64,000 bases of DNA, taken from Bacillota bacterium. Lineage in GTDB: Bacteria > Bacillota > Dethiobacteria > DTU022 > PWGO01. A program made the position numbers and the translations under genes. Below the pieces are notes generated by a model. The model was not told the origin of the DNA. It did not search any database and saw nothing but the letters and a program-made list of their open reading frames with translations. Within the stretch, counting starts at the first letter, position 1; the number at the start of each line of letters is the position of its first letter. This document shows, one piece after another, positions 1 to 64,000 of the stretch. The stretch lies in assembly GCA_012518215.1 (NCBI GenBank), contig JAAYSV010000019.1, forward strand, positions 1-64,000, in the 5' to 3' direction.

Positions 1-1
1 A

Positions 2-94
2 TTCCCTGAAGCGTTCTTTATGCTATGGCCCATGAACGACCCAGTCGCCAAGCCAACATATAAGAAAAAGAAGGAGTTAAAGTCAGGCGGCTAA
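2..94 (+). CDS. 3' end of an unidentified gene (partial)
   Basis: An open frame enters from the left edge and ends at TAA (92-94), giving about 30 residues that start FPEAFFMLWPMNDPV and end in a lysine-rich tail. The composition looks like a real protein C-terminus, but I do not recognise the family. From 95 to 325 no gene can be supported. A minus-strand frame ending near 106 stays open through this stretch but has no start codon with a ribosome binding site. Confidence 0.35.
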   Translation, partial: FPEAFFMLWPMNDPVAKPTYKKKKELKSGG

Positions 95-325
95 TGAAAC
101 CTGCATCAATACCACTTACTCGGGGGAGAAGCTATTTCCTGGTTTTTATCTTTTAGCATACCCACAAAAGAGAGCTTCAGTTCCCGAAGAATCCCCTCCT
201 CGAATACCTCTACCCCCGGCTGAATCAGAGGAATGCACTGCTGTCCTTCGGGTGAACATTGCTTTTCCCGCAGGCCACGCAAGCTGCGAAACGCTGATCT
301 ACAACAGTATCCTGACCCGCCGTTC

Positions 326-1096
326 TTACAATTCCGCGCGGCGGAATGAAAGCGAGGCTACGGCCTGGGCCACGATGCCGAGGATGATGGCCGCTGGCAA
401 TGCCGGCAGAAAATCAGCCGCACCGATATTGCCTTTAAGTAAACTGCCGATCTGCGAGCTTAGGCGATAGGGCATGTATTTTCCCACATCGCTCTGGTCC
501 AGAAACAACTGTGGCAACCAGAGCATGATCAGGAAGACCAGGGTAACACCGCCGGCGGCGATCTGACTGCGGAGCAGAGCCGAGGCACTGAGTGCCACGA
601 TCAGGATGAGCTCCAGGTAGAGAAACATGAAGACGGCGCCCCAAATTGTCGGGACAAGGGGTGGAACGCCCAACAGAGAGGTGGTATAAAGGGCTGCCAG
701 GAGGGTGCCGGAGGCCATGGTCAGCAGAACCCCGACCGAGTAAGCGGCATATTTGGAATACAGATAGGGGAGGCGGCCAACGGGGCGGGTGAGCAACCAG
801 GCGCTGACACCTTGCTCCCGTTCCCTGGCCACGGCGCCCATGGCCGTCAGAATAACGATGAAAGCTCCCATCTGGGCAACATTGCCGAAATAACTGATGA
901 GTGCATCCGCCGGACCCAGCTCCGGCATGATGATGGTGATTCCTTCCGCTCCGCGCAGCAGTTGTTCCATGATCTGCGGCATGTACCTGGCCCCGATGGG
1001 ATCAAGGATGGCAAAAAAGAGCCCCGAGAGCAGCAGTGCCGGCAGGCGGAAGGTCCGCCAGAGCTGGCGGATATCCTTAACGAAGAGTGTTTTCAT
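326..1096 (-). CDS. ABC-2 type transporter permease
   Basis: This is an integral membrane protein of about 256 residues with roughly six hydrophobic segments, and it looks like the membrane subunit of an ABC-2 exporter. The motif AREREQGVSAWLLTRPVGR near the middle resembles the coupling-helix segment of ABC-2 permeases. I chose the ATG at 1096 because GGGGGT lies just upstream; an ATG six codons earlier (1114) is also in frame. The start overlaps the end of the ATPase gene by about 20 nt, so the two are translationally coupled. The substrate cannot be told from sequence; lipid, antibiotic or peptide export are all possible. Confidence 0.85.
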   Translation of the reverse strand: MKTLFVKDIRQLWRTFRLPALLLSGLFFAILDPIGARYMPQIMEQLLRGAEGITIIMPELGPADALISYFGNVAQMGAFIVILTAMGAVAREREQGVSAWLLTRPVGRLPYLYSKYAAYSVGVLLTMASGTLLAALYTTSLLGVPPLVPTIWGAVFMFLYLELILIVALSASALLRSQIAAGGVTLVFLIMLWLPQLFLDQSDVGKYMPYRLSSQIGSLLKGNIGAADFLPALPAAIILGIVAQAVASLSFRRAEL

Positions 1097-2057
1097 TGCA
1101 GTTACCCCCTTCATTCGTCCGGTAACCGGTTTCGCGGAGCAGGTTCAAAAAGATCATCTCCAGGTCTTCATGCTGCCGCTCGTAGGAGGTCACCACCGCG
1201 CCGCTACCGGCAAGGAGAGGCAGCAGTTCTTCTTCCATCCGGGCCAGACCGTCCGGGTCGGCTTCGACGGCGATACCACCGGGGATATTTTCCACCTTCC
1301 GGGCCCAGGTTCTATCGCGCAACTTGCCAGCCAGGCCGTCCGGAGGTTCCCCACGGAATTTGATGCGATAGCGGGGCAGCCGGTACTGTTCGAGCAGGCT
1401 TGCAAGGGATGATTGAAGCAACAGTTTGCCCCGGTGGAGCACTGCCACCCGGTCACAGACCCGTTCCACATCGGCGAGGACATGGCTGGAGAAGAAGACG
1501 GTGGCCTTGCCGCGCAGGGAGGCGAGCAGTTCCAGTGTTTCCAGCCGACCTACCGGGTCCAGTGCGGAAACGGGTTCATCAAGGATGTAGAGCTCGGGTT
1601 CCGGGAGCAGCACGCAGGCCAGCCCGAGGCGCTGTTTCATTCCTCGCGAATAGGCTGCAGCGCGACGATTGGCAGCGGCAGTGAGATCGAAACGTGCCAG
1701 GATCTTATCGATCCGGATCCGCCCCTCGTCAGGGGTGATCCCGTTGGCCGCTCGCACAAAATCAAGCACTTCGCGGCCGGTGAGAGCCTCCGGGAAAGTT
1801 GGTTCCTCGGGCAGGTACCCGATTCTTTTCTTCAACCCGCGGGAGAGGCCGGGGCGCACCTCCTGGCCCAGCATGGTTGCGCTCCCCCCGGTGGGATTGA
1901 GCAAGCCCATGAGGATCTTGATGGCCGTCGTCTTCCCGGCTCCGTTGGGGCCAAGAAACCCGTAAACGGCACCCGGGGGAACCTCCAGGGAAATTCCCTG
2001 CAGAGCCCGATGCCCGCGAAAACTTTTGCTCATATTTATGATCTCGATGGCTTTCAT
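1077..2057 (-). CDS. ABC transporter ATP-binding protein
   Basis: This 326-residue ATPase powers the permease encoded just downstream. Walker A (GPNGAGKTT) is at residues 36-44, the signature YSRGMKQR at about 136-143 and Walker B with its glutamate (LYILDE) at about 156-161. The C-terminal 100 residues form an accessory domain, as in CcmA/NatA/BcrA-type exporter ATPases. The start overlaps the stop of the upstream small membrane gene (ATGA), with a purine-rich site before it. The order PLDc_N protein, ATPase, permease suggests a self-resistance or envelope-stress exporter, but this is inference. Confidence 0.93.
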   Translation of the reverse strand: MKAIEIINMSKSFRGHRALQGISLEVPPGAVYGFLGPNGAGKTTAIKILMGLLNPTGGSATMLGQEVRPGLSRGLKKRIGYLPEEPTFPEALTGREVLDFVRAANGITPDEGRIRIDKILARFDLTAAANRRAAAYSRGMKQRLGLACVLLPEPELYILDEPVSALDPVGRLETLELLASLRGKATVFFSSHVLADVERVCDRVAVLHRGKLLLQSSLASLLEQYRLPRYRIKFRGEPPDGLAGKLRDRTWARKVENIPGGIAVEADPDGLARMEEELLPLLAGSGAVVTSYERQHEDLEMIFLNLLRETGYRTNEGGNCNENTLR

Positions 2058-2260
2058 TCTTCGCTTCTCCCGAAAAGAAAGTAGGTTATCGGGCCAAGGA
2101 AATTGATGACGATGATAAGAATGATCCAGATTGGCATGGAAAGAGTGCGGGTACTGCGGCGGCGCAGTACATCAACCAGGGCCCAGACCATCAATGCAAG
2201 CTGAAGCAGAAGCAGTGGCCAGAGCTTCAGCAGCATATCAAAAATTTCATCGAAACCCAT
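2054..2260 (-). CDS. Small membrane protein with PLDc_N-type domain
   Basis: This 68-residue protein has two hydrophobic helices and ends in the ITYFLFGRSEE-type segment characteristic of the PLDc_N (phospholipase D nuclease N-terminal) family of short membrane proteins. I chose the ATG at 2260 because AAAGGAG precedes it; a longer frame upstream has no ribosome binding site. It is the first gene of an operon with the ABC ATPase and permease and overlaps the ATPase start. Such proteins often accompany ABC exporters, but their exact role is not established. Confidence 0.8.
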   Translation of the reverse strand: MGFDEIFDMLLKLWPLLLLQLALMVWALVDVLRRRSTRTLSMPIWIILIIVINFLGPITYFLFGRSEE

Positions 2261-2478
2261 TCTTTTTTTTCTCCTTTCATTTTGTATTATAACACTATCT
2301 GTATGCTGCAGGCTGCACGAATAGGGTCTGGCAGTCACCGTCAATCACCGATATCCCGGCGGCAAAATACCATTGCTCCGATTACATGCGCGGGGCTGTT
2401 TTGCCGTGTGAAGAAGGGCTGCCTGTTTTATTCATGAAACGGTCGCAACCGATTTTCACAACCGATGCGCGCCCCGCC

Positions 2479-2646
2479 CTATTTTTTTCTCCCCCTGCGC
2501 CGCTGTCTGACCGCATCGGTCAGCAGGTATTCGATCTGTCCGTTTATGGAGCGGAAATCATCTTCCGCCCAGGCCGCCAGTTCCCGCCATAGCGATGAGG
2601 ATATGCGCAGCAAAATTTGCTTTCTTTCTTTTTCGTTGTCTGCCAT
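2479..2646 (-). CDS. Short ribbon-helix-helix (Arc-type) DNA-binding protein
   Basis: This 55-residue protein starts at ATG 2646, 16 nt after the stop of the SPFH gene. It reads [20 protein letters not shown], then a helix with [21 protein letters not shown] and a basic tail. This matches the ribbon-helix-helix fold: a short beta strand (KQILLRIS) followed by two helices with the [11 protein letters not shown] motif typical of Arc-like repressors. It is co-directional with the SPFH gene. By family logic it could autoregulate the pair through the paired ATGATATC sites in the promoter; that link is inference. Confidence 0.75.
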
Positions 2647-2662
2647 GCAAACCAGTCCTTTT

Positions 2663-3709
2663 TCAATACAGGGAGCCGCTGTTGACTACAGGCTGGGCAT
2701 CCCTGTTGCCGCAGAGGACCACCAGCAGGTTGCTGACCATGGCAGCCTTGCGCTCCTCGTCCAGCTGCACGATCTCGTTTTCGCTGAGCTTGGACAGAGC
2801 CATCTCCACCATGCCCACGGCGCCCTCCACGATCATCTGCCGCGCATCGATGATTGCCGAAGCCTGCTGCCTCTGGAGCATGGCCGCCGCGATTTCCGGG
2901 GCATAGGAGAGGTGGGTGATCCGGGCTTCCATTATTTCCAGACCCGCTGCCTCCACTTTTGACTGTATTTCCGCCTTCAATTTTTCGGCAACCTCGCGGC
3001 TGCTGCCACGCAGGGATTTCTCGTTGTTATCGTCCGAAACATCCGACACATCATACGGATAAAGGCGAACAATGTCACGCAACGCCGAGTCACACTGGAT
3101 GGACAGGAACTCGGTGAAGTTGTCGACATTGAAGACTGCTTTGGCTGTATTGACGACTTTCCAGATGACCACGATGCCGATGATGATCGGGTTTCCCAGG
3201 CGGTCGTTGATCTTCTGTTTTTCGTTATTGAGGGTCATGGCCTTGAGTGAAATTATCTTGCTCGAAAAAGGCTGGACGGTTGTCGTGGGCGTTGTTTTAT
3301 CGGCAGGCGCAGCCTGTTTGGCAGCCGCCGCTATGACACCGGAAGACAGAGATTGCGAGGAAGGATTGAAGGCCGCGGTGAAGGGATTGACGAAGAAGAA
3401 CCCTTCCCCCCTGAGCGTGCCGTAATAACGGCCAAAAAGAGTGAGCACGAGCGCCTCGTTGGGTTTCAGCGCCTTCAGGCCTGCAAAGAGAAGCGGGCCG
3501 ACAATACAGGTATAAAGAGCTCCAACAATGATCATGACTATCCCTGGAATCATCACGTCCTCGACCAGGATGATACCGCGGATGAACAACAACACGGCGG
3601 CGATCATCAGGACGATGTTCACCAGCAAGACGGGCATACCGGCCCTTGACCTGGCCTCGATTTCCTCTTCTAACATCTGCTTGACATTGGTTTTGGGATT
3701 TTCAGACAT
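2663..3709 (-). CDS. SPFH/band-7 (stomatin-prohibitin-flotillin) membrane protein
   Basis: This 348-residue protein has a cytoplasmic N-terminus, two adjacent membrane helices at about residues 25-70, and an SPFH domain beginning near [19 protein letters not shown] helical C-terminal region ([41 protein letters not shown]) matches the oligomerising segment of the family. Such proteins form membrane microdomain scaffolds or regulate proteases. The start is ATG 3709 with GGGGGAA upstream. It is followed by a short ribbon-helix-helix gene. Confidence 0.9.
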
Positions 3710-3735
3710 TTATCGATTCCCCCCTGAAAAAGTGA

Positions 3736-3764
3736 ATTATGATATCAAAATGATATCGTCTTAA
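3736..3764 (-). promoter_or_regulatory. Candidate promoter and operator of the SPFH operon
   Basis: On the minus strand a CATAAT -10 (3736-3741) lies 17 bp from a weak TTAAGA -35 (3759-3764). The spacer holds two direct copies of ATGATATC, at 3739-3746 and 3750-3757, 11 bp apart, so they fall on the same face of the helix. Each contains the palindrome GATATC. This arrangement would suit a dimeric ribbon-helix-helix repressor; the regulator is inferred. Confidence 0.45.
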
Positions 3765-3964
3765 TATTAACACTTGCTGCTTGAAGATGTCAACAGTTGT
3801 TGGATAATATTTATGGCGGGAATATACCGAAAACCTTTTTTGTTCCGGTCAATTTGTCGGGAAGACAATCCTGATCCTGTCCTTCGCGGTTTTGGGCGGA
3901 CATGGACTGCTGCGGAGATGTTCGGGGCGGCGATGACCATCCCTCATGGTTTCGGGCAGGTATC

Positions 3965-4708
3965 TCATTTCCCGGCTTCCCCGGCTTCCGCAGCGGGGAG
4001 ATCACAGGTGATGAAAGTTTCCGATACTTCATCGGCCATGGCCACCAGGATACCTTCCGGATCGGCAATGAGGCTGTTGCCCAGGCTGATCAGATTCAGG
4101 TGGCTGCCCACGGTATTGGCGAGGAAGACATGGCACCTGTTTTCCACCGCCCGGGCCAGGGGGAGGGCTCTGTTTTTATCCAGTTTCCAGCGGGCCTCGG
4201 CCGGCTTGTAGTAATGGGCGGCGGGAAGCAGGAGGGCATCGGCGCCCTTGCATGTTTTCCGGGCCAATTCGGGGTAATTCTGGTCGCGGCAGATGATCAC
4301 GCCGAAACGGTACCCCCGGAAATCGAAGGAGAGGGGGGCGGTACCGGGAAGGAGGTGATCTTCCTCGGCGGCGGTGAGATTGTTCTTGCAGTATGTGTAA
4401 CTCTTCCCATCGGGAAGGAAAACCGTGGCTGCGTTGTACATCTTGTCCCCGGCAAGAAATACCCGGCCGACAACCAGGCCCATTCCCGTTGCCGACGCCT
4501 GCAGGGCAAGCTTCTGCAGGGATTCGTCAAGTTCTCCCCAGAAATGAGCGTTCTTCCAGGCATGGAAATTGTAGCCCGTGAGGCACATCTCCGGGAATAA
4601 CAGCAGGTCTATCTCCATATCAGCGGCCGCGGCGATTTTTTCCATCATCCTGGCCGTGTTGGTTTTCATCTCCTCGGCAACGAAGGTCTGGGCAACACCG
4701 ATACGCAA
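3965..4708 (-). CDS. Carbon-nitrogen hydrolase (nitrilase superfamily)
   Basis: This 247-residue enzyme carries the nitrilase-superfamily catalytic triad: Glu40 in LLLFPEMCLTGYN, Lys108 in CKNNLTAAEE and Cys140 in GVIICRDQNYPE. The family hydrolyses non-peptide C-N bonds such as amides, carbamoyl groups and omega-amides; the substrate here is not determined. The start is TTG 4708 behind GGGAGGT. No neighbour points to a pathway. The 255 bases between it and the SPFH start (3710-3964) hold no further gene. Confidence 0.87.
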   Translation of the reverse strand: MRIGVAQTFVAEEMKTNTARMMEKIAAAADMEIDLLLFPEMCLTGYNFHAWKNAHFWGELDESLQKLALQASATGMGLVVGRVFLAGDKMYNAATVFLPDGKSYTYCKNNLTAAEEDHLLPGTAPLSFDFRGYRFGVIICRDQNYPELARKTCKGADALLLPAAHYYKPAEARWKLDKNRALPLARAVENRCHVFLANTVGSHLNLISLGNSLIADPEGILVAMADEVSETFITCDLPAAEAGEAGK

Positions 4709-4863
4709 AACGACACCTCCCAGGTTTTACCTTTCTTGCTCCATATTAGAACAAAAACGCTGACCTGGCAAGGGAAGACGCTGTGGGGGCCTTGCCGGGG
4801 GTAGAGTATGCCATGAAATGAACTTTGCACATCCAGGAAGATTGCCCGACCGTTCTTCCCGTC

Positions 4864-4892
4864 AAAAAACTTCTTTCCCGGTTCACGAAGTT
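4864..4892 (-). terminator. Weak candidate terminator after cas3
   Basis: On the minus strand, AACTTC and GAAGTT can pair across a 13-nt loop, followed by a run of T residues (A run at 4864-4869 on the plus strand). It lies about 100 nt after the cas3 stop. The stem is only 6 bp, so this is tentative. Confidence 0.3.
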
Positions 4893-4987
4893 CCTTGCTG
4901 TCTATACCGGCAATACTGGGGAAAAGTTTTTGCGATACCATGCCGGGGTAAAAGTTTGAAGCGGCAAGAAGTCAGATAAAAAATCTG

Positions 4988-7486
4988 CTAAAGTATGAGA
5001 ACCTTCTCGTCATCGATTCTTGCAAAACCGGTTTCCGGGTCATAGAATTCCTCGAGCATTTCATTGGGTATATACAATGGAGTGTATGAGTCATCGAGAC
5101 GCCCAACAAGCAACTTGGCGGGAACAGACAGCGTGTAGCTGTTGAAATCACGTTTCAGGGACAGGTAGGCCTCTCGCCGCTTCAGATATTCCTTTTCAGG
5201 AATGACCGTGGTTTGATAGAGATGCCAGATATTAGCGGCATCTTCATCAAGTTCAACGAAGACTTTCAAATAATGAGGGCGATCCTCGATCAAGGCAAAA
5301 TTGGCCACACCGAGCAACTCTGAATCGCGCTCACGAGGGGAGAAACGCCAGGATTGCATTGCCTCCAGCAATTTGTTACTTGTGGAAGTTGATTTGGCTT
5401 GTCGCACGGTTTCAAAATAGCTGGCGATGGTTTCGTAAAAATTACTTTCCCTGAGCTGAGGTTCTTTTTCAAACATTACCTTTGCTGCATGGGTGTGAAT
5501 TTTTCCATAAACATATTGTGCAAGAGAGGTTTCGTTTTTTTCAGTACGATTCACCAAGTGCCATACCCGGACGTAAGCATGCTCATGGGAAAAATGGCGG
5601 TTACAGCGTCCGGCCGCTTGCACAACCGCATCCACCGGGCCGAGGTCGCGCCAGACTTCATCGAAATCAAGGTCCACGCCTGCTTCAACCACCTGGGTAG
5701 ATACAAGAACCGGTTTGCTTCCGTGCTTGAGCAATTCACGCAATTGTTGCAGACGGTGGCTTCTTTCAACGGGGGTAATATTTGTGGAAAGATAATAGAG
5801 TGGAGCAGTCGGGTCCAGTTTTTCTTTGAGCAGACGGTGAAAAGTGATCGAGCTTTTTATCGTATTCAAAATCACCAGGTAGGATTGATCACTGTTGTAT
5901 TGCTTCAGGAAATTATCAGCTAGTTCTTCTACGGTGAAAGGTTCAAGATTCGCCGTTATGGTGACCCGATCCAGGGTGGCAAAACGCCTGCGGATCTGCA
6001 GGTCCGCGCCACCCAACTCAAGAATTTCGTCTTTGCCGAACCATTCAGGACGGGTGGCGGTCAATAATAAAACCCGGGTGCCCAGGTGATGACATGCTTC
6101 CCGCAGAACATTTTCTACCAGGGGCCAATATTCCACAGGTATATTCTGGACCTCATCAAGGATCAGGATAGAGTTCTGGAGGCGGTGAAATTTTTTCAGC
6201 ATACGGTTTTCGTTGCCAACAAAGGTATGAAGCAATTGTACGAAGGTGGTTACAATGATTTCACTTTGCCAGCTTTCGATAAGCAGGAGTGATTTGTCCA
6301 GTGAAAGTGATTCCATATCTGATTCACCCGCCGTGTGGTAAATATTTTCGGCAAGATGATGATGTTTGAGCAACCAGGAGGAGGGAGGGGTGCTATAATT
6401 TTTGTCAGTTTGGTAGGTGCTCAGAACCTCCCGGATGGTACCGTAAGTTTGATCTACAATGCTGGTGAAGGGTAATGCGTAAATGATCCGGGGGCGGGCA
6501 ATGCCGGATTTCTCCAGTTTGTTTCTCAGGATAAAGGCTGAGGCCAGCGCTGCCAGAGTTTTTCCGCTGCCGGTGGGTGCGGTGATGGTAAAAATTTTCC
6601 GGGAAAGAGGGGCCTCTTTCATGTTGTGGCATACAGTGTTGTAAAGTTCGTCACGCAATCGATCAACATCTGTAGTTGGTGGGCCAAATTGTTTCTCCCG
6701 ATATTTTTTGACAGGCTGACGGGGCAAAGAAGCACGTTCCACATCTTCTAACCGAGCAGCATGAATTTTGTCAGCATCTATCAGTGTGGAGAACAAAGTA
6801 AGCATATCAAAATAGTATTGCAAATCTACACTCTCCCTGTTCCGGATCTGCTGCCTCCGGTAACGATAAAGACGTCCGTACGATACAGTCCAATTATCAA
6901 GGAAATCATGGAGCAGGGCAGACCAATCCGCATTCAACCAGGACGGCTCGTGTAGATCTTTTTGCTGAAGGAGCTGGCTAGTATGTCGTGCTGCCTTATG
7001 CAAGGAACGTGCAACTGCCAGTTTCTCTGTTTCTGTGCCCAGCGCATCAATTTGTTTCTGCGTAATTTGTAAGCGATCACTTCTGGTCGGTTCCAGGTGG
7101 TCCCATGGGGGGCCTGTCAACTCGCGGGGCGGCAAGAGAAGTTCTTCGGGATCGGCCAGGCTGCGATGATGGCGGCAAACGGAGACAAACAATGCAAGGG
7201 AGTGCAGGGGGGGCATTTCAAACTGTTCGGCAAGATGGGCAGCCCAGAGCGCCGATGAAAATGCGTGCTGCTTCTCCGGGCCGCCTTTTCCTGTACGCAA
7301 ATAATGCTGAAAAAAACGGGTATATTTGCCAAAATCATGGGTCAATCCGCAGAGCAAGGCTGCTGATACAAGTTCATCATAACGCGGATGTGTACACAAC
7401 CGTTCCGCTATGCCTGCGGCTGTTTCGGCCAGGTGCGCACTTAACAGGTAGAAGCGTTTTTCTTCTTTGTGAGCGTAGTATGGCAC
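4988..7486 (-). CDS. cas3: CRISPR-associated nuclease-helicase Cas3 (type I-B)
   Basis: This 832-residue fusion of an HD nuclease and a superfamily 2 helicase is recruited by Cascade to degrade target DNA. The HD site includes His17 and the motif LTHDFGKY (His50-Asp51). The helicase shows Walker A ITAPTGSGKT, a DEVQ Walker B (ILDEVQNIP) and the C-terminal motif QAAGRCNR. The start is GTG 7486 with GGAG upstream. It is the last gene of the cas locus, three nt after cas5, and the full-length motifs suggest an active enzyme. Confidence 0.95.
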   Translation of the reverse strand: MPYYAHKEEKRFYLLSAHLAETAAGIAERLCTHPRYDELVSAALLCGLTHDFGKYTRFFQHYLRTGKGGPEKQHAFSSALWAAHLAEQFEMPPLHSLALFVSVCRHHRSLADPEELLLPPRELTGPPWDHLEPTRSDRLQITQKQIDALGTETEKLAVARSLHKAARHTSQLLQQKDLHEPSWLNADWSALLHDFLDNWTVSYGRLYRYRRQQIRNRESVDLQYYFDMLTLFSTLIDADKIHAARLEDVERASLPRQPVKKYREKQFGPPTTDVDRLRDELYNTVCHNMKEAPLSRKIFTITAPTGSGKTLAALASAFILRNKLEKSGIARPRIIYALPFTSIVDQTYGTIREVLSTYQTDKNYSTPPSSWLLKHHHLAENIYHTAGESDMESLSLDKSLLLIESWQSEIIVTTFVQLLHTFVGNENRMLKKFHRLQNSILILDEVQNIPVEYWPLVENVLREACHHLGTRVLLLTATRPEWFGKDEILELGGADLQIRRRFATLDRVTITANLEPFTVEELADNFLKQYNSDQSYLVILNTIKSSITFHRLLKEKLDPTAPLYYLSTNITPVERSHRLQQLRELLKHGSKPVLVSTQVVEAGVDLDFDEVWRDLGPVDAVVQAAGRCNRHFSHEHAYVRVWHLVNRTEKNETSLAQYVYGKIHTHAAKVMFEKEPQLRESNFYETIASYFETVRQAKSTSTSNKLLEAMQSWRFSPRERDSELLGVANFALIEDRPHYLKVFVELDEDAANIWHLYQTTVIPEKEYLKRREAYLSLKRDFNSYTLSVPAKLLVGRLDDSYTPLYIPNEMLEEFYDPETGFARIDDEKVLIL

Positions 7487-7489
7487 AAT

Positions 7490-8269
7490 CTAACTCTCCA
7501 TAAAAGCAATTGTATCTGTTTCTGCATCGCCGATTTCAAAACGATAAGCATCGGTACGCAACCGTGCGGCCAGATGTTCTCCCTCGGTGTAAAGTAGCGT
7601 TGCCGGCGGCTGCAGACGGCGCCCTTCACCAAAAGAATGGGGGGCTTGCTCTCGAAAGATACGACCGGGGGCGCTTTCGTCCAACACCAATTTCTGTAGT
7701 GAAGCTGTGTTAAGAACAGAGGTAAGCATGATCGATGTTCCTTCGGGCAGGCGTTGATATTCCCCGGGCTCAAAGAGGCCCCGGAATTCAGCCATGGCCG
7801 GACATTCAGTCAAGCCCAGATAAACCGGGTAGTGGCTACGCCCCTCCTGCAGGCACTGTGCCGTTTCGTCCAACAGATCTCGATCAGGATGGCTGAAAAA
7901 GACACGAAAACAAAGTTTGGGATGGCCCCCATCGGGAAGCAACAATTCCAGCGGTATCTGGGTGCCGGGGACTGTGCCGAACTTTTGCAAAATGGTGAGG
8001 TCCTCCTTTCTGGTGCGTGTATAGTTCACGGTCTGCATCAGCCGTCTGCCGGGGACTTTTACTGCAACAGCGAAATGGCCCATGTCCATGGTTCCATAGT
8101 AGGAGTCTCGCTCCATACCCAAAACCGCAGCCACTACGCCCATAAGCACTGTACGTGGTGGAAAACCATAAGTTAGAGACGATGAATTGGTATAGTATTT
8201 TCGGAAATGTGCCATCGATCCTTTCAGATCGAAGACGATTACCTTTTCATTTGGGGTCAAAGTAATCAA
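7490..8269 (-). CDS. cas5: Cascade subunit Cas5 (type I-B)
   Basis: This 259-residue RAMP protein would cap the 5' handle of crRNA in the type I-B surveillance complex. The N-terminus, with FDLKGSMAHFRKYYTNSSSLTYGFPPRTVLMGVVAAVLG, is the signature of the Cas5b/Cas5h family. The start is TTG 8269 with AAGGAG upstream, overlapping the cas7 stop. It sits in the conserved order cas8-cas7-cas5-cas3. Confidence 0.93.
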   Translation of the reverse strand: MITLTPNEKVIVFDLKGSMAHFRKYYTNSSSLTYGFPPRTVLMGVVAAVLGMERDSYYGTMDMGHFAVAVKVPGRRLMQTVNYTRTRKEDLTILQKFGTVPGTQIPLELLLPDGGHPKLCFRVFFSHPDRDLLDETAQCLQEGRSHYPVYLGLTECPAMAEFRGLFEPGEYQRLPEGTSIMLTSVLNTASLQKLVLDESAPGRIFREQAPHSFGEGRRLQPPATLLYTEGEHLAARLRTDAYRFEIGDAETDTIAFMES

Positions 8270-9234
8270 GCTCCTTCCCAGATATGGACCCGTTCGTTTC
8301 CAATATGATTGACCAACCAGTTTGCCAGGGTTGTTTTTTCCCCGCTGGCAGTGGTCTGCAAGTCTGGATCTTGCCAGACCAGAACATGATCGAGGCGGCT
8401 TTCTATACGTTCCAGGGGCCCTGCCAGGCCGTCCAACTCCAGGGAAAAATCATTTATTGCTCGCAGGCCAACACTTTCGCTTAGCCGCAGACTGTCTCGC
8501 AGATCGCCCATGAAGGTGTCGCCATCCCGAAAGATAAAACGGGCATAGAGACGCGGATACTGGCCGATCTTGGAGCGGGTTGCCAGCAGGGGGATGGCAC
8601 GGACCATCGCATCATCCATCAGAGCAATATCTTCCTCGGTAGTGGTGCTTTCCAGTTGTTGCTCGCTCCTTTCAAACATAGCCTGGGCACGCCTGGCGCT
8701 GACAATACCATGGAAAGCGATCAGGGCATAATATAGGCGGTAGTCTTTGCCGAAGGTACCCTGTGCGGCGGAATCCCGAGAGGCGAAATGTGAGGATATT
8801 GTCGAAGAATCCACAGGTTGTACCTTGTTGAGGGAATAACCCCAGGCAAATTGGACTGGCCCTGTGAGGTTGACGGCCTCGCCTTCACCGCGACGTTCCC
8901 CTTTGATGGGCATGGTAGCGCCAAATAGCCGTACGTCCAGCAATTTGGCCAATAATTCCGGAAGATCATTTCCGCTGACCTTTTCTTTATCCAGAACATC
9001 CATGAGACGGTTTCCTGCCTGAACAACCCCCGCGGATTTGGTTACGTAAATTGTATGCCCCATCTCCTCCAGATAATCACGCAGATAACGCTTCAACCGG
9101 ACATCGGAGACCAGGCAGCGCTCCTGATCATAATCCATGCGGGGGCGGTTTTCGTCATCAGGATCTCCGTTTGGATTGCATAGCTTGGCATCGTAAAGAA
9201 AAAGAATCTCACTGTTTTTTTCAACTATACTCAT
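8266..9234 (-). CDS. cas7: Cascade backbone subunit Cas7 (Csh2 family, type I-B)
   Basis: This protein of about 322 residues should polymerise along the crRNA spacer to form the Cascade backbone. The motifs LCNPNGDPDDENRPR near the start and VRLKRYLRDYL are typical of Csh2/Cas7b. I prefer ATG 9234, 10 nt after GAGGAGG inside the cas8 end; TTG 9240 is an alternative that overlaps the cas8 stop. The 3' end overlaps the cas5 start. Confidence 0.94.
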   Translation of the reverse strand: MSIVEKNSEILFLYDAKLCNPNGDPDDENRPRMDYDQERCLVSDVRLKRYLRDYLEEMGHTIYVTKSAGVVQAGNRLMDVLDKEKVSGNDLPELLAKLLDVRLFGATMPIKGERRGEGEAVNLTGPVQFAWGYSLNKVQPVDSSTISSHFASRDSAAQGTFGKDYRLYYALIAFHGIVSARRAQAMFERSEQQLESTTTEEDIALMDDAMVRAIPLLATRSKIGQYPRLYARFIFRDGDTFMGDLRDSLRLSESVGLRAINDFSLELDGLAGPLERIESRLDHVLVWQDPDLQTTASGEKTTLANWLVNHIGNERVHIWEGA

Positions 9235-9236
9235 AA

Positions 9237-11258
9237 TCAATTGTCCTCCTCTTCATTTGAGTCATTCATTCCCGGGCTTTCTGCGGCTTCAGCTTGTTTT
9301 TCCATACCGGCCTTGTAGGCGGCACGCGTGGCCCAGGCATAGCCGGAGAGGATGAAAAAGACATTCTCTTCCGGCGAAAGCGGCCAGGCTGATTTATTGG
9401 CGTCGAACAGTTTCTTCATGATTGCAAAGTTATTCTCGTTGTATATGAAGATCCGGTGCTGGTGCAGTTGATCAACCAGTAGATTGCTTAGACGAACAAC
9501 CTTGGACCAGCTCATCCCGTTGTAATTGATCTTGTCCAGGATCGGTTTATGCTTATAACCGCTGTTTCTCTGCGAACTGCCGATCTGGTGCAGCAGGTAA
9601 CCCAGCAGGAACAAGGCTGTATGCGTTTCGTTGTAACCCATTTCCACAAGGTATAAATGCATGTCTTCTTTGAGATATACTTGGCCGTGTTTCTCCTCCG
9701 CATCATTGTTCATCAGATTCCCCCCTTTCAGAAGTTTTTCCTTGTTCAAAAAGGCCAGAAAGAGATTGGCTTGCAGCAGGCGGCGTGCCATTTCCAATTC
9801 CTCATAACCCTTATTGGGACGCTGTATGCTGGTTGAATCAAAATTACTCGTAAGAAATATTTTTGCCAGGGCGACAAATTCCCGGATGAGCGAGCTGTAA
9901 GATATCGCCCGGCGGTGCAACAGGGACTGGTAGATATGCAGCAATTTTTTGAATTCCTCGTTCTGGCCTTTGCGCAGCGGAATCAGACGGTAGAGCGCTG
10001 TCAGGTCGAAATGCCAGCGATCCCTGCCCAGTAGTCCAGCAGCGCGGTTGGTAAGTTTGTAGGCCTCTTTGAGCAGATGGTTGATCCAGCTGGGAGAAAC
10101 ATCACGCACCAGAGCATGGATACGAAATTCACTCTGGTTTTTCTGGTAAAAGAGAAAATTTAGCAGGGCGATATCTTCCCCGGGCAGATCATCGAGATAA
10201 TCAGCCAGCCTGGTTTCAAGCCCATCACTTCCCCCGATCTTGTCTAGCCAGGCAGTGGTGTCGACCAGACCGTTAACCCGGTCGAGAAAGAGTTCCGACC
10301 AGGATCTGATATCGGTGCTTTCAGGGGCAACACCTGTCAAAAAGGCCGGAACGACCATGAATTGCAGCGGGCCGACCCTTAGGGACATGTGTTGCGGCAA
10401 GAATTTTTCAGCCAATTGTAACCCGTAATAGCATTTTCCGCAGGCAGTAAAATTGCGTGAAAAATCTTGCAAGCCCGAGGCGAAACCTATCTTGTCGGTA
10501 ATATAATATTTTAGAAAATCGAGTGTGGCAAAGTTATCGGTTACCGGGCGGTCGGTGGCGCCACAGATCGAGCAGACCTGCTCGGTGGCAGCATCTACAT
10601 TTTCTTTGGTTCCCGTTTCAAGGTAGGGCGGCTCCTTGCTTTGCATGATCGCCTGATCATAAGTCCGATCTACCGCCAGCGGGCGGCCGTTGTAAGCCAG
10701 CGTCCAGAGTACGGCCTGCGGGGCTTTCAGATTTAGCTCGGTCAACAGCTTTTTTTTCAAGGCCGTTGAAACTTCAGCCAGAACTGCTTTTGGTTTCTCC
10801 TTTTTTTCATGCCAAGCAGCGTTGATGAAGCCTGACTCCAAAAGGCTTAGCTTTTCAACATCCAGTATGGGATTCCGGTTCGGCAGGGAGGTATAAAAAG
10901 AGTGGTGCAATTGGCTCAGATCCTTGTAAAGGACGGTGTTCTCAAGGCCGATGTTTTTCAAGTATTCCAGAAGGTTGAACACGTTTGAACCCACCAGATA
11001 ATTCAAATTGTCCGTGGTCAGGTAGGTCTGCGGACGGTTGCCAACCATATTGCCTATCCAGCGGTAACGGATGCGGATATCACGGTCAACTTCAATCGGC
11101 GAAGGTATCAACTGCAATTTTTCTGTCCCATCACGAAGATCAAGCTGGATAAGGTAAACTTCTTTATCTTTCAATTTCTGCACTGGTTTTACCAGTGTTG
11201 CCAGGGGATCATCTTCCTGTGAAAGTGACCGGCCAAATCCGGCAATTGCTTCCAACAT
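9237..11258 (-). CDS. cas8b: Cascade large subunit Cas8b (TM1802/Csh1-like)
   Basis: This 673-residue large subunit would recognise the PAM and help recruit Cas3. Two CxxC pairs (Cys229/Cys232 in CSICGATDRP and Cys273/Cys276 in CGKCYYG) form the zinc-binding element typical of the TM1802-type Cas8b family. I chose ATG 11258 because GGAGGT lies 7 nt upstream; the frame opens earlier without such a site. It is the first gene of the cas8-cas7-cas5-cas3 block. Confidence 0.9.
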   Translation of the reverse strand: MLEAIAGFGRSLSQEDDPLATLVKPVQKLKDKEVYLIQLDLRDGTEKLQLIPSPIEVDRDIRIRYRWIGNMVGNRPQTYLTTDNLNYLVGSNVFNLLEYLKNIGLENTVLYKDLSQLHHSFYTSLPNRNPILDVEKLSLLESGFINAAWHEKKEKPKAVLAEVSTALKKKLLTELNLKAPQAVLWTLAYNGRPLAVDRTYDQAIMQSKEPPYLETGTKENVDAATEQVCSICGATDRPVTDNFATLDFLKYYITDKIGFASGLQDFSRNFTACGKCYYGLQLAEKFLPQHMSLRVGPLQFMVVPAFLTGVAPESTDIRSWSELFLDRVNGLVDTTAWLDKIGGSDGLETRLADYLDDLPGEDIALLNFLFYQKNQSEFRIHALVRDVSPSWINHLLKEAYKLTNRAAGLLGRDRWHFDLTALYRLIPLRKGQNEEFKKLLHIYQSLLHRRAISYSSLIREFVALAKIFLTSNFDSTSIQRPNKGYEELEMARRLLQANLFLAFLNKEKLLKGGNLMNNDAEEKHGQVYLKEDMHLYLVEMGYNETHTALFLLGYLLHQIGSSQRNSGYKHKPILDKINYNGMSWSKVVRLSNLLVDQLHQHRIFIYNENNFAIMKKLFDANKSAWPLSPEENVFFILSGYAWATRAAYKAGMEKQAEAAESPGMNDSNEEEDN

Positions 11259-11386
11259 CCTTATTACCTCCATTTTTGGTTTGATTAAAATAATGATAAA
11301 AAAAGGCATAGCATAATTATACGTGAATCTTCTGTTATAGAGACAGGCAACAAGTTACCGTTTTGATTGGTAAAAAGTTACCAGGT

Positions 11387-11725
11387 TTAAAAATCAAGTA
11401 AAGCTCCCAGTGCCGGTATCAGATTTTTTGTGTTATTTCTGATAGTTCCTGATGATGCTGCGTTGGTGTTCATGGCACAATGAGCTATATCGTTGCGTAA
11501 ATTCAATAGCATATTCCATATATGGGCGATACTGTTTGATTGTGAATCCTTTTCATACCAGTCGGGAAGCACGTTACAATTTTTATCATTTTGTTTCCGG
11601 AAGGTAACTTTTGCTATCAGCCCCAATTCTTTTTCGACCGCAAGCCGTTCATTTCTGTTACGCCACTTTTCAAGTCTATTGGCTTTCAGATATTTAGTGG
11701 GACCCAGAAAACTAAGGCCAACCAT
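11387..11725 (-). CDS. Small HEPN-domain protein in the cas locus, possibly a truncated CARF-HEPN nuclease
   Basis: This 112-residue protein carries NLRNDIAHCAMN near its C-terminus. It contains Arg77-x4-His82, the RxxxxH active-site motif of HEPN ribonucleases such as Csm6 and Csx1. The N-terminus (MVGLSFLGPTKYL) resembles the first strand of CARF proteins of the TM1812 (Csx1-like) family, but the rest of a Rossmann-like CARF domain is missing. It may be a remnant of a CARF-HEPN protein with a large internal deletion, or a genuine stand-alone HEPN. The start ATG follows GAGG, and the gene lies between cas6 and cas8b. The family assignment is inferred from the motif only. Confidence 0.6.
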   Translation of the reverse strand: MVGLSFLGPTKYLKANRLEKWRNRNERLAVEKELGLIAKVTFRKQNDKNCNVLPDWYEKDSQSNSIAHIWNMLLNLRNDIAHCAMNTNAASSGTIRNNTKNLIPALGALLDF

Positions 11726-11749
11726 TTTTTTCCTCGATTTCAGTTTATT

Positions 11750-12496
11750 TTATTCAAGCAGGGAACAGCAACCATATCCCTGCGAGTTCTTTGCGCCCAG
11801 CCCCGCTGCAAGGGCGGTCTCCAACAGGGAGGGGGCGCCCCGTAGCTCGTATATTCCCATCCAACCCTTGACTATAAAACCTTTGTAACGGGTAATTTTG
11901 TGATCCTTTTCGGTTACCTCAAGGGGCCTTATTGAAAATTCCTCGGAAATCGGGGGGCTTCCATGGATCAAGAGATGTTTTTTGAGCAGGTTGGCACCAA
12001 CAAGCTCACCGAAACGAGGCTCGAACGGAGAAAAATAATAGGTGTATTTGCGGCCACTCGAGGGGGGAAGGGTACTGTAAATTGTCATCGGTGAGAGCAT
12101 ACGTACATGTACAGAATCTGTTTTGACCCGGGGCTGTGCCGTGGAAATTTCTTTTACGATCAATTTTGCCGATCCGATGTGGACCTTCCCCTGACGCAGA
12201 AAACCGGTGCCCAATTCCTGCAGAATGAAGGGAATTGGTGAACAGATAACCAACTCCAGGGGAGGGGCCATTATGAGCTTTTTTTTGACCTGATCAAAAC
12301 GTGTTTTCTGTCCCATCAGACGCGAAAAAGAAAAAAGCTTGAAACGCCGTTTTTCCAGCTGAAAACCATGTTCGTGCAGATAGCGCCCCAGAAGCGGATT
12401 TTCCATCCCATGGTAGATCATCCCTTGGATAAGATGGCCGTAATGTACTGGTAATTCTACCTGTCCAGGCGCATCAAAAAATAAAGTTAAGAGCAT
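11750..12496 (-). CDS. cas6: CRISPR repeat endoribonuclease Cas6
   Basis: This 248-residue protein cuts pre-crRNA within the repeat. The N-terminal RAMP segment (LPVHYGHLIQGMIYH, with His18, His21 and His29 as candidate catalytic residues) and the C-terminal glycine-rich loop GLGAKNSQGYGCC are diagnostic. The start is ATG 12496 with GAGGTGA upstream. It lies between the Cmr genes and the HEPN/cas8b block. As the only Cas6 in the window, it probably supplies crRNA to both effector complexes. Confidence 0.93.
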   Translation of the reverse strand: MLLTLFFDAPGQVELPVHYGHLIQGMIYHGMENPLLGRYLHEHGFQLEKRRFKLFSFSRLMGQKTRFDQVKKKLIMAPPLELVICSPIPFILQELGTGFLRQGKVHIGSAKLIVKEISTAQPRVKTDSVHVRMLSPMTIYSTLPPSSGRKYTYYFSPFEPRFGELVGANLLKKHLLIHGSPPISEEFSIRPLEVTEKDHKITRYKGFIVKGWMGIYELRGAPSLLETALAAGLGAKNSQGYGCCSLLE

Positions 12497-12529
12497 AGGG
12501 TCACCTCAAAAAACAAATAATTTTCCGCA

Positions 12530-13663
12530 TCAAGGCTTTTCCTCTTCAAGGACGGCACGTATAGCTTCTATTATGGGTGCGTTTTTTTTGTTTGGTTTGT
12601 TCCATTGCTTTTCACGATAAACCTGATACCAGTGTTCAAGTAGTTGCGCAATTATTTGCTGGTCAGCAGGAGGGGTTTCTTCTGACTGCATCCTGGACAA
12701 CCATTTATTTTTAATGGCTTGCAAGAATTCATCTGTATTGTACCGATCCTTGACCATCTCTTCAGCAATCGGACCGGCTAACTTTGCGGGGATTGGCAGT
12801 ATCTTTTCGGCCTCTTCTTTTTTATACTTGAGCATGGTTGATTTCAAATTGTTTTCTGTTTGTTCACAGCGAATGAAACGGCCGTAGCCAGCCGCAGTTT
12901 TTGCACCGGCTCCGATGTTTTCCAATGCCTGTTCCATCCATTGAAGAACTTTCTCCAGGTCGGATCCGTTTCTATCATCGGTTCTATTTCTCGGTGCAAC
13001 AGAAAAAAGAAAAGGTTGCCCCGTATTGACGGTTATAAAAGGGATCGGATTGGGGTTCTGCCAATCGCCGGGAACTTCATCTCTACTGTAATATCCTTGA
13101 TAGTGTGGTGTCATTACATCGGCAACAAGCCGAACCGGTGTAACAGGAAGAGCATCGAAGAAGATTACACTACCTACGTTTTTAATAGATTCATTTTTGT
13201 CATCATTTCCCCTTGGCCCGAAAATGCGGTTGATATCATTTTCTGAAGGACTATCAAGCCATTGCTCGACCCATGCTCTGACCAGGCCTTTGACAGAAGA
13301 ACCGGGTAGGTATGGGACTCCCAGGGTGTGGTGCCAGGCCATTCCATTTTCAATGGGATTGTTCAATCCCAGACCGATGGTAAAACGCCAAAGCGTTCTG
13401 TAACAGCTAAAAACACCCTCCATAAAATCGGTCAGCTCAATCAATCTTTTCGCCGCTTCATCAAGTAGTGTCCCGTTTCCCACGGGTTTTTTACTGATTT
13501 TTTCAATAAATTCGAGTTTACCTCTATCTGCAATGGTCCAACTATTATCCCAGAAATTACAGTATTTATTGAACAATAGTCCGGTGTTGCCTCTGTTTAG
13601 CTCAATCAAATTTATACGTTCCCGCTCATATTCTCCTGGCAACTGGTATAGTGGTAAAGTCAT
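12530..13663 (-). CDS. cmr6: Type III-B RAMP protein Cmr6
   Basis: This 377-residue Cas7-like subunit should form the 3' end of the Cmr backbone. The segment LGVPYLPGSSVKGLVRAW and the phrase GSVIFFDALPVTP are characteristic of Cmr6. The C-terminal tail of about 100 residues is more variable and helical. The start is ATG 13663, 4 nt after the cmr5 stop. It ends the cmr1-6 run. Confidence 0.92.
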   Translation of the reverse strand: MTLPLYQLPGEYERERINLIELNRGNTGLLFNKYCNFWDNSWTIADRGKLEFIEKISKKPVGNGTLLDEAAKRLIELTDFMEGVFSCYRTLWRFTIGLGLNNPIENGMAWHHTLGVPYLPGSSVKGLVRAWVEQWLDSPSENDINRIFGPRGNDDKNESIKNVGSVIFFDALPVTPVRLVADVMTPHYQGYYSRDEVPGDWQNPNPIPFITVNTGQPFLFSVAPRNRTDDRNGSDLEKVLQWMEQALENIGAGAKTAAGYGRFIRCEQTENNLKSTMLKYKKEEAEKILPIPAKLAGPIAEEMVKDRYNTDEFLQAIKNKWLSRMQSEETPPADQQIIAQLLEHWYQVYREKQWNKPNKKNAPIIEAIRAVLEEEKP

Positions 13664-13667
13664 TTCG

Positions 13668-14096
13668 TCACCCCTGATCCATTATTGACTTTTTTCCGGT
13701 ATTTTTAAGTAGAGCTACCGCAAATTTTTTGTACCATTCCAAATAACCTAAAGCTTCTGCCTGTGCCAGAAGATAAGTTTTGCGATTTCCTTTGGTAATA
13801 GCGGTTAGAAGATCCTCATCATGAGGATAAGGCGCCGAGGGGTCATTGCGACAAAGCCATTCTTTGATAGCATTGTAAACTGTCATATGAGGATCATCAA
13901 AATTGCCTTTTGCCTGAGCCCGTAGTGTGGCAGCTGCCTGGCCCAATCCGTTAATAAGTATTGATGCGGGTGCATTTTCGGCATAAGCAACTATTTTATC
14001 CCGATCTTCGCCTTGGTATTTTTTTTCTGCTGCCTCGATCTTTTCCAAGGCATGTTTGGCTCGCTGCTGCTGCATGCTTTGAATTCGATTGCTCAA
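13668..14096 (-). CDS. cmr5: Type III-B small subunit Cmr5
   Basis: This small alpha-helical subunit of about 142 residues is part of the Cmr inner filament. It begins LSNRIQSMQQQRAKHALEKIEAAE, with the QxRAxxAL motif of Cmr5. I chose TTG 14096: it has GGAGGT 8 nt upstream and overlaps the cmr4 stop in a TTGA. A later ATG (14075) has no ribosome binding site. Confidence 0.9.
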   Translation of the reverse strand: MSNRIQSMQQQRAKHALEKIEAAEKKYQGEDRDKIVAYAENAPASILINGLGQAAATLRAQAKGNFDDPHMTVYNAIKEWLCRNDPSAPYPHDEDLLTAITKGNRKTYLLAQAEALGYLEWYKKFAVALLKNTGKKSIMDQG

Positions 14097-14938
14097 TCTG
14101 ATACACCTCCATAGATAAATGTTATGGCAGTCCAACCTTGCCCAATAGTCTCGTTGCCGCCAATCTGCAGGTAGGGATACTGGTCAAAAAAATCCGTTAA
14201 AGCGTTCAGGTGATCCTTTCCTCCGGGACGAGCTGCAAACAGGGCATAGAAGAGGGTATCAGTCGGTACTGTTTCTTCATACCAAAGATTCTGGCTGATT
14301 TTTTGCTTGTCCAGTAGGTTACGCGCATTTACAGATAAAGAGTACCTGGCAAAATATGAAAACTCATCATTGCTTACCACTACCAAGTTTTCAGCGAGGC
14401 GTTCCTTTATCGTGGAATGTCTGATCATCGGTTTGATCGCTTCGGCAAAAGGGACAGTTCCCGATCCTGATTCGATTATTTCAAAATGAGCATCCTCGAG
14501 GTATAGCCTTCCTTTCCCGGTGGCAATTGCTTCTCCCTCTTTTAAATCGGTTATAGCCGTGATATCGATTGTGCCGACCGATACCCCGGCCAAAGCACAG
14601 TCGCGTTGATAACGTTCCAGCAGATAGGGGCAGGTTACCCATTTATAGTGGCTGTTCAAAGAACGCACCGGTAGAAGTAGCAGGCGACCGTCGGAAACCG
14701 CGACGCAACCGGCATGTTTTTGGCTACCGAAGACCTGTTCCATGTCAATTTCTGAATTGTTGGTTATATTGTGTTGTTCAACAGTATCTTTTAGTGCGCC
14801 TTTCAGGCTGGAACCTACGATGACCGGATAATCGGTAGTTTTCTCGCGGGCTACCGGCAGATCGACCACTCCGCTAACCTGTCCGGTCCCGGGGTGTAAA
14901 TTGGTTTCTGCAAACATTCCCATTATTGCACTGGCCAT
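14093..14938 (-). CDS. cmr4: Type III-B backbone nuclease Cmr4
   Basis: This 281-residue Cas7-type subunit cuts target RNA at 6-nt intervals. The signature LHPGTGQVSGVVDLPVARE is present, with Asp26 at the position of the catalytic aspartate of characterised Cmr4 proteins, followed by YPVIVGSSLKGALKD. RNA cleavage should therefore be intact. I chose ATG 14938, which has GGGAGGT 9 nt upstream; TTG 14944 overlaps the cmr3 stop and is an alternative. Confidence 0.93.
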   Translation of the reverse strand: MASAIMGMFAETNLHPGTGQVSGVVDLPVAREKTTDYPVIVGSSLKGALKDTVEQHNITNNSEIDMEQVFGSQKHAGCVAVSDGRLLLLPVRSLNSHYKWVTCPYLLERYQRDCALAGVSVGTIDITAITDLKEGEAIATGKGRLYLEDAHFEIIESGSGTVPFAEAIKPMIRHSTIKERLAENLVVVSNDEFSYFARYSLSVNARNLLDKQKISQNLWYEETVPTDTLFYALFAARPGGKDHLNALTDFFDQYPYLQIGGNETIGQGWTAITFIYGGVSD

Positions 14939-14940
14939 AT

Positions 14941-16092
14941 TCAATCAACCTCCCATTTTCCAATTAATACTTGACCATAACCAAGAGAGTGGGACCCTTC
15001 ATTACCAACATGGCATCCATGAAGGGCTTCTATTTTTTCTTTATCTGTCGCTGCGGCTTCAAAAAACCAGGTGCTGCCAGGGGGCAGGCATGGTTGCAGT
15101 GGGCGAGGTTCGTTATTTGCCAGATCCCATCCTCCATGGAATTGCGGCTTGCCGATACAGGCACTGACACACCTGCCTGGAGCATTGGCGGGGCCTTCCC
15201 GAACAAGGAGTTCAAGCTGATCTCCATCGGAAAAAACAGATTGAGTGATCAGAGAGATAGTATAACGGATCTGCCCATCCTTTGTTTGCTTTAACGAGGG
15301 GCATGGGGGAAGCAGGTTTCGGTAATCATCAAGGGTAATAGAGTTGATTTCGATTCCTGCCAAGCGCCCTTCCCCGCCCAGGGGAACCACTCTCTGTTTT
15401 ATTTCGGGCCAATCGGGGGGTAACCCCTGAATGATGACACGTATTTTTAAATAGTACTCCGGCCGGATATGTCCGATGCGGTATAGGTTATGATCTTCGG
15501 CAGTTCGGGTTCCGGCGTTGCGTTTTAACCCTACACGAGGTTCCACACTCCACAATGATTCCTGGAAATATGCATCGTCTGTAGCAGGGGCTTTTCCTTT
15601 GGCAACAGAACTGTAGCCTGAACGGGTAAGGTAGAGATTTCCCGAATGGTGGGCTCCGTCCAGTTTTTCTTTTTTCCTGGGCAGGCAAACGTCTGGACCG
15701 AGGTCGCAGACGCATGTTTCGCCAGGTATGAGAAAAGTGGTTTTTATTGACTTCGGATCCGTTTTTGAATTGACCCCAGGCATCTTTTTGATTAATAGAT
15801 TCAATGGTGCCGGAAAAAGGAGCTTTTTATCCCATACCAGGTGTGGTCCCAACAGAGATAAAAGACCCAAATTTGTATTGTCACCAAGTTCATCGGGCCA
15901 ATTTTTATTTTGGCCGGGCCACCACCCACGAGCATTGGCCAGGGTGCTGCGGATCGCGCCTTGAAGAGTGCTTATGGGCGGGGGAAAGTGACTGATGATC
16001 CGGCTGTGTCCGCCTTCACCGGCATGGAAAGGCTGCCCGGTACGGAAAAATACAGTATCGATCAAAGTAAAATCCCAACATTGGAGGTTCAT
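14941..16092 (-). CDS. cmr3: Type III-B RAMP protein Cmr3 (Cas5-like)
   Basis: This 383-residue protein would bind the crRNA 5' handle next to Cmr2. Its start, MNLQCWDFTLIDTVFFRTGQ, and the following GEGGHSRIISHFPPPISTLQGAIRS are typical of Cmr3. The C-terminus has the glycine-rich SLGYGQVLIGKW segment. The start is ATG 16092 with AAGGAGTGG upstream, and it overlaps the cmr2 stop by 4 nt. Confidence 0.93.
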   Translation of the reverse strand: MNLQCWDFTLIDTVFFRTGQPFHAGEGGHSRIISHFPPPISTLQGAIRSTLANARGWWPGQNKNWPDELGDNTNLGLLSLLGPHLVWDKKLLFPAPLNLLIKKMPGVNSKTDPKSIKTTFLIPGETCVCDLGPDVCLPRKKEKLDGAHHSGNLYLTRSGYSSVAKGKAPATDDAYFQESLWSVEPRVGLKRNAGTRTAEDHNLYRIGHIRPEYYLKIRVIIQGLPPDWPEIKQRVVPLGGEGRLAGIEINSITLDDYRNLLPPCPSLKQTKDGQIRYTISLITQSVFSDGDQLELLVREGPANAPGRCVSACIGKPQFHGGWDLANNEPRPLQPCLPPGSTWFFEAAATDKEKIEALHGCHVGNEGSHSLGYGQVLIGKWEVD

Positions 16093-17996
16093 CGTTCCAC
16101 TCCTTTCTCCAACAGGAATTTTATTAAAAACAGGCTCTCGAGCTGCAACCTTTTTTTATCCTTGCATATTTTGCCTTCCTCATCCCTCCAGTAGTGATGA
16201 CAGAGTTCCAGCAATTGACGCATGGTTTTTTCAGCCTCAGTGTGATCTGTATCCGAGCCGCGGCTTTTAACATATTCAGCTGTAAGCAGTGCGTTCAGAA
16301 CTGAATTTGAAAATGTTGATAAATCTATATTCTGGGTAGTGAATAATGCCAACCGATATTGAATATTGTAGAAAAAACTATTGCTGAATTCTTTAAACTT
16401 TTCTTCATCAGCAGTTGCTTTCCCGAAATGTTGGATATATGGCAGGAAGTTATCTACAATTATTTCCCAGGGGGCGGACCAGCTCAACACCTTGCCCACA
16501 CTTTTCCAGACGGTTATGGCGAGGCTGTCCCGGCCGGTTTTAACCTTGGCGACTTCCGAAAGTAAACGCTGTCCCTCGTGGTACACTTCGGTGAGCGGTG
16601 TGGCAAAATGGGCATAAACAATTGCTCCGGAAATAGTGGCCAGGGATATATTATTAGCAGCGAATGCTTCAAGGTAAGCAGTGCGCAATCTTATTGCTGT
16701 TGTCAATGCATTTTCCAGGGGTGTCAAGGCAAGGACGTCGTCACCACCAGCGAAAACAGTGATTCCATTGCCTTCTTCAACGAGTAATTGCACCTGCTGA
16801 CTGAACATATTCAAAGACTTGCTGATCAGATTTGTATCAGTTTGATGTTTTTGTAGCAGCGCGCCGAGCCTATCACCATCCATAAGGAGCAGGGCATAGA
16901 ATGGCGAAGAGGGAGCGGCAAGATCTTCAAGCTTTTCTATCAGCTTTTTTCTGGTTTCTTCCGTATCCATGGAAGAGCTTGCCCGCCCATTCCAAAGATT
17001 CGAATTCTCAAGGGCGGCTTTGAAAAAACAATTACCGTCAAGAGAAGCGAACTCCCGGGCGTGGGGATGATCGGAAACCTCTTTTTTTAGAATTGGAAAT
17101 ATGTCCGGATTTTCACGACCCCTAGCTTCCGGAAGGTTAGAGGCAAGGTTGGCAAAAGATCTAGCTTTCTCGGCTTTGTCCTTGACCACTTTGGCGATCC
17201 AGTTAACGGCTGCGAGATAGGGAGTAGAAGGATAATTGATGGGGGCTTCTTTAATTATCTCCCTGGCAACGTGCGGAAAAAGCCGTTTTATCAAAGCGAT
17301 GGAACAGAGCCGTTCATTTTCATCCAGATCATAAAATATACCCGCCTGACTTTGCTGTCGTATGGATTTCCAGAACCCATCTTGTTTTTCTTTCTCATGT
17401 ATGCGTAAATAACCTGATAGTTCCTGAAGATCGCCGAAAAGGGTACACTTGTCACCGGGTTCAACCGGGGGCAGATGGCTACGCCAATTTTTGCGCTGAT
17501 CCAGTGCGCCGGCATCTTCGCTCAAGACCCAGTTTATTTCCCAGTAATTATCGATCTGCCTCTCCCATATTTCTGTGGTCAGGTCCCCCTGCCCACTTTG
17601 CTCGGCGAGGTATCGTTCCCAGATTATTTCAGCTATCATCTGCCAATTTTCTTTTATTGCTTCCTTACATACAACCGGAGCAAAACCTGCCGGAACCTTG
17701 GCGCGGAAACGGTTTGGCAGTGTAGCCACAATGTTGCTGTAGCCGTTGATACTGGTTGTTTTTCCTTCTCTACGGTCCATGATCATCTGCAAAAGCGGGT
17801 CGGTGATCAACTTTTTGCTTTCCGCGACAGCAGGTAAAACTAGACTGCCTCCTTCTTCAAGAACTACTGCCATGGCTTGTCCCGCAAGGAAGGAGAGCAA
17901 GAAGGAGCCTGTCCAGAAATCGCGTGTCTTTCGTGAGCGGGAAATAAAGCTCTGTACTGGCCCCAAGGAGAAATTCAAGGTTTCTATTTTGCTCAT
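16089..17996 (-). CDS. cmr2: Type III-B Cas10 (Cmr2) lacking the HD nuclease domain
   Basis: This 635-residue large subunit starts directly in the first palm domain (LGPVQSFISRSRKTRDFW near residue 10). The N-terminal HD domain of about 200 residues found in many Cmr2 proteins is absent, and I see no HD motif. The second palm has GGDD at residues 417-420 (VFAGGDDVLAL), so cyclic oligoadenylate synthesis is expected. Target-activated ssDNA cutting by this subunit is not expected. It overlaps both neighbours by 4 nt (ATGA). Confidence 0.92.
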   Translation of the reverse strand: MSKIETLNFSLGPVQSFISRSRKTRDFWTGSFLLSFLAGQAMAVVLEEGGSLVLPAVAESKKLITDPLLQMIMDRREGKTTSINGYSNIVATLPNRFRAKVPAGFAPVVCKEAIKENWQMIAEIIWERYLAEQSGQGDLTTEIWERQIDNYWEINWVLSEDAGALDQRKNWRSHLPPVEPGDKCTLFGDLQELSGYLRIHEKEKQDGFWKSIRQQSQAGIFYDLDENERLCSIALIKRLFPHVAREIIKEAPINYPSTPYLAAVNWIAKVVKDKAEKARSFANLASNLPEARGRENPDIFPILKKEVSDHPHAREFASLDGNCFFKAALENSNLWNGRASSSMDTEETRKKLIEKLEDLAAPSSPFYALLLMDGDRLGALLQKHQTDTNLISKSLNMFSQQVQLLVEEGNGITVFAGGDDVLALTPLENALTTAIRLRTAYLEAFAANNISLATISGAIVYAHFATPLTEVYHEGQRLLSEVAKVKTGRDSLAITVWKSVGKVLSWSAPWEIIVDNFLPYIQHFGKATADEEKFKEFSNSFFYNIQYRLALFTTQNIDLSTFSNSVLNALLTAEYVKSRGSDTDHTEAEKTMRQLLELCHHYWRDEEGKICKDKKRLQLESLFLIKFLLEKGVER

Positions 17997-19156
17997 GGCC
18001 AGACCACCACCTTGCTGCGCCTGAAAGCCGGTCGGTTAATGAAGTTGGTGACATTGTTGTAATCTACGTTGCAGTCCACGGTTGTTCTGTTGTGTCGTCC
18101 CGAAGAAATTTCGATTTTTACATCCCGTGGAAGAAAGACAGCCGGAAGCAAAGTTAGAACTGCCGCAAAATGATTTTTACCCAGGGCATGGATATGGATA
18201 AAAAGGGGGCTGGCACGACGATTATATTCTTTACTAGCAGGGCTTATACCGGCTTTGTCCCTGGTGGATATAAAGAAATAGTTATGAGGGAGCCCGAATA
18301 CTACCCGCCTTGGATGTGTATCTATTGAATTCCCCCGACAAAAACCCAACATCAAATCGTGGTCATCTGCAAAATTTTGTTCTGCTTCTGTATCGTCCGG
18401 TAGCACATGTTTGCCTTTATTATTTTCCCTGCCGTAACTTCGATAACAAAGCATTTCATAACCTATCCTGTTCAGGACCTCAAGTGCATCAGATCCGGTA
18501 AGGGCTATCCAAACGCGGCTATACCTGCTAAATGCTGAATACTCAGGCAATGCATCATTACTATTGTCAACTTTGATCTCGCGTAGCAAGGTTTGTAAAC
18601 ATGTACCAAGATCTTCAACAGTTTCAGGCATTTTCCAGAATTTATTTCCGTTGCAGGCTATGGATTCGAGTGAAAGTGAACCAAAACCTTTGCGAGAACG
18701 TGCCCCGGCCGCACCAAACAGGCCAAGTGCCTGCAAAGCAAGTGGTAAAAAGTGGGCGGCCTCTTCCGGTATTCCCTTTTTTGTTCGAATCTGCAGGGTA
18801 AAGCGACCACCTGGCTCTAGATGAGGACGCATAGCGTTACCCCTTTGGTCTATTACACCGTACCCCAGATAGCGTATTCCATTAAAATTTAGCCAGCTGC
18901 TCTCTTTTTTTTCGGATAACCCTTCTTGATCTCTTATCGTTAACAGAGTAGATGACTGACCTTTAGTGCTACCAAAAACAATGTTCTCTAGACTCTTTAC
19001 CGTGGACCATTTGCGTAGCTGGGCCAGTGCTATTGCCCGAAACCAGAATCGTAATAATCCTTTTATCGAGGACGGTCGAAGTTCTGCATGTTTGTTCGGG
19101 TTTGCTCCTCCCAAAAACAGGGGAGTTGTTACCCGGTAGGTTGCATCCCAATTCAC
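17993..19156 (-). CDS. cmr1: Type III-B RAMP protein Cmr1
   Basis: This 387-residue Cas7-like subunit would sit at the target 5' end of the Cmr complex. The N-terminus TPLFLGGANPNKHAELRPSS followed by IKGLLRFWFRA is the Cmr1 signature, with VFGS near residue 60. The start is GTG 19156 behind GGAGGT. It is the first gene of the cmr1-6 operon and overlaps cmr2. Confidence 0.93.
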   Translation of the reverse strand: MNWDATYRVTTPLFLGGANPNKHAELRPSSIKGLLRFWFRAIALAQLRKWSTVKSLENIVFGSTKGQSSTLLTIRDQEGLSEKKESSWLNFNGIRYLGYGVIDQRGNAMRPHLEPGGRFTLQIRTKKGIPEEAAHFLPLALQALGLFGAAGARSRKGFGSLSLESIACNGNKFWKMPETVEDLGTCLQTLLREIKVDNSNDALPEYSAFSRYSRVWIALTGSDALEVLNRIGYEMLCYRSYGRENNKGKHVLPDDTEAEQNFADDHDLMLGFCRGNSIDTHPRRVVFGLPHNYFFISTRDKAGISPASKEYNRRASPLFIHIHALGKNHFAAVLTLLPAVFLPRDVKIEISSGRHNRTTVDCNVDYNNVTNFINRPAFRRSKVVVWP

Positions 19157-19212
19157 GGTTTAGATACCTCCAGTCTCTTTAAAAAGTATTCAAGATATTT
19201 TTTTTGCTATCA

Positions 19213-19593
19213 TCACCTTTTTTCCCTCGCTCGTTCACGCATAACCTGCAGGTTAAGGATCTCGGCGGGCTCGAACCGAGGGGTAATTTCACCGGCGCCT
19301 GGACGCAGACGAAGTATTGATGGAAAATGGCCGATCCGGCCGTGCAACTGTGCCAGCAGGGCCGCTGCGCTGTAGTTCAGAGAAGGCAAATTGATCAGCA
19401 GCGGTTCTGTCTGCCATTCCCGCGGGCTCAGTCCGGCATGGTCCAGCATTGCTTCGATCTGTGCTTCGATAGGTTCGCCGGGATCGATCTGACTTGGTAT
19501 TTCGGTCACACTTGTTATTTCCAGGCCGGCGAGAACCTCTATTCCGTCCAGTTGGCTTTCGGTGAACGGATGGGCAAAATTCAGGATCTGCAT
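19213..19593 (-). CDS. CRISPR-associated Csx15-like protein
   Basis: This 126-residue protein begins MQILNFAHPFTESQLDGIE and contains WQTEPLLINLPSLNYSAAAL, LHGRIGHFPSILRLRP and EILNLQVMRERAR. The pattern matches what I recall of the Csx15 family, a small accessory protein of type III loci with no established activity. The start is ATG 19593; GTG 19599 would overlap the upstream stop. It sits between the CARF-HTH gene and cmr1, which suggests a role in the second-messenger branch. The function is unknown. Confidence 0.65.
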   Translation of the reverse strand: MQILNFAHPFTESQLDGIEVLAGLEITSVTEIPSQIDPGEPIEAQIEAMLDHAGLSPREWQTEPLLINLPSLNYSAAALLAQLHGRIGHFPSILRLRPGAGEITPRFEPAEILNLQVMRERAREKR

Positions 19594-19595
19594 TA

Positions 19596-20474
19596 TCACA
19601 AATCTCCCTTTGGTTCTTTCATCGTAAAGTAGGGTGAGAAACGGGCAATCAAGACATTACGATCCACGCTGTAATCAGGAAAATTCAACCATTCACGCAG
19701 TTTGTCGTAGATGTTGCACAACTGGTTGGCGACTGTTTGTACCCCTTTTCCCAGTGTGGAAGCAATGGAGGAATTTTCAAAACCCTGGCAGGCCAGGCGG
19801 GCCACCTTCCGCTCGGCGGGGGTCAACCAGTGCCGGATGAATTCATCCTGCCGTTTTTCTTCTTCTTTTTGTGTAAGCCTGTGATACCAGGACAGCACTT
19901 CTTGAGGATCATCAAGCTCGGTCACCGTTTGCATCAGAGTTCCAGCTTCCTTCCAGCGAAGAAGCGGTACCGGAACCAACAGGACCTGCTCACCGTTGAC
20001 AGCGTGAAGGTGACGGTTGACACCGGGCCGCCAGCCTTCCGTAATCAGATACCAAACCCGATCATCAGGACCGAATAGGAGTTGGGCTACGGTCATGGCT
20101 ATTACCCCCATTACCTTGCGGCCACCGGAAATGCAGAGGTGAAGGGGGCATCCCTGTTGACGCACCTTCCTGATTACCGAATAAAAGGTTCGCAAGAGTG
20201 CCCGCAGGTCATCTTCAGTTTTAAAATCCTTCACTGCAACGTCTCCGGTGGATATTGCTCTGGTATGAAAAGAGAGATCCGGGTAGTACCCTGTTTCAAA
20301 TTCGGCTTCAAGAACGGCCAGAGCTTCCCTTATAGCGGGGTATTCGGTGTATAAAACGGTAACTTCTTTGATCTTTTTCCCCCTGTCTATAAGGGCATCC
20401 AATGCGAGGGTTACTACCTGCGGCTCAACACCGAGAGTGGCAATCATTGTTTCAGGTTTGTTTTCCAGGCCCAT
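19596..20474 (-). CDS. CARF (Csx14/ring-nuclease-like) protein fused to a LuxR-type HTH
   Basis: This protein has 292 residues. I chose ATG 20474, which has GAGGAGG 8 nt upstream; an in-frame ATG 81 nt earlier has no ribosome binding site. Residues 8-160 resemble the CARF-like Csx14/NE0113 family: MIATLGVEPQVVTLALDAL at the start and CISGGRKVMGVIAMTVA, with the conserved SGGRK loop, in the middle. Residues 217-262 (LTPAERKVARLACQGFENSS and on) form a LuxR/GerE-type helix-turn-helix. The fusion suggests a transcription factor that senses cyclic oligoadenylate made by Cas10. It may also degrade that ligand, as some Csx14-like proteins are thought to. Both activities are inference. Confidence 0.75.
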   Translation of the reverse strand: MGLENKPETMIATLGVEPQVVTLALDALIDRGKKIKEVTVLYTEYPAIREALAVLEAEFETGYYPDLSFHTRAISTGDVAVKDFKTEDDLRALLRTFYSVIRKVRQQGCPLHLCISGGRKVMGVIAMTVAQLLFGPDDRVWYLITEGWRPGVNRHLHAVNGEQVLLVPVPLLRWKEAGTLMQTVTELDDPQEVLSWYHRLTQKEEEKRQDEFIRHWLTPAERKVARLACQGFENSSIASTLGKGVQTVANQLCNIYDKLREWLNFPDYSVDRNVLIARFSPYFTMKEPKGDL

Positions 20475-20650
20475 CCGGAGAACCTCCTCGACACATTTTA
20501 CCAAATTGTGATCGTTGTGGCAATCATCGACATTAAAAATGGAAAAGATGCCCATTCAAATTATCTGGTTACACTATTGGCTTTGAAAGATATTTTTAAA
20601 AAATAGCTTAAATACCAGGCGTACGGATGCCCGGTGGACCTGTTATATTT

Positions 20651-20914
20651 TTAGTAAATCCATTCTTCGCCGCCTTTCTGTATGCCGATTGATTTTCGTT
20701 CCGTATATTTCCGGCTACCCAGTATGTAAAATAGCAGTGAATCTTCATCCTCAACAATTATTTGATTCAGTTCGGAGAGCAGGGAGCGAAACGTTGCTTC
20801 CGTAAGTTCACCTTCAAGGACAGAATTCTGGACCCAGGTAAGGTAACGACGAGAAATCTTCAACACCTTGGCAACCCGCTTTACATTGATGTCATAGACC
20901 AGAATTACATACAT
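20651..20914 (-). CDS. cas2: CRISPR integrase subunit Cas2
   Basis: This 87-residue protein has the ferredoxin-like start MYVILVYDINVKRVAKVLK, with the conserved aspartate (Asp8), and the typical WVQNSVLEGELTEA segment. With Cas1 it forms the spacer integration complex. It follows cas1 by 22 nt. The stretch to the CARF-HTH start (20475-20650) holds no gene. Confidence 0.94.
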   Translation of the reverse strand: MYVILVYDINVKRVAKVLKISRRYLTWVQNSVLEGELTEATFRSLLSELNQIIVEDEDSLLFYILGSRKYTERKSIGIQKGGEEWIY

Positions 20915-20936
20915 TTGTTTATTCTTTTCACCTCAC

Positions 20937-21929
20937 TTACCAACGGCTGACAAAGGGCTGGTATACTTGTTCGCCGATCAGATGTTTTTCCAACTTGTAG
21001 ATTTCCATTCTGATCAATGTCTGGTAACTGACGTTACGTTTGAGCTGCCGATGATAAAAGGTGCTCATCAATTTATCTTCAAATTCCTGCACATAGACTT
21101 TACGCCCCTTGTCTTTTAACAGAACGGCTCCCCCGTGTTTTTCAAAATCCCTTTCTGTTAACATTCTCTTACCTATCAGGTTGAAAAGCACCCTGTCGGC
21201 CAGTATCGGTTTAAAAATTTCCGCAATGTCCAGATTCAATGTAAAGCGGCGAAAGTTGGTAGCATGCAAGAAACCGATCCGTGGATCAAGATGAGTCTTG
21301 TAAATTTCGGTTAATACTTTCATGTAGACAAGGGTGTTTCCAAAGCTGATCAGTGCGTTTAGCGGATCTTCGGGCGGGCGTTTGCTGCGCCCCTGAAATA
21401 AAAAATTTTGTTCGGTGAGGATTTGATTGAATGATTCGTAATAATGGGCCCTGGCATTCCCTTCAAATGCCATGAGTTCTTCAATGCTTTTAGAATCTGC
21501 ACTTTTTTTGGAAAGAGCGGTTATGGCCAAAATTTGTTTTTCAACATCCTTGCCCCGGTTTTGATAGTAGCGCAAGACCTGCAAAATGTTGGCCAGAGCT
21601 CCACTTACAAATTTTTGTGCAAGTTTCAAACGGCTTGGATAATCAAGGTAATGTTCAGTTTGTTTCAGGATCATGTAGCCGGAATTGTAATGTTCGCGGG
21701 GATAGAAGCTGCCGATATAGTGGCCATGGTAGCCCAAAAAATGCAGTATGACCTCATTTTCGTGAAGAAATTCCAGCAACTTTTTGTTAATATCCACTTC
21801 GCCAAAAATAAAGATGTCACGGATACTGGTAATGGGGAAATAACGGGCTTTTTCCGAAGTTTCAACAAAGATCGTATTCCCCTTGCGTTTTAAACGGCCA
21901 CTTTGAAAGAGATAAAGGGTTTTATTCAT
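20937..21929 (-). CDS. cas1: CRISPR integrase Cas1 (type I-B)
   Basis: This 330-residue metal-dependent integrase inserts new spacers. The catalytic residues are recognisable: Glu in MAFEGNARAHYYESF, His in RIGFLHATNFRRF and Glu in LDIAEIFKPILAD. The start is ATG 21929 with GAGGAGC upstream. It lies between cas4 and cas2, the common type I-B adaptation order. No second cas1 (for example an RT-Cas1) accompanies the type III genes. Confidence 0.96.
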   Translation of the reverse strand: MNKTLYLFQSGRLKRKGNTIFVETSEKARYFPITSIRDIFIFGEVDINKKLLEFLHENEVILHFLGYHGHYIGSFYPREHYNSGYMILKQTEHYLDYPSRLKLAQKFVSGALANILQVLRYYQNRGKDVEKQILAITALSKKSADSKSIEELMAFEGNARAHYYESFNQILTEQNFLFQGRSKRPPEDPLNALISFGNTLVYMKVLTEIYKTHLDPRIGFLHATNFRRFTLNLDIAEIFKPILADRVLFNLIGKRMLTERDFEKHGGAVLLKDKGRKVYVQEFEDKLMSTFYHRQLKRNVSYQTLIRMEIYKLEKHLIGEQVYQPFVSRW

Positions 21930-22007
21930 GATTCGCTCCTCATTGATTTTAATTTACTGGCTGGGAAGGCCGGACATTCAGGGTTTAAAGGGGGAAACCC
22001 TTTCGGC

Positions 22008-22511
22008 CTAAGCCCAGCACAATTCAGCATAAGCGCACTTTGAACACAACTTGATCTTCTCGGGAGGCGGGGGATATTCACGATTCAACAGAGCGGTAAT
22101 TTCAAATTTGATCTGTGCAACCTGTCGTGACAAGGTTTCATCAAGAAATAAACGTTCCTTGCGTCGCTCTTCAGGAAAAAGCAGTTCTCCTTCAGCTTTT
22201 ATTCCCATGGCCTCCAGTTCGTGCAGATAGAAGGCCAACTGCAATCTGGCCGCTTCCCGGGCACGGGAAGATTTTTTAACCTCCCCGATGACTAGTTGCT
22301 TGTTGCCGCGGCGAATCAGATCCAGGCAGAGGTGTCCTAGACGGATCTCTTTTTTTTCCCGCCCATAAGATTGTTGGTCAATAAGACGCCCCAGGGCCAA
22401 ATAGACATTGTCTTCATCCGGGCAGATCTGCCGTGAAGCAAGCCAGGCCTGGCGGGGGCAGACCATGTAAGCTTGAACCATACTTCCGGTGATGCGGATG
22501 TTATTTTCCAA
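22008..22511 (-). CDS. cas4: CRISPR-associated exonuclease Cas4
   Basis: This 167-residue RecB-like nuclease carries an iron-sulfur cluster and trims and selects prespacers. The first cluster cysteine is Cys18 in VCPRQAWLAS and the last three lie in CSKCAYAELC at the C-terminus. The nuclease core shows LCLDLI and IGEVKKS (D...ExK). The start is TTG 22511 with GGGAGGAG upstream. It is the first gene of the cas locus, 78 nt before cas1, and that gap contains an inverted repeat (AGGGTTT/AAACCCT). Confidence 0.92.
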   Translation of the reverse strand: MENNIRITGSMVQAYMVCPRQAWLASRQICPDEDNVYLALGRLIDQQSYGREKKEIRLGHLCLDLIRRGNKQLVIGEVKKSSRAREAARLQLAFYLHELEAMGIKAEGELLFPEERRKERLFLDETLSRQVAQIKFEITALLNREYPPPPEKIKLCSKCAYAELCWA

Positions 22512-22874
22512 TAAAACGGGTCTCCTCCCGGTATCATTCTATTTTTCAACCAATGACAACTTATTCTAAATCAGGATTTGAGCCAAGTGCCTTTCATACC
22601 GAATAAAATAGTAGTTTGTTACTAAAATCTATACCGAAAAATAAGTATGAGGTTGCTTGATCAGCAATAGGGAATGGGTGCACAACAACAAAGGAAAATC
22701 AGAAGTGTTCCGGGTTAACCGGAAGAAGCAGATATTATGAGGTTTAAGGGGTATTTTTCAAAATTAAGCCGAAAATCTAAAAGATTTACAACGACACCGA
22801 CAATAATTTACCATCACGGATAGGCTAGAAAACCCATTAAACTAAACTCAGGCATTAGCGAGATCGTTAATATA
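22512..22874. other. Non-coding stretch between cas4 and the CRISPR array
   Basis: These 363 bases are AT-rich and carry no supportable gene. They must contain the cas promoter if the locus is not driven by read-through from the array; I could not settle on one. A repeat-like sequence at 22803-22832 is listed separately. Confidence 0.6.
22803..22832 (-). repeat. Possible degenerate CRISPR repeat at the leader-distal end
   Basis: The segment ending ATCACGGATAGGCTAGAAAA matches the last 20 bases of the plus-strand repeat at 14 positions, including TAGGCT. It sits 42 bases before the first intact repeat, close to one spacer length (35-37). A decayed repeat at this end fits a leader on the opposite side. 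The outer ten bases match poorly, so this is tentative. Confidence 0.35.
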
Positions 22875-24158
22875 GTTTCAATTCCTCATAGGTAGGCTGG
22901 AAATTGAGATATGCGACACAGAGCTTCCAGAGGCAGATAGGTTTCAATTCCTCATAGGTAGGCTGGAAATAAATTCGCGGATATGCTGTCTTTGGAGGTT
23001 TTACAGTTTCAATTCCTCATAGGTAGGCTGGAAATCACATCGAAAATGATTGATGCTGACCTTCCCCTTGGTTTCAATTCCTCATAGGTAGGCTGGAAAT
23101 GGCAATTACCGGATAAAAGGGCGGGTGAAATAATGGTTTCAATTCCTCATAGGTAGGCTGGAAATGGACTACGACTACTGGTGCATGAGAACATACCTGC
23201 AGTTTCAATTCCTCATAGGTAGGCTGGAAATGGCTTTCACCGGCTCGATCTGGCTGTTATGTATAATCGTTTCAATTCCTCATAGGTAGGCTGGAAATAC
23301 GTGGGGACGCAGGAACTAAACGAAGCTTTGAGTTGTTTCAATTCCTCATAGGTAGGCTGGAAATTTTCCGGTTCGTATAATTGATTTGAAATAATAACGG
23401 TTTCAATTCCTCATAGGTAGGCTGGAAATCTAAAACCGCCGGAGGTATTTTTATGAAAAAGTTTTGTTTCAATTCCTCATAGGTAGGCTGGAAATTAGGT
23501 GACGGGAGTCTTTTTGACCCTGTTAAAAGGGTTTCAATTCCTCATAGGTAGGCTGGAAATCCCCTTTATTTTTTCTAGATTGCCTTCAGGCGATCTGTTT
23601 CAATTCCTCATAGGTAGGCTGGAAATCGGAGATGCGTCAGCAAGGGCTGATTGATAGCCTCGAGTTTCAATTCCTCATAGGTAGGCTGGAAATAGATTTA
23701 CCATTTATTGAATATGTGAGTTTTAGACCAGTTTCAATTCCTCATAGGTAGGCTGGAAATAGGGATCTTGCGGAGCCCCTGTTGCGCCGGTGCCGTCGTT
23801 TCAATTCCTCATAGGTAGGCTGGAAATAGCATCCTCACGCTGATAGGGAAGGATTTATGTGTCGTTTCAATTCCTCATAGGTAGGCTGGAAATGTTATCA
23901 CCACGAACTGACGCAAAAAGAGGTTGGTGGTTTCAATTCCTCATAGGTAGGCTGGAAATTTTTATATATTGTGTGGAAACACGTTGCTGTTTCTGGTTTC
24001 AATTCCTCATAGGTAGGCTGGAAATGCGCTTCCCCCGGGGTGTCCACTCCTTCAATATAATCGTTTCAATTCCTCATAGGTAGGCTGGAAATCGGAAAAA
24101 ATGGAAGACTTCTCCGTGTCCGATTGGAGTTTCAATTCCTCATAGGTAGGCTGGAAAT
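22875..24158 (-). CRISPR. CRISPR array, 20 repeats and 19 spacers
   Basis: There are twenty copies of a 30-bp repeat, which on the plus strand begins GTTTCAATTCCTCATAGG and ends TAGGCTGGAAAT. I saw no variant among them. The 19 spacers are 35-37 bp and all differ. Read on the minus strand the repeat ends ATTGAAAC, the 8-nt 5' handle left by Cas6 in many type I-B and III systems. Transcription therefore probably runs on the minus strand, toward cas4, with the newest spacers near 24158. Repeat starts include 22875, 22941, 23006, 23071, 23136, 23202, 23269, 23335, 23400, 23466, 23531, 23597, 23664, 23731, 23798, 23864, 23930, 23996, 24063 and 24129. Confidence 0.98.
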
Positions 24159-24400
24159 CCGTTAAATACACGTATTGCAAGGGTTTATCAAAAAAGGATA
24201 TTTGATTGAAAATATTATCCGGCGTTTCATTTTTACTTCTCCAAATACAAAAAAGCGTTATCTGGCAAGCGTTGCGGGTTTTTTCTTGTCATATTTTTAA
24301 GTGGCGTCGGTTCCCGGGTGTTTTTACATCTCCGGGGGACGACGACAGTTGAATAGCTTTTATTTGCGAATGCCAGCAAAAGCCATTCTACTACTATTTG
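24159..24400 (-). promoter_or_regulatory. Probable CRISPR leader
   Basis: This AT-rich, gene-free stretch abuts the array end chosen as leader-proximal. On the minus strand TTGATA lies 17 bp before TATTTA just ahead of the first repeat; the -10 match is weak. The assignment depends on repeat orientation and on the decayed repeat at the far end. Bases 24401-24579 also show no gene. Confidence 0.45.
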
Positions 24401-24579
24401 ATTCTACACTCAAGGTTGTTTTCCTGTTTTTATATCGGTAATCTTGAATTTATTTTGATGTGCTCCTTTGATATGTCCATGTATTTTACCAGAAGGCTCG
24501 GAGGGGGAATTTTGCGACGGAATGAGAAAAAGAAAGCAACAACGATGCTGATTTAACTGAATGGCGCAAATCAATTCAA

Positions 24580-24609
24580 TTGACAGACATGTGCATAATT
24601 TGTTATAAT
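24580..24609 (+). promoter_or_regulatory. Sigma-A type promoter for the folD-like gene
   Basis: A perfect -35 TTGACA (24580-24585) and a perfect -10 TATAAT (24604-24609) are separated by 18 bp. The folD-like start follows 48 bp later with AAAGGAG. Confidence 0.8.
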
Positions 24610-24656
24610 TGTGCAAGTTTGATCAAATTTTTGTAATAGAAAGGAGTGCTGGTTTT

Positions 24657-25595
24657 ATGACTTTGGTTATCGACTGCGTGGCTATCGGCGATACGATGAT
24701 GCAAGAAATAATTGAAGAGGTCAAGACACTCAAAAGTAAAGGTATTACCCCGGGTATTGCCACCCTGCTGGTGGGGGACGATTTTGGCTCCAGGATGTAC
24801 CGTGGGCAGGTCGAGAGGTTTTGTGAGGAGGTTGGTTTCAACTATATCAACGAGAATCCCCCGGCAGATATTCCCGAGAAAGATGTTATCGAGGTTGTAA
24901 AAAAACTGAATGCTGACAGCGCCGTGAGCGGCATTTTGCCACTGCGCCCCTTCCCGGAACATATTTCCGACAGTGCGGTGATCAATACCATCGATGTGAA
25001 CAAGGATATTGACTGTTTCCATCCTTTCAACATGGGCAAGCTGGCCCTCGGGGAACCCACTTTTCCGCCGGCCACTCCGGCGGCGGTGATTGAAATTCTG
25101 GAGCGCTATGCGCGTGAAGTCGAGAAGGTCGATCCCAAGGATTTCTTCGAGGGAGCGGAGATCGTCGTCGTTGGCCACTCGAATATCGTCGGGAAACCCG
25201 CTGCATTTCTGGCGCTTAACCGCAATGCTACCACCACTGTAACTCATGTATTTACGAGCATGAAGGGCAATCTGGCGCAGCATACAACCAAAGCCGACAT
25301 TCTGATCGTTGCCGCGGGCAAGGCTGATCTGATTGGCCCGGACCTGGTCAAGGAAGGGGCGATCGTGATCGACGTGGGTATAAACCGGGTCAAGGTACTT
25401 GATGAGAACGGCCAGCCAGTGCTCAACGAGAAAGGCAAGCCCAAGACCAAGACTGTCGGTGACGTTTCTTTTGATGCCGTCAAGGATAAGACCAAAGCCA
25501 TCACTCCTGTTCCCGGTGGTGTGGGCTCGGTAACCAATCGCATGCTTATCAAGAATGCGTTGAAAGCCTGCAGGATACAGAACAATCTGTTATAA
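24657..25595 (+). CDS. folD: Divergent FolD: methylenetetrahydrofolate dehydrogenase-like, cyclohydrolase residues altered
   Basis: This 312-residue protein aligns over its whole length with FolD. Nucleotide-binding VVVGHSNIVGKPAAFLAL and the C-terminal ITPVPGGVGSVTNRMLI are clear. Two residues needed for cyclohydrolase chemistry in E. coli FolD appear changed: the catalytic Lys (YVASKRKACEEVGF) is Val52 here (YRGQVERFCEEVGF), and the Gln of ILVQLPLP is Leu96 (ILPLRPFP). The aspartate of KDVDGFHP is kept (KDIDCFHP). It may be a dehydrogenase only, with cyclohydrolase supplied elsewhere. The start is ATG 24657 behind AAAGGAG. A near-consensus promoter and a terminator frame it as a single-gene unit. 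Confidence 0.85.
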   Translation: MTLVIDCVAIGDTMMQEIIEEVKTLKSKGITPGIATLLVGDDFGSRMYRGQVERFCEEVGFNYINENPPADIPEKDVIEVVKKLNADSAVSGILPLRPFPEHISDSAVINTIDVNKDIDCFHPFNMGKLALGEPTFPPATPAAVIEILERYAREVEKVDPKDFFEGAEIVVVGHSNIVGKPAAFLALNRNATTTVTHVFTSMKGNLAQHTTKADILIVAAGKADLIGPDLVKEGAIVIDVGINRVKVLDENGQPVLNEKGKPKTKTVGDVSFDAVKDKTKAITPVPGGVGSVTNRMLIKNALKACRIQNNLL

Positions 25596-25627
25596 ATCGT
25601 GAACCTTCGTTTCAGGTGAACAATTTT

Positions 25628-25676
25628 GGGGACGGTTTTCGCTGCCAGGGGTGGCGAGCCGTCCCCTTTGTCTTTT
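25628..25676 (+). terminator. Rho-independent terminator after folD
   Basis: GGGGACGG (25628-25635) pairs with CCGTCCCC (25659-25666), with further pairing possible in the loop, followed by TTTGTCTTTT. It lies 30 bp after the folD stop. Confidence 0.8.
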
Positions 25677-25763
25677 CGGGCGGCTGGCTTGGTCTCGGGT
25701 CTTTCCCGGCCAAAGGGGGCAGAAAAATTCCCCAAGAAGAAACGATAACGGGTTGTTCTGTTT

Positions 25764-26711
25764 TCAGATTCTTCTCAGCCCGGCTTTGCGGGCGATTTCC
25801 AGGGCAGCCCGGTATTCGCTGGAAGTGATCCTTCTTCCCAGCACAGGATGCCCCACGACCTTGTAGCAGGGCCGGTACTGCGCCATGATGTTGACGTAGG
25901 TGTCACGGGAGATTTTTTCAGCGATGAAAGTCATTATTTTCTCCGTGCCGGCTTTCCCTTCCGGCAGAACCAGATGCCTTACCAGAAGGCCATGGACCGC
26001 CGTTCCATTCTGATTGTTGAAGACCAGATCCCCGACCTGCCGGTGCATTTCCTTGACCACCGCAAAATTGATTTCCGGGTAATCGGGTGCTCCGGAAAAT
26101 TCCTCGGCAGGTTCGCGTTCACCGTATTTCATATCGGGCATGTAGATATCGACGACCCCGTCCAGGAGGCGGATCGTTTCCGGATCATCATACCCCCCGG
26201 TGTTGTAAACCAGCGGGAGTTCGAGGCCAAGACGGGAGGCGGTTCTCACCGCATTCAGGATGTTGGGGACCACATGGGTAGGCGTCACCAGATTGATGTT
26301 GTGGCAACCCATCTGCTGCACCCTGAGCATGATGTGGGCCAGCTGTTCATCGGTGACTTCCCGCCCTTCACCCAGGTGGGCCAGGGTGTAGTTCTGGCAA
26401 AATGAGCAACCCAGATTGCAGCCGGCAAAGAAGATGGTGCCCGACCCCCTCGAACCCACCAGCGGGGATTCCTCGCCAAAATGCGGCCCGAAGGAAGATA
26501 TGAGCGCCCGGTATGTTATTCCGCAGAAACCGGTTGCTGGCAGGACAGATTTTCCGGACCCCGTGTCTTTGTATCTCATGGCCCGGCAATGCCGGGCACA
26601 TAAGCCGCAGGGGGAGGCAAGCTCTCTTGATCTGGCGATCTTCTCGTTCCATTGTTCCTCGTCAAGAGAGAGGTAGATTGGCGGGCGTGGATCCACGGTA
26701 AATTTATTCAT
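25764..26711 (-). CDS. Radical SAM protein of the PflA-like (PflX) family
   Basis: This 315-residue protein has the radical SAM motif GCNLGCSFCQNY (CxxxCxxC) near the middle. It is preceded by an extra cysteine-rich segment (SPCGLCARHCRAMRYKD) that could hold another metal site. The overall layout, with INLVTPTHVVPNI and DIYMPDMKYG, matches proteins annotated as putative pyruvate formate-lyase activating enzymes (PflX type), whose substrates are mostly unknown. ATG 26711 gives a sensible N-terminus (MNKFTVDPRPPIYL) but a weak ribosome binding site; ATG 26759 is in frame upstream. It is convergent with folD. Confidence 0.85.
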   Translation of the reverse strand: MNKFTVDPRPPIYLSLDEEQWNEKIARSRELASPCGLCARHCRAMRYKDTGSGKSVLPATGFCGITYRALISSFGPHFGEESPLVGSRGSGTIFFAGCNLGCSFCQNYTLAHLGEGREVTDEQLAHIMLRVQQMGCHNINLVTPTHVVPNILNAVRTASRLGLELPLVYNTGGYDDPETIRLLDGVVDIYMPDMKYGEREPAEEFSGAPDYPEINFAVVKEMHRQVGDLVFNNQNGTAVHGLLVRHLVLPEGKAGTEKIMTFIAEKISRDTYVNIMAQYRPCYKVVGHPVLGRRITSSEYRAALEIARKAGLRRI

Positions 26712-27132
26712 CTGTTCAATCCTGTGCCCATGGAGAACGACGGTCGGAAAACTCTGCACGGGCGGTGGTCGGGGCTTTCCTCCTTCGTTTGTTCAGAAAC
26801 TGAATGTTGCGTAACAGTGGCCGCGGGCCGAACCTGCCCCGGGATCATGCACATTGCCGCAACAGTGCTGAAATTATAGTATCATACCGAGGCCGATACG
26901 ACAAAATATATGAAACGACGAGCAAGGAACTGGCATCCCCGATGTGGAATATTCAACCATCGATGTACCCTGGGGGTCTTCCGCGAATGGATGGGCTTGG
27001 CTTATGCCCTTCCGGATCTTTAACCGTCAATGCACCCGGGGCAATCGTTTGCATGGCCTGTTTTGAGTAGTTCAATTTCTATGGGTATCATAGCGAACAA
27101 AAAAATCTGCGAAAGGAAGGAGGGGGACAGAC
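26712..27132. other. Intergenic stretch with no recognised feature
   Basis: About 420 bases separate the divergent radical SAM and phosphodiesterase genes. I see short open frames without ribosome binding sites and no tRNA or clear promoter. A strong ribosome binding site (AAGGAAGGAGGGGG) for the next gene ends the stretch. Confidence 0.5.
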
Positions 27133-27678
27133 ATGAAACTGATGTTCATCGCCGATATCCACGGTTCGCTGCATTATACACGCCGTGCTCTGGAGTTATT
27201 CGAGAAGGAGGATGCCGATCATCTTCTTCTCCTGGGCGATATACTCTATCATGGGCCGCGTAACCCGCTCCCCCGGGACTACGACCCCGCGGAGGTGGCA
27301 CTTGCCTTCAACAGTTATGCCGAAAGAATTGTTGCCGTGAAGGGCAATTGTGACAGTGAAGTCGATGAAATGGTCCTCGATTTTCCGCTGGCGGCTGTTC
27401 TTTCTACCGTTTTTCTGGAAGGAAGAAGGATATTGATGACGCATGGCCACATATACAATGGGGATCTGCGGCCCCCGTTGAATCGGGGCGATGTTATGCT
27501 CTGTGGCCATACCCATATCCCCGCTCTCGGGAAGAAAGACGGGATATATATTGCCAATCCGGGGTCATTGTCCCTGCCGGCGGGAGACCATTACCGTTCT
27601 TACGGCCTTCTGGATGCCGGCTCTATCTGCATCAAGGACCTGGAGGGGAAGCTCCGGGAAGAACTTTCGTTGTGTTGA
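27133..27678 (+). CDS. yfcE: YfcE/MJ0936-type metallophosphodiesterase
   Basis: This 181-residue calcineurin-like phosphoesterase has the motifs in order: DIHG (MFIADIHGSLHYT), GDILYHGPRN, GNCDSEVD, THGH and GHTH (MLCGHTHIPAL). YfcE-type enzymes hydrolyse phosphodiesters in a metal-dependent way; the natural substrate is unknown. The ATG has AAGGAAGGAGGGGG upstream. The closing IANPGSLSLPAG is typical of the subfamily. Confidence 0.92.
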   Translation: MKLMFIADIHGSLHYTRRALELFEKEDADHLLLLGDILYHGPRNPLPRDYDPAEVALAFNSYAERIVAVKGNCDSEVDEMVLDFPLAAVLSTVFLEGRRILMTHGHIYNGDLRPPLNRGDVMLCGHTHIPALGKKDGIYIANPGSLSLPAGDHYRSYGLLDAGSICIKDLEGKLREELSLC

Positions 27679-27793
27679 TGCAGATAGGTTGCGGGGTGAC
27701 ATCAGCCCCCGATCATGGATAATGACATATCCTTCATCAATTGAAAATAAACTGAAGAAAATAAAAGATGGGGAGGATGTAGCTTCCGGAAGA

Positions 27794-28306
27794 TCACAGG
27801 AAGCCGTCCACCAGATAGGGTAGATCATAAAAGGAATCTTGGCCCAGACGAACGCAACATTTCTTTGCCAGTTTTTTCAAATCTGTAGATGTATCCAGTT
27901 CTATCCAACCACGACTTGAACTCCTGAAACAGTATCTTTGAGCTTCGAACTCCCTGGTTTTCTTGTTCACAAGGATAAATCTCATGAGGGGATTGTACCA
28001 ATCATCGCATTCTATTTTGAGGTATATTGTGATCATGTTTTTCATGATGTTTACTTTTGCGTCAAGTTTTTTGGGGATGCTGCTTTTAACCGCATTTATT
28101 TCACTTCTGGAGAAAACCGGTGGCCTTATCTTTGCCAGATATACCATTCCGTTTGGTGTTTCATGTACTCTGTAACCATCGGGAATTCTATCAACAAGGG
28201 TTCCATCCGGTTTTTTTGAAAACCAGTAGCGCGGATTGCCCTTCCTGGTCAATCCCTGATGCAAATAATAGTTGCCATCCAGAAAATTGGTATATACGAA
28301 TGCCAT
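27794..28306 (-). CDS. Conserved-looking hypothetical protein
   Basis: This 170-residue soluble protein starts MAFVYTNFLDGNYYLHQGLT and continues with RKGNPRYWFSKKPDG, then IPDGYRVHETPNGMVYLAKI. I recall similar short N-terminal segments in uncharacterised bacterial proteins. The C-terminal half (SSRGWIELDTSTDLKKLAKK) is mixed alpha/beta. There is no signal peptide or membrane segment. GGGGG lies upstream of the ATG at 28306. I do not know its function. Confidence 0.7.
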   Translation of the reverse strand: MAFVYTNFLDGNYYLHQGLTRKGNPRYWFSKKPDGTLVDRIPDGYRVHETPNGMVYLAKIRPPVFSRSEINAVKSSIPKKLDAKVNIMKNMITIYLKIECDDWYNPLMRFILVNKKTREFEAQRYCFRSSSRGWIELDTSTDLKKLAKKCCVRLGQDSFYDLPYLVDGFL

Positions 28307-28794
28307 TCCAGAAGCCCCCTTGGAATATTTTGTTTCATGGATACCCGAAGATATTCTCGATGATTTTGATATTCTTGATTATATCACGCTTTTTTAGCCC
28401 GACAGGTTGACAAAATAAATATAGGGGAAAGAGACCCAAGCAGCAGCAATTATCTCCTGAAAACGGGGAAGCACAACATGCATTGTGCGTGGCTCGTTGT
28501 GCCGGCAGGGTGAGCATCGTTGACTCCCTCGCAATGGTTGCAAGATGGCATCCTGTTTCCGCCTGGCGGGTCTTCTTCCCGGCCTGCACTGCACTCCGGT
28601 GGAGGCAGCTGACGGGGGCATTCATACAATTGACGTTCATAACCTAGAATTGCTATAATTGCATCGCATGGACAATTTCCTGTCTTTGGAAATGAAATCG
28701 ACTTCAATGCCGGATGGAGCATCGAAAAATATGTTTTGAAACTGCCGGGATTGTTACGATTATAAAAATACCGGAATACGAAGGAGGGCGGAAA
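28307..28794. other. Intergenic stretch with no recognised feature
   Basis: These 488 bases contain only short frames without ribosome binding sites or recognisable family motifs. The last bases carry AAGGAGG for the lipoprotein gene. I see no RNA gene or repeat. Confidence 0.5.
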
Positions 28795-29277
28795 ATGTCA
28801 AAACGAATTGGAGTATTCCTGTTTACTGTCGTGGTGTTCATCTTGATGATCGTTCCGGTCATTGGCTGTTCGCCGCCGGATGAGTTGTTCCAGACGAAAA
28901 GTGAAGAGGAAAACGGGGCGCTGGAGGCGGAGAAGTTGGAATTGCCGGGGGGGCCTCACCAGTATCCCTATCCGGAAGGCCTGGTTCTGCCGCAGGTTTT
29001 TATCATGTCAAAGGATTACTACGATCAGGCTGACCTTGATGCCTTGCAGGGCAATGTGGTAGAGCCTCTGGTCGCTCATTTCGATTCTGAGGGGCAGACC
29101 GTTGTTTCCATTTTTATCGACAACGATAACAGGGAAGGAGCCGAAAAAAACTATTTTCTGATCGAAGTCATCATCTCCAAAAATGACGGGTCAAACGAAC
29201 CTATTGAATTGGAGTTCATGCATTACAAGGTTGATGGGCAGATACCGGAATGGGAAATGATAGACATCATGGAGTAG
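28795..29277 (+). CDS. Predicted lipoprotein of unknown function
   Basis: This 160-residue protein starts MSKRIGVFLFTVVVFILMIV and has a lipobox PVIGC, so it is probably lipidated on Cys25 and anchored outside the membrane. The mature part is acidic, with ELPGGPHQYPYPEGLVLPQ and a mixed alpha/beta domain. I chose ATG 28795 because AAGGAGG precedes it; the frame opens earlier without a site. I do not recognise the family. The gap to xseA (29278-29468) holds no supported gene. Confidence 0.75.
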   Translation: MSKRIGVFLFTVVVFILMIVPVIGCSPPDELFQTKSEEENGALEAEKLELPGGPHQYPYPEGLVLPQVFIMSKDYYDQADLDALQGNVVEPLVAHFDSEGQTVVSIFIDNDNREGAEKNYFLIEVIISKNDGSNEPIELEFMHYKVDGQIPEWEMIDIME

Positions 29278-29468
29278 CTGTTTGAATTGCACTTCATCCA
29301 TTGATTGTAGCGTTCGTCATCATGGAGAAGGGCTTGAAATATTTGATTGAATCCTTCGGGGGTGCAACGATTTTCCTGTAAACTGTCGGGAAGAAAAAGC
29401 GCTTGTATCATTACTTTTCTACTATCCGGTTGCTTGCCTAATTGAACCGGTAACGGTAAAATATTGCC

Positions 29469-30686
29469 ATGGATGATAAACGGATCTTCTCCGTAACTGA
29501 AGTCAACAGTTATATCCGGGGTCTGCTCGAGACCGATAGTATCCTATCCCATATCACGGTGGCCGGAGAGATTTCAAATTTCACTCATCATCGTTCGGGC
29601 CACATGTACTTCACTTTGAAAGATGAGCGTTCCTCGTTGCGTTGCGCCTTTTTCAAAGGAGACAATTTCCGTTGCAAATTTCTGCCTTCCGATGGGATGA
29701 ACGTCTGGGGCATCGGTCGCATTTCTGTCTACGAGCCTTCTGGCCAGTACCAGCTCATTGTCGATGAGCTCGAACCTGCAGGGATGGGCTCACTTTATCT
29801 GGCTTTTGAACAACTTAAAAAACAGCTCGAGCGGGAAGGGCTCTTCCATCTGCGGCACAAGAAACCGCTTCCTGCTTACCCGCGCCGGGTGGGGCTGGTG
29901 ACTTCCCCGACCGGGGCCGCCCTGCAGGACATTCTGAGCACCGCCGGGAACCGCTTTGCTCCCGTTCAATTTCTGCTGGTTGAAACTTTGGTGCAGGGAA
30001 CAAGGGCTCCTGCCGATATCGTGGCCTCTATCCGCCGCCTCAACCGTCTGGGCAATGTTGATGTTATCATCCTGGCTCGCGGGGGAGGTTCGTTGGAGGA
30101 TCTCTGGGCTTTCAACACCGAGGAGGTGGCCCGGGCCATATTCGCTTCCGCTGTCCCCATCCTTTCGGCTATCGGGCACGAGACTGATTTTACCATCTCC
30201 GACTTTGTGGCCGATCATCGTGCACCAACCCCTACCGGGGCGGCATCGCTCCTTTTCCCGAAACGAGAAGATCTTCGCTGGCAGATCGGTTCCCTGAATG
30301 ACAGGCTTTCAGCGGGCCTGTGGAGGCGGGTGGAGAGGGAGCGGCAGCGGCTCGAATATATCATCACCGAACGTTTTTATCGTCTTCCGTACGAGTATAT
30401 CGGGCGGAAAGAGGAACAGCGGCGGGAATTATCCTCGCGGCTAAAACAAACCTTTCTCTACCAGCTCCAGGAAAAAGCTTACCGTCTGGCCAATTCTACC
30501 ACCAGGCTGGAAGGCCTGAGTCCCTTCAAGATCATGCAACGAGGTTACAGTTTCTGTCGCGATGAAGATGGCCGCCTGGTAACGTCCGTGGCCGATATGC
30601 GTGAAGGCGAACGGCTGGAGCTAACTTTCCTGGATGGGAAGGCCTGGGCACGGATAGAGAAGATAATAAAAGGGAACAGTTCTTGA
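29469..30686 (+). CDS. xseA: Exodeoxyribonuclease VII large subunit XseA
   Basis: This 405-residue large subunit degrades single-stranded DNA with XseB. It has an N-terminal OB-fold (ITVAGEISNFTHHRSGHMYFTLKD), the catalytic domain with GLVTSPTGAALQDIL, and the motifs ARGGGSLEDLWAFN and AIGHETDFTISDFVADHRAPTPT. The length is typical. The ribosome binding site is weak. It heads the xseA-xseB-ispA run. Confidence 0.97.
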   Translation: MDDKRIFSVTEVNSYIRGLLETDSILSHITVAGEISNFTHHRSGHMYFTLKDERSSLRCAFFKGDNFRCKFLPSDGMNVWGIGRISVYEPSGQYQLIVDELEPAGMGSLYLAFEQLKKQLEREGLFHLRHKKPLPAYPRRVGLVTSPTGAALQDILSTAGNRFAPVQFLLVETLVQGTRAPADIVASIRRLNRLGNVDVIILARGGGSLEDLWAFNTEEVARAIFASAVPILSAIGHETDFTISDFVADHRAPTPTGAASLLFPKREDLRWQIGSLNDRLSAGLWRRVERERQRLEYIITERFYRLPYEYIGRKEEQRRELSSRLKQTFLYQLQEKAYRLANSTTRLEGLSPFKIMQRGYSFCRDEDGRLVTSVADMREGERLELTFLDGKAWARIEKIIKGNSS

Positions 30687-30745
30687 TTTTTGTTGTCTGA
30701 ATCCAATTTCAATTGTAAATAACAATACAGGGAGGAGCGCGGGAA

Positions 30746-31042
30746 ATGACCGGGGGCAAACAGAAGATCTCTTTCGAGAAAGCGATGGAGAAACTGGAAA
30801 CTATCGTCAAGAAGATGGAAAGCGGGAAACTCTCGCTGGAGGAGTCGCTGGAGTTGTTCAAGGAGGGGATCGATCTGACGACGGTCTGCAGGGAACTGCT
30901 CGCCGAAGCGGAATTCAAAGTTAAACATCTCCTGAAAAACGAGGAGGAGGGCGGCCGGGATGTCGATGACAATAAAGACTTGCCGGTTGAAGGCAGCAGT
31001 TATGACGGGGACAGCGATGATACCTACAGATATGAAGAATGA
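30746..31042 (+). CDS. xseB: Exodeoxyribonuclease VII small subunit XseB
   Basis: This 98-residue partner of XseA is recognised by ISFEKAMEKLETIVKKMESG and LSLEESLELFKEGIDL. It is somewhat longer than the usual 75-85 residues because of an acidic C-terminal tail. The ATG follows GGGAGGAG. It sits 59 nt after xseA. Confidence 0.94.
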   Translation: MTGGKQKISFEKAMEKLETIVKKMESGKLSLEESLELFKEGIDLTTVCRELLAEAEFKVKHLLKNEEEGGRDVDDNKDLPVEGSSYDGDSDDTYRYEE

Positions 31043-31100
31043 TTCAATAAACCCCCTGTAATTTTTTTTGGCAAAGGGGTAAATATAATTCTACGGTCCC

Positions 31101-31140
31101 GAATCGAGGAATCGGGGAATCGAGGCATCGAGGCATGGTG
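31101..31140 (+). repeat. Five tandem 8-bp units at the ispA start
   Basis: The units read GAATCGAG, GAATCGGG, GAATCGAG, GCATCGAG and GCATGGTG. The array runs into the first codons proposed for ispA. A change in unit number would alter the leader and the distance to the upstream gene. Confidence 0.7.
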
Positions 31141-32088
31141 GAAATGAAAAAAAATGTGGACGACAAACGAGTCCGTGATCGGGCCCGGACGGAACTTGGC
31201 AGAAAACTTGATGATTGGAAGTTCATGGTCGATGAATATCTGGGCAGGATCATCGACCGAGCTTCTCTGCCCGAACCGATCATCGCCGAGGCCATGAATC
31301 ATTCCTTGCTGGCGGGAGGGAAGAGGTTGCGCCCGCTGATCTGCCTGGCGGCTGCCGCCACGTTCGGCCTGCATGCGGAGGTGATCATGGAGGTTGCATC
31401 CGCAATCGAACTGGTACATACATATTCGCTTGTGCACGATGATCTGCCGGCCATGGACGATGACGATTACCGGCGGGGGCAGCCAACCTGCCATCGTGTC
31501 TACGGGGAAGCTACTGCCATTCTGGCCGGGGATGCGCTGCTCACGCTTGCTTTCGAGTTGCTGGCGCAGTTTGGCCTGAAAGAAGGAGGCGCACATCACG
31601 AGCAGAACGCCCTGCGCCTGGTTCATGAACTGGCTTCAGCAGCGGGGTACAGGGAGCTTGTATGCGGGCAGACGATGGATCTGGCTTCCGAGGGGCGCGA
31701 TGATCTATCGCCGCGGGAAGTAGAAGAGATCGGGCGCCGCAAGACGGCGGCCTTGATTCGCGCGGCGGCAAGGATGGGAGCTATTGTCGGTGGAGCCAAC
31801 ATCGGGGAACTGGAAAGCATCTCTCGATATGGCCTGTTCATCGGCATGGCTTTTCAGATCGTCGATGATATGCTGGACATGGAGGGTGATCCCGAGCGGA
31901 TGGGCAAGAAAACGGGTACCGACCTCAGGAAGGGCAAGGCGACCTACCCGGTGTTGTGGGGCAGGGAAAAGGCTTGCAGGAGGGTGATGGTGCTTTATCA
32001 AAGTGCGATGAAGGAACTGGAACAGTTTGGTTCACGTGCCGCAGCCCTGCGATTTCTGGCCGGCCGGGTTGTCTCCCGGCAGGATTGA
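31135..32088 (+). CDS. ispA: Polyprenyl (farnesyl) diphosphate synthase IspA
   Basis: This 317-residue enzyme condenses IPP with allylic diphosphates to make farnesyl or geranyl diphosphate. The first Asp-rich motif is HDDLPAMDDDDYRRG, the second is QIVDDMLDMEGD, and GGKRLRPLI lies between the N-terminus and the first. Starts at 31135 or 31144 (ATG) are both possible; the second has GGTGG just upstream and lies outside the 8-bp repeats. It sits upstream of the OLE RNA and dxs, the usual isoprenoid setting for that RNA. Confidence 0.95.
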   Translation: MVEMKKNVDDKRVRDRARTELGRKLDDWKFMVDEYLGRIIDRASLPEPIIAEAMNHSLLAGGKRLRPLICLAAAATFGLHAEVIMEVASAIELVHTYSLVHDDLPAMDDDDYRRGQPTCHRVYGEATAILAGDALLTLAFELLAQFGLKEGGAHHEQNALRLVHELASAAGYRELVCGQTMDLASEGRDDLSPREVEEIGRRKTAALIRAAARMGAIVGGANIGELESISRYGLFIGMAFQIVDDMLDMEGDPERMGKKTGTDLRKGKATYPVLWGREKACRRVMVLYQSAMKELEQFGSRAAALRFLAGRVVSRQD

Positions 32089-32139
32089 AGGAAACAATTT
32101 GCCCCTGTTTTTTTGACCTGCGGATCGGTCAATATTCTG

Positions 32140-32168
32140 TTGTTGCTGACTACGTTCTATGTTATAAT
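32140..32168 (+). promoter_or_regulatory. Promoter of the OLE RNA
   Basis: A TTGTTG -35 (32140-32145) lies 17 bp before a perfect TATAAT -10 (32163-32168). Transcription would start near 32175, at the left edge of the structured RNA region. Confidence 0.7.
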
Positions 32169-32174
32169 ACTTTG

Positions 32175-32815
32175 ACACAGGGCATAAGTGATGCAGTATT
32201 CTAGTTGAAGCCGCTGTTTCCAAAAACGGGCCTAAAAATCCGTTGAGGGCACATCAATGAAGTCCCTGGTGCTGGCTGCTGACGCCCAGTCGGGGGTCGG
32301 TGCTGGGGGTTAAGGAACTGGGGCGATCTACAAAGGCATGTAGGCGTTGACCCTAGCTCCGTGGAGACCCAAGTGGGTGGTGTATTGCTGTAGTGGCAAA
32401 GGACTACTGCTTGGGGTGAACCTGTATGCGGTGAAAGCTGTGTGCAGCGTAGCCTGCCTTGAGGTGGTGCGGGTGGAGGAAGCCGCTTGCTACTTAAACC
32501 CCCACTGCAAAAGAGGCTAGGAAGCAGAAAGGCTTTATCGAGGAAATCTCCTAGGCTGTTTCCGGGCGCGGAAGGTATCTTCGGGGTTAAAGTACGAGCT
32601 AAGTGGCAATCCAGCTCTGCTGTTGGCAACATGGCGGGGATGATCGTAATAGGAAACTTCCTGATCGGCAACGACAGGTGATCATCCGGGAAATCCTGCT
32701 GGACCTAAGCCGTAAAGTTTACCGGGGTTATCATCACTTATGCCTGATTTATATAATCGGTCTGAGCTCCATGGGTTTTCGGCTTGCTTCCTGTTCCCGG
32801 ATCCCCGGGGGCGTT
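32175..32815 (+). ncRNA. ole: OLE RNA (ornate, large, extremophilic)
   Basis: This gene-free stretch of about 640 bases lies between ispA and a small membrane-protein gene, followed by dxs. Its length, location and partner match the OLE RNA class, a roughly 600-nt structured RNA that binds the membrane protein OapA. Structure is visible: GGATGATC (32638-32645) pairs with GATCATCC (32680-32687) over an internal AGGAAACTTCCT-type hairpin, GTAAAGTTTAC can form a small hairpin, and CCCGG/CCGGG (32796-32809) followed by TTATTTTT may end the RNA. It has its own promoter. Both ends are estimates. In Bacillus halodurans OLE ribonucleoproteins affect cold, ethanol and magnesium stress responses. Confidence 0.85.
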
Positions 32816-32834
32816 ATTTTTGGGGTGAAGATGT

Positions 32835-33413
32835 TTGGCACGAAAAAAAGGAAATGGGGCCGGGAACGGCTGGGTCATCCGCATGGCCATCGGGACTTTT
32901 CTTCTGGCAATTGTCTTCGGGGTTGCTTCTCAACTGCTTCTTCAGAAAGTATTTTCACTTTATCTGGCGTTGCTAATATTGATAGTAGTAGTATTGATCG
33001 GGATTGTTTTCGATGGTATCGGCACGGCAGCGGCGGCGGCGAAGATGGCCCCGTTGAATGCCAAGGCTTCCCGAAAAATTGAAGGGGCGCGCAAGGCGGT
33101 GCAGCTGGTCAAGAATGCAGATCGCGTGGCCAACTTCTGCAATGATGTTATCGGCGACATAGCCGGCATCGTCAGCGGGGCGGTCTCCGCGGTGATCTTC
33201 TTCAATCTCTTTTTTTTCGAAGAAGAACAGGAGTTTTACCTGCGTATTCTGCTTACAGCCGCGGTGGCCGCTGTCACGGTGGGGGGGAAGGCCTGGGGCA
33301 AAAACAGGGCCATCCGCAAATCAACGGAGATCATGCTGGCTCTCGGCCTGTTGCTGACAAGGCTGGAAAGGATTTTGCCGTGCAGGTGGGGCGTTTTCCG
33401 GAAGGATAAATAG
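32835..33413 (+). CDS. oapA: OLE-associated membrane protein OapA
   Basis: This 192-residue protein has about four hydrophobic segments (near residues 15-37, 42-62, 105-130 and 135-155). Between helices two and three lies the conserved run AAAAKMAPLNAKASRKIEGA, then NADRVANFCNDVIGDIAGI, which fits the RNA-binding and membrane-core region of OapA. The start is TTG 32835 with GGGGTGA upstream, immediately after the OLE RNA. OapA forms a membrane ribonucleoprotein with OLE RNA. The identification rests on context and motif, not on a search. Confidence 0.85.
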   Translation: MARKKGNGAGNGWVIRMAIGTFLLAIVFGVASQLLLQKVFSLYLALLILIVVVLIGIVFDGIGTAAAAAKMAPLNAKASRKIEGARKAVQLVKNADRVANFCNDVIGDIAGIVSGAVSAVIFFNLFFFEEEQEFYLRILLTAAVAAVTVGGKAWGKNRAIRKSTEIMLALGLLLTRLERILPCRWGVFRKDK

Positions 33414-33518
33414 AAAATAATATAGTAATTGGTTAATATTATAAATGGATTGGCAGAAGAAAACAGGATTATAGATAACAGAAAACAGAAAGCGACATGA
33501 AAAGGGGTTGTCAGGAAC

Positions 33519-35438
33519 TTGGCCGGAATACTGGATCGTGTGCAGGATCCATCGGATCTGAAAAAAATGCAAAAAGAAGAGCTGGATCAACTCTCTGCCG
33601 AAATCAGGGATTTCCTCATCGAGGTGGTCTCCGCAAACGGGGGACATCTTTCTTCCAGCCTTGGGGCAGTGGAGCTGGCGGTGGCCCTTCATCATGTTTT
33701 CTCATCACCCCGGGACAAGATCATCTGGGACGTTGGCCATCAGAGCTATGCCCACAAGGTGCTTACCGGAAGGAAGAAGGTCTTCGACACCCTGCGCATG
33801 CAGGGCGGCATCAGCGGTTTTCCCCATCGTGAGGAGAGTGAACATGACGTTTACGGAACCGGTCACAGCAGCACTTCGATCTCGGCGGCGCTCGGGCTGG
33901 CCGAGGCCCGGGAATTGAAGGGGGAAGATTGTCACGTCATTGCTGTCATCGGCGATGGCGCTCTTACGGGAGGAATGGCATTCGAGGCTTTGAATCATGC
34001 CGGGGCTCTGAAACGGGACATGATCGTGATACTGAATGACAACAACATGTCCATCGATCATAACGTGGGCAGCATCTCTTCCTATCTGGGAAGGATAAGA
34101 ACCAGCCCGGGTTATACCAGGCTCAAAGAGAAGATCACTCTCTTTCTGCACCATGTACCGCTTATCGGCCCGTTGATTGCGGGTGCAACGTCCCGCCTGA
34201 AATCGGCCCTGAAACAATTGCTGATCCCCGGGATGCTCTTTGAAGAACTGGGGTTCACCTACCTGGGGCCCGTGGATGGCCATGACATCAAAAAACTGAT
34301 TGCAATTTTGCAGAGGGCTGCCCGGAAGAAAGGGCCGGTTTTGATTCATGCCCTTACACAGAAAGGGAAAGGGTATATTCATGCGGAAAAAAACCCCGCC
34401 GAGTTCCATGGCGTCGGCCCATTCGATGTTTCCAGGGGACTGTCATCCCCGGTTTTACAACGGGCGCCTACCTACACGGAAGTGTTTGGCCGGACCTTGT
34501 TGGAACTGGCCGAAAAGGATGAACGGCTGGTGGCCATCACGGCGGCGATGACCGCCGGCACCGGGCTCGAATCATTTGCGGCCAGATTTCCCGAGCGTTT
34601 CTATGATGTGGGCATCGCCGAGGCACATGCGATTACCCTTGCCGCCGGCCTGGCAGTGGGTGGGATGAAGCCGGTGGCGGCAATTTACAGCACTTTCATG
34701 CAGCGGGCTTACGATCAGGTTATCCACGAGCTGGGTGTGCAGAAAATTCCCGTCGTGCTGGCCCTCGATCGCGCGGGCATCGTCGGGCGGGATGGTGAAA
34801 CCCACCAGGGTGTCTTCGATCTTTCTTACCTCAGGCACATTCCCAACCTCTCCATCATGGCCCCCAAAGACGAGAATGAACTGTGTCACATGCTCAAGAC
34901 GGCCTTCGATCATGAAGAAGGGCCGGTGGCCATACGTTATCCGCGATCTGCGGGCGAGGGTGTCTCCCCGGAGAACCCCCGGCAGTTGCCCTGGGGCAGA
35001 GCGGAACTTCTGCGCCCCGGCAATGACCTGCTTTTGCTGGCCCTGGGCTCGATGGCCTGGCCTGCGCGGAGGGCGGCGGAACGTCTGGCTGCCGAGGGGG
35101 TTGATGTGGCGGTGATAAATGCCCGTTTTGCCAAGCCTCTGGATGAGGATCTGATCCTGGATCTGTCCCGGAAGTGCCAGGGGGTCATGACCGTGGAGGA
35201 AAATGTACTTGCGGGTGGTTTCGGCAGCGCCTGCCTGGAGCTTCTGGAGGAAAATAAATTGCCGGTCCCGGTCAAGCGGCTGGGGATCGGTGATGAATTT
35301 GTGGCGCATGGTAGCCGGGAAGAGCTTCTTGCCCTGCACCGATTGGACGAAAAAGGCATCTACGAGGAAGCGGTCTCTTTTGCGGCCCATATCAGAGGGG
35401 AAGAGAGCCCGGTAGCCGGCAGCCGGTTCATGAAGTAG
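33519..35438 (+). CDS. dxs: 1-Deoxy-D-xylulose-5-phosphate synthase Dxs
   Basis: This 639-residue thiamine-diphosphate enzyme makes DXP from pyruvate and glyceraldehyde-3-phosphate, the first step of the MEP isoprenoid pathway. The motifs are GHSSTSISAALGLA, the TPP-binding GDGALTGGMAFEALNHA with NDNNMSID, and DRAGIVGRDGETHQG in the pyrimidine domain. The TTG start at 33519 gives MAGILDRVQDP; the ribosome binding site is distant. It follows oapA. Confidence 0.97.
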   Translation: MAGILDRVQDPSDLKKMQKEELDQLSAEIRDFLIEVVSANGGHLSSSLGAVELAVALHHVFSSPRDKIIWDVGHQSYAHKVLTGRKKVFDTLRMQGGISGFPHREESEHDVYGTGHSSTSISAALGLAEARELKGEDCHVIAVIGDGALTGGMAFEALNHAGALKRDMIVILNDNNMSIDHNVGSISSYLGRIRTSPGYTRLKEKITLFLHHVPLIGPLIAGATSRLKSALKQLLIPGMLFEELGFTYLGPVDGHDIKKLIAILQRAARKKGPVLIHALTQKGKGYIHAEKNPAEFHGVGPFDVSRGLSSPVLQRAPTYTEVFGRTLLELAEKDERLVAITAAMTAGTGLESFAARFPERFYDVGIAEAHAITLAAGLAVGGMKPVAAIYSTFMQRAYDQVIHELGVQKIPVVLALDRAGIVGRDGETHQGVFDLSYLRHIPNLSIMAPKDENELCHMLKTAFDHEEGPVAIRYPRSAGEGVSPENPRQLPWGRAELLRPGNDLLLLALGSMAWPARRAAERLAAEGVDVAVINARFAKPLDEDLILDLSRKCQGVMTVEENVLAGGFGSACLELLEENKLPVPVKRLGIGDEFVAHGSREELLALHRLDEKGIYEEAVSFAAHIRGEESPVAGSRFMK

Positions 35439-35525
35439 ACGGGGTTCCATGCCTTCCCCATCCGCTGGTTGGCCCGGGGCATGCCTTGCCTCACGCTGCC
35501 GGGAAATGGTGGGAGATGGTAGGCG

Positions 35526-36251
35526 ATGGTGAAGAAAAAGAGATTGGACATTTTGGCCGTGGATGCCGGTTTTTTCACCCATTCCCGTCGTGCCCGGGCG
35601 GAGATAATGGCCGGTAACGTGCTGGTCAACGGTCTTGTTTGTGATAAACCGGGGACCATGGTTCCCGTTGAAAGTGAGATTGCCCTCCTTCCGCCGGAGA
35701 ACCCCTATGTGGGAAGGGGGGGGCTGAAAATTGAAGGCGCCGCCAGGGATCTGAATTTCAGTTTTGAAGGGAAAGTCGTTCTCGATGCAGGTGCTTCGAC
35801 GGGGGGATTCACCGATTACGCTCTCCGCCATGGAGCGGCCAAGGTCTATGCCGTTGATGTCGGTTACGGGCAGCTGGACTGGAAGTTGAGGCAGGATCCA
35901 CGCGTGATCAACATGGAACGCACCAATATCCGCCATCTTCGCCGGGAAGACCTGGGCGAGATCCCCGACATTGCTACCGTCGACCTTTCGTTTATTTCCC
36001 TCAAAAAAGTGATCCCGGTGCTGGTGGAGATCGGTATCCCGGAGATCGTCGTACTGGTGAAGCCGCAATTTGAGGCCGCACGGGGGAAAGTGGAAAAAGG
36101 GGGGGTGGTCAGGGATCCGGAAGTGCACCAACAGGTGGTTAATGATATAATCGAATTCGGGGAAAGCCTGGGCCTGGAACATGGAGGCATGGCCCGATCA
36201 AGGCTGAAAGGCCCGCGTGGCAACCTCGAATTTTTTCTATATTTTGCTTGA
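35526..36251 (+). CDS. tlyA: TlyA-type rRNA 2'-O-methyltransferase
   Basis: This 241-residue protein has an N-terminal S4 RNA-binding domain (RRARAEIMAGNVLVNG) and an FtsJ-like methyltransferase domain with the SAM motif VLDAGASTGGFTDYALRHGA. TlyA methylates 16S and/or 23S rRNA ribose. It is about 25 residues shorter than typical family members at the C-terminus. It sits between dxs and nadK, the common clostridial order. Confidence 0.94.
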   Translation: MVKKKRLDILAVDAGFFTHSRRARAEIMAGNVLVNGLVCDKPGTMVPVESEIALLPPENPYVGRGGLKIEGAARDLNFSFEGKVVLDAGASTGGFTDYALRHGAAKVYAVDVGYGQLDWKLRQDPRVINMERTNIRHLRREDLGEIPDIATVDLSFISLKKVIPVLVEIGIPEIVVLVKPQFEAARGKVEKGGVVRDPEVHQQVVNDIIEFGESLGLEHGGMARSRLKGPRGNLEFFLYFA

Positions 36252-36264
36252 AGGAGCAGCACCT

Positions 36265-36807
36265 TTGCGCACAATTGATTTCATTTTGCTCGGTATCATC
36301 ATCGTCGGCATGGCGTTTTATTTCTGGCACAGATATCGGCGTCCAGGCCCACGCAAGCCCCGGAAACGTTCGGAGATGACACGGCTGCAGGGCAAGGCCC
36401 TGGAAGTTCTCGCTGAAGCGGGCTATACCTTGCAAGAAAAACATCCTTCCATCTCCGTGGTCCTGACCGTGGATGGGCAGAAGAGGCGAGATATCAGCCA
36501 TGAAGCTGATTTTATTGTACGTAAAAAAGGACGCCTTTACCTGGTCAAGATTGTCAAGGGTGAACGACCCACGCCATTAACCTCGGTAGCTTTCAGAAAA
36601 GAGTTGCTACTCGATCATTTTATTTTCCTCCCACATGGAATTTTGATATATAATGCTAATAATGACCGGTTTCAGGAATTGCATTTTGCAAGCGGTGGCT
36701 ACTCTGTCCGCGAAAAGTTGATGACCAGACTGGCACTTGTACTATTGATTGTTGCCGGGGTAGCCGTTATCGTTTATTCGCTGTACAGGGAGGTTTTGAC
36801 TCTTTGA
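36265..36807 (+). CDS. Membrane protein with a PD-(D/E)xK-like soluble domain
   Basis: This 180-residue protein has one membrane helix at each end (residues 5-24 and about 152-172) and a soluble domain between. I chose TTG 36265 because AAGGAG lies 9 nt upstream; the frame opens earlier inside tlyA. The core HEADFIVRKKGRLYLVKIVKG resembles the D...ExK strand-turn-strand of small restriction-like nucleases, but the usual E-x-K reads V-K-I-V-K, so catalysis is doubtful. It overlaps nadK by 4 nt. The function is unknown. Confidence 0.75.
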   Translation: MRTIDFILLGIIIVGMAFYFWHRYRRPGPRKPRKRSEMTRLQGKALEVLAEAGYTLQEKHPSISVVLTVDGQKRRDISHEADFIVRKKGRLYLVKIVKGERPTPLTSVAFRKELLLDHFIFLPHGILIYNANNDRFQELHFASGGYSVREKLMTRLALVLLIVAGVAVIVYSLYREVLTL

Positions 36808-37649
36808 AAGGTGTAGGCATAATCCCCAACTGGCAGAAAAAAAATGCTTTGGAAGTGGTTGAAAAAGTCCGTTCTTTTTTCGAGAGTGAAGGTATACCCG
36901 TGATCGTGATGGAGAGGGACGATGGAAAACGCAAAACTTTGCTGTCCGAACGGTTGGGGGATTGGCATGGCAAAATAGAGATGCTCATTGTGGTCGGGGG
37001 CGACGGCACGATCCTGAAAGTGGGGCGGGACCTCGCTTCCTGGGGGTTGCCCATTCTGGGCATCAATGTGGGGCATAAAGGTTTTCTGGCGGAGATGGAG
37101 GTTGAGGGGTTGCCGCGTTATCTGCCGAACATCATTTCCGGCGATTACCTGATCAGCGAACGCATCATGCTGAAAGCCACAGTCGTGCGCGGGGGGAAGG
37201 AAATCAGCTCCTTCAGTGCCATGAACGATGTGGTGATCACCAAGGGGCCGTTCTCCCGCATCATCCGCCTCGATGTCAATATTGACCGCGAGTTCCTGGA
37301 AAGCTACACCGGCGACGGGATCATCATTTCAACCCCGACAGGATCCACCGGTTATTCTCTTTCAGCAGGGGGGCCGATCGTGAACCCGGTTCTCGACGTC
37401 ATCGTGATCACGCCGATCTGCCCGCACAGTTTCTCCAACCGCTCTGTCATCGTGGACGGTTCAGAGGCGATTCAGATCAACGTTTCCACCGCACAATCGG
37501 ATATCGTGCTGACTGTCGACGGCCAGGTGGGCTTCGTCCTCTCGGATGAAGATCATGTTGTGGTATCCCGATCGCCGATAAAAACATTGCTGGTTGATTT
37601 CAAAAACAGGTCATTTTACAGCCTTCTGGGCCTCAAGCTGAAAGAGTGA
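36804..37649 (+). CDS. nadK: NAD kinase
   Basis: This 281-residue enzyme phosphorylates NAD to NADP. The GGDGTILKVGRDLA motif, GINVGHKGFLAEME, NDVVITKG and TPTGSTGYSLSAGGPIVNP are all present, with TICPHSF-like ITPICPHSFSNR near the C-terminus. The start TTG overlaps the upstream stop. The following 244 bases to recN (37650-37893) lack argR, which often lies here in related genomes, and show no other gene. Confidence 0.96.
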   Translation: MKGVGIIPNWQKKNALEVVEKVRSFFESEGIPVIVMERDDGKRKTLLSERLGDWHGKIEMLIVVGGDGTILKVGRDLASWGLPILGINVGHKGFLAEMEVEGLPRYLPNIISGDYLISERIMLKATVVRGGKEISSFSAMNDVVITKGPFSRIIRLDVNIDREFLESYTGDGIIISTPTGSTGYSLSAGGPIVNPVLDVIVITPICPHSFSNRSVIVDGSEAIQINVSTAQSDIVLTVDGQVGFVLSDEDHVVVSRSPIKTLLVDFKNRSFYSLLGLKLKE

Positions 37650-37893
37650 GGATGGCTGATACAACTTTCCCGGCAACCGGGCCAACATATGGTACGAGAA
37701 AAATCGGAGACACGCAATTGAAGGAAAACGGTTGAAGATTGATGCAGGTGCACCTCCGCCGGCCGACGGTAGAAGCCTCCGCAAGGTTCGGGGCATCCCG
37801 GGGCGGCGGGGCTCAGCATCTCTGCCCTTCCCCGGCGGGAAAGAACGGTAGAGAAGGCCCTTTCGTTCCGGGTCAGGTATGGAGGAAGTACGG

Positions 37894-39606
37894 ATGCTGC
37901 GCGGATTGCATGTAAAAGAGTTTGCCCTTGTGGAAGACCTTTCCCTGGAATTTGCCCCCGGATTCAATGTTTTGAGCGGTGAAACCGGGGCGGGCAAATC
38001 CATCATCGTCGGCGCCATCGGCCTTGTTCTGGGTGGGCGGGCGGACACCGGGCAGGTTCGAGCCGGTGCCGGGACTGCCCGCGTGGAGGCCATCTTCGAG
38101 CCGGCCGGGGAACCGACACTTGCGGAACTTGGTTCCCTGTTGAAGAAGGCAGGCATCGAGGAACCCGGGGAAGGCGATCCGTTGATCATCTCCAGGGAGG
38201 TACATGCCGATGGGCGCAGCAGTATCGGACGGGTCAACGGAAGGGCTGTTCCCATTTCGTTTCTCAGGGAACTTGGGGATCTGCTGGTAGACCTGCACGG
38301 TCAGCATCAGCACCAATCCCTGTTACGCCCCGACCGGCATCTCGAACTTCTTGATGCTTTCGATGCCGGGACGATCCACCCTCTGCGGGGGGAGATTTCC
38401 GCACTGCTAAGCAAAAAAAAGGAATGGGAAAGGGAACTTGCGGCGCTGGGCCAGGATACACGGGAGAGGGAACGGCGCCTGGACCTGCTCCGCTTTCAGA
38501 TCAGGGAGATCGAGGAGGCCCGCCTGAAGCCGCAGGAGGAACGGGAACTGAAAGAAAAAGAAAATGTACTGACCCATGCCGAAAGAATTGCCGGGGCCAT
38601 TTCCAGTGCATATCGGCTTCTGTCGGGTGGCGATTTTCAACAATTGTCGGTCAGGGACCAGCTGGGACAGGTCCTGTCGCAGATAAATTCTGTTTCCCGC
38701 TGGGATCCTTCCCTGAAGGGAATAGAAGAATTGCTGGAAGGGGCGGCGGCACATCTTGAGGAGGCCTCCCTGGAAATCGGCACTTACCGCTCCGGAACCA
38801 CTTTCGATCCCCGTGAACTGGAAAGGGTACAGAGTCGGCTGGACGTTATCCGCGGTCTCAAGCGGAAATACGGGGAGACCGTGGAGGATGTTTTGAATTT
38901 CTCCGAGCAGTGCAGCCGGGAATGCGAACGGTTGCAAAAAAGCGAGGAGCATGCGCTGCAACTGGAAGAAAAAATCGATACTGCCGGAAGAAAACTGGCT
39001 TCCCTATGCCGGCGGCTGACGCAGCGGCGCCGGGAAGCGGCTGCTTCACTGCAGAAACATCTGCAGCAGGTTTTTCCGGATCTGGCACTGGAAAAAGCAG
39101 TGTTGGAAGTCAGGATCGGCCCCACTGAAACAGGTCCCCGGGGGGCGGACCAGGTTGAATTTCTTTTTTCCGCCAACCCGGGGGAGCGGCCGAAACCCCT
39201 TGTTAACATCATATCCGGTGGTGAGGTGGCGAGAGTTATGCTGGCATTGAAAACCGTATTTGCCCGCCAGGACCCCCTGCCCACCCTCATATTTGACGAA
39301 GCTGATGCCGGGATTGGCGGTGCCACGGTGCTGGCCGTGGCGGAGAAGATGGCCGATCTTTCCCGTTACCATCAGATTTTGACCGTTACCCACAGCCCCC
39401 AGGTGGCCTCCATGGCCGACAATCATTATTTTCTTTTCAAGGAGGTGGAGGGGGGGCGCACCATGACTCGTGCGCGGAAACTTCAACCCGAAGAAAGAGC
39501 AAGGGAGATTGCGCGCATGCTTGACGGCGGCATCGGCCGGGTGAACCTCGAGCATGCCGCGCTGCTTATCGAGAGGGCGGAAAAATACAAGAGGGTATTC
39601 AAATAG
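37894..39606 (+). CDS. recN: DNA repair protein RecN
   Basis: This 570-residue SMC-like ATPase acts at double-strand breaks. The N-terminal Walker A is SGETGAGKSIIVGAI. The central part is a long coiled coil (about residues 170-370), and the C-terminal part has IISGGEVARVMLALK and the Walker B TLIFDEADAGIGG. I chose ATG 37894, which has GGAGG upstream; ATG 37879 is in frame but lacks one. Confidence 0.96.
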   Translation: MLRGLHVKEFALVEDLSLEFAPGFNVLSGETGAGKSIIVGAIGLVLGGRADTGQVRAGAGTARVEAIFEPAGEPTLAELGSLLKKAGIEEPGEGDPLIISREVHADGRSSIGRVNGRAVPISFLRELGDLLVDLHGQHQHQSLLRPDRHLELLDAFDAGTIHPLRGEISALLSKKKEWERELAALGQDTRERERRLDLLRFQIREIEEARLKPQEERELKEKENVLTHAERIAGAISSAYRLLSGGDFQQLSVRDQLGQVLSQINSVSRWDPSLKGIEELLEGAAAHLEEASLEIGTYRSGTTFDPRELERVQSRLDVIRGLKRKYGETVEDVLNFSEQCSRECERLQKSEEHALQLEEKIDTAGRKLASLCRRLTQRRREAAASLQKHLQQVFPDLALEKAVLEVRIGPTETGPRGADQVEFLFSANPGERPKPLVNIISGGEVARVMLALKTVFARQDPLPTLIFDEADAGIGGATVLAVAEKMADLSRYHQILTVTHSPQVASMADNHYFLFKEVEGGRTMTRARKLQPEERAREIARMLDGGIGRVNLEHAALLIERAEKYKRVFK

Positions 39607-39693
39607 AAAACATGGTCAACAAATAAGATATAATGGCCGGAATGCAACGATAGAAAAAAGGAGTAAATTTTTGAACAAAGGAGGAACATATCG

Positions 39694-40839
39694 ATGATTT
39701 TCGAATTGACCCAGGAACAACAGGCCATGCAGAAGATGGCCCGCGACTTTGCCGAGAATGAGATCAAGCCCCTGGCGGCGGAATTTGATGAGAGGGACGA
39801 GATGCCGGAGGATCTGATACGCGAGATGGTGAAGCAGGGGTTTGCATCCATTTCCATCCCCGAGGAATACGGCGGCGGTGGCATGGACGAGCTGACCGTA
39901 AGTCTGGTTACCGAAGAACTGGGGCGTGGGTGTGCCGGCATCGCCACGGCGGTGGGTGCAAATTCGCTGGCCTGTTATCCGATCCTCATTGCCGGGAGCG
40001 AGGAACAGAAGAAAAAATATCTTACCATGGCTTGCGAGGGAAGTTTTGCCTGCTTCTGCCTGACCGAGCCCGGCGCCGGGTCGGATGTTGGTTCGATTTC
40101 CACCACGGCGATCAAGGATGGTGAAGATTACATCATAAATGGCACCAAGTGTTTTATCACCAACGGGGCCGTTGCCGATTTCTACGTTGTCTTTGCTGTT
40201 ACCGATCCGCAGAGGGGGGCGCGCACCCTTACTCCATTTGTTGTCGAACGGGGTACGCCCGGCCTTTCTGCCGGAAAGAAAGAAAAGAAGATGGGAATCC
40301 GGGCCAGCAACACTTCGGAGGTTATCTTCGAGGATGTCAGGGTCTCCGCCGGGAACCGCCTGGGAAAGGAAGGCGGTGGTTTCCGCACGGCGATGCGCAC
40401 GTTTGACCTCTCCCGTCCCATGATCGGTGGTCTGTCCGTGGGCATTGCCCGCGCCGCTTACGAGGCGGCATCCGCATATGCCCGCGAGAGGGTCCAGTTC
40501 GGGAAGCCGATCATCCAGCAGCAGGCTGTCTCTTTCATGCTTGCGGACATGGTGATGAAGATCGAAGCGGCCCGTCTTCTGGTCTGGAAAGCAGCCAGCC
40601 TGGCTCCTGGCGGGGAACGAAAGACATCGGCATATTCATCGATGGCCAAGGCGCTGGCCTCGGATGTGGCCATGGAGGTGACCACGGATGCGGTCCAGGT
40701 TCTGGGCGGGTACGGGTACACCAGGGAATACCCGGTGGAAAAATACATGCGCGATGCCAAGATAATGCAGATATTCGAGGGCACCAATCAGATTCAACGC
40801 CTTGTGATTGCCGATGGTATTGCCAAGGGCCTGATTTGA
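39694..40839 (+). CDS. Acyl-CoA dehydrogenase (short-chain type)
   Basis: This 381-residue FAD enzyme oxidises acyl-CoA to enoyl-CoA. The signatures are FCLTEPGAGSDVGSISTTA and the C-terminal QVLGGYGYTREYPVEKYMRDAKIMQIFEGTNQIQR; the Glu in FEGTNQ is the usual catalytic base. It resembles butyryl-CoA dehydrogenases of anaerobes. No electron-transferring flavoprotein or thiolase genes are adjacent. It lies between recN and spo0A and ends at a strong terminator. The ATG follows AAAGGAGG. Confidence 0.93.
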   Translation: MIFELTQEQQAMQKMARDFAENEIKPLAAEFDERDEMPEDLIREMVKQGFASISIPEEYGGGGMDELTVSLVTEELGRGCAGIATAVGANSLACYPILIAGSEEQKKKYLTMACEGSFACFCLTEPGAGSDVGSISTTAIKDGEDYIINGTKCFITNGAVADFYVVFAVTDPQRGARTLTPFVVERGTPGLSAGKKEKKMGIRASNTSEVIFEDVRVSAGNRLGKEGGGFRTAMRTFDLSRPMIGGLSVGIARAAYEAASAYARERVQFGKPIIQQQAVSFMLADMVMKIEAARLLVWKAASLAPGGERKTSAYSSMAKALASDVAMEVTTDAVQVLGGYGYTREYPVEKYMRDAKIMQIFEGTNQIQRLVIADGIAKGLI

Positions 40840-40910
40840 CCGCCGATTTGAACTGTCGGCGCCGGGGACAGGAAAACAGGGGGAAGTGAAGAAGATCGAA
40901 ATTCAGTCAG

Positions 40911-40940
40911 AAGGGGAGGCACGGCCTCCCCTTTTCTTTT
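40911..40940 (+). terminator. Rho-independent terminator between acyl-CoA dehydrogenase and spo0A
   Basis: AAGGGGAGGC (40911-40920) pairs with GCCTCCCCTT (40924-40933) over a 3-nt loop, followed by TTTTCTTTT. It lies between convergent genes and could also slow transcription arriving from spo0A. Confidence 0.9.
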
Positions 40941-40947
40941 CTGAAGC

Positions 40948-41763
40948 TCAGAATCCCGATATGCGGGAATTCATGTTATCTTTGCTGCCGTACAACCGCA
41001 CCCTGTCGGCGACCATGGCGATGAACTCGGAATTGGTGGGCCGGCCGCGTTGGCTGCTTATTGTATAACCGAAAAATTTCTTGATCACATCTACATTGGT
41101 TCTCTCCCAGGCTACCTCGATCGCATGGCGGATTGCCCGTTCCACACGGCTCGGCGTGGTCTGGAATTTTTCGGCGATCTGCGGGTAGAGGACCTTGGTT
41201 ATGGCTCCCAGAAGCTCGATTTCCTCCACAACCGAAAGTATTGCTTCACGCAGATAGAGATGGCCCTTGATGTGGGCAGGAATACCGATCTCGTAGAGCA
41301 TCTCCGTGATTTCTTCTTCCGGGGGCCCGCTCTGGCGGCGATGATTGGAATTATGAACAGATTCCCTGGGGGCAGATCTGTTTACCGGAAGGGGGGCGCC
41401 GTTGATCTGGCGTATTCTTTCCGCCAGAGTATCCATATCGAAAGGTTTGAGAATGTAATATGAAGCACCCAGGTCCACTGCTCTCCGCGTGATGCTCTCA
41501 TGCCCGAAAGCGGTGAGCATGATCACGCACGGCATTTTTTCCAGCGGCAGGAAAGGAAGCTGTTCCAGGACACCGATACCGTCCAGATACGGCATGATGA
41601 TATCAAGAAGAAGTACATCCGGCTCATGTTCTTCCAACAAGCTCAACGCCTCATTGCCATCGTAAGCGGACCCGACCACTTCCAGATCGGGTTCATCGTT
41701 AAGAAAATTGCTCAAAAGATCGTTGAATTCCGGGTTATCATCGGCAACAACAATTCTTAACAT
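40948..41763 (-). CDS. spo0A: Sporulation master regulator Spo0A
   Basis: This 271-residue response regulator has an N-terminal receiver domain with Asp8-Asp9 and phospho-acceptor Asp54 ([12 protein letters not shown]). A linker leads to the C-terminal Spo0A DNA-binding domain with [20 protein letters not shown]-like and [16 protein letters not shown] segments. The start is ATG 41763 behind GGAGG. Upstream are a sigma-H promoter and a 0A box, which implies autoregulation. Confidence 0.98.
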
Positions 41764-41811
41764 TTGAAAACCTCCATTCCAATTTTGGTAATTTATGTTT
41801 ACGGAGTACAA

Positions 41812-41840
41812 TTATTCGACATTGGTTTAGAAAATCCTTC
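41812..41840 (-). promoter_or_regulatory. Sigma-H promoter with a 0A box, upstream of spo0A
   Basis: On the minus strand GAAGGATTT (41832-41840) and GTCGAATAA (41812-41820) are separated by 11 bp and match the sigma-H consensus RnAGGAwWW-N11/12-RnnGAATww. The -10 overlaps a perfect 0A box TGTCGAA (41815-41821). The spo0A ATG lies about 50 bp downstream. Confidence 0.8.
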
Positions 41841-41893
41841 CCAGTTTCCCAAATAATATAAATTATTTATATATTTTCACAAATTGAAGATTT

Positions 41894-43210
41894 TTAGGGG
41901 GTTGAATCGGCCGTGTGGATCATCCATTCCATGAAGATGCCGTAACCGCGGCGGGGGTCATTTACAAATACATGAGTTACAACCCCGACCAGTTTGCCGT
42001 CCTGGATGATGGGGCTTCCGCTCATTCCCTGAACAATTCCCCCGGTGGCCTTGAGGAGATCCCGGTCCGTGATTCTGATGATCAAGCCCTTGTCAGCCGG
42101 AGACTTCTGGGGCATGACCCGTTCGATCTCCATATCAAAACATCTGATCGTATCCCCCTCCAGCACGGTCAGCAGCTGTGCCGGCCCGTTCTTGACCTGG
42201 GAAGCCAGCGCCACGGGGATGGGATCTTGAAAGGGGGAGACAAATCCCTGAACTTTCTCCAGGTGCCCGAAGATACCGAACGGTGTGTTCTTGTCTATGC
42301 TGCCCGAAAGATCATTCTGGTTGAGAAACACCCCTGTTTTCTCACCCGGTTGCCCCCTCTGTGCCGGGTTGATATGCACGATGTTGGCTTTGACGATCTC
42401 ACCGCTACTCATATCAACGGGTTTGCGGGTGTCCGTATCAACGATCACATGCCCCAGAGCTCCGTACAGCAAACTTTCGGGATGGTAAAAACTCAGAGTG
42501 CCGACGCCTGCGGTCGTATCGCGAATATATGCTCCGATGCGATATTCCTGGTCAAGGTCGGAATGCTGCGGTGTTATCGATACATCCTGTACCCTGTCTT
42601 TCCTGCGAATCGTGATCGTGAACGAGCCTTTCCGGGCTGCTTTCTGCAGAAGTTCGGCAGTATGTTTGACATTCTTGACCTTCTCCCCTTCCACGGCCAG
42701 GATCGAGTCGCCAAGTTTGATACCGGCGTTCCTGGCCGGGGAAGAACTCACGCCGCCGGACGGAAAATGGTAGAAACCCACCACCGAGACACCATCCGAA
42801 TGTATCTTGATGCCGATGGAATGGCCTCCGGGAACCATGTTTATTTCGGGTAAGATATTGATGGTGACATAGCGCAGGGGGATACGCCCGAAGAGGGCAA
42901 ATTCCAGATTGGCCTGCCCCTGTTTCACACCCTCCACGCTGAGAGGGAAGTTTATGCGGCTATGCTGTGGAGGGGTTGGCTTTCCATTCAGGGCAATGAT
43001 TTCTCCGTTGTCATCACCGCGCACATATACGAAAGGGAACTTGAAGTTTACATAATGGTGTTCCCCTTCCAGTATGCGTATATTCGGGGAAAGAATTGAA
43101 AATAATTGCAGATAGTAGACGAGAGCGAAAAAAACAACGGAGAGAAATGTCCAGAAGATCGCTTTTCTCAAGATGTTGCTTTTATTGTTGGCGTTTTTAT
43201 TGTCTGGCAA
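41894..43210 (-). CDS. spoIVB: Stage IV sporulation serine peptidase SpoIVB
   Basis: This 438-residue forespore protease signals activation of pro-sigma-K processing across the intermembrane space. One N-terminal membrane helix (about residues 15-37) is followed by a PDZ domain (GVSSSPARNAGIKLGDSILAVEG) and the S55 peptidase domain, with His in ALGHVIVD and Ser in VQGMSGSPIIQDGK. The start is TTG 43210 with GGGGGAAG upstream. It lies upstream of spo0A, as is usual in endospore formers. Confidence 0.96.
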   Translation of the reverse strand: MPDNKNANNKSNILRKAIFWTFLSVVFFALVYYLQLFSILSPNIRILEGEHHYVNFKFPFVYVRGDDNGEIIALNGKPTPPQHSRINFPLSVEGVKQGQANLEFALFGRIPLRYVTINILPEINMVPGGHSIGIKIHSDGVSVVGFYHFPSGGVSSSPARNAGIKLGDSILAVEGEKVKNVKHTAELLQKAARKGSFTITIRRKDRVQDVSITPQHSDLDQEYRIGAYIRDTTAGVGTLSFYHPESLLYGALGHVIVDTDTRKPVDMSSGEIVKANIVHINPAQRGQPGEKTGVFLNQNDLSGSIDKNTPFGIFGHLEKVQGFVSPFQDPIPVALASQVKNGPAQLLTVLEGDTIRCFDMEIERVMPQKSPADKGLIIRITDRDLLKATGGIVQGMSGSPIIQDGKLVGVVTHVFVNDPRRGYGIFMEWMIHTADSTP

Positions 43211-43272
43211 TGTCTTCCCCCGTGATGTGTTGGCCGGTCAAGAAACGTTGTTTATTTCCGGGATGCTTTTTT

Positions 43273-43301
43273 TAAATTAACCACCGCATGAAATTTTATA
43301 C
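43273..43301 (-). promoter_or_regulatory. Candidate forespore (sigma-F type) promoter of spoIVB
   Basis: On the minus strand GTATA lies 14 bp before GGTTAATTTA, close to the sigma-F pattern of GywTA and GGnnAnAnT with about 15 bp between. The distance to the spoIVB start is about 60 bp. The -10 match is incomplete. The rest of 43211-43446 shows no gene. Confidence 0.35.
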
Positions 43302-43446
43302 CCGTGCAGATTACATAAAAATAATCTTAAATTTTCCAGGAAGAAGGTCTGCAAAAAAACAAAATTTTGCCGTGATATGTAAATTGGAGGGCAGTGGGGA
43401 AAGATATACAGGGATGAATATTGGATAGAAACAGTTCTGTTGAAGA

Positions 43447-44625
43447 ATGGAGGCGAGGCCATCGCTTTCAAGATTACTGAAAATATCAAAAAATAACGAG
43501 GGCAGATATCTTTACCGCGGGCGGATACGTCTGGGCCGATGCACCAAAGAAATGGTGCGGAGAATCCGGCCCGGCGAGATAGCGCTGATCTCCCATCGCG
43601 ATCTGGACGAACTGGCCGTCGAGTCTCTGCTGAAGTCCAGGGCCCGGGCGGTACTTAACACCGATACGTATATCAGTGGCCTGTTTGCCAACAGCGCCCC
43701 CCGGCGGCTTCTGAAAAAGGGGGTTTACCTTCTGGAGGAAATCGATGAACGTATCTTCGATCATCTCCAGGACGGGGAGATGATCCGGATCCGGGGAAAA
43801 AATGTGTTGTTGCCGGGCGGGGAGGAATTTTGCGGCACCGTTTTCACGGAAGAGTTGTTCGAGGAAAGGATGGCCGAAGCGCGCCGACGTGCATTTGATG
43901 TGGCGGCCGGATTCTTTGACAACACTTTTGTTTACGCCCGCCGCGAAAAGGAACTGCTCCTGGGCAAGACAGAGTCGCCTCCCTTGCAGACGAAGATCAA
44001 GGGGAGGGATGTGGTCGTCGTCGTGCGGGGCAGGAATTACCGTGAAGATCTGCATATTCTTCAGCATTATTTGAAAGAGGCGCGGCCCGTTCTGATCGGT
44101 GTGGATGGGGGGGCGGATGCTCTCCAGGAGGCCGGTTACCGTCCTGACATCATCATCGGAGACATGGACAGCGTTTCCACATCGGTTCTGTGCAAGGCCA
44201 GGGAAATAGTCGTTCATGCCTACCCTGACGGGCGGCGCTCACCGGGGATCGAACGCGTGAAAAAACTGGGCCTGCAGCACAGCATCTACACTGTTCCGGG
44301 AACCAGCGAGGACATAGCGTTGCTGCTGGCCTATGACCAGGGGGCCGAACTGATCGTGGCCCTGGGGACACATTTTGGGGTGATGGAGTTCCTGCAGAAG
44401 GGGCGGCGGGGAATGTCCAGCACCTTGCTGGTCAGGCTCAAAGTGGCCGATCGCCTCGTCGATGCGAAAGGAGTCAGCCGCCTCTATCGCAGGGGTGGTT
44501 CGTTTTCGCTGTTATCCGTTGTTTTTCTGGCCGGGTTGCTGCCGGTGATCATCCTTCTGCTTCTATCGCCGTTGATCCAACATTTTTTTCGCGTTATCTT
44601 CTGGCGCATGGGCATCGGCCTTTAA
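43447..44625 (+). CDS. steA: SteA-like protein (cytokinetic ring / thiamine pyrophosphokinase-like domain)
   Basis: This 392-residue protein matches the SteA family. The N-terminal part contains IRPGEIALISHRDLDELAVE and VLNTDTYISGLFANSAPRRLL. A thiamine-pyrophosphokinase-like middle carries VLIGVDGGADALQEAGYRPDIIIGDMDSVS, and one membrane helix lies near the C-terminus (about 355-375). In actinobacteria SteA acts with SteB in cell separation. Here it is followed directly by a SteB-like gene, which supports a shared function. Confidence 0.85.
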   Translation: MEARPSLSRLLKISKNNEGRYLYRGRIRLGRCTKEMVRRIRPGEIALISHRDLDELAVESLLKSRARAVLNTDTYISGLFANSAPRRLLKKGVYLLEEIDERIFDHLQDGEMIRIRGKNVLLPGGEEFCGTVFTEELFEERMAEARRRAFDVAAGFFDNTFVYARREKELLLGKTESPPLQTKIKGRDVVVVVRGRNYREDLHILQHYLKEARPVLIGVDGGADALQEAGYRPDIIIGDMDSVSTSVLCKAREIVVHAYPDGRRSPGIERVKKLGLQHSIYTVPGTSEDIALLLAYDQGAELIVALGTHFGVMEFLQKGRRGMSSTLLVRLKVADRLVDAKGVSRLYRRGGSFSLLSVVFLAGLLPVIILLLLSPLIQHFFRVIFWRMGIGL

Positions 44626-44648
44626 CATATTTCCGGGAGGGACGAGTT

Positions 44649-45596
44649 TTGTTTGATTTCAGAGGTTATCTGGTAATATTGACTTCCGTGTTCCTGGCAC
44701 TGGCCATAGGATTGCTGGTGGGCATCTCGTTTGGTGAAGATTTCCTTATTTACAACCAGCAGGAAGTGATTGACAAACTGGAGCAAAAATTAACGTCACA
44801 GGAAGATTTGATCGCTACCTTGCAGGAGGAAGTGGCGGCCTGGGAATCTTTCCGTGATTATTTCAGATTCAATTTTGCGGGAAAGGGTTCCCTGAAGGGG
44901 GATCAGCCCACGGTCAACATCATTTCCAACAGCGCGCCGTTCACCGAGGAGGTCACCTCCCTGATGAAAGAGGAAGGAATAGGCTACCGTGCCATAAGCC
45001 TGCATCCCCGGTTTATCGAACGTCTGAGAAGTTCGACGGGGCAGAAGGCCGAGAACCTGGCCGAGGGGATTGCGTCCGAGATCGGTTTGCTGAACTCACT
45101 TGTTTTTTCATGGGGCTATGCCGAGGTTGATCATGCCATCATGGCGGGAGAGCTGATGGAGTCGGGGGAAATAGAGATACAGGGTAACTGGTCCGAGGAT
45201 GTACCGGGGGCCGTTGCTCTGTTGCTCTATGACCGTTCCGCCGCTTCCGGAGAGGGAGATGGCAGATCACAAACAGAAGGCCATGCCGAGGAATTGAACT
45301 ATCTTTTCAAGGAATTGGCTGCCTCCCTCCGGGCAGAAGGCTACCGGGTGGTGATTGCTTTTTCAGGGTTCGGCGCCACGGAAGGCAGAGGCAGGAAGGC
45401 GAAGACAGAAGCGATGGGTGTTCTTCCCGCAGGCTGCGGGGAATGGGGGGAGGCTATCGTGGATCATGCCGATACTTTCTGGGGGCAGATAACCCTGTTG
45501 GATCTGATCCGCAAGGAAACCGAAGGCCATTACGGTTTTGGATCTGGCAGCAGGGGGATTCTTCCCACGGGTGGCAAGGAGGATGGGCAGTCATGA
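44649..45596 (+). CDS. steB: SteB/MctB-like membrane protein
   Basis: This 315-residue protein has one N-terminal membrane helix (FRGYLVILTSVFLALAIGLLVG), then a coiled-coil stretch (about residues 35-65) and a large extracytoplasmic domain. This layout matches the MctB/SteB family, often annotated as copper transporter but linked to SteA in cell separation. The start is TTG 44649 with GGGAGG upstream. It overlaps the next gene by 4 nt. Confidence 0.8.
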   Translation: MFDFRGYLVILTSVFLALAIGLLVGISFGEDFLIYNQQEVIDKLEQKLTSQEDLIATLQEEVAAWESFRDYFRFNFAGKGSLKGDQPTVNIISNSAPFTEEVTSLMKEEGIGYRAISLHPRFIERLRSSTGQKAENLAEGIASEIGLLNSLVFSWGYAEVDHAIMAGELMESGEIEIQGNWSEDVPGAVALLLYDRSAASGEGDGRSQTEGHAEELNYLFKELAASLRAEGYRVVIAFSGFGATEGRGRKAKTEAMGVLPAGCGEWGEAIVDHADTFWGQITLLDLIRKETEGHYGFGSGSRGILPTGGKEDGQS

Positions 45597-46279
45597 AATC
45601 AGTGACAGCTCTGGTACCGGCTTTCAACGAGGCGGCGCGGATCGCTGCCACGGTCGATGCACTGGGCAAGGCCCGGGGAATCGGTGAGATAATCGTCATC
45701 GACGATGGTTCAACGGATGGCACCGCTTCTGCCGCAGCTGCCGCGGGGGCAGAAGTGTTTCGCCTTGGCAGCAACAGGGGCAAGGGCGAGGCCGTCTGGC
45801 GGGGGGCACGGTTTGCGCGGTATCCCCTGCTTGCTCTTGTGGACGCGGATCTTGGTTCCAGTGCGCTGGAGATTGTTCGTATCATGGAACCGGTCATGGC
45901 AGGTTTGGTGGATATGGCCATCGCTGTCTTCCCGCCCCGTTCCGGAAAAGGCGGGTTTGGCATCGTTAAAAGATTTTCGCGCGCCGGCCTGTACCTGCTC
46001 TCGCGGCAGAAATTTGTTGAACCGCTTTCCGGGCAGAGGGTTTTGCCTGCACAGCTGCTGCTGGATATGAAGAAGCCGCCCCGTGGTTTTGGCCTGGAGG
46101 TAGCGTTGACACTCGAAGCATTGCGCCGCGGATACAGGGTGGCCGAGGTTCCGGCACCGATGAGCCATCGGGAACGGGGACGGGATCTCCTTTCATTTTT
46201 ACACCGGGGGCGGCAATTCATGGCTGTCTGCCGCGAACTCTGGCATGGGGTCCGGGCCGGAGGGGTGGGGGAAAAATGA
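45593..46279 (+). CDS. Family 2 glycosyltransferase
   Basis: This 228-residue GT-A fold enzyme starts MKSVTALVPAFNEAARIAAT and carries IIVIDDGSTDGTASAA and LVDADLGSSALEI (DxD). It is shorter than most family members and has no membrane helices. The start is ATG 45593 with AAGGAGG upstream, inside the end of steB. With the adjacent MraY-like gene it may build a cell-surface glycan or glycolipid; this is inferred from context. Confidence 0.88.
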   Translation: MKSVTALVPAFNEAARIAATVDALGKARGIGEIIVIDDGSTDGTASAAAAAGAEVFRLGSNRGKGEAVWRGARFARYPLLALVDADLGSSALEIVRIMEPVMAGLVDMAIAVFPPRSGKGGFGIVKRFSRAGLYLLSRQKFVEPLSGQRVLPAQLLLDMKKPPRGFGLEVALTLEALRRGYRVAEVPAPMSHRERGRDLLSFLHRGRQFMAVCRELWHGVRAGGVGEK

Positions 46280-47229
46280 TGGAGGATATCGCTGTTGCTG
46301 TTTCTGTTGCCATGGGCCTTTTTGTTGTTTTTTTCCTGACTCCGCGCCTGATCTTCCTCTACTGTCAGGCCGGTATCAGGCGGAAAAACTACCTTGGCCA
46401 CAGGATCACTCCGGCTCTGGGGCCGGCCATCGTGCTTTCCTGGATACCGGCAGTGATATGCCTTCCCCTGTGCAGTGGCAAATTTGCCTCCTCTTTTTCC
46501 GGGTTCGGCCAGGCTGTTTTTCCGCCGATAGTGCTTGCCCTGGGCCTGATGGCAATAGGGTTTCTGGACGACATTTTCGACGAAAATATCAGGGGGTACC
46601 GGGGACATTTTTCATCGTTGATGGAAGGCCGCCTGACCGCGGGTATGCTGAAAGCGCTCTGGGGAACGGCTCTAACGGTGTTGGTGGTCTTCAATGACGG
46701 CCTGCTGGCCCGGAATATGTACACGGAAACGGTTTCCCCTGCAGCGGTGCTGCTTCTGAAGGCGATGGCCGTGCTGACTGTCCTTTTCTGGGCCAATGGC
46801 TTGAATTTTCTGGATCGGCGGCCGGGGAGAGCTTTGAAAGTATTTCTGTTCCTGGGATTGGCCATTTCGTTCTGGGGCCTTGCAGCCCGCGGGGTTTCCA
46901 CACCGGTATGGGGTTCCCGGAGCCTGATCCATGGCGGGGATATTTCCGGGCCGCTGACACTGATGCTTCCTCTTCTGGTAATTGTGCTGGCCCTTCTTCC
47001 CGTGGATCTCGGGGGAAAAGCCATGTTAGGCGATGCCGGCTCAAACCCGCTGGGAGCGCTTCTTGGTTTCTACGCTTTGCTCATGCTTCCCCCCGGGGGT
47101 CGCCTGTTGTTTCTCTTCCTCGGCTTGATGCTCAACCTGATCGGGGAAAGGGTGTCCATCTCCGGGGTAATCGACGGGAATCGCTTTCTCTCTTTCCTTG
47201 ACCGCCTGGGATGCCATGCCGAAAAATAA
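46276..47229 (+). CDS. MraY/WecA-like glycosyl-1-phosphate transferase
   Basis: This 317-residue polytopic membrane protein has about nine hydrophobic segments. The family motifs are seen as LGFLDDIFDEN-like MAIGFLDDIFDENIRGYRG and LGDAGSNPLGALLG. The central N-x-x-N-x-x-D motif reads NGLNFLDRRPGRALK in place of the common NxxNxxDGxDGL, so it is a paralog and not MraY itself. It overlaps the glycosyltransferase gene by 4 nt. The acceptor and donor are unknown. Confidence 0.85.
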   Translation: MMEDIAVAVSVAMGLFVVFFLTPRLIFLYCQAGIRRKNYLGHRITPALGPAIVLSWIPAVICLPLCSGKFASSFSGFGQAVFPPIVLALGLMAIGFLDDIFDENIRGYRGHFSSLMEGRLTAGMLKALWGTALTVLVVFNDGLLARNMYTETVSPAAVLLLKAMAVLTVLFWANGLNFLDRRPGRALKVFLFLGLAISFWGLAARGVSTPVWGSRSLIHGGDISGPLTLMLPLLVIVLALLPVDLGGKAMLGDAGSNPLGALLGFYALLMLPPGGRLLFLFLGLMLNLIGERVSISGVIDGNRFLSFLDRLGCHAEK

Positions 47230-47333
47230 GTAGCGCGGACAGACGGACCGGCCCGGGGTAGTTTTGGCGGGGTGGGGCAGGGAGGGGTGCCTGCCGGCCG
47301 TCCGCAAGATATGTACGGGATGTGGTGAAAGAA

Positions 47334-48461
47334 ATGATTCAAAAACAGGAAGGTTCGGTCATATCCATCGGTGCCTGCCGTCCGGGTGCAACCGAGATCG
47401 AGGTCAAGATCGGCGGCACTGTTCATCAAGCTTTGAATTACGATCAACTCACCGGGCCGGTATCCGTGGGGGACCGGGTCATCCTGAACACCACCGCGGT
47501 GCAGTTGGCCCTCGGGACCGGCGGTTATCATTTCGTCTGTTTCAATTTCGACCGGGGGTGCAGCAGCAAGATTGCCGGCCCCGGGCATCTGATAAGATTG
47601 CGTTACACCCCGTTGCAGCTGGCGGTCCAGTCGTGTGAGGAAGAAGAAGGTCCGCGTGGGGCCATAACCGATTTCAGAAGTCTCCGTGGGTGCCCGGTCA
47701 TCATCGGGGAGCTCCACAGCATGGTCGCTCCGACGGTTCTGACCCTGAAGAAGATGGAACCAACGTTGCGCCTGGGCTACCTGATGACCGACACCGCCGC
47801 CCTGCCCATCTCTTTCAGCCGGGCCATCGATGGCCTGAAGAGGGAGGGACTTCTCCGGCTGACCGTGACCACCGGGCAGGCGTACGGCGGTGACCTGGAG
47901 GCGGTGAATGTTTATAGCGGCCTCGTTGCCGCTTTTCAGGCCGGTGGTGTTGACACGGTGATCATCGCGCCCGGCCCGGGGGTGACCGGGACGGGAACCA
48001 AATATGGTTTTTCAGGGATGGAGGTGGGGGAAAATGTGAACCGTGTGACCTCCCTGGACGGCACCCCCGTGGTTATCCCTCGCATCAGTTTTGCTGACCC
48101 CCGTCCGCGCCACTGGGGCATCAGCCATCATACCCTCACCGCCCTGAAGACTGCTGCTTTTTCACCGGCATACCTGCCCCTTCCCTACATGGGAAAGACG
48201 GAGATGAAGCACATGAATGCACAGCTGATGGATGAGGGGCTTTTCGAACGGCACCGGGTCTGTGCCATTCACATGAAGGGGCAGCTTCTCTGGGAGAGGG
48301 AAGAAAAGAAATGGCTTCATTCCATGGGGCGGGACAGCGACGAGGATCCCTATATCTTTGCTGCTCCGGCGGCGGCGGCCATCTTCACCGCTTCGTTTCC
48401 CGGCAGGGAAAAGGGGGCAGAAGGTAGAAGAAACAGGAAAGAAAGCAGACTCGGATCCTGA
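47334..48461 (+). CDS. DUF3866 family protein
   Basis: This protein of about 375 residues has an N-terminal beta-rich part (VSVGDRVILNTTAVQLALGTGGYHFV) and a larger alpha/beta part with IIGELHSMVAPTVLTLKKM and VIIAPGPGVTGTGTKYGFSG. I recall this layout as DUF3866, common in clostridia and actinobacteria near steA. There is no known activity. I favour ATG 47334 with GGTGA upstream; in-frame GTG codons at 47322 and 47325 are alternatives. Confidence 0.78.
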   Translation: MIQKQEGSVISIGACRPGATEIEVKIGGTVHQALNYDQLTGPVSVGDRVILNTTAVQLALGTGGYHFVCFNFDRGCSSKIAGPGHLIRLRYTPLQLAVQSCEEEEGPRGAITDFRSLRGCPVIIGELHSMVAPTVLTLKKMEPTLRLGYLMTDTAALPISFSRAIDGLKREGLLRLTVTTGQAYGGDLEAVNVYSGLVAAFQAGGVDTVIIAPGPGVTGTGTKYGFSGMEVGENVNRVTSLDGTPVVIPRISFADPRPRHWGISHHTLTALKTAAFSPAYLPLPYMGKTEMKHMNAQLMDEGLFERHRVCAIHMKGQLLWEREEKKWLHSMGRDSDEDPYIFAAPAAAAIFTASFPGREKGAEGRRNRKESRLGS

Positions 48462-48545
48462 GCGGTTTCTGCGGAAATGGCGGCCATGAAGAGAAAGAAC
48501 GATGACCGGTGTGAAAACAAATACAGGGATTGGGGAGGAACGCTT

Positions 48546-49082
48546 ATGAATGATCTGACGGAGAAGATGCTGAAGACAGAGATGAAATATCGCGGGCGCA
48601 TCATCAATGTGAAGGTGGATGAAGTCGAGCTTCCCACCGGTACCCGGAGCGGCCGGGAGGTGGTGGAGCACCCGGGGGCGGTAGCCGTGATTGCAGCAGA
48701 TGAAGATGGGCGGATCATTCTGGTGGAACAGTATCGTTATCCTGTCGGGGAAACTCTGCTGGAGATCCCGGCGGGCAAACTTGATCCCGGCGAATCCCCG
48801 GAGGAGTGTGCTCTGCGTGAGATGGTGGAGGAGACAGGCTACCGGCCGGGCAGGCTGGCCCTGCTCTCCAGAATATACACCACCCCGGGTTTCAGCAATG
48901 AAGCCATCCACCTGTTTCGCGGTTATGACCTTCAGTACGTTGGCAAGCCTGACCGTGATGTGGATGCGGATGAGGAAGAAAATCTCAACACGGTGTTGTT
49001 GAGCGAGCGGGAAGCGGTGGAGAAGATCGTTGCCCGCGAGATCGTCGATGCCAAGACAATCATTGCTCTCCTGTGGCCTTGA
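48546..49082 (+). CDS. nudF: Nudix hydrolase, ADP-ribose pyrophosphatase type
   Basis: This 178-residue enzyme is likely to hydrolyse ADP-ribose to AMP and ribose-5-phosphate. The Nudix box is GKLDPGESPEECALREMVEE followed by TGY, at residues 78-99. The start MNDLTEKMLKTEMKYRGRII is typical of NudF/YqkG. I chose ATG 48546 behind GGGGAGGAA; the frame opens earlier without a site. Confidence 0.92.
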   Translation: MNDLTEKMLKTEMKYRGRIINVKVDEVELPTGTRSGREVVEHPGAVAVIAADEDGRIILVEQYRYPVGETLLEIPAGKLDPGESPEECALREMVEETGYRPGRLALLSRIYTTPGFSNEAIHLFRGYDLQYVGKPDRDVDADEEENLNTVLLSEREAVEKIVAREIVDAKTIIALLWP

Positions 49083-49110
49083 AGGCTGTTGCATGTGCGG
49101 GTTCCCCCCG

Positions 49111-49138
49111 TCATATTCTATTATGTGGCTCATAAATT
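49111..49138 (+). promoter_or_regulatory. Sigma-E type promoter of spoIIM
   Basis: TCATATT (49111-49117) and CATAAATT (49131-49138) are separated by 13 bp and match the sigma-E consensus kmATATT-N13/15-CATACAnT at all but one fixed position. The spoIIM start lies 35 bp downstream. spoIIM is a mother-cell gene in Bacillus. Confidence 0.7.
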
Positions 49139-49173
49139 AGTATAAATATCAAAATCATGTTGACGGAGGAAAA

Positions 49174-49821
49174 TTGGCCTTGCGGGAGGGAATAAATGCT
49201 TTTATAAGGGAATATCTCCGTGAAAACCTGGGTATATATATGGTTGTTGGATTTATTTTCACGGCCGGTGTGCTTGGCGGGGTTCTGGTCCTCAGATATA
49301 TGCAGCCGGGGGCGATCGGCGAAATGGCCGATCATTTTGCACTGTTCGTGAGGGGGCTGGAAGAAGGCAGGGAGGTCGATTACGGTTCTGTTTTTCGCGC
49401 TTCGATCGGGCAGAACTTCAGGCATCTTGCCCTGGTCTGCCTTGCCGGAGTCTTTGCCAACGGGTTCCCGTTGATTTTCCTGCTGGTTGGTATGCGGGGA
49501 GTAGCCATCGGTTTCACGGTCGCCTTCCTGATTGAAAAAGCATCCGTGGGTGGGGCTCTCTTCTCCCTGGCTGCGGTGGCTCCGCACAACATGATCGTTA
49601 TCCCCGTTTTTCTGATAGTCGCTGCCACCGGCTTTGCCTTCTCCTGGCGCCGTTTCCGGGCCATCTACATCGAAAAAAGGCCGCGGCCATTCGGCGAAGA
49701 CCTTTTTTCATACGGGCGCACAATTGTTTGTTTGGGTCTGGCTTTGATCATCGGCAGCCTGGTGGAAACATACGTTTCCATGCTTTTCATGCGCCTGGCC
49801 GCAACCGCCTTCCTGGGGTGA
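49174..49821 (+). CDS. spoIIM: Stage II sporulation protein M
   Basis: This 215-residue membrane protein is needed with SpoIID and SpoIIP for septal peptidoglycan breakdown and engulfment. It has about five membrane helices and the family pattern IYMVVGFIFTAGVLGGVLV, then FANGFPLIFLLVGMRGVAIG, then VAPHNMIVIPVFLI. The start is TTG 49174 with GGAGG upstream. It is preceded by a sigma-E-like promoter. Confidence 0.95.
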   Translation: MALREGINAFIREYLRENLGIYMVVGFIFTAGVLGGVLVLRYMQPGAIGEMADHFALFVRGLEEGREVDYGSVFRASIGQNFRHLALVCLAGVFANGFPLIFLLVGMRGVAIGFTVAFLIEKASVGGALFSLAAVAPHNMIVIPVFLIVAATGFAFSWRRFRAIYIEKRPRPFGEDLFSYGRTIVCLGLALIIGSLVETYVSMLFMRLAATAFLG

Positions 49822-50034
49822 CCCGGCCGGTTGAAGAAGTTTATTTCCTGCCAGAGGTCGACAATATCCGGAAAGAGCAGGGGAACTTTGGCTTGACCGG
49901 ACGAAGCATGCCATAAAAAAAGGATTTTAATATTACTTTGTGGAATAGTATGAAATGTTTGCTTGTTCTTGTACCGGAATGGGAGCGTACATTTTTTGGG
50001 CGCTTTCATGCGTACGGTTGAAGGGAAGTATTTG

Positions 50035-50922
50035 ATGGAAAAACTGGCTAATGATTTTATACACTATCTGACCGTGGAACGGGGCCTGGCCAAGAACACC
50101 CTGGAATCCTACAATCGCGATATCCGCCGCTATCTGCTTTTTTTGAAGAAAGACAATGTCGGCGCCATGAAAGAAGCCAATCGCAAGCATATCGTTGCCT
50201 ACCTGGCAAACCTGAGGGAACGGGGGCAGGCGGCTTCCACCGTGTCCAGAAACCTCGCTTCGATCCGTTCATTCTATCATTTTCTGATCCAGGAAGGAAT
50301 CGTCGATATCAACCTGGGACAGCAGGTTGACCCGCCCAAGCTGGAGAAGAAACTCCCCCGCGTTCTATCCATGAATGAAGTGGAAAGGCTTCTGAGCCAG
50401 CCCTCGGACAGGGATCATATCGGTATAAGGGACAAAGCCATGCTGGAGCTACTCTATGCCTCCGGGATCAGGGTTTCGGAGCTGGTGTATCTGAACCTGA
50501 ATGATTTCAACCCCGAGGTCGGATTTTTACGTTGCCGCGGCAAAGGTTCAAAGGAGCGTATCGTGCCCATCGGGTCTGTGGCAGTGGACAAAGTACAGGA
50601 ATACCTGGCCCGTTGTCGTTCAAGACTGGTAAAAGGAGATCATGAAAAATCACTTTTTGTCAACCAGCATGGCCGCAGAATGACCCGACAGGGTTTCTGG
50701 AAAATATTGAAAAAATATGCCCTCAAGGCCAATCTCAACGAAGACATTACCCCCCACACACTGCGCCATTCTTTCGCCACCCATCTGCTGGAAAATGGTG
50801 CAGACCTGCGTTCGGTCCAGGAGATGCTGGGGCATTCGGATATATCAACCACCCAGATCTATACCCAGATCACGAGGCGCAAGATCAGGGAGATATATGA
50901 TCGGACTCATCCCCGCGCCTGA
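50035..50922 (+). CDS. xerD: Tyrosine recombinase XerD
   Basis: This 295-residue site-specific recombinase resolves chromosome dimers. The N-terminal SAM-like domain has FIHYLTVERGLAKNTLESYN. The catalytic residues are Arg in ASGIRVSELV, His-x-x-Arg in TPHTLRHSFATHLL, His in MLGHSDISTTQIY and Tyr in that last motif. I chose ATG 50035 with AAGGGAAG upstream. Its length and position before deoB are typical of housekeeping XerD, not of a phage integrase. Confidence 0.93.
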   Translation: MEKLANDFIHYLTVERGLAKNTLESYNRDIRRYLLFLKKDNVGAMKEANRKHIVAYLANLRERGQAASTVSRNLASIRSFYHFLIQEGIVDINLGQQVDPPKLEKKLPRVLSMNEVERLLSQPSDRDHIGIRDKAMLELLYASGIRVSELVYLNLNDFNPEVGFLRCRGKGSKERIVPIGSVAVDKVQEYLARCRSRLVKGDHEKSLFVNQHGRRMTRQGFWKILKKYALKANLNEDITPHTLRHSFATHLLENGADLRSVQEMLGHSDISTTQIYTQITRRKIREIYDRTHPRA

Positions 50923-50932
50923 GGAAACGATG

Positions 50933-52204
50933 ATGCCTGTTATTGATGAAAAAAAACTCAAGATAGAAAGACAGTTGCAGGAGAAAGGCCCCCCGCCCGG
51001 AAGGAGGGTGTTGCTCCTGATTCTTGATGGGGTGGGGATCGGCTCGTTGCCCGATGCTGCCAGGTACGGCGATGAAGGTGCGGCCACGCTTCAACATGTC
51101 AGCGCGGCGGTCGGCGGGCTGAAGGTTCCCCGTTTGCAGGAACTGGGCCTGGGAAACATCGCCCCACTTGAAGGGGTGCCTTCTCATCCGTTTCCACGTG
51201 CCTCCTACGGTCGGATGGCCTTCCGTTCACCGGGCAAGGATACCACCACCGGGCACTGGGAAATTGCAGGCCTTGTCCTGCCTTACCCGTTTCCCGTCTA
51301 CCCTCATGGGTTTCCCCCGGAAATAATCGATCAATTTCAAAGAGTGGCAGGGCGCAAAGTGCTTGGCAACAGGCCGGCATCCGGAACGGCAATCATGGAA
51401 GAACTCGGGGAAGAACATATGAAGACCGGTTCCCCGATCGTCTATACCTCGGCCGACAGTGTCTTCCAGATTGCGGCGCACGAGGAGGTTATTCCGCTCG
51501 AAAAACTTTATTTTCTCTGTTCCCGGGCACGGGAGCTGCTTTCCGGGAAACATGCGGTAAGCCGCGTTATTGCCCGCCCCTTCATTGGTACACCGGGTAA
51601 CTTCAAACGCACCTCCGGTCGGCGGGATTTTTCCCTGCCGCCATTACGCCCGACGATGCTGGATCTTCTTTCCAGCGATGGGGTGGAGGTGACCCTGGTG
51701 GGCAAGGTTAACGAAATATTTTCCGGCCGGGGGACGACCCGTTACATACCGGCCAGGGGGGATAACACCGTGGTCGAGCTCGGGGTGCTGAAAGCGTTGA
51801 AAGCTTCCCGGGGGGGGCTGATCTGGGCCAATTTTGGTGATTTTGATTCCCTTTACGGGCACCGCAATGATGCAGAGGGATTTGCCCGGGCGCTCAATAT
51901 TTTCGATACCTTTCTGAGCAGGTTGTCGGAACACCTCGGGCCCCGGGATCTTGTTGCCATAACTGCCGACCATGGTTGCGATCCGACCTGGCCGGGGACC
52001 GACCATACCCGCGAATATGTTCCCCTGCTGATCTGGCAGTGCACGGGTGGTGACATCGTCGGCAATCACCCGCGAAGCGTTTCATTGGGGACACGCTCCA
52101 CGGCCGCGGACCTGGGGGCCACGATCATGGACTATCTCGGGGTGGAAAATGGCGGGGACATTTCCGGCACCTCATTTCTGGACGAACTGTCTCTGCCCGG
52201 ATAA
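50933..52204 (+). CDS. deoB: Phosphopentomutase DeoB
   Basis: This 423-residue metal-dependent enzyme interconverts (deoxy)ribose-1-phosphate and 5-phosphate. The motifs are LLLILDGVGIGSLPDA near residue 32, the phosphorylated-Thr segment GKDTTTGHWEIAGL, and ADHGCDPTWPGTDHTREYVPLL. ATG codons at 50930 and 50933 follow GAGGA; the second has better spacing. The first 25 residues are an extension beyond the usual start. It is followed by a nucleoside phosphorylase. Confidence 0.95.
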   Translation: MPVIDEKKLKIERQLQEKGPPPGRRVLLLILDGVGIGSLPDAARYGDEGAATLQHVSAAVGGLKVPRLQELGLGNIAPLEGVPSHPFPRASYGRMAFRSPGKDTTTGHWEIAGLVLPYPFPVYPHGFPPEIIDQFQRVAGRKVLGNRPASGTAIMEELGEEHMKTGSPIVYTSADSVFQIAAHEEVIPLEKLYFLCSRARELLSGKHAVSRVIARPFIGTPGNFKRTSGRRDFSLPPLRPTMLDLLSSDGVEVTLVGKVNEIFSGRGTTRYIPARGDNTVVELGVLKALKASRGGLIWANFGDFDSLYGHRNDAEGFARALNIFDTFLSRLSEHLGPRDLVAITADHGCDPTWPGTDHTREYVPLLIWQCTGGDIVGNHPRSVSLGTRSTAADLGATIMDYLGVENGGDISGTSFLDELSLPG

Positions 52205-52283
52205 TTGAAGAACGACGGGCTGCCGGTTTCCGCTGATAGATTCGTGCTCGGGCAGACAACAGAACCGGGCGCAGGGGAGGGCC

Positions 52284-53582
52284 ATGACAACTTCAAACCT
52301 GATCACCAGAAAGAGAGACGGGCAGGAACTCACGCCCGATGATATCGAGCAAATGGTCGAGGGTTTTGACCGGGGCCGTATCCCCGATTACCAGATGGCT
52401 GCATTCCTGATGGCCGTCTATTACCGCGGGATGTCCCCGAAGGAGCTGGTCGCATACACCGGGGCTCTGGCTTCATCCGGGCGGATATTGAAATGGGACC
52501 ATCTTCCCGGCCTGGTCGCTGACAAACATTCCACCGGTGGTGTCGGGGACAAGACCACGCTGGTGGTGGCTCCATTGATGGCCGCTGCCGGCGTTTACAT
52601 GCCCAAGATGTCCGGACGGGGGCTGGGGTTCACCGGCGGGACTGTTGACAAGCTGGAAAGTATCCCGGGGTTCAACACGCAACTCTCCCTGAGCGAGATG
52701 CGAAAGCAGGTGGAAAGGATCGGCCTGGCGGTGGTCAGCCAGACCGACGAACTCACCCCTGCCGACGGGAAGATCTACGCTTTGCGAGACGTGACGGCGA
52801 CCGTGGACAGCATCCCCCTTATCGCCGGTTCGATAATGAGCAAGAAGATTGCCGGCGGGGCTTCCAGGATCGTCCTGGATGTCAAGGTTGGCAGCGGCGC
52901 CTTCATGAAGACACCTGACGGGGCTGTATCTCTGGCGGAGACGATGGTTGCTCTTGGCAGGGCTTCCGGGCGGCAGGTCAAAGCGTTGATCACCGATATG
53001 GATCAGCCTCTGGGCAGGGCGGTCGGCAATTCCCTGGAGGTCATGGAGGCGGTAAGCATCATGCGGGGGGAGGGCCCCGATGAACCGAGGGAACTGGCCC
53101 TCTCACTGGGCACACTTCTGCTCAAGGATGCGGAGAATGATGAAGATGAGGAAGAAATCCGCTCCAGGTTGAGGCATCTTCTGACCGGTGGCGCTGCTTA
53201 CGAAAAATTTCTGCAGATGGTCGAGTCCCAGGGTGGAGACCCGCGTTCACTTGAAAAGGGGCTGGGGACGGCTCGTTTTCAGCGGGTGATCAGAGCCGAT
53301 CGGGAGGGATATTTGCATAAGTTCGACGCCCTTCATATTGGCCGGGCTGCTGCTTTGCTAGGCTCCGGGCGCCAACGAAAAGGAGATTCTCTTGACCATT
53401 CATCCGGTATCTGCCTTCATGCCCGAAACGGCGATGGGGTGGAGGAAGGGATGCCGCTGATGACCCTCCATGCCCATGCGGAAGAAAAGATTGCCGCTGC
53501 CCTGGAGGAAGCTCACCGGGCGGTCAAGATTGTTGCCAGTCCCGTAACCACCGGGCCGCTGATCCGCGACACCGTTTCTTGA
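52284..53582 (+). CDS. pdp: Pyrimidine-nucleoside phosphorylase
   Basis: This 432-residue enzyme cleaves thymidine, uridine or deoxyuridine to the base and sugar-1-phosphate, which feeds DeoB. The signature MSGRGLGFTGGTVDKLESIPG and phosphate-binding KHSTGGVGDKTTL are present. The ATG follows GGGGAGG. The gene pair deoB-pdp is a pentose-salvage unit, ending at a terminator. Confidence 0.95.
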   Translation: MTTSNLITRKRDGQELTPDDIEQMVEGFDRGRIPDYQMAAFLMAVYYRGMSPKELVAYTGALASSGRILKWDHLPGLVADKHSTGGVGDKTTLVVAPLMAAAGVYMPKMSGRGLGFTGGTVDKLESIPGFNTQLSLSEMRKQVERIGLAVVSQTDELTPADGKIYALRDVTATVDSIPLIAGSIMSKKIAGGASRIVLDVKVGSGAFMKTPDGAVSLAETMVALGRASGRQVKALITDMDQPLGRAVGNSLEVMEAVSIMRGEGPDEPRELALSLGTLLLKDAENDEDEEEIRSRLRHLLTGGAAYEKFLQMVESQGGDPRSLEKGLGTARFQRVIRADREGYLHKFDALHIGRAAALLGSGRQRKGDSLDHSSGICLHARNGDGVEEGMPLMTLHAHAEEKIAAALEEAHRAVKIVASPVTTGPLIRDTVS

Positions 53583-53722
53583 ATCCGCCGGATTTCTTGC
53601 CCGGCTGCAGAAGGCAGGGGCAGCAGATTGCGCCCCCGTGCCGGATCGATGCCCGCGATATTTAAAATCGATGGCGAGAGCGGCCCTGATACTGCAAAGA
53701 AGTTATTTTTGTTTTGGACAAT

Positions 53723-53751
53723 ACATACTCTTTTGGGGAGTATGTTTTTTT
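53723..53751 (+). terminator. Rho-independent terminator after pdp
   Basis: ACATACTC (53723-53730) pairs with GAGTATGT (53738-53745) over a 7-nt loop, followed by seven T residues. It separates pdp from the carboxypeptidase gene. Confidence 0.85.
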
Positions 53752-53791
53752 GATTTACGGGTATAGATATGAAAAAAGGGAGGTTACACTC

Positions 53792-54997
53792 TTGCGCAGG
53801 AATATCCCAACCCGTCTGGTTTTCCTCATTCTTGTCACTGTATTGTTGAATATGATAGTATTGCCCGGATTTGCCACTGCCGCTTCCGAAGAATCGGAGA
53901 AGCCGGACATCGAATTCAATTACAATGTAAAGGCTGCACTGATGATGGAGACGGACACCGGTAAAGTCATCTTTGCCAGAAACGACAGAACAAAACTGTA
54001 TCCGGCTTCCGTGACCAAGATCATGACCGTCCTTCTGGCCATGGAGGATCTCGAAGAAGGGAAAATACATCTTGATGACATGGTGGCGGTCTCTTCGCGG
54101 GCAGCATCCATGGGCGGTTCACAGTTATTTCTCAGTGAAGGGGACCGGGTCAGCCTGGAAAAAATGTTGATCGGCATCATGGTCGCTTCTGCCAATGATG
54201 CTGCAGTTGCCGTGGCCGAACATATATCCGGTTCGGTGGAGGCCTTTGTGGACCGTATGAACAGGAGAGCAGATGATCTGGGTATGAAAAATACGTGTTT
54301 CGTGAACCCTCACGGCCTCCATGATGAAAATCATTATACCACTGCCGGGGATATCGGTATCATGAGCCGGGAACTGCTGGATTATCCCCTGGTCCATGAA
54401 CTTGCGAACCTGTGGATGGATGAGCATTTCCTGGAAGATGAAATAAAGTCGGGTGGTGTCTATCTCAGCAACACCAACAAGCTGATTCGTTATTACCAGG
54501 GGTGCGACGGGTTGAAAACCGGATTTACCAACGAAGCCGATCACTGCATAGCAGCCACGGCGAAGCGGGGCGATACCCGTTTTCTGGCCATAATACTGGG
54601 TGGGGCCACCAGCGATGAACGTTACGATGCGGCACGGGCGCTTTTGAATTACGGTTTTTCCCGTTACCAATCTGTCCCGTTGGTGAAGAAAGGCGAGGTT
54701 ATCAAGGTGATGCCCGTGGAAAAGGGTGATCTGACACATGTAAACATAGTAGCCAAAGATAACCTCAGTCTTCTTTATCCCCGGGGAAAAAAAGTGGAAT
54801 TCGAAAAAGAGATACTTCTGCCCGAACACCTGAAGGCGCCACTGAAAAAAGGGCAGAAAGTCGGCGAAATAAACGCCACCTTCATGTATGAGCAGGCTGG
54901 CATTGATCTGGTTGCCGTCGAGGGGACGGCGCGGGCCGGTTATTTCAAACTGGCCGGGCGTCTCTTCTCCCTCTGGCTCAGTTTCGGGAGGAGATAG
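53792..54997 (+). CDS. dacF: D-alanyl-D-alanine carboxypeptidase (DacF-like)
   Basis: This 401-residue low-molecular-weight penicillin-binding protein has a signal peptide (about residues 1-30) and the three active-site motifs SxxK (PASVTKIM), SxN (SANDAAVAV) and KTG (GLKTGFTNEADHC). A C-terminal PBP5-type domain ends in an amphipathic helix (FKLAGRLFSLWLSFGRR) for membrane attachment. I chose TTG 53792 with AAAGGGAGG upstream. It lies one gene from spoIIAA; in Bacillus dacF is directly upstream of spoIIA. Confidence 0.93.
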   Translation: MRRNIPTRLVFLILVTVLLNMIVLPGFATAASEESEKPDIEFNYNVKAALMMETDTGKVIFARNDRTKLYPASVTKIMTVLLAMEDLEEGKIHLDDMVAVSSRAASMGGSQLFLSEGDRVSLEKMLIGIMVASANDAAVAVAEHISGSVEAFVDRMNRRADDLGMKNTCFVNPHGLHDENHYTTAGDIGIMSRELLDYPLVHELANLWMDEHFLEDEIKSGGVYLSNTNKLIRYYQGCDGLKTGFTNEADHCIAATAKRGDTRFLAIILGGATSDERYDAARALLNYGFSRYQSVPLVKKGEVIKVMPVEKGDLTHVNIVAKDNLSLLYPRGKKVEFEKEILLPEHLKAPLKKGQKVGEINATFMYEQAGIDLVAVEGTARAGYFKLAGRLFSLWLSFGRR

Positions 54998-55139
54998 GAG
55001 GAGGCGGAAGGGTGAAGACCTGAAGTTTGCTCCTGTTCGGCCTCGGAGGATCGGAGCGGTGGCAGGATCTCGCCTACGGGGAGAAGGCTGCCTGCATCCG
55101 GAGGTTTCTTCTGCTTTCTGCACATTCCGGAACCGTGGT

Positions 55140-56564
55140 TCAGAACTTTTCTATCAGCCCGACAATATATTTCAGAATCAAAATGGCATCGTTGACGTCA
55201 ATATTTTTGTCCCCGTTGGTGTCGGCCGCCTTCCGGTCCAGGCTTTCCAGTTCGATCAATTTCACGACATGCTTCAGCACGAGGATGGCATCTTTGACGT
55301 CGATTTTCCCGTTGCCGTCAACATCACCGATCATGAGCATCGTGGAAATCAGCAGCGCATGGCGCGAACCGGCCGAGACGCTGATCACTTCATCGTGATC
55401 TATCGCGGTCGGTACGGGGAGGTTCTCCTGGTCGGTATCGAGCCCCAGTTGCCCGAATTCATTGTCGCCGCAGGAATGAAGAGCGCCGTTCTCCAGGAGG
55501 ATGAGTGAATATTTGCCCCCGGCAGCCACCGCGGCAGCCTTCTTCACGGATTCTATCCTGGTCGGGATCTTTTTATCATCATAGCCATCATGTCCCAGCG
55601 CGCCGCTGTCCCCCCGCCCGAAGGAATAGACATCGCCATTTTCTTGCAATGCCAGCGAGTGAGAACCGTTGTAATCTCCCCATCCGGCGGCGATGGCCTT
55701 GACATTGTCGAGATTTTCGATCAACCGGGGGGTGTTTCTATCCTCCGTATCATCAAGCCCCAGCGCACCGCATGTTCCCGCCCCGCAGGAGTAAACGCGG
55801 CCTTCCTTCAGCAGCAGCGTATGGGAGTATCCGGCGGCGATGGCCTCCACATTGTCGAGGCCGATCCTGGTGGGGGTGAGCCTCTGCTTCGTATCACCCA
55901 ACCCCAATTTTCCCCTGTCGTTCTGGCCGAAAGCGTAGACGTTGCCGTTTTCAAGCAATACCAGGGAGTAGTGGAAGCCGGCGGCGATGGCCTTGACATC
56001 GTTGAGGTTGGGGTCATTGACCAATTGGGGGGAGGATTTATTCTTTTTGTCGCCATGTCCCAGCGCACCGTATGTTCCCTCCCCGCAGGAGTAGACCCGC
56101 CCGTCCTTCAGCAGCAATGTATGTGAGTAACCGGCGGCGATGGCTTCCACATGGTCAAGGTTGATCCTGGTGGGGGTGGTAACCGATTTCGCAATTGTTC
56201 CCAGCCCCAGCTGCCCCTTGTCATTCTTGCCGAAAGCGAACACATCGCCATTTTCCATCAGCACCAGGGAATGATGTTCACCGGCGGACACTTCCTTTAC
56301 GCCGTGAAGGTCATCAATTTTCAGCGGAGATCTTTTTTTCTCCCCGTGACCCAGCTGGCCTTCATTTCCACGTCCCCACGAACAGGCAACTGTCCGGGAG
56401 GCATTACTTGAAGCGGTGGAATTTGCTGCAACGATGCCATGGGCCGGGAGATGACCATGAAGGGGAAGGGGAAATGCGCCCATCATGATGAACACGGACC
56501 AGAAAACAAGAAGGAAACAACACAATTTTTTTCTGCCCACGGGCCTGCCAGTAGAGGTCAACAT
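55140..56564 (-). CDS. Secreted RCC1-repeat (beta-propeller) protein with a C-terminal dockerin
   Basis: This 474-residue protein has a signal peptide (hydrophobic LCCFLLVFWSVFIMMGAFPL). About seven RCC1-type repeats follow, with units such as NGDVFAFGKNDKGQLGLG and DGRVYSCGEGTYGALGHG, enough for a full seven-bladed propeller. The last 60 residues hold two calcium-binding dockerin repeats (DVDGNGKIDVKDAILVLKH and DTNGDKNIDVNDAILILKY). Dockerins bind cohesins on scaffolds or cell surfaces; none is in this window. GGGGGA precedes the ATG at 56564. It is divergent from spoIIA and interrupts the usual dacF-spoIIA order. Confidence 0.9.
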   Translation of the reverse strand: MLTSTGRPVGRKKLCCFLLVFWSVFIMMGAFPLPLHGHLPAHGIVAANSTASSNASRTVACSWGRGNEGQLGHGEKKRSPLKIDDLHGVKEVSAGEHHSLVLMENGDVFAFGKNDKGQLGLGTIAKSVTTPTRINLDHVEAIAAGYSHTLLLKDGRVYSCGEGTYGALGHGDKKNKSSPQLVNDPNLNDVKAIAAGFHYSLVLLENGNVYAFGQNDRGKLGLGDTKQRLTPTRIGLDNVEAIAAGYSHTLLLKEGRVYSCGAGTCGALGLDDTEDRNTPRLIENLDNVKAIAAGWGDYNGSHSLALQENGDVYSFGRGDSGALGHDGYDDKKIPTRIESVKKAAAVAAGGKYSLILLENGALHSCGDNEFGQLGLDTDQENLPVPTAIDHDEVISVSAGSRHALLISTMLMIGDVDGNGKIDVKDAILVLKHVVKLIELESLDRKAADTNGDKNIDVNDAILILKYIVGLIEKF

Positions 56565-56580
56565 GTTGATTGTCCCCCGG

Positions 56581-56624
56581 AATATATTTTTATGATAATT
56601 ATAACAGATAATATATTTTTATGA
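56581..56624. repeat. Two direct copies of a 15-bp AT-rich sequence
   Basis: AATATATTTTTATGA occurs at 56581-56595 and 56610-56624, a 29-bp period, in the divergent promoter region of the RCC1-dockerin gene and spoIIA. A minus-strand TATAAT (56598-56603) lies between the copies and may serve the RCC1-dockerin gene. Confidence 0.8.
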
Positions 56625-56625
56625 A

Positions 56626-56667
56626 TGTCGAAAAATTTGCAGGAATAATCTCGTAGATGAAGAATTA
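56626..56667 (+). promoter_or_regulatory. spoIIA operon promoter: 0A box and sigma-H elements
   Basis: A perfect 0A box TGTCGAA (56626-56632) lies just upstream of GCAGGAATA (56639-56647) and GAAGAATTA (56659-56667). These match the sigma-H consensus with an 11-bp spacer. Spo0A-activated sigma-H transcription of spoIIA is the established Bacillus mechanism. The spoIIAA start is about 55 bp downstream. Confidence 0.85.
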
Positions 56668-56722
56668 TTTTCCACAGCGGAAGATTTTCCGTTTTTTGCT
56701 AAATCGGCTCGGGAGGGTAGTC

Positions 56723-57058
56723 ATGCAGATCAGGACAAATCGCAGGGGCCACAATCTGATCATCAAGTTGAAGGGCGAACTGGACCACCATAGCGCGAGG
56801 GAATTCAGGAAAACCTTTGCCCGGGAATGGGGAAAGGATGGGGCTCGCAATTTGATTGTTGATTTCAAAGAGGTTACGTTCATGGACAGTTCGGGAGTGG
56901 GGGCTCTAATCGGCCGCTACAAGCAGGTTGATCAGAGGGGAGGCAAGGTGGCCATATGCAGTCCGTCGAGGACGGTGGCCAGGTTGATCGAGATGTCGGG
57001 GCTGCTCCGGATCATTTCCATGTACCGGGATGAGCAGGAGGCCCTGAAAAAGATATAG
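56723..57058 (+). CDS. spoIIAA: Anti-sigma-F antagonist SpoIIAA
   Basis: This 111-residue STAS protein frees sigma-F by binding SpoIIAB. LKGELDHHSAREFRK and the phosphorylation site VTFMDSSGVGALIGRYKQV are clear; Ser56 corresponds to the Ser58 phosphorylated in Bacillus. I chose ATG 56723, behind GGGAGGG. Confidence 0.95.
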   Translation: MQIRTNRRGHNLIIKLKGELDHHSAREFRKTFAREWGKDGARNLIVDFKEVTFMDSSGVGALIGRYKQVDQRGGKVAICSPSRTVARLIEMSGLLRIISMYRDEQEALKKI

Positions 57059-57120
57059 CGGCAGGTGGAAAGTTTTCTTGCCACATGAACAATTCAAAAG
57101 CTGACACAGGGAGGTAGATA

Positions 57121-57606
57121 ATGATGGAATACAGGGGAAAAGATTATATGAGAATGGAGATACCCGGTCTTTCCAGAAACGAGGCATTTGCCCGTGCCGT
57201 GATCGCTGCTTTCGCCGCCCGCCTCGATCCCACGCTGGAGGAGATAAGCGATATCAAAACGGCTGTTTCGGAGGCGGTGACCAACGCAATCATCCATGGT
57301 TATGAAGATGAAATCGGACCCGTCATATTTTTCGCCTTCATCGAGGACAGCATCCTTACCGTCGAGATAACCGACCAGGGGCGGGGGATTGCGGACATCG
57401 AGCAGGCGCGGCAACCTTTCTATACCAGCAAGCCGGAACTGGAGCGTTCGGGCATGGGGTTCTCCATCATGGAAAGCTTCATGGATGAGCTGATCGTTAT
57501 CTCCGGCAAGGGCCGGGGGACGACCGTGCGCATGGTCAAGCGTCTCTCCCCCAAATCCGGGCAGGCTGCGGCTGCCGACGAAGAGGGTAACGCGGATGGA
57601 AATTGA
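57121..57606 (+). CDS. spoIIAB: Anti-sigma-F kinase SpoIIAB
   Basis: This 161-residue GHKL-type serine kinase and anti-sigma factor starts with DYMRMEIPGLSRNEAFARA. Its N box is VSEAVTNAIIHGYE and its G boxes are ITDQGRGIADIEQARQP and RSGMGFSIME. It is about 15 residues longer than usual because of a C-terminal tail (SPKSGQAAAADEEGNADGN). The 3' end overlaps sigF by 11 nt, so the two are coupled. Confidence 0.95.
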   Translation: MMEYRGKDYMRMEIPGLSRNEAFARAVIAAFAARLDPTLEEISDIKTAVSEAVTNAIIHGYEDEIGPVIFFAFIEDSILTVEITDQGRGIADIEQARQPFYTSKPELERSGMGFSIMESFMDELIVISGKGRGTTVRMVKRLSPKSGQAAAADEEGNADGN

Positions 57607-58231
57607 TCGGCTTCTGGAACTGTTCCATGCCGGGGATGACAGGGCCGGGGAACAGCTGTTGCTGAAGCTCCGTCCCATGGTCCTGGGGCTGGTGCAGCGT
57701 TTCACCAATACCTATCATGATACCGATGATCTCGTGCAGGTTGGCTATATGGGGCTTCTGAAGGCTATCGAACGTTTTGATCCTGCAGTGGGTGTCAAAT
57801 TGACCACCTATGCCGTGAAATGGATCATGGGCGAGATAAGGATGTACCTGCGGCGGGGCCACAATCTTCTCCGTGGGCCTTCAGTCAGGAAGGCATCTTC
57901 CCTCTCTGCTCTGGCCACGGCCAAAGGTGTTAGCCCCGAGGAGGCGGCCATTGAAAGTGAGTACCCCCGTCCGGTCTTTCCGGGTGCCGAGCAACTGGCC
58001 CAGATGCCATCGGGCCAGGCCCTGGAAGAAGAATATATCCGCAAAACATGGCTGAAGGAAGCCCTGCTATCACTCTCTCCCGCAGAGCGCAGGATCATTT
58101 TTTATCGCTATTTCAAGGAAAAGAGCCAGCAGGAAGTGGCTTCACTTCTGGGCTGCTCGCAGAAACAGGTTTCACGCCTCGAAATAAAGGTGCTGCAGAG
58201 AATGAGAGAGACGATGCAGGAAGACATCTAG
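57596..58231 (+). CDS. sigF: Forespore sigma factor sigma-F, short form
   Basis: This 211-residue sigma factor directs early forespore transcription. Region 2 is clear (DTDDLVQVGYMGLLKAIERF and LTTYAVKWIMGEIRMYLRR), as is region 4 (LSPAERRIIFYRYFKEKSQQ, then GCSQKQVSRLE). Region 3 is much shorter than in Bacillus sigma-F (about 255 residues) and lacks the SRSLKE-type segment. Operon position after spoIIAA-spoIIAB makes the identity firm. Confidence 0.93.
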   Translation: MEIDRLLELFHAGDDRAGEQLLLKLRPMVLGLVQRFTNTYHDTDDLVQVGYMGLLKAIERFDPAVGVKLTTYAVKWIMGEIRMYLRRGHNLLRGPSVRKASSLSALATAKGVSPEEAAIESEYPRPVFPGAEQLAQMPSGQALEEEYIRKTWLKEALLSLSPAERRIIFYRYFKEKSQQEVASLLGCSQKQVSRLEIKVLQRMRETMQEDI

Positions 58232-58430
58232 CACCTTCCAGTAGCAACTACTCGTTGTTTCCCCCCGGCCCGGAAATTTCACATCGGACAACCCAACCGG
58301 GAAATATGCCCGCACGTTCAATTCCAATAATTTACGCTTCGACAGGTTATAAAAACCACCCCTTTGTTGAATACTACAAAAGCAAAGAAATTTGACCTGA
58401 AACGGGAAACAGGGAAGGGGGGCAGAACGG

Positions 58431-58622
58431 ATGACCAAAGGGATGGAAGCCAGATTGGCGACTCTGGCCCTTGGCTTTGTCCTGTTTCTGTTTGTTGCCC
58501 TGGTTGTTTATTTTGTATTCTTCAACCGGCCGCCGGAGCCGCCACGGAGATCCCTTCCGGTTATTGCCGTGTCCGGGGATGTACATGCTCCGGAAACTTG
58601 CTGGCCGGGGCTCCGAAGTTAA
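58431..58622 (+). CDS. Small single-pass membrane protein
   Basis: This 63-residue frame starts MTKGMEARLATLALGFVLFL and has one hydrophobic helix followed by FNRPPEPPRR. GGGAAGGGGGG upstream supports translation. It lies between sigF and the dodecin gene; I do not recognise a family. The 199 bases before it (58232-58430) hold no gene, but include a 0A-box-like TTCGACA at 58338-58344. Confidence 0.5.
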   Translation: MTKGMEARLATLALGFVLFLFVALVVYFVFFNRPPEPPRRSLPVIAVSGDVHAPETCWPGLRS

Positions 58623-58639
58623 AAAAAGGGGGTGAGAAG

Positions 58640-58849
58640 ATGACCGTAGCCAAGATAGTGGAACTCGTTGGAGAGTCCCAGCATAGCTGGGATGAAGCGG
58701 TACGCAGTGCTGTAAGGAACGCCGCTCAGACTGTAGAGGGTATTACCGGGGTAGAGATCATGAACATAACCGGGCATGTTCATGATGGTGAAATAACGGA
58801 ATACAAAGCCAACATCAAGCTGGCCTTTGGGGTAAGAGACGATCGTTGA
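58640..58849 (+). CDS. Dodecin-family flavin-binding protein
   Basis: This 69-residue protein reads MTVAKIVELVGESQHSWDEA, then VRNAAQTVEGITGVEI, and ends in a YKANIKLAFGV strand. It matches the dodecin fold, which forms a hollow dodecamer that stores flavin. Trp17 is at the position of the flavin-stacking tryptophan. The start is ATG 58640 behind GGGGGTGAG. It is 4 nt from spoVAC and between sigF and spoVA, an uncommon place. Confidence 0.9.
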   Translation: MTVAKIVELVGESQHSWDEAVRSAVRNAAQTVEGITGVEIMNITGHVHDGEITEYKANIKLAFGVRDDR

Positions 58850-58853
58850 ACGC

Positions 58854-59360
58854 ATGAAAAACAAAGGGCGGAAAGTCGAGGCCGGAAAGATAATGGGAAA
58901 GATGCAGAATACAGCAGAGGAACGGCTCAAAATTTCTCCACGGGAATACCGGAAACTGGTGCAGAAGAAACAACCCCGCCCGCCACTGGCCAGGAATGTT
59001 GTCCTGGCCTTTCTGGGTGGCGGAACGGTATGCCTGTCGGGGCAATTGGTCAGTGATGCCTTCGTTGCCCTGGGATTTTCGCAAGAGGAAGCGACGAATC
59101 CGATGGTGGTTTTTTTTATTTTCATCGGTGTTCTGCTCACGGGTTTTGGTGTCTTTGACAGGATTGTCCGTTATATCGGGGCTGGCATAACTGTACCCAT
59201 CACCGGATTTGCCAATTCCATTTCTTCCGCGGCCATAGAATTCAAAAAGGAGGGGACCATTGCCGGAACCGGTTCCAGGATGTTCATGATGGCCGGTTCC
59301 GTGATCATGTATGGCGTGGTAACCGCTTTTCTTGCCGCGGTAATTTCGGCCATATTGTAG
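58854..59360 (+). CDS. spoVAC: Stage V sporulation protein AC
   Basis: This 168-residue membrane protein is part of the SpoVA channel that moves dipicolinic acid into the forespore. RNVVLAFLGGGTVCLSGQLVSD, TGFGVFDRIVRYIGAGITVP and ITGFANSISSAAIEFKKEG are family hallmarks. Several starts are possible (58854, 58893, 58902); none has a strong ribosome binding site. Confidence 0.95.
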   Translation: MKNKGRKVEAGKIMGKMQNTAEERLKISPREYRKLVQKKQPRPPLARNVVLAFLGGGTVCLSGQLVSDAFVALGFSQEEATNPMVVFFIFIGVLLTGFGVFDRIVRYIGAGITVPITGFANSISSAAIEFKKEGTIAGTGSRMFMMAGSVIMYGVVTAFLAAVISAIL

Positions 59361-59373
59361 AGAGAATGATGGT

Positions 59374-60384
59374 ATGGATACGCAGAAAATAGGAGCACAC
59401 AGCTTTTTATTTGCCAATCCTCCCTTGCTTTCATATACAGGTGTGGTGGCCGGTCCCAAGGAAGGGGCCGGCCCGCTTGGTGCAGATTTTGACGTGGTCT
59501 ACGAAGACAACCGGCTCGGGGAAAAGAGTTTCGAGAGGGCCGAACGGCGGATGATGGAGGAAGCTTGCTACATCGCCCTGGGCAAGGGTGGATTGAAGAC
59601 GGAAGACATCGATCTATTCCTGGCCGGTGACCTTCTCAATCAGATCACGGTCTCGGGTTTTTCCGCCCTGGCCATGCAGATACCCTTTTTCGGGCTTTAC
59701 GGGGCCTGTTCCAGCTTCTGCGAATCGATGGCCCTGGGTTCCGTGCTCCTGAGTGGTGGCTTCGGAGAAAGGGTGCTGATCGCCACTTCCAGTCACAACT
59801 GCAGCGCCGAAAGACAATTTCGCTACCCGACCGAGTATGGATTTCAGCGTCCGGGTTCCGCCCAGTGGACGGTTACCGGCGCAGCTGCAGCAGTGCTGAC
59901 TGCCGGCGGGGGAGAAGGTCTCAGGATTACGTCGGCTACCATCGGTACCGTTGTGGACCTCGGTGTCAAGGATACGCTCAATCTGGGGGCGGCGATGGCA
60001 CCGGCGGCGGCTTCGGTCCTCGATTTGCATTTCGCCGATCTGCAACGCCAGCCGACATATTACGATCTCATTGTTACCGGTGACCTGGGCCAGGTCGGGA
60101 TGCAATTGATGCTCGAGTTGACCGATCGCCGGGGAATTGCACTGAGAGACAGATACAACGACTGCGGGACGATGCTCTATTATCCGCATCAACAGGTCGA
60201 AGCAGGGGGCAGCGGCTGCGCCTGTTCGGCAATCGTGGTGTTGGGGCATATCCTGGCCCGGACCGACAGCGGGGCGCTGAACCGTGTTCTGGTGGTGGCA
60301 ACCGGGGCATTGCATAGCCCCACAACATCCTACCAGGGTGAAAATATCCCCGCCATTGCTTATGCCGTATCCCTGGAAAAATGA
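59374..60384 (+). CDS. spoVAD: Stage V sporulation protein AD
   Basis: This 336-residue thiolase-like protein binds dipicolinic acid in the SpoVA complex. The sequence LSYTGVVAGPKEGAGPLGADFD, PFFGLYGACSSFCESMALG and HNCSAERQFRYPTEYG are typical. It follows spoVAC by 13 nt. Confidence 0.96.
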   Translation: MDTQKIGAHSFLFANPPLLSYTGVVAGPKEGAGPLGADFDVVYEDNRLGEKSFERAERRMMEEACYIALGKGGLKTEDIDLFLAGDLLNQITVSGFSALAMQIPFFGLYGACSSFCESMALGSVLLSGGFGERVLIATSSHNCSAERQFRYPTEYGFQRPGSAQWTVTGAAAAVLTAGGGEGLRITSATIGTVVDLGVKDTLNLGAAMAPAAASVLDLHFADLQRQPTYYDLIVTGDLGQVGMQLMLELTDRRGIALRDRYNDCGTMLYYPHQQVEAGGSGCACSAIVVLGHILARTDSGALNRVLVVATGALHSPTTSYQGENIPAIAYAVSLEK

Positions 60385-60426
60385 CCTGCGCGGAGGAAAA
60401 CATCTAGAATGGCAGGAGTGTTGCAG

Positions 60427-60780
60427 ATGAACATATATGTAACTGCATTCATCGTCGGTGGGCTATTCTGTGTTGCCGGGCAGCTTCTATTCGAGCTTAC
60501 CAAACTGAGCGCGGGCCATATACTATCCGCTTTCGTGGTGGCCGGTGGCGTGCTGGGCAGTTTTGGCCTCTACGATAAACTGGTTGATGTTGCCGGTGCG
60601 GGCGCCTCTCTACCCATATCAAGTTTTGGCAATGCTCTGGTCAAGGGGGCGATGGCGGAGGCGGCCCGGCGTGGGTTGATCGGTGTGCTCACCGGCATGT
60701 TCGAACTGACCAGCCCGGGAATCACGGCAGCGATAGTTCTGGGGTTCTTTGCCGCCCTGATCTTCAACCCCAGGGGATAG
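60427..60780 (+). CDS. spoVAE: Stage V sporulation protein AE (SpoVAEB)
   Basis: This 117-residue membrane protein starts MNIYVTAFIVGGLFCVAGQL and has LPISSFGNALVKGAMAEAARRG, the SpoVAE pattern. I chose ATG 60427 with AGGAG upstream; ATG 60409 is in frame and also follows GGAGG at a longer distance. It closes the spoVAC-AD-AE run, which ends at a terminator. Confidence 0.94.
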   Translation: MNIYVTAFIVGGLFCVAGQLLFELTKLSAGHILSAFVVAGGVLGSFGLYDKLVDVAGAGASLPISSFGNALVKGAMAEAARRGLIGVLTGMFELTSPGITAAIVLGFFAALIFNPRG

Positions 60781-61157
60781 TAAAGTTCCCGGGTGGCGAT
60801 CATCGGCGATCAGCAAAGATAATCTTTTTTGGTTTGAGCCCCGAAATAGTCGGCGGGCAACCCGGGTCAGGCAATTCATTGCGCAATTGGTGGACATAAA
60901 TCGATTTATTGAATCATGGTGATGAAACAAATCAGGTGGCTTTCTGCCCCTGATTTATTTTTGTTCCGGGGGGAGGTCGATTTGGTCCCTGCCCCCGGGT
61001 AGGGGACAATCATTCTTGACCGCATCCTGGCAGCACGAGCGGCGAACAATTCAAACCTGTGGATGGGGATGGGCTCTTCCCTTGCTTGTTTTCAAAGCAG
61101 CACCGGTAGGTTATAATAAAGTGATGAAAAAAAGGAAGGGAAGCCCCGGGGCGGGCC
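60781..61157. other. Intergenic stretch between spoVAE and tsaE
   Basis: These 377 bases contain a terminator (60929-60962) and, at the right end, TATAAT (61112-61117) with a weak TTTTCA 17 bp upstream that may serve tsaE. No gene is supported. Confidence 0.6.
60929..60962 (+). terminator. Rho-independent terminator after the spoVA genes
   Basis: AAATCAGG (60929-60936) pairs with CCTGATTT (60949-60956), with an inner GGC/GCC, followed by ATTTTTG. It is about 150 bp after spoVAE. Confidence 0.75.
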
Positions 61158-61670
61158 ATGATGAACAAAAAAGTTATTGTTACCACCTGTAACGAAAACG
61201 AGACTCGCAGGGTGGGGGAAATACTTGGACAGATGATTCAAGTTCCCCTGGTTGTCGTTCTGGACGGCAAGCTGGGGACCGGAAAAACAGTGATGGTCAA
61301 AGGTGCGGCCAGAGGGTTGGGTGTTACAGAGGTTGTACGCAGCCCCACATTTACCATCATGATGGTTTACCGGGGGCGGCTGCCTCTCTTCCATTTTGAT
61401 TTCTACCGCCTTGACGACAGGATGGAACTGGATGCCCTGGATCTGGAAGAATATCTTGAGGGACAGGGGGTTGCCTTCATCGAATGGGGAACCAGGTTTG
61501 CCGAATGCCTGCCTCCGGAGAGAATGGACATCCGGTTGGCTTACAGTGAAGGAGACATGAGCAGTACAGAGAGAGTGATTACTTTTTATCCTCATGGCCG
61601 GGCTGCCACGGCACTCCTGGATAGAATGTCGGAGAAATTGGAATATAATTTTGAGGGTGAAATAAGATGA
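61158..61670 (+). CDS. tsaE: tRNA t6A synthesis ATPase TsaE
   Basis: This 170-residue P-loop protein works with TsaB and TsaD in making threonylcarbamoyl-adenosine at tRNA position 37. Walker A is GKLGTGKTVMVKG. SPTFTIMMVYRGRLPLFHFD and FIEWGTRF complete the family pattern. ATG codons at 61158 and 61161 are both possible. It starts the tsaE-tsaB-rimI-tsaD operon. Confidence 0.95.
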   Translation: MMNKKVIVTTCNENETRRVGEILGQMIQVPLVVVLDGKLGTGKTVMVKGAARGLGVTEVVRSPTFTIMMVYRGRLPLFHFDFYRLDDRMELDALDLEEYLEGQGVAFIEWGTRFAECLPPERMDIRLAYSEGDMSSTERVITFYPHGRAATALLDRMSEKLEYNFEGEIR

Positions 61671-61725
61671 CAGACTGCAAGAGAGGCTTCTGCTGTTCAA
61701 CCTGTATGGAACGGAGGCCGGTGAA

Positions 61726-62451
61726 TTGTTGATTATGGGGTTGGATACCTCCACCCGGGTCTGCAGCGTTGCCCTTCTGAACGATGGCGAACTGGTAGGA
61801 GAATATACACAGAATGTCAAAAAGACGCATTCCCAGAGACTTCTGCCGCTGATCAGCTGTCTTCTTGACGATACCGGAACAGACAGGAAGGATCTGGATG
61901 CGGTGGCGGTGGCCGTCGGTCCCGGTTCCTTCACGGGGCTTCGTATCGGTATAGCCACGGCCAGGGCGCTGGCCCAGGGTTTGGGGTTGCAGGCGGTGGG
62001 TGTCTCCACCCTGAGGGCCCTTGCTGAAAATCTTTCCGGTCATCGAATTCTTGTCTGCCCCATGCTTGATGCACGGCGGGATCAGGTCTATGCGGCGCTC
62101 TATCGTCCCTACGATGCTCCGGCAGCTGCTGGCAACACTGATTTTGAAACATTGCTGGCCCCGACAGCCCTGTCGATACATGAGCTGGTGGCCAGGTTAC
62201 GGTTATCCGGGGGCCGGGTCTGTTTCCCCGGGGATGGGCAGGCCAGATATCTTGACCTGTTGCATGAGGAAATCGGGAATCGTTACACAGCCATACCCTC
62301 TGCGTTGGCACTGAATAGAGCTTCATCGGTAGCAACGTGTGCGGCACGGAAACTGGGGGCCTCTCCGGGGCAGTATTCATTTCTTGATCTGCGGCCGGAA
62401 TACTTGCGGGTGCCGGAGGCTGAACGCAGAAGGCGGGAAAAAGATACATAG
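61726..62451 (+). CDS. tsaB: tRNA t6A synthesis protein TsaB
   Basis: This 241-residue ASKHA-fold protein is the inactive partner that dimerises with TsaD. The start is MLIMGLDTSTRVCSVALLND, with VAVGPGSFTGLRIGIATARA in the middle. TTG 61726 or 61729 follows GGAGG. It is typical in length. Confidence 0.94.
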   Translation: MLIMGLDTSTRVCSVALLNDGELVGEYTQNVKKTHSQRLLPLISCLLDDTGTDRKDLDAVAVAVGPGSFTGLRIGIATARALAQGLGLQAVGVSTLRALAENLSGHRILVCPMLDARRDQVYAALYRPYDAPAAAGNTDFETLLAPTALSIHELVARLRLSGGRVCFPGDGQARYLDLLHEEIGNRYTAIPSALALNRASSVATCAARKLGASPGQYSFLDLRPEYLRVPEAERRRREKDT

Positions 62452-62465
62452 GAAAGGTTGGCATC

Positions 62466-62948
62466 ATGGGCCGTTTTGAATTTGATATTCATGATGTCCA
62501 GATCCGACCCATGGAAGTATCGGACCTGGACACGGTCATGCATATTGAAGAATCGGTCTTTGTGTTCCCCTGGCAGAGAAGGGGATTCGAGGCTGAAATC
62601 CTCCGCAATGAGTTTGCACGTTATTTTGTTGCTTCCATTCATGGGCGGTTGATAGGTTATGCCGGTATCTGGATCGTTCTGGACCAGGCTCATCTTACCA
62701 CCCTGGCCGTGGACAGGACCTGCCAGTGCAGGGGGGTGGGCACACTTCTCATGAAACACCTGCTCTCCAGGGCAGCATTCGAGGGAACTGTACGCATGTC
62801 CCTGGAAGTCAGGCCGAGCAACAGGAGTGCTCGCATGCTTTACCGGAGGTTCGGGTTTGTGGCCCTCGGGCGGCGCAAACATTATTACCGCGATGAGGAT
62901 GCCATCGTCATGGTCAATGAACATGTGGGCGATAGGGCCCGGTTATGA
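62466..62948 (+). CDS. rimI: Ribosomal protein S18-alanine N-acetyltransferase RimI
   Basis: This 160-residue GNAT enzyme has the acetyl-CoA-binding motif QCRGVGTLLMKHLLSRA and LEVRPSNRSARMLYRRFGF. The usual substrate is the S18 N-terminus. It is normally found between tsaB and tsaD, as here. Confidence 0.92.
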   Translation: MGRFEFDIHDVQIRPMEVSDLDTVMHIEESVFVFPWQRRGFEAEILRNEFARYFVASIHGRLIGYAGIWIVLDQAHLTTLAVDRTCQCRGVGTLLMKHLLSRAAFEGTVRMSLEVRPSNRSARMLYRRFGFVALGRRKHYYRDEDAIVMVNEHVGDRARL

Positions 62949-62973
62949 TTTTTCGCGGGGAATTACAGGTGAA

Positions 62974-64000
62974 ATGGAGAAACAGGATTTGCTTGCAACG
63001 GATAGATTGATTCTGGGGATAGAAACATCATGCGATGAGACGGCAGTGGCCGTGGTTGCAAACGGAAATAGGATCCTGAGCAACCTTGTTTTTTCGCAGG
63101 TGGAGCGGCATGCCATCTTCGGGGGTGTCGTTCCCGAGATAGCTTCAAGGCTTCATCTGGACACGATCAATACCCTGATCGATGCGGCTCTTGATGAAGC
63201 GGGGGTGGGCTTTGATGATCTTGATGCTCTGGCCGTCTCTTACGGACCGGGATTGGTGGGGGCATTGCTGGTGGGAATTGCTACCGCCAAGACGCTTTCC
63301 TATGCCCTCGATATCCCGCTCATCGCCGTCAATCATCTCGAGGGGCATATCTATGCCAATTTTCTAATTCATGATGAAGGGGGACATGGGGAAGATTCCG
63401 GAATACGATTTCCCCTGCTGGGGCTGGTGGCTTCCGGGGGTCATACCGATCTGGTGTGGGTGCCGCGGGTGAGGGAGGCCGTGATCCTGGGACAGACCAG
63501 GGATGATGCCGCCGGCGAGGCTTTCGATAAAGTGGCGCGGGCGCTGGATCTGGGTTATCCCGGCGGCCCCATTATTGACTGTCTTGCCCGGCAGGGCAAT
63601 CCTTCTGCTATCCCTTTTCCCCGCGCCTATCTCGACGAGGACAGCCGCTATGATTTCAGTTTCAGCGGCCTGAAATCCGCCGTTCTGAACTACCTTCACC
63701 AGCAGAAAAAGGGAGGGGAGATGTTCGATGTGCCCGATCTGGCGGCCAGTTTCCAGGCTGCGGTGGTGGAGGTGCTGGTGGAAAAAACAGTCGCTGCCGC
63801 GGTGGAAAGAAAGCCGGCTTCCCTGCTTCTGTCCGGGGGGGTGGCTGCCAACTCTTCTTTGCGACGGCAGATGCGGGAGCGGCTTGTGGAGCTGGCCCCT
63901 GACGTGAAATTTTACTGTCCGCCGCCATCGCTGTGTACCGACAATGCCGCCATGATTGCCGCCGCCGCTTTTCCCTATCTGCAAAGCCGTGAATTTGCCT
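62974..64000 (+). CDS. tsaD: tRNA threonylcarbamoyltransferase TsaD (cut by the window end)
   Basis: The frame stays open to the right edge and gives about 342 residues, close to full length. It starts MEKQDLLATDRLILGIETSC and has the metal-binding histidines in VNHLEGHIYANF, then SGGHTDLV and LLLSGGVAANSSLR. TsaD transfers the threonylcarbamoyl group to tRNA A37. The start is ATG 62974 with AGGTGA upstream. The C-terminus and stop lie outside the window. Confidence 0.95.
   Translation, partial: MEKQDLLATDRLILGIETSCDETAVAVVANGNRILSNLVFSQVERHAIFGGVVPEIASRLHLDTINTLIDAALDEAGVGFDDLDALAVSYGPGLVGALLVGIATAKTLSYALDIPLIAVNHLEGHIYANFLIHDEGGHGEDSGIRFPLLGLVASGGHTDLVWVPRVREAVILGQTRDDAAGEAFDKVARALDLGYPGGPIIDCLARQGNPSAIPFPRAYLDEDSRYDFSFSGLKSAVLNYLHQQKKGGEMFDVPDLAASFQAAVVEVLVEKTVAAAVERKPASLLLSGGVAANSSLRRQMRERLVELAPDVKFYCPPPSLCTDNAAMIAAAAFPYLQSREFA

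Follow-up and report, generated by a model that had tools for sequence, protein, structure and literature searches.

A full-length OLE RNA gene with a predicted, conserved promoter beside oapA in an uncultured Bacillota genome

The interval between ispA and dxs in the genome of an uncultured Bacillota bacterium raises the question of whether it holds a complete OLE RNA gene, and whether that RNA could be produced from a promoter of its own and act with the partner proteins described in other hosts. OLE is, to our knowledge, among the largest RNAs of bacteria to which no biochemical activity has been assigned. Members of the class are expected to be abundant, stable RNAs of about 600 nt that act at the membrane, their loss causing sensitivity to cold, alcohol and Mg2+. 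The window, the whole stretch of 64,000 nucleotides that was analysed, had been described from its letters alone in an initial annotation that proposed an OLE gene, a separate promoter, a 3' hairpin and an adjoining membrane partner. These proposals were followed up by covariance and profile searches and by comparison with related genomes of the order, and the features are collected in Table 1.

A search with the Rfam OLE covariance model (RF01071, cmscan) gave a single match spanning model positions 1-616 with 452.9 bits (E=1e-129), against the Rfam cut-off of 50 bits, and assignment to the OLE class, proposed without database searches, is thereby upheld over the whole model. The search of the genome (2.14 Mb, 97% complete) returned one copy only, and the OLE strand folds more stably than each of 100 dinucleotide shuffles (z=-4.73). 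The pairing of GGATGATC with GATCATCC noted earlier is real and forms a helix in the Rfam structure; with a span of no more than about 40 bases, it is not really long-range. The proposed gene order, xseA-xseB-ispA-ole-oapA-dxs, is borne out by Pfam matches to the neighbours, and is followed by genes for an FtsJ/S4-domain methyltransferase and an NAD kinase. Directly upstream of xseA, at 28714-29277, is a gene for a predicted lipoprotein of 187 residues with no Pfam match. Farther off, a large CRISPR region occupies 4988-24158, and its array of 20 repeats (GTTTCAATTCCTCATAGGTAGGCTGGAAAT, at 22875-24158) adjoins cas4, cas1, a Cas_NE0113 gene, a Cmr module (Cmr2/Cas10, Cmr3, Cmr5 and RAMPs), cas6, a TM1802 gene and cas3; this composition suggests a locus that combines types I-B and III-B.

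Table 1. Features of the ole locus and partner genes elsewhere in the genome (window positions unless another contig or locus is named)
Feature	Coordinates	Strand	Basis
xseA (exonuclease VII)	29469-30686	+	PF02601 / PF02609 matches to the xseA-xseB pair
xseB (exonuclease VII)	30746-31042	+	PF02601 / PF02609 matches to the xseA-xseB pair
ispA (polyprenyl synthetase), 5' of ole	31135-32088	+	PF00348, E=2.6e-64
Predicted ole promoter	32140-32168	+	sequence; near-same place in 46/47 OLE loci of the order
OLE RNA gene, full length	32172-32753	+	cmscan RF01071; single genomic copy; folding z -4.73
Terminator-like hairpin (TGTTCCCGGATCCCCGGGGGCG then TTATTTTT), between ole and oapA	32792-32813	+	pattern scan
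oapA (assigned), membrane protein of 192 residues, partner of OLE	32835-33413	+	ORF; DxxxD; alignment; weak CNNM match
dxs, 3' of oapA	33519-35438	+	PF13292, E=4e-122
OapB orthologue, 91-residue KOW-type, between map and infA	L035 3956-4231		PDB 7K9B match
OapC orthologue, 83-residue L7Ae-type, between rpoC and rpsL	L036 923-1174		YbxF match
bS21 gene, same genome, outside the window	G000:C8:228052-228216		

Two other readings of the stretch itself bear on this identification. The match could represent an OLE of incomplete function, either degenerate or belonging to variant 1 or 2 as in TANB77 and RF39, and its score does lie toward the low end of full-length scores within the order, with one hairpin shortened to 4 alignment positions where the model has 41. 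All 616 model positions are nonetheless matched, the 3' domain has its two GGCAAC loops, the remaining stems are there, and OapB and OapC, which are mostly missing from the variant clades (PMC11332333), are encoded in this genome; the variant reading is thus very improbable. Even less credit is due to the idea that the stretch is a protein-coding gene and not an RNA gene. A frame of 156 codons is indeed open on the minus strand (32201-32671), yet in relatives the longest antisense frame within the OLE core varies between 48 and 167 codons, so that frame length is not conserved, whereas RNA structure and sequence are. The antisense frame was rejected as a gene on this account, the earlier description of the stretch as gene-free holds, and a coding function has next to no likelihood. 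The locus is an ordinary, complete OLE copy, and as such adds a member to a known class without introducing a new type of system.

Identification of the membrane protein as OapA was approached through its features, because neither Pfam nor NCBIfam yielded a curated OapA model for a profile comparison; the assignment rests on motif, synteny, co-occurrence with OLE and weak CNNM similarity, which together bear out the partner originally named. The protein begins at a TTG codon and carries KMAPLNAKASRKI. Its DxxxD motif is formed by D104 and D108 within FCNDVIGD (residues 101-108), and FCNDVxGD is invariant in the OapA alignment (A1), in which the two aspartates correspond to D100 and D104 of H. 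halodurans OapA, positions where changes are strongly harmful (PMC9723947). A match to the CNNM family (PF01595, 17.4 bits, E=0.0036) lies below the Pfam cut-off of 28.4 bits, as in the sub-threshold resemblance published for OapA (PMC11332333). The membrane domain is in this sense distantly similar to that of the MpfA/CorB-type CNNM Mg2+ transporters, but the CBS and CorC domains are absent. Compared with known OapA, the protein is a membrane protein of the same size class, also located 3' of ole, and apart from the TTG start nothing of note sets it apart; by sequence and position the protein behind ole is OapA.

Whether OLE has a promoter of its own is a question that the present sequence answers poorly and the order answers well. 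The candidate promoter comprises a -35 TTGTTG (32140-32145), a 17-nt spacer and TATAAT (32163-32168), with an extended -10 TG at 32160-32161 (TG-T-TATAAT, 32160-32168) and a predicted transcription start at about 32174-32176. Taken by itself, TTGTTG-N17-TATAAT makes 9 of 12 consensus matches, a score reached by 14.5% of shuffles (p about 0.15), and the element is missing from the listing of a consensus scanner because its -35 is weak. When 47 OLE loci of the order were anchored on the OLE 5' motif GTGNTGCAGTATTCTAGT and scored out of 12, an extended -10 (TGn with TATAAT, TATGAT or TATACT) was found 5' of the motif in 46, as were the 17-nt spacer and a score of at least 9 (each 46/47); random 70-mers from the same loci scored as high in 53 of 940 cases. 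The distance from the end of the -10 to GTGNTGCAGTATTCTAGT is 13-25 bases in all loci but one, and column counts over 34 aligned loci favour TTGAG as the -35 and TRTGYTATAAT as the -10 element, the spacer between them being variable. The 46 promoter-bearing loci come from related genomes, spanning about 30 genera, and are not independent observations.

The promoter claimed earlier is therefore judged to be real, convincing by comparison across the order and not by its own sequence. It might still be supposed that OLE arises only from a long xseA-xseB-ispA-ole-oapA-dxs transcript and is freed by processing, the promoter-like sequence being unused. Such an account draws on the large, presumably processed operon in which H. 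halodurans ole sits (PMC9723947), and on the failure of the element in this genome alone to exceed shuffles. It is unlikely, given that TGnTATAAT and a TTG -35 recur at 17-nt spacing in 46 of 47 loci across some 30 genera, their distance to the start of OLE being nearly constant while the surrounding sequence varies. Production of OLE independently of ispA, as suggested earlier, is supported comparatively, although this was already reported for H. halodurans, where ole has its own promoter in addition to its operon location; the conserved promoter extends that fact and is not new in kind (PMC9723947).

The 3' boundary is less well marked. A terminator-like hairpin does exist between ole and oapA, and a promoter-like TTATCA-N18-TATAAT is found nearby (32728-32757), but neither class of element rises clearly above shuffles. 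In many relatives only about 15-35 bases separate the end of the OLE model (32753 here) from oapA, too few to accommodate a hairpin of this kind. Its proposed role as the end of OLE is accordingly unsupported by relatives, and it appears to be a local feature at best, of uncertain function.

The distribution of OLE and OapA across the order was examined in 71 genomes, with OapA in 59, OLE in 57 and both absent from 11; in related loci where both were assembled, OLE is followed by OapA. Absence of OLE from 14 genomes probably reflects assembly gaps in which the locus is missing, since dxs was full-length in none of the 6 of these 14 genomes examined for it, being absent or truncated at a contig start, and several incomplete OLE matches stop at contig ends. 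Two apparent exceptions to the pairing were rejected: in G058 the contig ends 24 bases after an OLE seemingly without OapA, and a second OapA in G003 is adjoined by a cut-off OLE. G003 has two distinct ole-oapA-dxs copies, on C93 (L064) and C128 (L065), one of them cut by a contig end, and the second copy is possibly a duplication or a contaminating strain. Contigs of other genomes (G001, G013, G015, G018, G045, G059 and more) often break within the conserved 5' region of the OLE gene, and metagenome assemblies of this kind probably under-count OLE as a result.

Genes for the other known partners were located in the same genome. The OapB orthologue has 7K9B, "OLE-associated protein B", as its sole PDB match (E=3e-9), and the OapC orthologue matches YbxF (E=6e-13). 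No true MpfA or other CNNM protein besides OapA was found in the genome, in line with the reported anticorrelation of OLE and MpfA (PMC11332333). Nine genomes of the order (G010, G017, G018, G027, G038, G039, G044, G048 and G058) nevertheless have both OLE and a strong CNNM match (>100 bits, MpfA-type), and the exclusion is therefore not strict.

The locus thus shares with ole-oapA of H. halodurans a full-length RNA directly before oapA in an operon-like cluster, a promoter of its own, and OapB, OapC and bS21 in the genome. It differs in its host, a relative that is uncultured and represented by a genome assembly, in the terminator-like hairpin between ole and oapA, and in the P6 stem, where H. 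halodurans has CCUCCU as an anti-Shine-Dalgarno mimic (PMC12054373). In the present RNA the 3' strand of this stem is GACCCUAGCUCC, without the mimic. Among 55 P6 loci of the order, two of which are overlapping copies of one site, CCUCC occurs in 4 and CCUCCU in none, and the mimic is not conserved in the order; the adjoining GGGC/GACCC pairs are kept, here and across the loci. These counts agree with the published mutants M1-M3, in which the mimic was altered and bS21 binding was retained, and they suggest that the conserved G-C pairs of P6, rather than the mimic, are what matters.

This genome thus contains the OLE gene with its conserved promoter, oapA and the genes for the other partners, and the comparison supports transcription of OLE from that promoter. 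The preferred reading, held at a probability of about 95%, is that OLE would be made from its own promoter, with any read-through added, beside oapA, and would act with its partners as a dimeric stress-response ribonucleoprotein at the membrane. An extended -10, housekeeping-type promoter would yield a full-length RNA of about 580 nt, to which read-through from the xseA-xseB-ispA operon may add. By extension from published work on H. halodurans and C. acetobutylicum, the RNA would dimerise (OLE forms RNA-only dimers in vitro; PMC12286853), OapA dimers would hold it at the membrane via the P4a region, OapB would bind the P12.2/P13 region, OapC a k-turn near P5 and bS21 P6, and the complex would protect against cold, alcohol and Mg2+ stress. 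A point against this reading is the absence here of the anti-Shine-Dalgarno mimic for bS21, with the adjoining G-C pairs kept. A further proposal, tentative and held at rather less than even odds, is that OLE in the order acts chiefly as a housekeeping RNA with transcription of its own, from one extended -10 promoter conserved in nearly every genus, and that bS21 is recruited to it without the mimic; if true, the model of ribosome mimicry based on H. halodurans would not apply generally.

In summary, the locus provides an added OLE member and a useful promoter comparison, by which an own promoter known from H. halodurans is seen as a conserved feature across the whole order. The results suggest that two published generalisations, strict exclusion of OLE and MpfA and the anti-Shine-Dalgarno mimic, do not apply here, and well-placed new members such as this one aid comparative work on OLE.

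Follow-up and report, generated by a model that had tools for sequence, protein, structure and literature searches.

Introduction

The protein closest in build to the one considered here is Cthe_0258/Clo1313_1971 (Doc258) of Clostridium thermocellum, a soluble protein of 51 kDa with the composition (RCC1)5 + dockerin that is listed among 73 dockerin proteins (Table 1, PMC6083626). The same work tested 38 proteins for stimulation of a minimal complex, and in the passages used here xylanases and mannanases are named as stimulating, with no statement on whether Cthe_0258 was one of the 38 (PMC6083626). In the literature searched, that paper alone brought up RCC1 together with dockerins or the cellulosome. 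A poplar table gives Cthe_0258 a ratio of 2.3 (PMC3990059), and a switchgrass table lists it as Doc258 (PMC5223564); the passages of these three papers that we drew on give no function for it. Because Cthe_0258 is in print, the RCC1–dockerin build was already known; the combination is rare, is known from a cellulose-degrading bacterium, and the protein described below is a good example of it.

Non-cellulosomal cohesin–dockerin systems were reportedly reviewed by Peer et al. in 2009. Cohesins and dockerins are known from organisms to which no cellulose degradation is ascribed, such as ANME archaea, where the passages seen describe ABC-transporter substrate-binding proteins as the cargo (PMC9012536); the terms 'RCC1' and 'leucine-rich' are absent from the text of that paper. 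A secreted bacterial propeller of the RCC1 type is represented by BLIP-II, a 271-residue chain without a dockerin, and no literature was found that links secreted bacterial RCC1 proteins with beta-lactamase inhibitory protein II.

Here we describe an RCC1–dockerin gene in the first 64,000 nucleotides of contig JAAYSV010000019.1 (hereafter the window) of a Bacillota bacterium from the class Dethiobacteria, whose genome assembly (G000) comprises 2.14 Mb in 61 contigs and is 96.9% complete. Like Cthe_0258, the encoded protein joins RCC1 repeats to a type I dockerin, a likeness of description rather than of sequence; Cthe_0258 has five listed RCC1 repeats and belongs to a true cellulosome, whereas no cellulolytic cargo is seen in this genome.

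Domain build and predicted fold

The gene (55140..56564, minus strand) is an open reading frame (ORF) with an ATG start that encodes 474 residues. Residues 56–410 (55335..56399, minus strand) hold the seven-bladed RCC1 propeller that the original prediction had proposed together with a dockerin, and both parts stand: Pfam finds seven PF00415 (RCC1) stretches in repeats of about 50 residues (299.9 bits against a cut-off of 21.7) as well as the RCC1-like domain PF25390 (296.6 bits, cut-off 150), and a ring fold is predicted for them, with fold matches to known propellers. The type I dockerin occupies residues 411–474 (55143..55334, minus strand), of which residues 413–467 match PF00404 (Dockerin_1) with 28.2 bits against a cut-off of 22.9. 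By this match and by its motifs the module is a duplicated calcium-loop/helix segment in which the Asp/Asn ligand positions are kept in DVDGNGKIDVKD and DTNGDKNIDVND. The N-terminus (residues 1 to about 46; 56427..56564, minus strand), with RKK followed by some 20 hydrophobic residues, resembles a signal peptide by eye, and the protein is probably exported. The gene gives no sign of horizontal arrival, either in GC content (0.550, against 0.519 for the window) or in GC3 (0.657, against 0.57–0.68 in three neighbours).

A single-sequence fold of the protein was poor (pLDDT 46.5) and was superseded by an AlphaFold2 model built on a 27-sequence alignment with 26 RCC1 stretches from viral contigs, which has an overall mean pLDDT of 81.7. 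From about residue 61 to 410 the 10-residue mean pLDDT is 80–98, mostly above 90, and seven strand sets are formed; with high confidence, the RCC1 repeats of this model close into a seven-bladed ring. Residues 1–55 are unstructured in the model, and the dockerin is modelled as two long helices at low confidence (pLDDT only 53–63), because the alignment contained no dockerin.

The top fold matches of the model are whole RCC1 propellers, led by HERC2 RLD2 (Z 53.1, 1.5 Å, 347 residues) and including UVR8 (Z 48.7) and human RCC1 (Z 48.5). HERC2, UVR8 and RCC1 are intracellular eukaryotic proteins, and their likeness to the model, 1.5–2.1 Å over 331–349 residues, is one of propeller fold that implies no shared function. 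BLIP-II, which is a secreted bacterial propeller of the RCC1 type, matches the sequence (1jtd, E 3.4e-15) and the modelled fold (3qhy, Z 32.8, 2.1 Å over 265 residues). By analogy with the action of BLIP-II on class A beta-lactamases, the protein could be an inhibitor of a wall enzyme, with possible targets in DacF, whose gene is its convergent neighbour, or in the dockerin-borne peptidoglycan hydrolases and proteases that may share its scaffoldins; C. thermocellum does have dockerin-borne serpins (Table 1, PMC6083626). We regard such an inhibitor as possible but unlikely, given that the propeller is nearer to its eukaryotic counterparts (HERC, RPGR, RCC1 and UVR8 rows all at Z 45–53) than to BLIP-II, that in the stretches inspected by eye for two related genomes (G002 and G012) no dacF lies beside the RCC1–dockerin gene, and that a general resemblance to RCC1 is uninformative about the ligand.

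The repeats had also been predicted to resemble each other at the DNA level, and they do. A stretch of 160 nt (55719..55878, minus strand) is 81% identical to a second one 300 bp away (56019..56178, minus strand), pairing blades 2–3 with blades 4–5. Identity between blades 2 and 4 is 75% at the protein level and 80% at the DNA level; for blades 3 and 5 the values are 58% and 78%, and for blades 2 and 3 the protein value is only 48%. These identities, together with the spacing of the match, indicate that a unit of two blades was duplicated long ago. Amplification from a two-blade fragment was observed in one protein of a propeller survey, the only such case its authors report in the passage seen (PMC9218822), and differs from the present gene, which shows a single duplication and no array.

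The dacF–spoIIA neighbourhood

The RCC1–dockerin gene is convergent with dacF (53714..54997, plus strand), which has matches beside spoIIAA in relatives, and divergent from spoIIAA (56723..57058, plus strand), which has matches in 28 of 40 genomes; downstream of spoIIAA follow what, from the gene order, we take to be spoIIAB and then sigF. Among the relatives' loci with matches to both genes, the end of dacF is no more than about 420 bp from spoIIAA in 22 of 23, and an RCC1 match between the two was found in none of the 23, in agreement with the prediction that the gene is an insertion into this neighbourhood. In the remaining locus, from a genome of the same family (G001), the gap is about 1.26 kb and contains an FMN_bind ORF (L122:6586-7119, on G001:C188), so that the gap between dacF and spoIIAA evidently takes insertions.

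The intergenic region carries candidate signals for both directions. For the RCC1–dockerin gene there is a sigma-A-like candidate promoter (56598..56625, minus strand; TTCATA-16-TATAAT, with TG before the -10) put forward from a consensus match at 10 of 12 positions, and a 15-nt perfect direct repeat (56581..56595 and 56610..56624) flanks the candidate -10 on its two sides and is possibly an operator. Between this gene and spoIIAA lies TGTCGAA (56626..56632, plus strand), presumably a 0A box, followed by what we take to be a sigma-H-like spoIIA promoter (56639..56667, plus strand) with GCAGGAAT at 56639 and GAAGAATTA at 56659. Both elements are similar to those of relatives, and the spoIIA promoter seems to be intact. 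Of the suggestion that the gene shares a promoter region with a Spo0A-controlled spoIIA operon, the shared upstream region and its 0A box hold; control of the RCC1–dockerin gene by Spo0A is not supported, since the box is one shared with spoIIA and the gene has a candidate promoter of its own, of sigma-A type and with an extended -10.

Is the gene nonetheless under Spo0A? The genome does encode Spo0A (40948..41811, minus strand; TIGR02875, 368.3 bits), with a TGTCGAA box just upstream of its gene. Among genes with 200 bases available upstream, the box occurs within that distance in 4 of 22 dockerin or cohesin genes, both RCC1–dockerin genes of the genome among them, against 4 of 177 others (p 0.006), a comparison made post hoc after the box had been seen; when the box shared with spoIIA is left out the counts are 3 of 21 and 3 of 176 (p 0.017). 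A count of 8-mers in 24 upstream stretches of dockerin and cohesin genes gave mainly A+T-rich words besides the 0A-box word, and no common promoter motif was adopted. The enrichment was not repeated in the relatives that bear Spo0A (1 of 27 in G017 and 0 of 1 in G008), and the box was found upstream of 0 of 23 dockerin or cohesin genes in relatives without Spo0A over the cut-off; eight marked places were dropped from these counts because they gave no closed gene or had too little sequence upstream.

Spo0A was sought in 12 genomes, and eight of them, although they have dockerins, gave no match above the cut-off; among the eight are G002 and G012, which carry the same RCC1–dockerin fusion, and the fusion thus needs no sporulation. 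On another reading Spo0A controls the gene, whose product would serve in sporulation or at the spore surface, the tie to spoIIA being the shared regulatory region. The 0A box, the presence of spo0A and the enrichment within the genome lend this some weight, but with a post hoc enrichment that fails in G017 and G008 and with Spo0A below the cut-off in G002 and G012 we consider it rather improbable. Since the enrichment did not replicate in relatives, Spo0A control is possible for this gene and is no rule of the system, and a spore-surface role is not supported.

The cohesin–dockerin set of the genome

The dockerin had been taken to imply cohesin partners, and the genome supplies candidates: it contains five cohesin modules above the cut-off, in four ORFs, and 23 dockerin-bearing ORFs. 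A genome without cohesins was to have refuted the idea, and that refutation fails. Two of the cohesin ORFs are adaptors that combine a cohesin with a dockerin (C49:27122-27844 and C6:91817-93076). The other two are scaffoldins on one contig, the first with two cohesins and a hydrophobic C-terminus followed by RRRKK (C15:28160-29308), the second with one cohesin, an acidic linker and a hydrophobic tail followed by basic residues (C15:29559-30281); their anchor-like tails suggest that both are membrane-anchored. Among solved cohesins the two-cohesin scaffoldin has distant matches at best (E 1.3e-6). The scaffoldin pair (L042:6161-8282) sits between rng-like and rplU-rpmA-obg-like genes, named by eye, and is another cohesin/dockerin gene set inside a housekeeping cluster.

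The 23 dockerin ORFs are 24 ORFs less two with cohesins only plus the RCC1–dockerin gene of the window. A Dockerin_1 profile search of the genome gave 18 places, to which the protein search added more; 16 of the 23 have Dockerin_1 at E 0.001 (hmmscan) and the other seven rest on the genome searches. Most of them show the same V-x-DAI-x-x-L-[RK] signature as the dockerin in the window, and this dockerin may well bind one of the cell's own cohesins.

The cargo is varied. Leucine-rich repeats occur in five of the dockerin ORFs (two on C26 and one each on C31, C49:16012 and C58), and a further fragment at the end of contig C26 looks leucine-rich by eye. Domains of peptidoglycan type are an N-acetylmuramoyl-L-alanine amidase and, in two ORFs, a glucosaminidase; CAP, a subtilase, a reprolysin-like metalloprotease and a sub-threshold trypsin-like match are also present, and the remaining matches are GLUG, Flg_new, Ig-like, DUF6273 and beta-helix. 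RCC1 repeats occur in two, the protein of the window and the one further RCC1 protein that the genome was found to encode (L055:3444-11141 = G000:C21:12443-20140), which has 2565 residues, 19 RCC1 repeats and a C-terminal dockerin-like module, and whose gene has the 0A-box word 71 bases upstream.

There is little reason to think that this set is a plant-polysaccharide-degrading cellulosome. The idea draws on Cthe_0258, which has the same build, is cellulosomal in C. thermocellum and stands in tables of biomass-raised transcripts in the parts of the papers seen (PMC3990059, PMC5223564). Pfam finds a plant-polysaccharide glycoside hydrolase in none of the 23 dockerin ORFs and a carbohydrate-binding module (CBM) at E 0.001 on none of the four cohesin ORFs, and GH9 is absent from the genome, two control genomes having matched; a search for GH48 likewise gave no match, as did its controls. 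The absence of cellulolytic cargo makes membership in a cellulosome highly improbable, and the genome's combination of cohesins and dockerins without such cargo is that of a non-cellulosomal system. In this it resembles the ANME archaea, which have cohesins and dockerins without presumed cellulose degradation in the passages seen (PMC9012536), and it differs from them in cargo that includes RCC1, leucine-rich repeats and peptidoglycan hydrolases.

RCC1 fusions across the class

At E 1e-15 the RCC1 part is matched in 23 of the 97 genomes of the class, and the view that RCC1 propellers are uncommon as secreted bacterial proteins was, for RCC1 proteins of this class, overstated. RCC1 propellers are also frequent in viral contigs, where 442 stretches encode a relative and 78 loci were kept (L124-L201). 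In G026 (C173; L114:515-4015) two tandem RCC1-repeat ORFs have similar N-termini, and the one that was scanned contains a TIR_2 domain; a sensor or defence protein is possible there.

RCC1 ORFs were read from all 23 RCC1-bearing genomes, G000 included, and an RCC1–dockerin fusion is present in five (G000, G002, G012, G017 and G055). Outside G000 the fusions have 555 residues in G002, 681 in G012, 683 in G055 and 1177 in G017, the last also with Big_5 and a cohesin; the G002 dockerin scores 19.7 with Dockerin_1 on the whole protein, below the cut-off of 22.9, and 24.1 in the genome search, above it. In G012 a single same-strand run comprises the RCC1–dockerin gene, a second dockerin gene and two genes for cohesins, and beyond it lies an amidase/glucosaminidase gene.

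Cohesins were found in all five genomes with the fusion and in 4 of the 18 without it (G008, G046, G079 and G088; Fisher one-sided p 0.0037). As the genomes are fragmented, incomplete and not phylogenetically independent, and as six RCC1 ORFs are open-ended and could hide a dockerin (L123, L235, L241, L244, L246 and L247), this association is to be read as an indication. RCC1 and a cohesin also meet within single ORFs, once in G017 and three times in G088, where L234, L235 and L237 each join a cohesin to an RCC1 propeller of seven repeats. Three other genomes (G018, G022 and G028) have dockerins over the cut-off and no cohesin found by Pfam, so that a dockerin is no proof of a cohesin partner.

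Discussion

Taken together, these observations make it probable that the gene encodes an exported, cohesin-tethered RCC1 propeller that serves as a protein-binding module of the cell envelope within a non-cellulosomal complex. The protein would be exported, and its dockerin, with calcium, would bind one of the cell's own cohesins. Export and such binding would leave the propeller held at the envelope, either on a membrane-anchored scaffoldin itself or with one of the cohesin–dockerin adaptors in between. There it may act as a non-catalytic platform for protein binding that pairs with, or inhibits, a protein of the surface or a neighbour, and the complex would also contain peptidoglycan hydrolases, proteases and proteins with leucine-rich repeats.

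A more elaborate scheme, speculative and in our estimate unlikely, is that the membrane-anchored scaffoldins bring together peptidoglycan hydrolases that act on the cell's own wall (the amidase and two glucosaminidases) along with CAP, proteases and leucine-rich-repeat proteins, that RCC1 propellers are their binding or inhibitory regulators, and that Spo0A switches part of the set as the cell passes into sporulation.

The genome, which has sporulation genes, presents a compact, non-cellulolytic cohesin–dockerin system of five cohesin modules and 23 dockerin ORFs. RCC1 propellers recur as fusions to dockerins or cohesins, and the unexplained RCC1–dockerin protein of C. thermocellum joins this wider pattern. 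The cohesins and dockerins of this genome offer a concrete set of testable pairs.
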